Below are positions 1-28,256 of a stretch of DNA of 28,256 nucleotides, in pieces. The notes beneath the pieces were generated by a model that was not told the origin of the DNA, did no database searches, and saw only the letters and a list, made by a program, of their open reading frames with translations. The stretch spans positions 1 through 28,256 of IMG/VR virus record IMGVR_UViG_3300048136_000176; one strand, given 5' to 3'. The translations under genes were made by a program, and so were the position numbers. This DNA comes from a virus. Each line of letters starts with the position of its first letter. Position 1 is the first letter of the stretch.

Positions 1-84
1 TACCGACAAGCACTACGTGACATTACAGAGAACCTAGATGGAGTTGAAAGTTTGGAGTCAGTTGTTTGGCCACCTAAACCATAG
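1..84 (+). CDS. Tail fibre assembly-like protein, C-terminal fragment (5' end outside window)
   Basis: An open frame enters the window at base 1 and stops with TAG at 82-84, encoding 27 residues that begin YRQALRDITENLDG and end in WPPKP. This closely matches the C-terminus of the complete 159-aa protein at 4986-5465 (YRQQLRDITRNLDG ... NWPQKS). The W-x-x-YRQ-x-LRDI ... WP signature is typical of the phage tail assembly chaperone-like family (Phage_tail_APC type), found next to tail-fibre genes. The next gene starts 8 bases later. I infer a paralogue of the 4986 gene, serving a fibre on the left. The rest of the gene is not visible. Confidence 0.72.
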   Translation, partial: YRQALRDITENLDGVESLESVVWPPKP

Positions 85-92
85 GGGGAACC

Positions 93-419
93 ATGAGTTA
101 TGGTATCCAATTATACGGTCCAGATGGACAGACGGTCGTATTCTCAGACAGCATAAGAACCAGCAATATCCAAGTGAGAGAGTCTCGTCTCCTTGGACCA
201 GGACCTTACGCCTCAGAAGATTTCCCCTGTCCGGACGCAGACGATCCGGATAAAGTTATTATAACCTTTGTGCGAAAACCCACTTCAGATCGAATGGTGC
301 GAGTTTGGATAACACGACACTCAGGGTTTTTTAGAGTCAATCTATATGACCTACTGGAGAGACCTGCAGATACTGCGGTTCTTTTGACAATTGATATGAT
401 GGCAATAAGGATCGGATAA
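93..419 (+). CDS. Small fibre-associated structural protein, 108 aa, unknown function
   Basis: The ATG at 93 follows a GGGGGAA ribosome-binding site, and the stop TAA (417-419) shares its last A with the ATG of the next gene, so the two are translationally coupled. The N-terminus (MSYGIQLYGPDGQTVVFSDS) resembles the N-terminus of the following giant protein (MPYGLKIQGNANGDNFTIAD), which suggests a shared N-terminal domain and perhaps a shared docking site. The protein looks like a small beta-rich fold with no signal peptide, membrane segment or catalytic motif. I do not recognise a named family. From the coupling and the likeness I infer a virion protein that works with the 1520-aa fibre, perhaps as a truncated paralogue or adaptor. 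Confidence 0.7.
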   Translation: MSYGIQLYGPDGQTVVFSDSIRTSNIQVRESRLLGPGPYASEDFPCPDADDPDKVIITFVRKPTSDRMVRVWITRHSGFFRVNLYDLLERPADTAVLLTIDMMAIRIG

Positions 420-3400
420 TGCCTTATGGCCTAAAGATACAAGGAAATGCAAACGGTGATAATTTTACTATTGCCGACTCCTCACTCGATCTGATTAACT
501 ATCGAGTAACTCAGCATGATCGTGCTTCCTATGTTACCTTAGATTATCCCCTCGGTGATTTTGATTTTATATTTGTAAAATCTCCGACTGCTGTGGGTGG
601 AGGTAATTATACCTCACAAAACGTAGATAATATTTACGGTGACGTTACTGTCTACAGTCCAGAAATCTTTTTCCTAGAATCCTCTTTTTCAGATGCATTA
701 GAAAACATTATTCGATTCAAAGGCAGAGGATTTGCGCCTGGTGGATACCAAAACAATACCTACGTCACCGCAGACTGGAACGTTGATTTAGATTACTTTG
801 TAGTACGTCACGTCGATGGTATTCTTGATAATGCATCTAATTTAAACAATGACGAATATGGTCTCCAGATAAAAACATCAAGTGGAGCAATCGGATTTGA
901 TTCCAGAGCATTAACCTCAAATGAAGTTTTTCACATTGAAGAATACCTACCACCAAGTGATGATTGGACAGTATTTGGAGATCCAATAATATATCATAGT
1001 AATGGTGCTTATGTAAATTTAGAGTGGTCTTTAACATCTAATTCTTCTAATTTCGAAGGCAATCCTTCAACGGATTTATTCGGTTTAAGTTTAGGTACAA
1101 ATGCATCATACTATTACGATTCTGTTCTTAGAAATTATGGTAGGACTGGGTCTGAAATATATTCTAACTTCAGAAATCTAAATGCTCTCTTTGCGGCAAG
1201 GTTGGAAGCATCCTCTTCAGGATCAGGTCAACAAGATGAAAGTTCTTCTGGATCTTTACAGTTTTCCAATGTAACGTCTCTAACTGAGGGCACCGGACAA
1301 TCAATAAGTTTTCAGGCAACAACAGATGAAAGTGGTCCTTATCATGTAAAACTGTTTAGGGTTTCGGGATCAGACGGAGTTGCATTAAGAGACTTTGTAA
1401 GTTCATCGAGCACTTTTACAGGCACGAATCATACCGCAACCTTTTCATCTTATAATACGACCACCTCGTATAATATCACCAAAGACAACACGATATTGTA
1501 TACCAGACAATCTGTTGTCGATGCGGCTCAATCGTTCAACAGAGATTTTATCGGTAACTTCATCGTATATTATACTGGTGATTTTACTGGAAACTTTACT
1601 AGAACTAGTATCTACAATAGAAACAGAACTGGTTATATTTCTTATGTCGGAAACTACACAAGAACTTCTGCGTATGAAGGTAACTATAATCGAGAGTCAG
1701 TAAGAAACATCACACGCACAACGACTAGTAATGTGTCTTACACGGCCGGGTTGTCTTTCGAAGGTAACTATTCTCGATTCTATGCTAGAACTATCTATTA
1801 TAACTGGAATATTCTCAACCCCAGTGAAGAAGAGGGTAGGTTTGAACTTGTACTCCGTCCACAAACGTATACCGAAACCTACGAAAGAGACCGTGCATCT
1901 ACGTTTACGGAAATTTATACTAGAAATAGACCAACAACTTTATCAACATCTAAGACCTTTACTAGTACGTCTACCCGCAATCGTGCTCCAGACACAGCAA
2001 CATCTAAGACCTTTGCTGGCACGTATACACGGAATCGTTCGGTATACATTCCAACAGATAAGACGTATAGTAGAACGTCTATACGCACGAGATATTCAAC
2101 ATATAATAGAGATTCTACTAGAACTAGAATAACTTCCTACCAAAGATTTAGGCCTGGAATATTTAGTCGCACAGTCTATTTCCTTGGAAACTTTTTAGGT
2201 AATTTTACTGGGGATTTTGTCCCACAGGTCGATTATGCTCGAACTTCAAGTCGAGTGACCTCTACTAGGATAAGTGCATATTCACAAAATTTTGCAAGAA
2301 CTAGATATTCATCATACGAGGGCACCTATACTAAGACTCGACAATCTGCATATTCTCGATCTAGAGCCGTTAGTTCTACACGATATTTTATAGGAAATAA
2401 GGGAGTAACCTTCACAGGAAACTATAATAGGACCATTTATTATATTGGCAATACTGCTAGAACAAGAATAACTTATTATGCCGACATGGTAGACTTCACT
2501 CGTATAAGAACAAGTGCATACGAAGGAAATTATGCACGAGCATTTGTAGGAAACTATAATAGAACGTTTGTTGGTAACTACACAAAGGCATCTAATTTCT
2601 TTCGAACTTTCGTGGGAAACTTCACGGGAGGTAATTCATACGAAGGAAACTATAATAGAACAAGAACGTCAGCATATGAAAGAACTAGAACGGTCTCTGG
2701 CTCAGACCCTTGGGAACACTCGATCCAAAACGGTGTTGTTCAATATGCTTGGAGGATTGTAACTAATTTTAATTTTGGAGATAACGACCCCTTTAATCCT
2801 GGAGGTGGTGGAAGCAACACATACTCTATTGAATTGCGGTGGAATGGTGTATTGGTACATACGTCTGACTATGATACTTATAATGAGGCAATAGCAGAAG
2901 ATGGTCCTATAGCAGCCAATGGGAAATATTATTGGAGAGGTGTCCAAGTTGGATCTGCTACCGCATTCCACACAGATTATAAGATCGCCGAGACGACGAC
3001 ACTCAGCGCACCTAGTTCTACGCAAACTTTTATAGGGAACTATTCCAGAGATTTCACAGGTAATTATGATCGAATTAGAACAGTGGGTACGAGTTCTACT
3101 AGAGATAGATCGTCTGCTTATGCAGGTACTATTACGTACATTGGGAATCGTGTTTCAACTTATCTAGGAAATTATTCTAGAAACTATGCTGGAAATTATA
3201 CACGCAACTTCATTGGAAATGACACAAGAATTTCTGTTAGAGAAGTAAATGAACAGGGGACTATATTTTATGAACCAGTATACTACAGTCGCAGTTTTAT
3301 GGGGACCAATACTAGAACCCGCACTAAACAAAGTGGTAGAATAGTTTACAGGTATAGCACTTATACTAAAAGTCGAGCTTCAACATACACTGTAGGTTTT

Positions 3401-4981
3401 GAAGGTAACTTTAATCGTGATTTCATAGGGGAATATACTGGAGTTTATAGTAGGTCATTCATTGGAAATTACACAGGAGATTTCGATAGAACCCTATACT
3501 TTATAGGAGACTTCACTGGTAATTTTATTGGACCTAAACGGAGTCAAATTATAATGGAGGGTTACGTAGTAACCTATCCAGTTAATTATACACGCACTTC
3601 CAATAGAACATCGACTCGTACTCGACCTCAAGTCTTTGATTATGCGGGCACATATACAGGTGACTACACTGGCAATTTCCTTGGGAACTTTATAGGTAAC
3701 TATGCTGGAGACTTTATTGGTAATTTTTTGGGTGAGTACACAGGCACATATAGTCGAACAGTAACATACCTTGGTAATTATGAAGGTAATTACACAGGAA
3801 CATATAGTCGAACTTTATCGTATATTGGTAATTACTTGGGTAACTTTACAGGAACTTATTCTAGATCCTCATCTTACTTAGGTAACTATCAAGGGAATTA
3901 TGTAGGTAATGTTGTAGACTCATATAGCAGATACCCAATATCTTATTACACACGAATAAGTGCTAGAGATAATGTTAGGGTTAGTGTTTTCACTAGAATA
4001 CTAGAGTTCATTGGAAATTACACAGGTAATTACGAGGGTGCATATACTCGTGACTTTACGGATATTAGTAGTTATATAAGAACACCAAGTTACTTAGGTG
4101 ACTATGCAAACTTTGTGCCTTCAACACGAAACTCAACGGTCACCTCAACGAGAGATTTTACAAAAACTCGAGTGTCTTCATATTCCGATGGTGCAAAAAC
4201 GTATTATACGGGTGAATTTGTAGGTAATTATACCAGTACTAGTACCGTAACAACCGGAGATTCTGAGTTGGGGTGGCAAGGAGAAGTGTTTCTTGCACAA
4301 CTACGATCAGGTAATGATACATCTAGTGTTAATGCGCAACTGGGAAGTGAAGGTGTAGAAGTCCTTGCTGAGAAAGAATTTACCCTATACGATAATGATA
4401 GTGGCATATTTACCACAACAACCAACAGAATAGTTCATCCAGATGCTACAAATCATGAATTAAGTATTACTCATTTAACTGAAGGCACCGATACGAATGC
4501 GGTGCAAATGAGAGTTTATCGTGGATCTTTAATAATTTTATCAGATGTTTCAATAACAACTAACCTAAATACTTTCACAGTAAATGAAGTTCCACCGAAT
4601 GGATCATCATATACATACAATATTCAGGTGTTTAATGGAAGCAACTGGATCGCAGCAGGTAGTTACACGGTCACCAAGCCTAATCAAGTTGACCCTACTT
4701 CAACTGACGACAATACAGAACCACCACCAGAACAGACCGATACTAGTTCTGCTGGTAGCTGGTGGAGAGATGTAACCACATACACTCAAGAGATGGAAGA
4801 AATAGTTACTAACCAGATTAATTGGCAAGGAACAAATGTCTATAACACAGAGATTAATCAGGGTGATTATGTGACTCAGTCCTACACGACTGGTGGATAT
4901 ACCTACATAAAAGGAGATTACATTTCTTCTGATTATGGCACAAACTATCAGATAGATTATTATACTGTAACGAGAACCTAG
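419..4981 (+). CDS. Giant tetrapeptide-repeat tail fibre-like protein, 1520 aa
   Basis: The domains seen are: residues 1-260, a unique N-terminal region starting MPYGLKIQG; 262-280, a Ser/Gly/Gln-rich linker; about 281-345, a beta-sandwich-like segment with LTEGT; about 372-758, a first block of degenerate tetrapeptides such as FTGN, YTRT, YNRT and YEGN; 759-868, a non-repeat insert starting VSGSDPW; 871-1277, a second repeat block rich in FIGN, FLGN and YTGT; 1278-1520, a C-terminal region with a second LTEGT segment, a Pro/Thr/Asp-rich linker and a Tyr/Thr-rich end. There is no lysis, enzymatic or membrane signature. It is flanked by tail-fibre-assembly-like genes, so a host-contacting fibre is the best inference. 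Arg is mostly AGA or CGA here, unlike the CGT-rich giant at 5542. It has no late promoter in the window and must be read from upstream. I know no named family for the repeats. Confidence 0.82.
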   Translation: MPYGLKIQGNANGDNFTIADSSLDLINYRVTQHDRASYVTLDYPLGDFDFIFVKSPTAVGGGNYTSQNVDNIYGDVTVYSPEIFFLESSFSDALENIIRFKGRGFAPGGYQNNTYVTADWNVDLDYFVVRHVDGILDNASNLNNDEYGLQIKTSSGAIGFDSRALTSNEVFHIEEYLPPSDDWTVFGDPIIYHSNGAYVNLEWSLTSNSSNFEGNPSTDLFGLSLGTNASYYYDSVLRNYGRTGSEIYSNFRNLNALFAARLEASSSGSGQQDESSSGSLQFSNVTSLTEGTGQSISFQATTDESGPYHVKLFRVSGSDGVALRDFVSSSSTFTGTNHTATFSSYNTTTSYNITKDNTILYTRQSVVDAAQSFNRDFIGNFIVYYTGDFTGNFTRTSIYNRNRTGYISYVGNYTRTSAYEGNYNRESVRNITRTTTSNVSYTAGLSFEGNYSRFYARTIYYNWNILNPSEEEGRFELVLRPQTYTETYERDRASTFTEIYTRNRPTTLSTSKTFTSTSTRNRAPDTATSKTFAGTYTRNRSVYIPTDKTYSRTSIRTRYSTYNRDSTRTRITSYQRFRPGIFSRTVYFLGNFLGNFTGDFVPQVDYARTSSRVTSTRISAYSQNFARTRYSSYEGTYTKTRQSAYSRSRAVSSTRYFIGNKGVTFTGNYNRTIYYIGNTARTRITYYADMVDFTRIRTSAYEGNYARAFVGNYNRTFVGNYTKASNFFRTFVGNFTGGNSYEGNYNRTRTSAYERTRTVSGSDPWEHSIQNGVVQYAWRIVTNFNFGDNDPFNPGGGGSNTYSIELRWNGVLVHTSDYDTYNEAIAEDGPIAANGKYYWRGVQVGSATAFHTDYKIAETTTLSAPSSTQTFIGNYSRDFTGNYDRIRTVGTSSTRDRSSAYAGTITYIGNRVSTYLGNYSRNYAGNYTRNFIGNDTRISVREVNEQGTIFYEPVYYSRSFMGTNTRTRTKQSGRIVYRYSTYTKSRASTYTVGFEGNFNRDFIGEYTGVYSRSFIGNYTGDFDRTLYFIGDFTGNFIGPKRSQIIMEGYVVTYPVNYTRTSNRTSTRTRPQVFDYAGTYTGDYTGNFLGNFIGNYAGDFIGNFLGEYTGTYSRTVTYLGNYEGNYTGTYSRTLSYIGNYLGNFTGTYSRSSSYLGNYQGNYVGNVVDSYSRYPISYYTRISARDNVRVSVFTRILEFIGNYTGNYEGAYTRDFTDISSYIRTPSYLGDYANFVPSTRNSTVTSTRDFTKTRVSSYSDGAKTYYTGEFVGNYTSTSTVTTGDSELGWQGEVFLAQLRSGNDTSSVNAQLGSEGVEVLAEKEFTLYDNDSGIFTTTTNRIVHPDATNHELSITHLTEGTDTNAVQMRVYRGSLIILSDVSITTNLNTFTVNEVPPNGSSYTYNIQVFNGSNWIAAGSYTVTKPNQVDPTSTDDNTEPPPEQTDTSSAGSWWRDVTTYTQEMEEIVTNQINWQGTNVYNTEINQGDYVTQSYTTGGYTYIKGDYISSDYGTNYQIDYYTVTRT
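1532..2692 (+). repeat. Tetrapeptide (12-nt) repeat block 1 of the 1520-aa protein
   Basis: Residues about 372-758 consist of degenerate units of four residues: an aromatic or Arg/Ser at position 1, a small or beta-branched residue at 2, Gly/Arg/Ser/Thr at 3, and often Asn/Asp/Thr at 4. Examples are FIGN, FTGD, YTRT, RTSA and YEGN. Synonymous codons vary widely from unit to unit, so conservation is at the protein level and the expansion is old. The first half is less regular, with stretches such as SKTFTSTSTRNRA. Confidence 0.8.
2693..3028 (+). other. Non-repeat domain embedded in the 1520-aa repeat protein
   Basis: Residues 759-870 interrupt the tetrapeptides. The segment begins SGSDPW and contains a Gly-rich loop (NPGGGGSN), then YSIELRWNGVLVHTS, KYYWRGVQV, TDYKI and SAPS, after which FIGNYSRDF repeats resume. 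It has a related counterpart in the 1595-aa protein at 8167-8430. A small globular beta domain projecting from the shaft is my inference. Confidence 0.7.
3029..4250 (+). repeat. Tetrapeptide (12-nt) repeat block 2 of the 1520-aa protein
   Basis: Residues 871 to about 1277, roughly 100 tetrads. Units such as FLGN, FIGN, YAGD, YTGT and YSRT occur in long in-phase runs (3650-3900 is the most regular part). Occasional two-residue slips occur. Codons for the same residues differ between units, which again points to protein-level selection. Confidence 0.8.
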
Positions 4982-4985
4982 AAAA

Positions 4986-5465
4986 ATGAAATTATATTAC
5001 GTTGTATATGTTAACACACAGACGGGGAAGATAGAAAGAATCTCTCTCCCACAATTAAAATACGATGCTGCAGGGTTTACTCAAGACGGTTCTCAACGCA
5101 TTATTCATGTATATGAAGATTTATTACCAGACGGTTGTAAAGAAATGTCTTACTTCATGGATTACCATTGGTTCGATTCATCAAGCAATACCTTTAAATT
5201 CACAGGGTTACCACCCAACAAACATTCTCGATGGGACTTTGACTCTTTGACTTGGGTCTGGAACGATGATGATTTACATAGAGAAATACGTCTAATCAGA
5301 AACCAATTACTCAGTGCATGTGATTGGACCCAAGCACTCGATGCTCCCCTGTCTGAACAAGAATTGCAGTCTTGGCGAGACTACCGACAGCAATTAAGAG
5401 ATATCACAAGAAATCTAGATGGTGTTAGTTCTGCACAAGAAGTAAACTGGCCGCAAAAAAGTTAA
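4986..5465 (+). CDS. Tail fibre assembly (chaperone)-like protein, 159 aa
   Basis: The ATG lies four bases after the stop of the 1520-aa fibre gene. The N-terminal half (residues 1-90) is beta-rich and acidic with several aromatic residues. Residues 95-159 are a helical tail-assembly-chaperone-type region: EIRLIRNQLLSACDWTQALD, then WRDYRQQLRDIT, ending in NWPQKS. This 'RD.LL...DWTQ.(L)D ... W..YRQ.LRDI ... WP' layout is typical of phage tail assembly chaperones encoded next to fibre genes, which help fibres fold or trimerise. The C-terminus is nearly the same as that of the partial gene at 1-84, so the locus carries two paralogues. The partner fibre is probably an adjacent repeat giant; this is inferred from position. 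Confidence 0.78.
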   Translation: MKLYYVVYVNTQTGKIERISLPQLKYDAAGFTQDGSQRIIHVYEDLLPDGCKEMSYFMDYHWFDSSSNTFKFTGLPPNKHSRWDFDSLTWVWNDDDLHREIRLIRNQLLSACDWTQALDAPLSEQELQSWRDYRQQLRDITRNLDGVSSAQEVNWPQKS

Positions 5466-5472
5466 AAGTGAC

Positions 5473-5500
5473 GATCTGATTTCGTATAAATAATCAGGTC
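5473..5500 (+). promoter_or_regulatory. Hairpin enclosing a late promoter
   Basis: GATCTGATT (5473-5481) pairs with AATCAGGTC (5492-5500): nine pairs with one T-G wobble, leaving a 10-base loop that contains most of the TATAAATA octamer. A second, outer pairing of TTAAAAGT (5462-5469) with ACTTTTAA (5519-5526) ends beside the AGAGAG ribosome-binding site at 5529-5534. Both are read directly from the sequence; a role is inferred. Confidence 0.45.
5485..5492 (+). promoter_or_regulatory. T4-type late promoter (TATAAATA)
   Basis: Exact TATAAATA octamer in the short gap before the 1595-aa fibre gene. In T4 the sliding clamp and the late sigma factor gp55 use this single element, with transcription starting about six bases past its end, here near 5498. 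It would drive the second giant fibre. Confidence 0.85.
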
Positions 5501-5541
5501 ATTAACCACTAAACTTTAACTTTTAAAAGAGAGACGATATC

Positions 5542-8500
5542 GTGTCAGCATCTAGTATACCACTAAAAATCATTAATGATGGTGACCTACAGGAATTTCA
5601 ACCGGCACAGGAAGCATATCTTGCTGTTAAGGTTGGAGAAGCATTAGCAGAGGCCACTGCTAGTGATATCGGCAATATCAGTTTAACCGGAAGTGTAAAT
5701 ATTGGTTCTTTTGTAGATACTTATTACAACGAACCAGCAGGGACACACCCTGCATCTCAGATCACTGGTTCCACAACAACTACTGTCCTTAAACAAGTAG
5801 GTGGATCAGCAGATGAGTCCGGAGCAGATTTTGCCCGTCCAGTAGGATACTATGACGTGGGCCCTAACCCAGGCTTCTATGAAATGGACGACGGGGATTT
5901 AGACCTACTTACAGAACGTGTCATGAAAGACGTTGCGGGTCTTGAATATCAAGGTACCTTCCGTCTATCTCAAACATCTCCGGGATCAGATTGGAGTATC
6001 CATATTGAAAATGTATTTACCGATACTCATGGAGACGGCACTACTGTAAATTACCATATTTGGAAAAAGACGTCATTAAGTGCAGTTACTTATGATGTCG
6101 TTCGTCCAGTCGCAACTGTATATGACGGTTCTTCTGTAGACGGATTCAGAGAAATGACAGACGCACAGATCAAGTACACTCTTGGTCAACGTGCAAAAAC
6201 CCTACGTGCCACTGCTGGTGCCATTGGTTCGTATCAATTACGTTCTGGTACACAAGGTGTTCCTACATCTGCAGGTACTTGGTTAGTAAAGGGTTCAGCA
6301 ACAAACACACGTCGGTCGATCGTGGATCAGAGTTATACTCGTACACGTCCATCATCGTACCTAACAACTCGTGTTTCTGCTTATTCAAGAAATCGTGTTT
6401 CCTCATACACACGTAATAGTGTTAATACCTTTTCACGTACTTTTGTAGGTGATTACGTAGGAACGTACTCACGTGACTTTACAGGAAACTACACACGTGG
6501 ATTCGAGGGTAATTATTCTCGTACTCGCACTTCTGCATATTCAGGTGTTTATTCAAGAAATCGCATGTCAACTTACGCACGTACGCGTTTGACAGCATTT
6601 ACTGGATACTTTGCAGGAACATATAACCGTGCACGTGTATCAACATACACTCGCAACCGTGTAACAAACTTTACTGGTACATTCTCACGTAGTCGTGCGT
6701 CTTCGTATACTCGTGGTCGTGTATCATCTTACGCAGGCACATACTCACGCAACCGTGTTTCAGTCTATTCTGCGAACTACACTCGTATTCGTGTATCATC
6801 ATATACTGGTACGTATTCCGGAACTTACTCACGCAACCGTGTTTCAGCATACTCAGGCACATACTCACGCAATCGTATTTCAGCATATGCAGGTACCTAT
6901 ACTCGTACTCGTGTTTCTGCCTATTCTGATAATTACGTCCGAACTCGTATAACTAACTACACTCGTGATCGTGTCACTAACTTTGCTGGTGTCTATTCTC
7001 GTGCACGTGTTTCATCATATGCTCGTAATCGTGTCACTAACTTTGCAGGAAACTTTGTAGGTAACTACTCACGTGGTTTCGTTGGTGACTATGCCCGTAA
7101 CTTTGTAGGTAACTACTCACGTGGATTTGCTGGCAACTACGTCGGTAACTATGCTCGTGTATCAACACGTACATCTACTCGTACTCGTTACAGTGCTTAT
7201 GCTCGTACATCAACACGTACTCGTTACTCAGCATATGTTCGTGATCGTGTAACCAACTTTGCTGGCAACTTCGTGGGTAACTATGCTCGTGATTTCGTTG
7301 GTGACTTCGTAGGTAACTACAGTCGTGGTTTTGCTGGCAACTTTGCTGGTGACTTCATTGGTAACTATGCGACAACCTTTACTGGTGACTTCGTAGGTAA
7401 CTACAGCCGTGGTTTTGCTGGCAACTATACTGGTGACTTCATTGGTAACTACTCACGTGACCGTGTCACAAACTTTGCTGGTGATTTTGTTGGTAACTAC
7501 GCAACAACTTTCACAGGTGATTTTGTTGGTAACTACGCACGTGGTTTTGCTGGTAACTACGCAGGTGATTTCGTCGGTGAATATGCTCGTACATCAACAC
7601 GTACATCTACTCGTACACTAGATTACCAACGCACATCAACACGTACATCTACTCGTACACTAGCATATACTCGTACTTTATACTACGCAGGTGATTTCGT
7701 AGGTAACTATGCTCGTAACCGTGCCGCAAGTTATGTGGGCAACTATGCTCGTAACCGTGCCGCAAGTTATGTTGGTAACTATGCACGTACTCGCAATGCG
7801 TCGTACACTGGTAACTATACACGTCAGACGAACTTCCAACGTACTCGTGCTACAAACTACACAAGAACTCGTACAGCATCATATCTTGGTGACTACACAC
7901 GTCAGGTAAACTTCCAACGTACTCGTGCTACAGATTATGCCCGCAATCGTACGGCATCATATCTTGGTGACTACACACGTCAGGTAAACTACCAACGCAC
8001 TCGTCTTACAGATTATGCCCGCAATCGTACATCTGGATATGCTCGTAATTATGCACGTGACGTAAACTACACAAGAACTAGTGCTCGCACTAGTACTCGC
8101 ACTAGTACAAGAAACAGTGTAATTGGATATACTCGTACTGTTTCGTCAACTCGTACATCTGTTGGTAGTGCATCTGATCCAGGCTTCTCAGAAGTATTTG
8201 TCGGTAACTATTTCGGCACAACAACAGGTTGGGAAATCGATACTGAAGGTGGTGTCAATGTTCACTCGGTTTACCGAGATGGTGTCTTGATAGATATGTG
8301 GACAGGTAGTCTAGCGATCTCGAGAAGTATTGGTGGTTCGACGTACTATAGGAGCTCGACTTTAGTAGCAACTTATGGTTTCCGTCAAGTTTATAAACTA
8401 AGTAAAGCACCGGGTACTATTAGTACAAACTACACTGGTAACTTTACGTCAACTGCAACATATAATGCTAACTTTACTGGTGACTACGTAGGTAACTTTG

Positions 8501-10329
8501 CTGGTAACTTTACTGGTGATTATGTCGGTACTGTTAACTACTCACGTAACTTTGTAGGTGATTTTGTTGGTAACTACGTAGGTAACTTTGCTGGTGATTA
8601 TGTCGGTACTGCTAACTATCAACGTACCCGTGCAGCTGCATACGCTGGTAACTACGTAGGTAACTTTGCTGGTGATTATGTCGGTACTGTTAACTATCAA
8701 CGTACTCGTGGAGCAAGTTATGCAGGTGATTACGTAGGTAACTTTGTTGGTGATTATGTCGGTACTGTAGCATATACTCGTGCTCGTGCCGCATCATATG
8801 TGGGTAATTACTCACGTACTCGTGGAGCAACCTACACTGGTAACTATGCACGTACTCGAAATGCGTCGTACGAAGGTAACTATGCTCGTACTTCTACACG
8901 TACGTCAACTAATACTGGTTACTACACACGTGTCGGTTACTATGCTGGTAACTTCTTAGGTAACTACACACGTGTCGGTTACTATGCTGGTGATTACGTT
9001 GGTAACTATGCTCGTACAAGTACTCGTACTTCTACACGTACTCGTTATTCAGCATATGCACGAACACGTATCACTAACTATGTTGGTGACTTCACACGTA
9101 ACCGTGTAACTAACTTTGCTGGTAACTTCGTAGGTAACTACTCTCGTAACAGCACACGTGTTTCAACTCGTGTACGTTATTCTGCTTATGCTCGTACTCG
9201 TATCACTAACTACGTTGGTGACTTCACACGTAACAGCACACGCACTTCAACTAGAAATCGTTCTTCAGCATATGCTCGTACTCGTATCACTAACTACGTT
9301 GGTAATTTCACTAGAGATCGTGTAACTAACTTTGCTGGTAACTTCGTAGGCAATTACTCTCGTGCTTTCGCAGGTGATTACGTAGGCAACTACTCACGTG
9401 GTTTCGCAGGTGATTTTGCTGGTAACTATACTGGTGAATATACTCGTACTTCTACACGTACTCGATATAGTGCTTATGTAACAACTCGTGTTTCAGCATA
9501 TGTTCGTAACCGCTCATCTGCATACACACGTGATCGTGTAACTGACTTTGCTGGTGATTTCACTGGTAACTATGCACGTACATTTACAGGCAACTACTCT
9601 CGTAACTTCGCAGGCAACTTCATCGGTGATTTCGTTGGTGACTTTGTTGGTGATTACGTGGGTAACTACACTCGTGACTTCGGTGGAAACTATGTCGGTA
9701 ACTACACTCGTGCTTTCGTTGGTGAGTACACAGGTGCATATAACCGAACATTCGTCGGTGAATACACTGGTGCATACTCAGGAACTTACTCACGTCAGTT
9801 TGCTGGTGATTACGTAGGCAACTACTCACGTGGATTCGTTGGTGAGTACACTGGTGCATATAACCGCACGTTCGTAGGTAACTACGCACGATCGTTCTCT
9901 GGTCAGTACACACGTGAATTTGCTGGTGACTTCGTAGGTAACTACGCAAGAACATTTGCTGGTGAGTACACTGGTACGTATGCACGTGATTTCGTCGGCA
10001 ACTTCGTGGGTGACTATGCACGTGGATTCGTCGGTGAGTACACTGGTACTTACTCTCGTGATTTCGTAGGTAACTACTCTCGTATCCGTGTATCTGCTTA
10101 TGCTCGTATCCGTACATCGGCATATAGTGGTCCATACACACGTAACCGTGTGTCTACATACGTAGGTGATTTCACTGGTAACTATACACGTGGATTCGAA
10201 GGTAACTATAACCGTGATTTCGTGGGTAACTACTCAAGATCGTTCCTAGGTAACTACGTAGGTGCGACAATTAGTGATACGTTAACGCATGTCACTGATA
10301 CCTACACACTATATGTAAGGGTTGCATAA
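5542..10329 (+). CDS. Giant tetrapeptide-repeat tail fibre-like protein, 1595 aa
   Basis: It starts at GTG 5542, eight bases after AGAGAG. Residues 1-263 form a globular N-terminal domain with MTDAQIKYTLGQR and SYQLRSGTQG; from memory, a similar domain opens virion structural proteins of T4-like cyanophages. Residues 264-875 and 964-1573 are two blocks of about 150 tetrapeptides each (FVGN, YSRG, FAGD, RVSA, STRT), interrupted at 876-963 by a non-repeat domain starting SASDPG. The last about 22 residues leave the repeat (DTLTHVTDTYTLYVRVA). The repeat blocks are almost free of Lys, Cys, His and Trp, and Arg far outnumbers Asp plus Glu, so the shaft is strongly basic and Tyr/Gly/Asn-rich. Arg is nearly always CGT. 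A late promoter precedes it and a terminator follows it. I infer a long fibre or spike; no enzymatic motif is seen. Confidence 0.85.
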   Translation: MSASSIPLKIINDGDLQEFQPAQEAYLAVKVGEALAEATASDIGNISLTGSVNIGSFVDTYYNEPAGTHPASQITGSTTTTVLKQVGGSADESGADFARPVGYYDVGPNPGFYEMDDGDLDLLTERVMKDVAGLEYQGTFRLSQTSPGSDWSIHIENVFTDTHGDGTTVNYHIWKKTSLSAVTYDVVRPVATVYDGSSVDGFREMTDAQIKYTLGQRAKTLRATAGAIGSYQLRSGTQGVPTSAGTWLVKGSATNTRRSIVDQSYTRTRPSSYLTTRVSAYSRNRVSSYTRNSVNTFSRTFVGDYVGTYSRDFTGNYTRGFEGNYSRTRTSAYSGVYSRNRMSTYARTRLTAFTGYFAGTYNRARVSTYTRNRVTNFTGTFSRSRASSYTRGRVSSYAGTYSRNRVSVYSANYTRIRVSSYTGTYSGTYSRNRVSAYSGTYSRNRISAYAGTYTRTRVSAYSDNYVRTRITNYTRDRVTNFAGVYSRARVSSYARNRVTNFAGNFVGNYSRGFVGDYARNFVGNYSRGFAGNYVGNYARVSTRTSTRTRYSAYARTSTRTRYSAYVRDRVTNFAGNFVGNYARDFVGDFVGNYSRGFAGNFAGDFIGNYATTFTGDFVGNYSRGFAGNYTGDFIGNYSRDRVTNFAGDFVGNYATTFTGDFVGNYARGFAGNYAGDFVGEYARTSTRTSTRTLDYQRTSTRTSTRTLAYTRTLYYAGDFVGNYARNRAASYVGNYARNRAASYVGNYARTRNASYTGNYTRQTNFQRTRATNYTRTRTASYLGDYTRQVNFQRTRATDYARNRTASYLGDYTRQVNYQRTRLTDYARNRTSGYARNYARDVNYTRTSARTSTRTSTRNSVIGYTRTVSSTRTSVGSASDPGFSEVFVGNYFGTTTGWEIDTEGGVNVHSVYRDGVLIDMWTGSLAISRSIGGSTYYRSSTLVATYGFRQVYKLSKAPGTISTNYTGNFTSTATYNANFTGDYVGNFAGNFTGDYVGTVNYSRNFVGDFVGNYVGNFAGDYVGTANYQRTRAAAYAGNYVGNFAGDYVGTVNYQRTRGASYAGDYVGNFVGDYVGTVAYTRARAASYVGNYSRTRGATYTGNYARTRNASYEGNYARTSTRTSTNTGYYTRVGYYAGNFLGNYTRVGYYAGDYVGNYARTSTRTSTRTRYSAYARTRITNYVGDFTRNRVTNFAGNFVGNYSRNSTRVSTRVRYSAYARTRITNYVGDFTRNSTRTSTRNRSSAYARTRITNYVGNFTRDRVTNFAGNFVGNYSRAFAGDYVGNYSRGFAGDFAGNYTGEYTRTSTRTRYSAYVTTRVSAYVRNRSSAYTRDRVTDFAGDFTGNYARTFTGNYSRNFAGNFIGDFVGDFVGDYVGNYTRDFGGNYVGNYTRAFVGEYTGAYNRTFVGEYTGAYSGTYSRQFAGDYVGNYSRGFVGEYTGAYNRTFVGNYARSFSGQYTREFAGDFVGNYARTFAGEYTGTYARDFVGNFVGDYARGFVGEYTGTYSRDFVGNYSRIRVSAYARIRTSAYSGPYTRNRVSTYVGDFTGNYTRGFEGNYNRDFVGNYSRSFLGNYVGATISDTLTHVTDTYTLYVRVA
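6331..8166 (+). repeat. Tetrapeptide (12-nt) repeat block 1 of the 1595-aa protein
   Basis: Residues 264-875. From about 6334 the sequence divides cleanly into four-residue units: YTRT RPSS YLTT RVSA, YSRN RVSS, then FVGN YSRG and so on. Types cluster: R-x-S-x with Y-x-R-x units early, F-x-G-N/D units from about 7040, and STRT runs at 7156-7190 and 7585-7680. Several long stretches are nearly identical in DNA, for example the 36-base tandem at 7705-7776, which indicates recent duplication or gene conversion. Confidence 0.9.
7834..8067 (+). repeat. Three tandem 78-nt (26-residue) modules
   Basis: Units start at 7834, 7912 and 7990. Each begins (F/Y)QRTR and ends with a dipeptide VN just before the next unit. 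Twenty-six residues is six tetrads plus two, so each module holds one two-residue slip. Units one and two differ at few residues; the third is more diverged at its end. Confidence 0.85.
8167..8430 (+). other. Non-repeat domain embedded in the 1595-aa repeat protein
   Basis: Residues 876-963 leave the tetrapeptide pattern: SASDPG at the entry, a GWEIDTEGG segment, VHSVYRDGVLIDMW, STYYRSSTLV, QVYKLSKAPG, then back to repeats at NYTGNF. It matches the insert at 2693-3028 in order of motifs: S-x-SDP, S-(I/V)-x4-(N/D)GVL(V/I), YY-(W)R, YK(I/L), AP(S/G). Its codon use also shifts, with AGT, AGC and AGG appearing in a CGT-rich gene. Confidence 0.7.
8431..10260 (+). repeat. Tetrapeptide (12-nt) repeat block 2 of the 1595-aa protein
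   Basis: Residues 964-1573. Dominated by FVGN, FAGD, YVGN, YSRG, YTGT and RVTN units. A triplicated segment with AYARTRITNYVG recurs at about 9052, 9184 and 9271, and a 27-base identical stretch recurs at 8923-8949 and 8965-8991. DNA-level similarity is high throughout, unlike the 1520-aa protein. Confidence 0.9.
8575..8808 (+). repeat. Second array of three 78-nt (26-residue) modules
   Basis: Units start at 8575, 8653 and 8731, each reading YVGNF(A/V)GDYVGT first. If the unit is rotated to start at YQRTR, it has the same length and the same terminal VN-type dipeptide as the array at 7834-8067, so the two arrays are versions of one higher-order module on either side of the embedded domain. 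Confidence 0.82.
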
Positions 10330-10350
10330 TAGCAAACCTTATGGTATAAT
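10322..10350 (+). promoter_or_regulatory. Possible sigma70-type promoter with extended -10
   Basis: TTGCAT (10322-10327; weak -35) is followed after 17 bases by a perfect TATAAT (10345-10350) preceded by TG at the extended -10 position (TGGTATAAT). The expected start is near 10357, exactly where the terminator hairpin begins. It could drive 10431-12319, which lacks a TATAAATA element. The -35 overlaps the end of the fibre gene. A chance match in AT-rich DNA is possible. Confidence 0.4.
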
Positions 10351-10356
10351 ATGCAA

Positions 10357-10387
10357 AGTGGGGTGGATTTCTGCCCCACTATTTTTT
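10357..10387 (+). terminator. Rho-independent terminator after the 1595-aa fibre gene
   Basis: AGTGGGG (10357-10363) and CCCCACT (10374-10380) form a perfect seven-pair stem with a ten-base loop, followed by a run of six T. Flanking ATGCAAA and TTTTGCAT can extend the pairing, so it may work in both directions. It closes the late transcript of the giant fibre. Confidence 0.85.
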
Positions 10388-10430
10388 GCATATATACAGT
10401 TGAATTGAACTGAACTCTTTGGAGATATAA

Positions 10431-10877
10431 ATGAGTCGTAAACAATGGATGGATAATGCGTTCTGGGAAACAGACGAAAAGAAAGAACTGAACTGTATCC
10501 TAGAACTTGAAGATGATGTTGGTCGTGTTACGCATCAACAAATGTTTCTACGTCGTCATGATAAAGATGGCAATGAAAACGAACTGTTTAATGAAGTTGT
10601 CAATGCTTTAGGTGAAGAACGAATTGATCAAACTACTACTGATCGACTCGAACGTAAAAAGGCAGAGGCAGAAGAAGATAAAATTCGTGATGAAGAACAC
10701 AACAAAGCACGAAAACTTGAGAAATTATTTAATTACAAGTTGGAAGCATTTGAGGTGGACGAAATCAAGAACTCTAAAAACCGTAAACTAAAGGCAAAAC
10801 TACGTCGTGCCAAATCTAAGATTGAAGTCGATATGTACTCGATTATGATTTTGCAAGAACAACTAGAGGCCGAGTAA
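10431..10877 (+). CDS. Charged helical protein, 148 aa, unknown function
   Basis: The ATG follows GGAG at 10421-10424 with six bases between. The stop TAA abuts the ATG of the next gene, so the three genes 10431-12319 look like one coupled unit. Residues 1-60 hold MSRKQWMDNAFWETDEKKEL and a short acidic region. Residues 65-148 are very rich in Lys, Glu and Arg and predicted helical, with a likely coiled coil around 70-100 and 120-148. It has no membrane segment or known catalytic motif. I do not recognise the family. It may be a chaperone or adaptor for the fibre, or for the enzymes downstream; this is only a guess from position. Confidence 0.8.
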   Translation: MSRKQWMDNAFWETDEKKELNCILELEDDVGRVTHQQMFLRRHDKDGNENELFNEVVNALGEERIDQTTTDRLERKKAEAEEDKIRDEEHNKARKLEKLFNYKLEAFEVDEIKNSKNRKLKAKLRRAKSKIEVDMYSIMILQEQLEAE

Positions 10878-11615
10878 ATGGAAAAGAGTAAAGGTTTTGT
10901 TATCGTTGCGTCGAAGAAACGCAATTTTTATCTGTATGCAATTAATCTTGCAGAGTCGATCCGAGACTTTTATGAACCGGAAGAGGAATGTAAGATCTGT
11001 CTAGTCACTGAAGAGCAATTTTTAGATGACCGTGGCAGAGATGTAGCAGATGATATTATCTTTTGTGACGACCACTACCGTGCCAAATTGTGGGGCATGG
11101 CAAAATCTCCATATGATCTAACGATGTACATCGACGCAGACATGGAATGCGAACACGAAGACATCGTTAAAGTTTGGGATGAAATGAAAGACCATGACAT
11201 GGTTTTTTCTGCGTTAACAGATGATCGTGATTACATCTACGCAGAACGTGACTTCGATACCCCAGAGGGTGTTTCTAAGTTCACACTATGTGGTGGTGTT
11301 TGTCTGTATGATATGACCAAACCAATTGTACGTGAATTCATGCAAGACTGGTGGGAGTTGACATATAGACAGATGAATGATACATGGTGGCCAGAGGGAT
11401 ATGCTGATAGTCTCAAGTCTTGGGATCAGTTCTCACTTTGGTGGTTAGTAGAGAAAGAGGAAAAGTACAAAGACCTTAAGGTCGGAATCTTTGATGACGA
11501 TTTAAGGTGGAACTACTATAACGCACTTAATTGGGCAATAACAAAACCAGACACAGGGCCAGTGATCTTACGACACTTCTCTGCTGGTCTTAATAAGGAT
11601 AAACCAATCGTATGA
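10878..11615 (+). CDS. GT-A-fold glycosyltransferase-like protein (GT8-like), 245 aa
   Basis: Residues 5-30 (KGFVIVASKKRNFYLYAINL) fit the first strand and helix of a GT-A Rossmann-like fold. The key motif is YIDADM, with D86 and D88 forming the D-x-D that binds Mn2+ and the sugar nucleotide. Further family-like marks are the GG at 139-140, the DQ in SWDQFSLW (183-184) and a late His in ILRHFSAGLNKDKPI (H233), which mirrors the C-terminal H-F-x-G-x-x-KPW of family 8 transferases. There is no signal peptide or membrane segment, so it acts in the cytoplasm. Donor and acceptor are unknown. Its stop overlaps the next start (ATGA), coupling it to the oxygenase-like gene. Acceptor candidates are the fibre proteins or host surface precursors; this is inferred from position only. 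Confidence 0.75.
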   Translation: MEKSKGFVIVASKKRNFYLYAINLAESIRDFYEPEEECKICLVTEEQFLDDRGRDVADDIIFCDDHYRAKLWGMAKSPYDLTMYIDADMECEHEDIVKVWDEMKDHDMVFSALTDDRDYIYAERDFDTPEGVSKFTLCGGVCLYDMTKPIVREFMQDWWELTYRQMNDTWWPEGYADSLKSWDQFSLWWLVEKEEKYKDLKVGIFDDDLRWNYYNALNWAITKPDTGPVILRHFSAGLNKDKPIV

Positions 11616-12319
11616 CACAGGTAAACGACAAATATCTGAAGCACGTGGACGTCAAAAACCCAGAGCTGCTTGAGATTCTAAACCAGTACGCAAAGTTGCA
11701 TACCATTGCGGGATTCGAAGAGAACGTGCACCTAAATTCTGCGCAACACAAACGTCAACGTCCATACTACGTTGGTGAGAAGTATATGCAGGAGATTGTC
11801 GATCAGGGCACTAAGCACGAAGGTTTCCCAGATGAGATGGTAGGTTACAATTTAAAACTATCAGAAAAATCTCACATGATTTTTGAGCAAAATGCAGATC
11901 CAGTATTCAAACGTGACTTCACACATATATTGCGTGATCTCAATGCTAAAATGATGAACTTTTTGTCGGTTAAGCATAATGCACTTGCGGCAATCTACCC
12001 ACCGGGTGGATTTATTTCATGGCATAATAATGCTAATGCTCCAGGCTTCAACCTAATCTTCTCTTATACAGAGAATGGTACAGGTTGGTTCGACTACATT
12101 CACCCAGAAACTAAAGAGGTGATTCGTTGTCAAGACAAGCCTGGTCAGTGGAGTTGTAAAGCTGCATACTTTGGACCATATAACGAACCAGAAAATCTAC
12201 TGTACCACGCTGCATCTTCTGAAGATGAGTGGAGAATTACAGTTTCTTATGTGTTCGATTGGTCAGAAGCATCCGCAGACTTCCGTGAGATGGTTCTAGA
12301 AGACATCGCTTCAGAATAA
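11612..12319 (+). CDS. 2OG-Fe(II) oxygenase-like protein, 235 aa
   Basis: Residues 128-215 carry the double-stranded beta-helix marks of 2-oxoglutarate/Fe(II) dioxygenases: YPPGGFISWHNNANAPG with the proximal His138, GTGWFDYI in the middle, YHAASS with the distal His199, and RIT with Arg208, the expected 2-oxoglutarate-binding Arg about nine residues on. The usual H-x-D/E is H138-N-N140 here, so the acidic metal ligand seems replaced by Asn. The N-terminal 120 residues are helical and unassigned. Such enzymes hydroxylate protein side chains, sugars or nucleobases; the substrate is unknown. It is coupled to the glycosyltransferase-like gene by an ATGA overlap. The lineage may be a divergent phage oxygenase or an inactive relative. 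Confidence 0.75.
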   Translation: MTQVNDKYLKHVDVKNPELLEILNQYAKLHTIAGFEENVHLNSAQHKRQRPYYVGEKYMQEIVDQGTKHEGFPDEMVGYNLKLSEKSHMIFEQNADPVFKRDFTHILRDLNAKMMNFLSVKHNALAAIYPPGGFISWHNNANAPGFNLIFSYTENGTGWFDYIHPETKEVIRCQDKPGQWSCKAAYFGPYNEPENLLYHAASSEDEWRITVSYVFDWSEASADFREMVLEDIASE

Positions 12320-12334
12320 AACAAAATATCACGC

Positions 12335-12380
12335 ACCCTAAGTTGTATAAATAGACACAGAACGTTTATACACTTAGGGT
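12335..12380 (+). promoter_or_regulatory. Long hairpin enclosing a late promoter and masking an RBS
   Basis: ACCCTAAGTTGTATAAA (12335-12351) pairs with TTTATACACTTAGGGT (12365-12380): sixteen Watson-Crick pairs with a single bulged T and a 13-base loop. The late promoter lies in the left arm and the TTAGGG ribosome-binding site (12374-12379) in the right arm. Read-through RNA would hide the site, whereas RNA started at the late promoter (near 12359) lacks the left arm. This is the arrangement known for T4 genes e, soc and 49. Confidence 0.75.
12346..12353 (+). promoter_or_regulatory. T4-type late promoter (TATAAATA)
   Basis: Exact octamer in the gap before the 12385 gene. The predicted start near 12359 falls in the loop of the surrounding hairpin, leaving a leader of about 26 bases before ATG 12385. 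Confidence 0.85.
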
Positions 12381-12384
12381 CTTG

Positions 12385-12741
12385 ATGACTATGGCAACTT
12401 ACGAAGATTTTACAATTGACCAAGGTGCGGACCTAGCTCTTCAATTAGAGTTAGTGAATCCGGACGGATCTAAGAAAGATCTTACTGGTTACACTGCTTC
12501 TGCAAAGATGAAGAAAACCTACAGAAGCACAGAGTCAATTGACTTCACTGCTGTGGTTCCCGACCCTTCACTCGAAGGTATCGTTACACTATCCCTTACT
12601 AATTTGCAAACCGATGCCCTATCCACTCGTGGTAGATATGTCTATGATGTTGAGATCAGTTTCGTTGATGACGAAGGTCATACCATTATAGAAAGAGTAC
12701 TAGAAGGCAAGATAAAAGTCAACCCTTCGGTCACGAGGTAA
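12385..12741 (+). CDS. Virion structural protein, 118 aa, baseplate/BppU-N-like
   Basis: Possible starts are TTG 12382, ATG 12385 and ATG 12391. ATG 12385 sits five bases after AGGG (12376-12379) and is preferred; ATG 12391 gives MATYEDFTID and is also plausible. The protein is a beta-rich domain: FTIDQGADLALQLELVNPDG, a DLTGYTASAKMKK strand pair, GIVTLSLT, then RYVYDVEI and a final IERVLEGKIKV. This layout resembles small Ig-like N-terminal domains of phage baseplate or fibre-anchor proteins (BppU-type), which is a likeness and not proof. It is probably made late and is controlled by the hairpin promoter upstream. The next gene begins four bases after its stop. Confidence 0.75.
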   Translation: MTMATYEDFTIDQGADLALQLELVNPDGSKKDLTGYTASAKMKKTYRSTESIDFTAVVPDPSLEGIVTLSLTNLQTDALSTRGRYVYDVEISFVDDEGHTIIERVLEGKIKVNPSVTR

Positions 12742-12745
12742 CGAC

Positions 12746-13624
12746 ATGCCAATAAGAAAAGTCGGAGGAATAATCGGAGTAACAGGGGTCAATGGCTTTG
12801 GGTCCGGTACTCAAGTAAAAAAGATTACCGTCGGTAGACCTATCAGTAATGTCGTACAGAACATCGGTGCGAATATCAAGACGTTTGACGGTCTTGGTGA
12901 TATTCCCAGTATTGAAGAGTTAAAACTGGGTGAGATTGGTATAAATACTCAAGACGGTAAACTCTATATCAAACGTGAGTATGACGGTGGCATACAGTCT
13001 ATCGTAGAAATTGGAGCTGTCGGTGATAGTAACCTATCTGCTACAACTACATTCAATGCATACATCTATACATCTGACGGGACACTAGATGTTATATCAG
13101 GTGCAGACGACAAAGGCAACGTACTACAGTACGATCCAGATCCTAACAGTCCCTCGAGAATTCAGGTATATTTGAACGGTGTCTTACTTCATCAAGGAAT
13201 AGACTACGTTGCAAATGACGGGGATACTATCTCCCTAACTCATGTGGTAGATGATGAACAAGTTGTTCAGGTTGCCGCATATAACTCAACAGGTGTTTCT
13301 TTTGGAAACGACCTAATCTTAGATGACCACTTTGCCTTTATTGTAGGCACCAACGAAGAAACTCGTTTTTATCATAATGGTACTGATACTATTATGAAGC
13401 ACCTAGGTTTCAATGATAGTCAATTCAAAATTCAATATCAAAATGATGATAGATTTATTATGGATGATGTGGGTGTTCAACTCGTTGGTAACTACTTATT
13501 AAATGGACTACCCGTTGCAAACCAAGTCGACGTTGATACACTTAATGCTCGTATTGATGCTCTAGACAGTGATCTACAGGATGTTACGGAGTTGCTGCAG
13601 GAACTTCTACAGTTCAGGCAGTAA
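12746..13624 (+). CDS. Virion structural / fibre-connector protein, 292 aa
   Basis: The ATG follows GAGGT at 12735-12739. Residues 1-40 are Gly-rich. Residues 59-76 hold LKLGEIGINTQDGKLYIK, a motif common near the N-terminus of phage tail-fibre and collar proteins. Residues about 110-175 form a beta-domain with IQVYLNGVLLHQGIDYVAND, related to segments in the next two genes. Residues about 190-250 read like another beta-domain (ILDDHFAFIVG, RFYHNGTDTI). The last 30 residues (VDVDTLNARIDALDSDLQDV onward) are a coiled coil that probably trimerises. It lies just upstream of the long coiled-coil fibre, so it may link that fibre to the baseplate or neck. I do not know its T4 counterpart. Confidence 0.75.
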   Translation: MPIRKVGGIIGVTGVNGFGSGTQVKKITVGRPISNVVQNIGANIKTFDGLGDIPSIEELKLGEIGINTQDGKLYIKREYDGGIQSIVEIGAVGDSNLSATTTFNAYIYTSDGTLDVISGADDKGNVLQYDPDPNSPSRIQVYLNGVLLHQGIDYVANDGDTISLTHVVDDEQVVQVAAYNSTGVSFGNDLILDDHFAFIVGTNEETRFYHNGTDTIMKHLGFNDSQFKIQYQNDDRFIMDDVGVQLVGNYLLNGLPVANQVDVDTLNARIDALDSDLQDVTELLQELLQFRQ

Positions 13625-13652
13625 AAAATCAATCGGTTAAACTCGTTTTTGT

Positions 13653-13660
13653 TATAAATA
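13653..13660 (+). promoter_or_regulatory. T4-type late promoter (TATAAATA)
   Basis: Exact octamer 38 bases before ATG 13698. It is flanked by GTTTTT (13645-13650) and AAAAAC (13660-13665), and further out by GGTTAA (13635-13640) and TTAACC (13672-13677). It probably drives both the 13698 gene and the 1825-aa fibre. Confidence 0.85.
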
Positions 13661-13697
13661 AAAACAGTATATTAACCATCCTTAGTATTTCAACGAT

Positions 13698-14057
13698 ATG
13701 ATCAATAATAAGTCCTTTAACAGGGTACTTGCAGAAAGTTTGTTCAATCTTGCAAAACAAAAACAAGACGAAGTTTCTACAACCCCTGGCCAAGAATCCC
13801 AACTATTCGAACTTATCGAAGGTACTTCATCATCAACAAATGACCGGACTGTTATTCCTGAAGCACAATCTCTGATTGCGCCAGGAGATACGGCCATCTT
13901 CACATTGAATGGTACTCCAGCACGTGATGATTTAATTGATGTATGGGTCAATGATGTTCTTCAACATCCTGAAGAAATATATGAGACCCTTGGAGATACT
14001 ATACAATTTTTTGAGATCCCACCGCAAGGTACGGACATCTACATTAAATTTCGTTAG
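13698..14057 (+). CDS. Small structural protein, 119 aa, unknown function
   Basis: It starts at ATG 13698 with no strong ribosome-binding site. Residues 1-45 are helical (MINNKSFNRVLAESLFNLAK). Residues 60-119 form a beta-domain with AIFTLNGTPARDDLIDVWVN, HPEEIYETLGDTIQFFEIPP and a final GTDIYIKFR. This pattern, strand then V-x-V-N-x-V-L-Q then P and Y, then G-D-x-I-x-F then P-x-G-T, recurs in the proteins at 12746 and 14110. It may be an accessory or attachment protein for the 1825-aa fibre, whose gene follows after a 14-bp palindrome. The family is not recognised. Confidence 0.72.
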   Translation: MINNKSFNRVLAESLFNLAKQKQDEVSTTPGQESQLFELIEGTSSSTNDRTVIPEAQSLIAPGDTAIFTLNGTPARDDLIDVWVNDVLQHPEEIYETLGDTIQFFEIPPQGTDIYIKFR

Positions 14058-14063
14058 TATATT

Positions 14064-14077
14064 ATTAAACGTTTAAT
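14064..14077. repeat. Perfect 14-bp palindrome
   Basis: ATTAAACGTTTAAT lies seven bases after the stop at 14057 and 20 bases before the AGGAG site of the fibre gene. It could be a weak RNA hairpin or a protein-binding site. It lacks the GC-rich stem and T run of a terminator. Confidence 0.4.
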
Positions 14078-14109
14078 CCAAAAACACTAACCAACTAGGA
14101 GATAACCTA

Positions 14110-17100
14110 ATGGCATTTAGGCAGATTAAATCCCCTGCATTAGCGGACAAGGCGGTAATCAATACCAAACTTGACGAAAGTGCGGTACAGGGACAATCAA
14201 CCCTTCAAGGTATGGTAGATCCTTCAAACTGCTTTACTCTTCTTTACGATGTCGGCTCTGACTCATTAAAGAAGATTGGTGCAGACCAATTCTTTGCTTC
14301 GTTCAGTACGTCTGACCTAGCAGAAGGTTCTAACCTATACTATACAGCTGATCGTGCTAATGCTGATGTCGCTGCTCAAATAGACGCAGACGTTCTAGTA
14401 GAAACAAACCGTGCAAAAGCAGCGGAAACACTACTACAGCAAAACATTGACGCAGAAGCATCTACTCGTGCAGCTGCAGACATTGCTCTACAGGCAAACA
14501 TTACTGCTGAAGAGTCTCGTGCTACTGCTCGTGAAAATGCGATCGAAGCTGCATACCAAGCTGCAGATACTACATTATCGAATCGTATCGATAATATTTT
14601 AAACAATACAGACCCAGGTGTACTTGACTCGTTCGCAGAAATCATTGCGGCATTTGAAGCTGCAGATGATGTACTATCCGCATCAATCATTGCGAATGCT
14701 ACTGCTATCACAAACGAAGTCACACGTGCAACTACTCGTGAAACAACTATCGATGATCGTGTAACTACTGAAATTGCACGTGCACAGTCGGCAGAATCTT
14801 CACTTGCTGGTCTAATCGGTGCAGAAGAAACCGCACGTATTGCTGGTGACAACGCACTGTCCGCACGACTAGATGACGAAGAAGATGCATCTGCGGATCT
14901 ACAAGCACAGATCACTGCAGAAGTTTCTCGTGCTACTGGTGTAGAGGGTTCTCTACAGTCGCAGATCACTGCAGAAGTTTCTCGTGCTACTGGTGCAGAA
15001 GCTGCTAACGCACAAAACCTAACAGACGAAATTAATGCTCGTGCATCTGCTGATACACAAGTTCGTACTGATCTAGGTGCAGATATTGTTGCGGCAGAAG
15101 CAGCTGCTAAAGCACATGCTGAAGCACAAGACGCACTAATGATTGGTGATGTTACTGTTGACGGTACTGCAACTAACACAATCACTGATCGCATTGCAAC
15201 TGCAAAAGCAGAAGCAATCACTGAATCAAGCAACTCAGTTGCAATCGAGAACGCTGCACGTATTGCAGGTGACTCAGATCTAAATGCTCGTGTTGATCAA
15301 GAGATCATTGATCGTCTTGCTGGTGACGCTGCTAACTCAGCAGAAGTTGCTACTGAGAAGGCACGTGCGGAAGGTGTTGAATCAAGTCTACAATCACAAG
15401 TTGACTTCATCACATCAAACACTGATCCAGCTGCTCTAGATTCACTAACAGAAATCGTTAGTGCTTATCAAGCATCTGACTCAGACATGTCTGCGTTGAT
15501 TTCGTCTAACACTACTGCGATTTCAAACGAAGCAAACACACGTTCGTCTGCAGATACTACTCTACAGAATAACATCAACACAGAAGCATCAACTCGTGCA
15601 ACTGCTGATACAAATCTGCAGTCTCAGATTGACCAACTAGAAGTTGATCTACAAGTCGAGAAAGACGATGTTCTTGCTGAAGCAAAAGCATACACTGATC
15701 AAGAAGCAGACGCACACCAGGCTGTTGCAATCGCACACGCTGATGCGCAAGACGCTGCCCTAATCGGTGACGCAACTGTAAACGGTACTTCTGGTAATAC
15801 AGTTACTGATCGTATCCAAACTGTTAAGACTCAAGCATTCAACTACACAGACTCGGAAGTTACGACTGAACGTACTCGTGCTATGAATGCAGAATCTGCA
15901 CTATCTCTACGTACAACAGTACTAGAAGGTGAGATGGATGACGTTGAGGCACTAGCTGCTCAAAACGAAATCGATCTACGTGCAGAAGAAGTTGCTCGTG
16001 CAACTAAAGATTCGGACCTACAAGGTCAGATCGACGCACTAAACTCTAACACTACAATCGACGTTGATGATCTACAAGCACAGATCACTGCGGAAGTTAA
16101 CCGTGCGACTACAGCAGAAGGTGTTAACGCAGACTCAGTTGTCACAGAACGTAACCGTGCAGTAGGTGTTGAGCAAGGTCTACAGACTCAAATCGACACT
16201 AACATTTCAGATATCTCCACAGAACGTGGTCGAATCACTGTTGAAGTAGCACGTGCTCAATCTGCAGAATCTGCACTAAGCAGTCGTTTGGATGATGTAG
16301 AAGCAGACTTCAACGAAGCAGATTCCGATCTACAAGCATCGATTCTTGCAGAAGTTGTTCGTGCATCTGGTGTTGAAGCAGGTCTACGTACAGACGTAGA
16401 TAGTGTTCAGGCACAAGTTACTGCAAACGATTCAGACATTCTTGCTCTACAAAATCGTGCTGATAACGAAGTTGGTGACCTACAGTCACAAATCGACGCA
16501 GAAGTTTCTCGTGCGACTACAGCAGAAGGTGTTCTACAGAGCAATATCGATGCAGAAGTCACTCGTGCTACTGGTATCGAAGCTGGTCTACGTACCGACG
16601 TTGATGCAAACCAAGCACAAATCACTGCAAACGATTCTGATATCCTAGCACTACAAAACCTACAGTCATCTGATCACAACGATCTACAATCTCAGATCAC
16701 TGCGGAAGTTAACCGTGCGACTGGCATTGAAACAGGTATTCGTACAGACCTAACAACTCTTGAAGGTCGTGTTGACTTTATCGTTTCTAACGAAGATGGT
16801 GCGGCACTAGATTCACTAACAGAAATCGTTAGTGCATTCCAAGATGCAGATTCAGATCTACAAGGTGTTATCGATGCTAACGGTGGTCGTCTAACTACTC
16901 TAGAATCAGAAATGGACGCAGTCGAACTACGTGCTACTGATCTAGAAGCGAAGGACGTTGCACACACTAACCGTCTAAATGGTCTAGACTCTGATCAGAT
17001 TGTACAGAACGGTCGTTTGGCAACTAACGAAAGTCACATATCTGCACTACAGACTAAGCAAGGTTCTGCTACTCTAGCAACTGTTGCTACTAATGTCTCA

Positions 17101-19587
17101 GACGCAATCAACGAACTACACGCAGAAATCGACGTAGAAGTTGGTGAGTTGACTAACCTAGAAAATCGTGTAACTACTGCTGAAGGTGAAATCGATACTC
17201 TACAGTCTGAAATGGACGCAGTAGAAGGTCGTGCAACTTCACTAGAAGGTCGTATGACTACTGAAGAAGGTCATGTCGACACTCTACAAAGTCAGATGGG
17301 TACTTCTACTCTGGCAACTGTTGCTACAGATGTTACCACTGCTGTTAATGAGTTACACACTCAAGCAGATAGCAATACTTCACGTGTTGGTGCACTAGAA
17401 ACATCAATGGGCACTGCTCAAAGTGATATCGATGCTCTTGAAGTTCGTGCGACTGATCTAGAAACAGAACAGGGTCTACAAGCAGGTCGTCTAACAGTCA
17501 ATGAAGGTGATATCGATGCTCTTGAAGCAAAGGTAGGTTCTTCATCTGAGTCACTAGAAACTACTGCACAGACACTTGTCGGTGCTATTAACGAAGTCCA
17601 CGGTGAGACAGATACTAATGCATCTGGTCTTGCAGCTGCCGTTGCTCGTGCAGATGCAGATTCTGATCGTCTAACTTCAGAAATTGCAGATCGTATCGCT
17701 GCCGATACTCAGATCCGTATTGATCTAGCATCTGATCGTACAACCGATCAAGCAGACTACATCGCACGTGACGCAGTCGTTCTTGCATCTGCACAGTCTT
17801 ACGCAGAAGCAGAAGCAGATGACGCAGAAGCAGCTGCTAAACTATACGCAGACGGCATCGTTGCAAACGAAGCTGCACTACGTGAAGCTGCAGACACTGT
17901 CCTAGATGGTAAGATTTCTACTGAAGCAACTACTCGTGCAAATGCCGATAACGCATTAGATTCTCGTGTAACTGTTCTAGAAACAGAAATGACTGACACT
18001 CAATTGGGTGCAGGTCTTGCTACAGACGGTACTTACGTACAACCTACTACTACTAACTACATCAATGGTAGTGTGTCTCTAGCAGACGCAGATGCTAAGT
18101 TGGATGCGGCAATCAAGGCAGTTGACAACACACGTAACAGTGGTTTCAATAACCTACAGTCGCAGATAAATGCAGAAATTGCATTCCGTGCTTCAGAAGA
18201 TTCGGATATCCGTGCTTCACTAGCTGCTGAAGTTGCTCGTGCTACTCAGGCAGAAACTGATAATGGTACACTAATCGCAACTAACGCACTGGCAATCTCA
18301 ACTGAATCGTCTCGTGCACAAGGTGCTGAAGCATCACTACAGTCACAGATCGACTTCGTCGTATCTAACACAGACTCTGCGGCACTAGATTCTCTAACAG
18401 AGATCGTTGCGGCACTTCAGTCTGGTGACGGTGATCTACTAACTCTAATCCAAACTAACCAAACAGACATCGCTACCAACGCTTCTGGACTTGCACAAGA
18501 GATCACTGATCGTGCGGCACAGGGTGCGGCAATCCGTGGTGAATTTGCTACGGCAGATGCGGCACTACAGACTCAGATCAACGGTAAGGTATCTAAGTCT
18601 GGAGACACCATGTCTGGTGCTCTGTCAATGGGTGGTAACAAAGTTACTGCTGTTGCAAATGGCACAGATCTACAAGACGCAGTGAACAAGGGGCAGTTGG
18701 ACGCAGGTCTTGCGGCACAGCATATCTCACAGTTCACTACTACTGACGTTGAAGAAGGTGATAACCTATACTTCACAGACGCACGTTCTCGTGCTTCAGT
18801 ATCAGTAACAGATGTTTCTGGTGAAGGCAAGGTATCTTACAACTCTTCTACTGGTGTATTCTCAGTCGATACTGCTAAAGGTCTACTAGAACTTGCGGAT
18901 GTCAGTGACTCAGCATACGACGGTAAGAATGGTTACGTTCTACGTGTAAACAACACTCTAGACGGAATGTCACTACAGGATCCAACTCAGTTGGCATTCA
19001 ATAATGCACAACGTCAGACAATGGCTGGTGACGGTGCACAGACTACATTCGCACTAGACTTCTACACTCAAGACGCAAACGCAATCGTTTTCGTTGGTGG
19101 TGTTATTCAGGATCCGGGTGTACACTACTCAATTGATGCGGCAAACCAGTTGATTACATTCAACGCTGCTATCCCAGTTGGTACACAGGCAGTTGTAATT
19201 GCTCAGTCTACTAACTCGGTTGGTGTTCTAGATCCTAAGTCGGTCGGTCTAGAAACTCTTGCAGACAACATCAAGGTGTTTGAGCAAGGTAACGATATTG
19301 TTGCTGGAACTTCTGCTACAGTAGTTTCTGCATTCAATAAGTCTCAGTATCGTTCTGCTAAGTACCTCGTTACTGTGGAGAATGGTGGTGAGTTCGAAAC
19401 TCGTGAGTGTCTAGTCGTCCACGACGGAACATCTGCATCAATCGTAGAATACGGTATCGTATTCACTGGATCTTCACTACTAGGTGATACAGACGTACAG
19501 GTTAATGGTTCAAGTGTTGAACTATTGTACACTGCTGAATCTGCTGGTGCTGTTGTTTCTGTTTCAGTAACTTACGTTGATGCGTAA
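14110..19587 (+). CDS. Long coiled-coil tail fibre protein, 1825 aa
   Basis: A strong AGGAG site (14097-14101) precedes the ATG. Residues 1-80 are an N-terminal attachment region ending in FSTSDLAEGSNLYYTADRAN, a fibre motif repeated near the C-terminus as TTTDVEEGDNLYFTDARSRA. Residues about 85-1490 are coiled coil made of 18-residue units such as AEVSRATGVEGSLQSQIT, mixed with four LDSLTEIV-x-A modules, two IGDxTV-x-GT segments and three 'A.NE(L/V)H' segments. About residue 1494 carries SKSGDTMSGALSMGGNKVTA, the trimeric fibre knob-entry motif. Residues 1637-1698 form a beta-domain (IVFVGGVIQDPGVHYSID), and the rest is a beta-rich tip that probably binds receptor. It is larger than T4 gp34 or gp37. 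I infer a trimeric long fibre; whether it serves as tail fibre or whisker is open. Confidence 0.85.
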   Translation: MAFRQIKSPALADKAVINTKLDESAVQGQSTLQGMVDPSNCFTLLYDVGSDSLKKIGADQFFASFSTSDLAEGSNLYYTADRANADVAAQIDADVLVETNRAKAAETLLQQNIDAEASTRAAADIALQANITAEESRATARENAIEAAYQAADTTLSNRIDNILNNTDPGVLDSFAEIIAAFEAADDVLSASIIANATAITNEVTRATTRETTIDDRVTTEIARAQSAESSLAGLIGAEETARIAGDNALSARLDDEEDASADLQAQITAEVSRATGVEGSLQSQITAEVSRATGAEAANAQNLTDEINARASADTQVRTDLGADIVAAEAAAKAHAEAQDALMIGDVTVDGTATNTITDRIATAKAEAITESSNSVAIENAARIAGDSDLNARVDQEIIDRLAGDAANSAEVATEKARAEGVESSLQSQVDFITSNTDPAALDSLTEIVSAYQASDSDMSALISSNTTAISNEANTRSSADTTLQNNINTEASTRATADTNLQSQIDQLEVDLQVEKDDVLAEAKAYTDQEADAHQAVAIAHADAQDAALIGDATVNGTSGNTVTDRIQTVKTQAFNYTDSEVTTERTRAMNAESALSLRTTVLEGEMDDVEALAAQNEIDLRAEEVARATKDSDLQGQIDALNSNTTIDVDDLQAQITAEVNRATTAEGVNADSVVTERNRAVGVEQGLQTQIDTNISDISTERGRITVEVARAQSAESALSSRLDDVEADFNEADSDLQASILAEVVRASGVEAGLRTDVDSVQAQVTANDSDILALQNRADNEVGDLQSQIDAEVSRATTAEGVLQSNIDAEVTRATGIEAGLRTDVDANQAQITANDSDILALQNLQSSDHNDLQSQITAEVNRATGIETGIRTDLTTLEGRVDFIVSNEDGAALDSLTEIVSAFQDADSDLQGVIDANGGRLTTLESEMDAVELRATDLEAKDVAHTNRLNGLDSDQIVQNGRLATNESHISALQTKQGSATLATVATNVSDAINELHAEIDVEVGELTNLENRVTTAEGEIDTLQSEMDAVEGRATSLEGRMTTEEGHVDTLQSQMGTSTLATVATDVTTAVNELHTQADSNTSRVGALETSMGTAQSDIDALEVRATDLETEQGLQAGRLTVNEGDIDALEAKVGSSSESLETTAQTLVGAINEVHGETDTNASGLAAAVARADADSDRLTSEIADRIAADTQIRIDLASDRTTDQADYIARDAVVLASAQSYAEAEADDAEAAAKLYADGIVANEAALREAADTVLDGKISTEATTRANADNALDSRVTVLETEMTDTQLGAGLATDGTYVQPTTTNYINGSVSLADADAKLDAAIKAVDNTRNSGFNNLQSQINAEIAFRASEDSDIRASLAAEVARATQAETDNGTLIATNALAISTESSRAQGAEASLQSQIDFVVSNTDSAALDSLTEIVAALQSGDGDLLTLIQTNQTDIATNASGLAQEITDRAAQGAAIRGEFATADAALQTQINGKVSKSGDTMSGALSMGGNKVTAVANGTDLQDAVNKGQLDAGLAAQHISQFTTTDVEEGDNLYFTDARSRASVSVTDVSGEGKVSYNSSTGVFSVDTAKGLLELADVSDSAYDGKNGYVLRVNNTLDGMSLQDPTQLAFNNAQRQTMAGDGAQTTFALDFYTQDANAIVFVGGVIQDPGVHYSIDAANQLITFNAAIPVGTQAVVIAQSTNSVGVLDPKSVGLETLADNIKVFEQGNDIVAGTSATVVSAFNKSQYRSAKYLVTVENGGEFETRECLVVHDGTSASIVEYGIVFTGSSLLGDTDVQVNGSSVELLYTAESAGAVVSVSVTYVDA
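14908..15015 (+). repeat. 54-nt (18-residue) coiled-coil repeat, clearest pair
   Basis: CAGATCACTGCAGAAG and the bases that follow recur at 14908 and 14962, an 18-residue period (7 + 11). Diverged copies run through much of the 1825-aa protein. An 18-residue period fits a coiled coil of mixed heptads and hendecads. Confidence 0.7.
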
Positions 19588-19606
19588 TAACAACTTTACA
19601 ATAGTC

Positions 19607-19629
19607 GGGGGAGGGATCAGCTCTCCCCC
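19607..19629 (+). terminator. GC-rich hairpin between the two fibre genes
   Basis: GGGGGAG (19607-19613) pairs perfectly with CTCCCCC (19623-19629) around a nine-base loop. No T run follows (AAATCAAAATTCT), so it may slow or stabilise RNA ends rather than fully terminate. The 736-aa gene behind it shows no TATAAATA of its own, so read-through would be needed. Confidence 0.55.
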
Positions 19630-19657
19630 TAAATCAAAATTCTAAAAGGTAAACAAA

Positions 19658-21868
19658 ATGTCTACAAATAAGAAATTTAGAATACAGAACGGAGTCGATA
19701 TCCACGGTGGTGGACTTTCTATCGATGACGTTGTTGTAATCGGTGCAGACGGTAAAGTTGTTCCTGCTGCTATTGCCGATGCTGTTGCAGGTCTGACTTC
19801 TTCTGACATCGCAGATCTACAGGCACAAGTAAGTGCAATTTTGGGCACTTCTCCAGAGACTCTGGACACCCTACAAGAAATCGTTGCGGCATTTGAAGGT
19901 GCGGATAGCACCCTAACAGGTTCTGTTGCTCAGAACGCTGCGGATATCGCAACAATCAACACTACTCTAACGAACGGTGTTGCAACACCAACAGACGTTG
20001 CTGGTCTACAAAGTCAAGTAACTTCGAACGACACAGACATCGCAGCTAACGCTGCGGCAATCGCTGCTACAAACGCACGTACATCTGGTATCAGCACATC
20101 TTCAGGTTCATCTAACATTCAGATGACTGCTGAAGTTGATATGGGTACTAACGCAATTACTAACATGTCCGACCCAAGTTCTGCACAAGATGCGGCAACT
20201 AAGGCATATGTTGATGCGGCATCAACTTCTTCAAGTAGTGATCTATCTACAGAAACTGCGGCACGTATCGCTGGTGATGCAACTACTGCGGCCGATGCGG
20301 CTGCGGATGCGACTTCTAAAGCAGATGCGGCAGAAGCAGCGGCAGTGGCAACTGCTTCAGCAGATGCGACATCAAAGGCAAATGCGGCACAGTCAGCGGC
20401 AGAAGCAACTGCATCTGCAGATGCTACTTCTAAAGCAGATGCGGCAGAAGCAAGTGCTAAGGCACATGCAGACTCTGGTGATGCAACTGTACAGGCAGCC
20501 GTTGACGTAGTAAGTGGTCGTGTTGACGCAATCCTAAACGGTTCTGGTGAATCACTAGACACAATCGTTGAGATTGTTGCGGCATTCGAGGATGCGGATT
20601 CAGATCTACAAACTCTAATCAGTTCTAATGCGTCTGCGGTATCTACAGAGACAGCACGTGCGCAAGCAGTTGAATCTGGACTACAGTCAAGCATTGACTC
20701 TCTAACATCATCTACAGGTGGTGACGTGAGTAGTCTACAGAGTCAGATCGATGATGAAGAAGCTGCACGTATTGCAGGTGATTCCTCTCTACAGTCTCAG
20801 TTAAACTCAGAGATCTCTCGTGCGACTTCTGCAGAAGCAGTTAATGCGGCAAACATTGCCTCAGAAATCACTGCTCGTAGTAATGCAGATGCGGCAATCG
20901 AAGCAGACGTTGTTGCTCTACAGAATCAGGTTGGTACCATCTTAGGTGGTGCGCCAGGTACTCTAGACACATTCGTCGAGATCATCAACGCATTTGAAGG
21001 TGCAGATTCAGACCTACAGTCTGTTATCACTAGCAACTCTACACGTCTAACGACTGCAGAAAACAACATTACTGCTCTTGAAGCAGACTTGACTGCAGAA
21101 GAGAACGCACGTGCAGGGGGTGATTCAGCACTACAGGCACAGATCACTTCTAACGATGCAGATATCCTAGCAAATGCGTCTGCTATCTCAGCAGAAGAGA
21201 CTCGTGCGACAGGTGTAGAGTCTTCTTTACAGGCACAGATCACTTCTAACGATGCAGATATATCAGCACTACAAGGTCGTTCTGGTACTATCGAAGGTAA
21301 GGATGCCGATCAGGACGTTGCGATTGCGGCAAATGCGTCTGCTATCTCAGCAGAGGTTGCCCGTGCAACTGCGGCAGAAGGTGTTATCGCAAGTGATCTA
21401 GCAGATGAAGTATCTCGTGCGACTTCTGCAGAAGCGGCACTTCAGTCTTCAATTGACTTTGTCAAGCAGAATACTGATCCTGCAGCACTAGACTCACTAA
21501 CAGAAATCGTTGCGGCATTCCAAGCAGCTGATGGTTCGATCACAAGTGTTGTTAACTCTAACACTACTCGCATCTCTTCACTGGAAGGTTCTGTGACAGG
21601 AATCGAAGCATGGAACACTGACAACGTATCTGAAGGTTCAACTAACCTATACTTCACAGATGCACGTGCTAAGGCATGTTTGACAGGTGGTCTATGTATC
21701 ACTTACAACTCAACAACTGGTGAAATCAAAGTTGATGAGGCAGAAGCAGAGTCTTCACTACGTGTTGCCGAGTCTGTTGCTTCAGATGACGCAGACAAGT
21801 TGGATGGTCAGCAAGGTTCTTACTACCGTATCAACATCTACAATGTTGCTGGCACTTTAGTCAACTAA
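19658..21868 (+). CDS. Coiled-coil fibre protein, 736 aa, at the wac (fibritin) position
   Basis: The ATG follows AAGG at 19646-19649. Residues 1-40 (KKFRIQNGVDIHGGGLSIDD) form an N-terminal attachment domain. Residues 45-640 are Ala/Ser/Asp-rich coiled coil with four modules of the type LDTLQEIVAAFEGADS, shared with the 1825-aa fibre. Residues about 150-190 hold MGTNAITNMSDPSSAQDAAT, a common fibre motif. Residues about 217-273 are three 19-residue Ala-rich repeats. The C-terminus has NLYFTDARAKA, ITYNSTTGEIKVDEAE and DDADKLDGQQGSYY, typical of fibre tips. It lies immediately before gp13, where T4 has wac, itself a segmented coiled coil. I infer either a whisker-like neck fibre or a second tail fibre. 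The tip is short and the final NVAGTLVN is not recognised. Confidence 0.83.
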   Translation: MSTNKKFRIQNGVDIHGGGLSIDDVVVIGADGKVVPAAIADAVAGLTSSDIADLQAQVSAILGTSPETLDTLQEIVAAFEGADSTLTGSVAQNAADIATINTTLTNGVATPTDVAGLQSQVTSNDTDIAANAAAIAATNARTSGISTSSGSSNIQMTAEVDMGTNAITNMSDPSSAQDAATKAYVDAASTSSSSDLSTETAARIAGDATTAADAAADATSKADAAEAAAVATASADATSKANAAQSAAEATASADATSKADAAEASAKAHADSGDATVQAAVDVVSGRVDAILNGSGESLDTIVEIVAAFEDADSDLQTLISSNASAVSTETARAQAVESGLQSSIDSLTSSTGGDVSSLQSQIDDEEAARIAGDSSLQSQLNSEISRATSAEAVNAANIASEITARSNADAAIEADVVALQNQVGTILGGAPGTLDTFVEIINAFEGADSDLQSVITSNSTRLTTAENNITALEADLTAEENARAGGDSALQAQITSNDADILANASAISAEETRATGVESSLQAQITSNDADISALQGRSGTIEGKDADQDVAIAANASAISAEVARATAAEGVIASDLADEVSRATSAEAALQSSIDFVKQNTDPAALDSLTEIVAAFQAADGSITSVVNSNTTRISSLEGSVTGIEAWNTDNVSEGSTNLYFTDARAKACLTGGLCITYNSTTGEIKVDEAEAESSLRVAESVASDDADKLDGQQGSYYRINIYNVAGTLVN
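20306..20476 (+). repeat. Three tandem 57-nt (19-residue) Ala-rich repeats
   Basis: Units start at 20306, 20363 and 20420, each beginning DATSKA(D/N)AA. They encode an Ala-rich helical segment of the 736-aa fibre. Similar DNA but not identical copies suggests tandem duplication followed by drift. Confidence 0.8.
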
Positions 21869-21870
21869 AA

Positions 21871-21890
21871 CTAATATCTTAGAATATTAG
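21871..21890. repeat. Inverted repeat before the gp13 terminator
   Basis: CTAATAT (21871-21877) and ATATTAG (21884-21890) form seven pairs around CTTAGA, directly upstream of the strong terminator. AT-rich and weak on its own. Confidence 0.4.
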
Positions 21891-21891
21891 G

Positions 21892-21920
21892 AAAGGGGAG
21901 ACTTCGGTCTCCCTTTTTTT
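21892..21920 (+). terminator. Rho-independent terminator after the 736-aa fibre gene
   Basis: GGGAGAC (21896-21902) and GTCTCCC (21907-21913) form seven pairs capped by the very stable TTCG tetraloop, followed by seven T. This is the clearest terminator in the window. It separates the fibre operon from the neck and packaging operon. Confidence 0.93.
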
Positions 21921-21939
21921 ATGCCCCAAATAAAATTTG

Positions 21940-21947
21940 TATAAATA
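21940..21947 (+). promoter_or_regulatory. T4-type late promoter (TATAAATA) for gp13-gp17
   Basis: Exact octamer 28 bases before ATG 21976. CCCAAA (21925-21930) and TTTGGG (21961-21966) flank it. The GGGA at 21964-21967 is a suitably spaced ribosome-binding site for gp13, so this may be a second, weaker case of a promoter inside an RBS-masking hairpin. The genes up to gp17 follow without gaps. Confidence 0.88.
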
Positions 21948-21975
21948 GAGTTAGTATAACTTTGGGACACAGGAA

Positions 21976-22746
21976 ATGTACGTTAACAGTAGAGATGATT
22001 TGATAGATTACTGCCTACGCAATCTGGGACATCCAGTAGTTGACATCAACGTTGACGATGAGCAACTGGACGATCGAATTGAAGAAGCATTACAGTGGTT
22101 TCGTGAACACCATCCAGATGGTCAAAGACGATTCTACTTGAAACATCAAATAACACAAACCGACATTGACAATCAGTATGTTGACTTAGATGATAATCTA
22201 GATCTATCTGCAGTTGTACGCATGGTCCCTATCACATTCAACACTGCGCATCGTGGATGGTTTAGTGATGCGTGGCAGGTGATGGCCTACACAATCACAG
22301 ATTTTACCCGTCAAGGTGGTATTCTTGGTGACCTTGCGCACTATGAGTCGATGCAACAACAATTGTCGTTATTGGATATGAAACTTGGTGGCACTCCACA
22401 GTTGACATTTGACCGACAGTATAATAGAATTAATCTACATATTTCCAAAACAAAACTGAAGGTGGACGACTACGTTCTGTTTGAGGTTTACTCTATCCGT
22501 GATCCAGATGACTCAGTCACTGAATACAACTCTCTATGGAATCACCGATTCATCAAAGAATACGCAACCGCACTGATCAAACGTCAGTGGGGTACCAACC
22601 TAATTAAGTTTGACGGTATGACACTCCCAGGCGGAGTTACCGTTAACGCACGTCTTATCTACGAAGATGCATTAGCAGACATTGAAAGGATAATGGAAAA
22701 GTTCCGAATGGAAGAGGACGAAGGTCCAATGTTCTTCATGGGGTAA
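21976..22746 (+). CDS. 13: Neck protein gp13
   Basis: A 256-aa homologue of T4 gp13 (309 aa), part of the head-completion ring on which the tail is attached. The diagnostic N-terminus is DDLIDYCLRNLGHPVVDINV followed by DDEQLDDRIEEALQWF (residues 7-42). The central region includes TFDRQYNRINLHI, and WNHRFIKEYATALIKRQWGT precedes the C-terminal helix. It acts inside the infected cell at the portal vertex after DNA packaging, together with gp14. The next gene starts three bases after its stop. Shorter than the T4 protein, as in many marine relatives. Assigned from recognised sequence plus the strict 13-14-15-16-17-18-19 gene order. Confidence 0.93.
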   Translation: MYVNSRDDLIDYCLRNLGHPVVDINVDDEQLDDRIEEALQWFREHHPDGQRRFYLKHQITQTDIDNQYVDLDDNLDLSAVVRMVPITFNTAHRGWFSDAWQVMAYTITDFTRQGGILGDLAHYESMQQQLSLLDMKLGGTPQLTFDRQYNRINLHISKTKLKVDDYVLFEVYSIRDPDDSVTEYNSLWNHRFIKEYATALIKRQWGTNLIKFDGMTLPGGVTVNARLIYEDALADIERIMEKFRMEEDEGPMFFMG

Positions 22747-22749
22747 GAC

Positions 22750-23634
22750 ATGGCAACTAATCGATATATCAGTCAAAAGCATAGAGAAGAACAGGGTCTC
22801 TATGAGGACTTGATCATTGAAGCAATTCAGTTTTATGGTCAAGACGTATACTACCTACCAAGAGAAATTGTTGAGAAGGAAGAGATCTTCTTAGATGCAA
22901 TTGAATCTCAGTTTTCAGATGCGTACAAAATAGAAGTGTTCATTGAAAACAGTGAGGCATTCGACGGTGAAGGAGACATCTTTACCAAGTTCGGTATTGA
23001 ATTACGTGACCAAGCAACGTTTGTTATCGCACGTCGTCGATGGAAGCAACTAATCGGTGACCGATTATCAGAAGCACATTTCCGTCCACGTGAAGGTGAT
23101 GTGATCTATTTGCCTCTATCAGAATCACTATTTCAAGTGATGAAGGTTGAGACAGAAACTCCGTTCTATCAGCTATCTCAACTACCTCTGTTCCGTGTTC
23201 AATGCGAACTGTTCGAGTTTTCGGATGAAGATTTTGACACAGGGATCGCAAGCATCGACCAGATCGAAGTCGAGGGTGCATTCCAATACGAACTTCAGAT
23301 GCCAGGCCGAACCGAAGGAGACGACTCCTATTATATCGTGGGAGAAGAAGTATCGCAAGTGTCTGATTCCTATACGTTACGGGGTGAGGTCACCTCATGG
23401 AACTCTGACACTAGGATGCTGAAAATTGCACACACAAGAGCAGACGATGGGCAGTGGCACGAATGGGAAACCGATAAACCTGTTGTAGGTCAGTATGCAC
23501 AATTAACTCCTGTATCCGAAGAGGAGAGTGTCACTCAGATACAGCAGGATGCACAAAACAAAAAGTTCAACGACTTCGCAAATGACTTCGTAGACTTCAC
23601 TGAATCGAATCCGTTTGGAGATATACTGGAATGA
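22750..23634 (+). CDS. 14: Neck protein gp14
   Basis: A 294-aa homologue of T4 gp14 (256 aa), which with gp13 plugs the packaged head and forms the docking surface for the tail. Recognisable features are the N-terminal YEDLIIEAIQFYGQDVYYLP followed by REIV (residues 18-41), LDAIESQFSDAYKIEVFIEN, and the FARRRW-like VIARRRWKQLIG segment with EGDVIYLPL after it. The C-terminal part (about 200-294), with a Trp-rich strand pair and a charged tail, looks extended relative to T4. Its stop TGA overlaps the start of gp15 (ATGA), so the two are coupled. Confidence 0.92.
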   Translation: MATNRYISQKHREEQGLYEDLIIEAIQFYGQDVYYLPREIVEKEEIFLDAIESQFSDAYKIEVFIENSEAFDGEGDIFTKFGIELRDQATFVIARRRWKQLIGDRLSEAHFRPREGDVIYLPLSESLFQVMKVETETPFYQLSQLPLFRVQCELFEFSDEDFDTGIASIDQIEVEGAFQYELQMPGRTEGDDSYYIVGEEVSQVSDSYTLRGEVTSWNSDTRMLKIAHTRADDGQWHEWETDKPVVGQYAQLTPVSEEESVTQIQQDAQNKKFNDFANDFVDFTESNPFGDILE

Positions 23635-24416
23635 TGACGGGACATTTTTATCATAAGAAGATTCGCACATGTGTTGCGATATTCGGATCTATGTTTGATG
23701 ACTTAAAAATATTGAGAACCAACTCAACAGGTAAAGTCATCTCTCAAACAAAGGTTCCTCTGTCTTACTCTCCTAAAAGAAACTTTATGGCAAGACTTGC
23801 CGATATGACTCAAGGTGAAGATGCTGAACGTAGAGTAGCAATTAAATTGCCAAGAATGTCGTTTGAGATATCTGCAATTTCTTATGATGCGGCACGTCAA
23901 TTACCTAAAGTCAATACGTTTTCCCGTAGAGTTGCCAATTCAGACGGCACTGTATCTAACCGTATGTATGTCGGCGTACCTTACACACTGACCTTTGAAC
24001 TAAGTGTGTATGCCAAATCACAGGATGATGCTCTTCAGGTAGTTGAACAAATTCTACCGTATTTTGCACCACAGTATACTCTAACTATAAAACCATTCTC
24101 AGACCAACCCGAAATCAAAGAAGATGTCCCAATTATCATATCGTCGGTCTCTTTCTCAGATGACTACGAGGGTCCATTAGAACAACGTCGTACTATTATA
24201 TACACGTTGACGTTTGAAATGAAGACACACTTCTACGGACCAGAAGGTGGATCACCAGTGATCAGGGAAGTTAATACAGATCTAAATATCATCGATAGAG
24301 ACGATGGGTCTTCTTCGTTTTTAGAAAATGTTAGAGTAACCCCAGACCCGATTGACGTAAGTGCAGACGGAGACTTTGGGTTCAACGTGGAATTAAGTGA
24401 TGAGAGACAATCGTAA
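23631..24416 (+). CDS. 15: Tail sheath stabiliser / tail terminator gp15
   Basis: A 261-aa homologue of T4 gp15 (272 aa), the hexameric ring that caps the tail tube and sheath and joins them to the neck. Motifs seen are HFYHKKIRTCVAIFGSMFDD near the N-terminus, VPLSYSPKRNFMARL, RMSFEISAISYDAARQLPK and a YTLTFEMKTHFYGP region. ATG 23631 and ATG 23634 are both possible; the former overlaps the gp14 stop. The last 17 bases overlap gp16. Confidence 0.93.
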   Translation: MMTGHFYHKKIRTCVAIFGSMFDDLKILRTNSTGKVISQTKVPLSYSPKRNFMARLADMTQGEDAERRVAIKLPRMSFEISAISYDAARQLPKVNTFSRRVANSDGTVSNRMYVGVPYTLTFELSVYAKSQDDALQVVEQILPYFAPQYTLTIKPFSDQPEIKEDVPIIISSVSFSDDYEGPLEQRRTIIYTLTFEMKTHFYGPEGGSPVIREVNTDLNIIDRDDGSSSFLENVRVTPDPIDVSADGDFGFNVELSDERQS

Positions 24417-24783
24417 ACCGCCTGGTCTTTTTGATGAAGATCAGAAGAAAAACTTTGTGCACGAGCAGGACTATGAGTACTCTCGTGATACGTATTATGA
24501 CCTAATTGAAAAAGGTCGTGAGTCTCTAGAACTCATGATAGAAGTCGCACGTGAGAGTGAACACCCTCGTGCGTTTGAGGTTCTTTCCGGAATGATCAAG
24601 GGCATCGCAGATGTCAATGACAAGTTGATGGACCTTAACAAGAAACAGAAAGAACTTCAAAAAGAAGACAAACCTGCCGAGGCAAAAACTACTAATAATA
24701 ATTTATTTGTCGGGTCAACTACCGATTTGCAACGTATGCTATTGGGTGATGAGAAAGTTATAGACCAAGACGAAGATGAGTAG
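24400..24783 (+). CDS. 16: Terminase small subunit gp16
   Basis: A 127-aa homologue of T4 gp16 (164 aa), which forms the ring that recognises viral DNA and stimulates the gp17 motor. The frame opens at GTG 24397, but ATG 24400 is preferred; it lies within the end of gp15. The middle (residues 30-95) is a helical coiled-coil segment (LIEKGRESLELMIEVARESE, AFEVLSGMIKGIADVNDKLM) as expected for the oligomerisation core, followed by a Lys/Glu-rich linker and the C-terminal NNNLFVGSTTDLQRML, a conserved feature of T4-like small terminases. It overlaps the start of gp17 by eight bases. Confidence 0.92.
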   Translation: MRDNRKPPGLFDEDQKKNFVHEQDYEYSRDTYYDLIEKGRESLELMIEVARESEHPRAFEVLSGMIKGIADVNDKLMDLNKKQKELQKEDKPAEAKTTNNNLFVGSTTDLQRMLLGDEKVIDQDEDE

Positions 24784-26389
24784 TTATACAAAAGAATCCT
24801 ATCTAGGCAATCCGAACGTAAAAAAAGATGGTGTCGCAGAAGAGTGGGATGCCAAGAAACTGCGTGAGTATAAGAAGTGCATGAAAGATCCTTCGTACTT
24901 CTGTCGTAAGTACGTCAAGGTCATTCATCTAGATAAAGGTCTAGTGCCGTTCAAACTATATCCTTATCAGGAGAAAATGTTTGAGCACTTCAATAGCAAC
25001 CGATTCAATATCGTATTGGCATGCCGTCAGTCAGGCAAGTCGATTAGTTCGGTCGGGTATCTATTGTGGTATGCACTTTTCCATCCAGAGAAAACCATCG
25101 CAATCCTCGCAAACAAAGGTGCGGTTGCTCGTGAGATGTTGGCACGTGTCACACTCATGCTGGAGAACCTACCGTTCTTCCTACAGCCAGGATGTAAAGC
25201 ACTGAACAAGGGGTCACTAGAATTCTCTAACAACTCTCGCATCATTGCGGCTGCGACATCCGGATCATCTATTCGTGGTATGTCAGTTAACTTACTATTC
25301 CTAGATGAGTTTGCGTTCGTAGAGAATGCCGCAGAGTTCTATACGTCAACCTATCCGGTAATCTCATCGGGTAAGGACACTAAGGTAATCATCACATCTA
25401 CTGCAAACGGTATCGGTAATACCTACCACAAGATTTGGGAGGGTGCGGTTCAAGGAGTGAATCAGTACAAACCATTCCGTGTAGATTGGTGGGATGTTCC
25501 AGGCCGTGATGAGAAGTGGAAGGCACAGACAATTGCCAACACATCGGGACTGCAGTTTGATCAAGAGTTTGGGAATACGTTCTTTGGTACAGGAAACACA
25601 TTAATCGAAGGTCAGATATTATTGGACCTTCGATCACGTGAACCCATCCATCGATACGAGGGTGGGGATTTACTCATCTATGAAGAACCAGTAGAAGAAC
25701 ACCAGTACATCATGACGGTGGATGTTAGTCAGGGTAGAGGACAGGATTACTCGACATTTACGGTAATCGATGTATCACAAAGACCATTCAAACAAGTCGC
25801 TGTATATCGAAACAATACTATTTCTCCAATACTCTACCCCACGATTATTTATAAGTACGGAATGCTTTACAATGAGGCATACGTTGTAATCGAAAATAAT
25901 GATGCTGGCATGGTCGTTTGCGTGGGTCTGTATCAAGATATGGAGTATGAAAATATACACTTAGAGTCCGCAATAAAATCTAATGCCATTGGAATTCGTA
26001 TGGATCGAAAGGTCAAACGTATCGGATGTTCTGCTATTAAAGACATCATCGAAAACAACAAATTAAACATCGTCGATGAGAACACCATCTTGGAGATTTC
26101 CACGTTCGTATCTAAGGGGCAGTCATTCGAAGCAAGTGACGGCAACCATGACGACTTAATGATGAACCTCGTGATGTTTGGATACTTTGTCGGGACGCAG
26201 TCCTTTGGTGATATGACCGATGTCAATATCAAACAGATGTTATTCGATCAACGGATGAGAGAAATTGAAGACGACATCCCACCGTTTGGAGTTATTGATG
26301 ATGGTAGTGAATTTATTACTCAAGTAGAACACCGAGAAACAGATCCACGAGAGCAATGGGGAGTGCCATATGAACCCGATTTATGGTGA
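24776..26389 (+). CDS. 17: Terminase large subunit gp17 (packaging ATPase and nuclease)
   Basis: A 537-aa protein (T4 gp17 is 610 aa) with both expected domains. The ATPase domain has YPYQEKM (62-68, adenine-binding), CRQSGKS (83-89, Walker A), LLFLDEF (173-179, Walker B with catalytic E178) and TSTANG (207-212, coupling motif). The RNase H-like nuclease domain has D316 in MTVDVSQG, E373 in VIENNDAG and D459/D460 in GNHDDLMMNL. It translocates DNA into the prohead at the portal and makes the headful cut. The gene starts inside gp16 and ends before a 96-base gap. All catalytic residues are in place, so it should be active. Confidence 0.97.
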   Translation: MSSYTKESYLGNPNVKKDGVAEEWDAKKLREYKKCMKDPSYFCRKYVKVIHLDKGLVPFKLYPYQEKMFEHFNSNRFNIVLACRQSGKSISSVGYLLWYALFHPEKTIAILANKGAVAREMLARVTLMLENLPFFLQPGCKALNKGSLEFSNNSRIIAAATSGSSIRGMSVNLLFLDEFAFVENAAEFYTSTYPVISSGKDTKVIITSTANGIGNTYHKIWEGAVQGVNQYKPFRVDWWDVPGRDEKWKAQTIANTSGLQFDQEFGNTFFGTGNTLIEGQILLDLRSREPIHRYEGGDLLIYEEPVEEHQYIMTVDVSQGRGQDYSTFTVIDVSQRPFKQVAVYRNNTISPILYPTIIYKYGMLYNEAYVVIENNDAGMVVCVGLYQDMEYENIHLESAIKSNAIGIRMDRKVKRIGCSAIKDIIENNKLNIVDENTILEISTFVSKGQSFEASDGNHDDLMMNLVMFGYFVGTQSFGDMTDVNIKQMLFDQRMREIEDDIPPFGVIDDGSEFITQVEHRETDPREQWGVPYEPDLW

Positions 26390-26412
26390 TATAACGGCAA
26401 AATCTAACAAGT

Positions 26413-26420
26413 TATAAATA
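26413..26420 (+). promoter_or_regulatory. T4-type late promoter (TATAAATA) for gp18
   Basis: Exact octamer 65 bases before the sheath gene, in the only sizeable gap after gp17. A separate late promoter fits the high demand for sheath and tube subunits. The predicted start is near 26426. The remaining leader is AT-rich with no other clear site. Confidence 0.87.
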
Positions 26421-26485
26421 GTTGAATGTGATTAATTACCGTATTATGTTAACTTATTATACCTTATTAACAGAAGGACACTATC

Positions 26486-28165
26486 ATGGCTCTTTTAAGA
26501 TCAGAGTCTCCTAACGTAACAGTCAAAGAAATTGACCTATCAGGTTCTATCCCTGGTGTCACTTCTACGACAGCAGCGTTCGTTGGAGATTTCGCATGGG
26601 GCCCAACTACTCCAGTTCTAGTCGGCACAGAGGAAGAACTGGTCAGTAAATTCGGGTCACCAAGGGACGGTGGGGATGCCAAGGATTTCTTAGCAATCAC
26701 TCAATTCCTAAAGTATTCAGGTTCCGCATTCGTCACACGTGCAGCAGGTACAGGTGCAGAGGCAGCGACTGGGGGAATTTTTACAGCAAAGCACGTAGGT
26801 ACCTACGGCAATCTAATTTCAGTTCACGTATGTGATTCTGCTCATTGGGCAGATACCACATCGGCAACCGTTACAGTAACCACCAATGTTCAAGCAACAG
26901 ATGCAGAAGGAGATCTTTTATTTGAACAGATGCAACAGCCAGTTGTAGATGAAGACGGCAATGGTGTAGTAGACGCAGACGGGAATCCAGTAATGGAAAC
27001 TGTTGACGATCCTACTAAACCTATCTATGAAACTGAAACAGTAGATGCTTCAACAGATGGATGGCAGTTTGCTAGTCTATTCACTTCAGCACCAGATTCT
27101 GACGAACGTCACATTGTCGTAACTGTCGACGGAGACGTTGTTGAAACATATGCATATGTCAAACTAACTTCGTCTTTCGATGGTGTTACAGGTGAGTCTC
27201 AGACTATCACTGAAGCAATGCGTGGTTCATCTTGGGTATCAGTTACTGAATCACCATCAACTATTGCCACTGGTGAAAATGCATTATCAGGTGGTGAAAA
27301 CGGTACTGCAGTTAAAGCATCTGTTGCACTAAACTCTGCATACGGTGACAAGGATTTAATCCAAGTTGATTTCCTAGTAGCACACAACGTAAGCAAAGAA
27401 GATCTATCAGATGTTGTTGCTATTGCAGAACGTCGTATGGACTGTGTTGTTGTTGCGTCTCCAGACGTGGCACCTACATCTGCAAGTGATGTTACCGGAT
27501 GGGCAAGTGCTCAACCATCATCATCTTACCTAATCATGGACGGAAACCACGTTCAGGTTTACAACAAGTACAGTGACCAATATGAAATGATCCCTGCATG
27601 TTCTACAACTGCTGGCATCATGGCCGCATCTGACGATGCGTCGGCACCTTGGTTCTCACCAGCAGGCACACGTCGTGGTCAATACTTCGGTGTATCAGCA
27701 CTGTCGTTTAACCCAACAATGTCTGATCGTGACTTAATGTACAAAGCACGTGTCAACCCAATCGTGTCTATGCCAGGCCAAGGAACCGTACTATTCGGTG
27801 ACAAGACTGCACTATCACGTCCATCTGCGTTTGACCGAATCAACGTCCGTCGTATGTTCTTAGTTATCGAACGTGCGATCGGTGAAGCGGCAAAGAGTGT
27901 GTTGTTTGAATTAAACGACGACTTTACTCGTGCAGAATTCACAAACATCGTAGAACCTTTCTTACGTGAAATCCAAGGTCGTCGTGGTATCACTGACTTC
28001 CGTGTTGTATGTGACGAAACAAACAACACAGCAGAAGTTGTTGACCGCAACCAATTCATTGCATCTTGCTTTATCAAACCAGCACGATCTATCAACTACG
28101 TAACTCTAAACTTCGTAGCGGTTCGATCCGGTGTTGAGTTTGAAGAAGTCGTCGGACAGGTATAA
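26486..28165 (+). CDS. 18: Tail sheath protein gp18
   Basis: A 559-aa contractile sheath subunit (T4 gp18 is 659 aa). It follows AAGGA at 26474-26478. The N-terminal SESPNVTVKEIDLSGSIPGV (residues 7-26) and TTAAFVGDFAWGP are typical of the sheath handshake and first domain. Residues about 100-270 form the outer, most variable domain, with an Asp/Glu-rich insertion (VVDEDGNGVVDADGNPVMET). The core continues with NSAYGDKDLIQVDF, and the C-terminal half (FSPAGTRRGQ, RINVRRMFLVIERAIGEAAK, INYVTLNFVAVRSGVEFEEV) is the conserved sheath core. It surrounds the gp19 tube and contracts to drive it through the cell envelope. Confidence 0.96.
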   Translation: MALLRSESPNVTVKEIDLSGSIPGVTSTTAAFVGDFAWGPTTPVLVGTEEELVSKFGSPRDGGDAKDFLAITQFLKYSGSAFVTRAAGTGAEAATGGIFTAKHVGTYGNLISVHVCDSAHWADTTSATVTVTTNVQATDAEGDLLFEQMQQPVVDEDGNGVVDADGNPVMETVDDPTKPIYETETVDASTDGWQFASLFTSAPDSDERHIVVTVDGDVVETYAYVKLTSSFDGVTGESQTITEAMRGSSWVSVTESPSTIATGENALSGGENGTAVKASVALNSAYGDKDLIQVDFLVAHNVSKEDLSDVVAIAERRMDCVVVASPDVAPTSASDVTGWASAQPSSSYLIMDGNHVQVYNKYSDQYEMIPACSTTAGIMAASDDASAPWFSPAGTRRGQYFGVSALSFNPTMSDRDLMYKARVNPIVSMPGQGTVLFGDKTALSRPSAFDRINVRRMFLVIERAIGEAAKSVLFELNDDFTRAEFTNIVEPFLREIQGRRGITDFRVVCDETNNTAEVVDRNQFIASCFIKPARSINYVTLNFVAVRSGVEFEEVVGQV

Positions 28166-28176
28166 GGAGAATTATC

Positions 28177-28256
28177 ATGTCATTAAGAGTAGACGATTTT
28201 AAAGCAAAACTAAAGGGTGGTGGTGCACGTGGCAATCTATTCCGTGTCATCATGAA
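28177..28256 (+). CDS. 19: Tail tube protein gp19, N-terminal fragment (3' end outside window)
   Basis: The ATG lies seven bases after AAGGAGA (28164-28170), which overlaps the end of the sheath gene stop. The 26 visible residues begin MSLRVDDFKAKLKGGGARGN and continue LFRVIM, matching the N-terminus of T4-like tail tube proteins. T4 gp19 has 163 residues. Its place directly after the sheath gene is the T4 order. Confidence 0.9.
   Translation, partial: MSLRVDDFKAKLKGGGARGNLFRVIM

Follow-up and report, generated by a model that had tools for sequence, protein, structure and literature searches.

The 1595-aa protein encoded in the 28,256-base IMG/VR record IMGVR_UViG_3300048136_000176 (hereafter the window, meaning the whole stretch analysed) is very probably (at roughly 0.83) a giant tail-fibre or side-fibre subunit, whose single chain would run out and back as one long antiparallel beta ribbon with a variable tip at its distal end. 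This reading is built on features computed directly from the sequences, namely two arms of equal length, a mirrored register between them, a pair code, twinned indels, a variable tip, purifying selection and a location in a tail module. With it, sequence would suffice to predict the fold of an unannotated family of giant phage proteins, an unusually long beta ribbon would have a pairing code that can be read, and exchangeable tips would be identified in T4-like phages, most of whose host-binding proteins are unknown. A further question, an evolutionary one, is how distant parts of a single gene, two in number, come to vary in length jointly.

Reading frames, parts and repeat unit

Two giant open reading frames lie in the window, at 419-4981 (1520 aa, labelled P0001 in the comparisons) and 5542-10329 (1595 aa, P0002, with GTG as start codon). 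An initial annotation had given these frames, their coordinates and their tetrapeptide repeats correctly, and the residues it quoted map to window positions 1532 and 10260. Residues 264-1573 of the 1595-aa protein had been described as one array; they are indeed built of tetrads, but the array is not continuous, since residues 874-963 form a domain without repeats, flanked on each side by an arm of the same length. That annotation described neither this central domain, nor the symmetry of the arms, nor the conserved domains at the ends. The parts of the protein are as follows:

5542..6333, + strand: N-terminal base domain, residues 1-264 (64 IMG/VR loci, 48-100% identity)
6334..8160, + strand: arm 1 (putatively outward), residues 265-873, 609 aa of tetrads and a few hexads (HMM segmentation)
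8161..8430, + strand: central domain, the putative distal tip, residues 874-963, 90 aa (AF2 model and hypervariability)
8431..10263, + strand: arm 2 (putatively returning), residues 964-1574, 611 aa (as long as arm 1 and linked to it by the pair code)
10264..10329, + strand: C-terminal strand (..TYTLYVRVA) and stop, predicted to dock on the N-terminal domain (AF2 model of the homologue L021; conserved motif)

The arms comprise 1220 residues in about 300 units, carry a net charge of +105 and contain no Lys, Cys or His, in agreement with the earlier count of units and with the description of the array as basic and nearly free of Lys and Cys. Aromatic residues in the protein recur with a probability of ~0.64-0.67 at lags of 4, 8 and 12, compared with 0.004-0.03 at odd lags. 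The tetrad learned by a hidden Markov model has Y/F/R/S at position a, T/A/V/S at b, G/R/S/T at c and N/T/D/A at d. The period of four is strong, but some units are hexads (abcbcd) instead of tetrads; the underlying constant is therefore an alternation of two residues, and in arm 1 Y/F are distributed 103:4 and N/D 2:73 over the two parities. The arms are under strong purifying selection, with dN/dS values of 0.07-0.19 for arm 1 in four homologous pairs, so the 1595-aa ORF is not a chance frame.

Neither giant protein matched a Pfam family up to E=0.1, and searches of the tetrapeptide arrays for a described repeat family returned no match in Pfam, PHROGs, NCBIfam or the PDB, which upholds the earlier statement that the unit belongs to no named repeat family. 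Nor did any curated model of the catalogued solenoid repeats (pentapeptide, hexapeptide and others) match either giant. The N-terminal base domain had no match in Pfam, PHROGs or NCBIfam, and none by Foldseek at E<=0.001 with the L021 model. The literature searched gave nothing on phage C48C1 (below) or on such a tetrad repeat, and the pairing code was likewise absent from the papers and databases searched.

Relatives with arms of equal length

A single named phage, Phage C48C1 (Kyanoviridae), has a clear homologue. The 64 IMG/VR loci found with the N-terminal domain rose to more than 100 with wider queries, while the patterns used on GTDB contigs found none encoding a relative. Full-length proteins of the first set span 850-3347 aa, with a contig-end fragment of 3527 aa; a tandem pair of such giant genes occurs in many genomes, and an ending like TYTLYVR is common to nearly all complete relatives found.

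With a five-state hidden Markov model (a, b, c, d and background), a base, two arms on either side of a central domain, and a C-terminus were delimited in 33 non-redundant proteins. The arms range from 217 to 1055 residues, and the two arms of a protein are almost perfectly correlated in length (r=0.993), differing by 11 residues on average; if the central domain were placed at random, the difference would be 622. Arm 1 and arm 2 measure 609 and 611 residues in P0002, 543 and 543 in L016, 677 and 678 in L015, 469 and 470 in L019, and 649 and 649 in L067. The apparent exceptions, L058, L062 and C48C1 (P0003), are due to folded inserts in arm 2, and equality in these three is obtained with the inserts left out (239+379 against 628 in L058, 405+375 against 783 in L062, and 1055 against 1030 in C48C1).

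Several further records were noted. Three proteins of 2041-2506 aa (L188:11257, L191:4974 and L201:3251) have a different N-terminal region of ~670 residues and a similar two-arm plan, with arms of 733 and 733 residues in L188. At L177:8998 and L177:11408 the gene is split into two ORFs (815 and 368 aa), either because this copy is interrupted or through an error in sequencing. MH319720 (L202), an unannotated marine virus record from a single cell, matches the repeat over a short stretch (E=4e-4). A match in Enterococcus phage Riverwalk was rejected as low-complexity similarity; it lies on the strand opposite the annotated genes, where no feature is found.

Mirrored register and pair code

When conditioned on tetrad phase, residue classes at mirrored positions of the two arms share 0.216 bits at offset 0 and 0.189 bits at offset -2. 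This holds in the antiparallel frame only, as parallel offsets are all flat (0.012-0.017 bits), and the antiparallel signal is present in every fifth of the arm. Mirror pairs are near-deterministic: Tyr with Tyr, Phe with Arg, Arg with Gly or Ser, and Thr with Gly. Arg-Arg pairs are avoided, with 8 observed where 322 would be expected. The putative direct register places YxR opposite Y/G or Y/S, FxG opposite R/R, RxS opposite F/R (363 units, 56.4 expected) and RxT opposite F/G (209 units, 25.6 expected).

The code was first learned on one family with related members; in each test it was learned on 20-29 proteins, with close relatives of the tested protein removed from training. For P0002, with nine similar proteins left out of training, 13 of 15 arm windows chose the register i+j=1839 out of 572. 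Comparable fractions fell at the register predicted from the base in L016 (12/13), L017 (13/15), L015 (14/16) and L038 (17/24), and in another member (10/11). Among 51 ORFs found later, most of them divergent, the same tetrad code reappears in 27, and 195 of 472 arm windows lie exactly at the base-anchored register where 1.7 are expected; all 10 of 10 do so in L161, L170 and L178. In some of these divergent ORFs, for example L172, L190, L194, L195 and L199, the register is absent from the expected place, in L199 despite equal arms. The ungapped mirror test failed for the C48C1 protein (z=0.3), where the register appears in blocks only.

Couplings obtained by pseudo-likelihood fall at mirrored offsets of 0/+2 on the a/c face and +2/+4 on the b/d face, which is what one twisted antiparallel ladder would give. 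The two coupled registers were initially taken for two different neighbouring strands, an assignment since dropped, as a single twisted ladder explains the offsets equally well.

The flat parallel offsets bear on a very improbable alternative, an intertwined parallel triple beta-helix like that of T4 gp5 (VxGx), a fold that the VTGN repeats of cyanophage S-RIM2 may share. T4 gp5 and S-RIM2 resemble the present family in that their structural proteins carry Gly-containing beta repeats of four or eight residues. By tblastn the repeat weakly matches those of S-RIM2, and the VTGN/LTGN repeats of S-RIM2 (L002:3351-9089) in turn match the T4 gp5 helix weakly in the PDB (E ~0.005-0.02). However, the link runs only through S-RIM2: P0002 itself, when compared with the VxGxxxxx octads and parallel chains of the gp5 type, has no such PDB match. 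In the gp5 helix three chains run in parallel, so no antiparallel register across arms would be expected, and equal arms are not known there.

Twinned indels and checks at the DNA level

Close pairs were compared for indels. Of 105 in arm 1, 52 are matched in arm 2 by one that is equal in size and sign and lies no more than 8 residues from the mirrored position, against a null of 0.3. Because many pairs share ancestry, the number of independent events is below 105, at ~53 distinct indels of which 20 are mostly twinned. In L053 and L055, for instance, both arms carry indels of 16, 2, -2, 4 and -4. About half of the arm-1 indels have no twin. As expected for strands, if that is what the arms are, 96% of indels are of even length (275 of 6634 are odd). 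In the near-identical pair L045 and L047, a 24-residue gap in arm 2 has no twin in arm 1; this could be a collapse of the repeat in short-read assembly or a real exception.

There is next to no chance that the mirror relation is a DNA-level artefact, such as an inverted duplication of one arm. The arms do have 190 direct 12-mers in common, and thus exchange units or descend from the same units. Yet the number of 12-mers shared with the reverse complement of arm 2 is 0, as is the number shared with its plain reverse, which refutes such an origin for P0002, and the relation between the arms is one of complementarity between residue classes, not of identity.

Proposed fold

In an AF2 model the central domain of P0002 contains a confidently predicted beta domain (pLDDT ~80-90), and the arms on either side of it are unfolded; in the monomer the arms have pLDDT values of ~25-35. 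For the homologue L021, residues 1-261 are mostly at pLDDT 70-95, the following 605 residues (262-866) are unfolded at ~25, and the last strand (870-877) is modelled at ~92. We read this strand as docked on the N-terminal domain, so that both ends of the chain would meet at the base. Foldseek searches with the tip model and the L021 model gave no match at E<=0.001.

The proposed path is thus that the chain would leave the base domain (1-264) as an outward strand of ~609 residues, form a small variable domain (874-963) at the far end, the tip, and return as a strand of ~611 residues, the last strand docking back on the base domain. Positions a and c of the tetrad would form one face of the ribbon and b and d the other, with Tyr opposite Tyr, Phe opposite Arg, and Arg on c opposite Gly or Ser across the ribbon, so that the sequence of one arm would largely dictate that of the other. 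If the T4 gp37 needle and similar tail fibres are a guide, each fibre probably contains two or three packed hairpins, three making the putative trimer. The T4 needle is ~150 A long (PMC3004832) and has 128 residues, tip included (PMC6957217). These dimensions correspond to roughly 2.3-3 A per arm residue; at ~2.3-3.3 A per residue the shaft of the 1595-aa protein would measure roughly 140-200 nm.

The initial annotation had envisaged a shaft, either a beta-solenoid or cross-beta material with aromatic/Gly and Arg ladders, or else a sticky low-complexity brush. Its shaft-like character and ladders are retained here, probably as a fibre. The solenoid and the brush are unsupported, because neither predicts equal arms, a register mirrored over the whole array or twinned indels, all three of which are seen. 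A solenoid, in which a single chain would coil so that each turn takes up 12 or 16 residues (three or four tetrads), is highly improbable even though the period of four is strict and lag 12 is the highest in C48C1: the pooled lags 8, 12, 24, 28 and 44 all score high and form no clean series of 12 or 16, and the DNA repeats have periods of 8, 12, 14, 16, 18, 20, 26, 28 and 40 aa. The low complexity of the arms and their low AF2 scores would suit a disordered Tyr/Arg brush with no defined fold; such a brush, however, requires neither a register, nor a ban on Arg-Arg pairs, nor indels of even length, and we consider it quite implausible.

There is perhaps an even chance that the out-and-back ribbon is a fibre architecture of its own kind, in which distant halves of one chain, each hundreds of residues long, zip together by a near-deterministic code that twinned indels preserve in evolution, length changes are two-sided and tips are swapped as cassettes.

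Gene neighbourhood and tip variability

The two giant genes flank one encoding a fibre chaperone:

4986..5465, + strand: tail fibre assembly chaperone gene (PF16778, E=4.1e-15; phrog_4912 tail fiber assembly, E=4.5e-15)

Downstream of the giants and of several fibre-module genes lie genes for a T4-type head-tail adaptor (Ad2), head closure (Hc2), a tail sheath stabilizer, the small and large terminases and the sheath, in the same order as in C48C1, which places the giants among the tail-fibre genes of a genome of T4-like type. The corresponding place in pelagimyophages is the host recognition cluster (PMC7029224). The tip is the most variable part of the protein: L010 and L012 have N-terminal domains that are 99% identical and central domains that are 27% identical (0.27). 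P0002 and L054 have a tip in common (67%) on N-terminal domains that are 66% identical. Given the variable tip, the adjoining chaperone, the location in a host recognition cluster and the purifying selection, we take the 1595-aa protein for a predicted host-binding fibre, presumably carried on the virion, whose exchangeable tip would bind the host receptor. The same ribbon might instead serve another role, as a whisker on the head or neck or as an adhesive outside the virion; the lack of a Foldseek match for the N-terminal domain leaves room for this, but the chaperone, the location and the tip variability all speak against this, and we regard it as unlikely.

Other genes of the window deserve mention. 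Proteins of 1825 aa (14110-19587) and 736 aa (19658-21868) are rich in short, coiled-coil-like Ala/Glu/Asp/Arg repeats, match no Pfam family and are likely further fibre or tail proteins. Between fibre genes, window 10878-12319 encodes a 245-aa protein with a weak match to glycosyltransferase family 2 (E=0.02) and a 235-aa protein without a match, which to us reads like a 2-oxoglutarate-dependent oxygenase; the order of this pair is similar in C48C1.

The 1520-aa protein

Judged by its sequence, the 1520-aa protein probably forms another fibre built on this plan, in irregular form. Tetrads are present over residues 372-1277, as had been noted, but this array is less regular than its neighbour and has several interruptions:

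419..1531, + strand: N-terminal region (from the translation; homologues start alike, with MSYGFR.. or MSYGLK..)
1532..2773, + strand: arm 1, ~residues 372-785, interrupted (HMM segments 373-433, 532-671 and 693-759; approximate limits)
2774..3028, + strand: central domain, a putative tip, ~residues 786-870 (non-repeat block between HMM segments)
3029..4249, + strand: arm 2, ~residues 871-1277 (HMM segments 871-933 and 986-1221)
4250..4981, + strand: C-terminal region (from the translation)

Its homologues have tips of 101-112 aa. Two of these upstream homologues have arm, tip and arm lengths of 338, 112 and 338 (L067) and 236, 109 and 239 (L028), with mirrored registers at 1552/1577 and 1360/1385, respectively. 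In P0001 itself the mirrored register gives a weak signal, and a gapped mirror alignment beats shuffles along an ambiguous path. Upstream, at 93-419, lies a 108-aa ORF whose start (MSYGIQLYG) resembles that of the 1520-aa protein (MPYGLKIQG), a possible remnant or small paralogue.

Comparison with known systems

In topology the nearest known system is T4 gp37, whose chain passes through a base domain, out to a receptor-binding tip and back to the base. Its D10 collar consists of residues 811-881 and 1010-1026 and its needle of residues 882-1009, in which G921 packs on F970 of another subunit (PMC6957217); the needle is six-stranded and antiparallel, and the same is likely in lambda Stf (PMC7291167). 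An out-and-back antiparallel plan with a head at the turn is likewise indicated here, the comparison being between that protein and our sequence statistics and AF2 C-terminal strand, not between structures. A neighbouring fibre chaperone gene, a further trait of gp37-type needles, is also found here, and gp37 ends in AFNYIVRLA where the giant family ends in TYTLYVRVA. In contrast, the arms measure ~50 residues in gp37 and ~610 here, and the tetrad repeat and pairing code are particular to the giants. The HxH iron motifs of gp37, with many HSH and HTH in residues 882-1009, have no counterpart among the 1220 arm residues, and a search for a gp37-like collar or homology found none in Pfam, PHROGs or NCBIfam, and no PDB sequence or Foldseek match. 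Since the His motifs, collar and homology fail, the protein may be said to work like gp37, not to be a gp37.

Short repeats in variable copy number have been reported in mycobacteriophage Tweety gp54 and Bordetella phage bbp36 (PMC2884959). The Tweety units start with Ala-Ala, occur in up to 48 copies, have no assigned function and are presumed non-essential, and arm symmetry is not reported for them.

The direct homologue is CDS0201 of Phage C48C1 (OQ984149, 3347 aa, annotated as hypothetical), which has the same gene order, an N-terminal domain of 66% identity and arms of 1030 (arm 1) and 1055 (arm 2) repeat residues. It differs in having several folded inserts in arm 2, so that its registers occur in blocks at 3593, 2981 and 2666. 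The inserts of this gene (L001:12486-22529) are in arm 2 only, and by eye some look like the tip domains of other members, as if the return strand bore extra heads.
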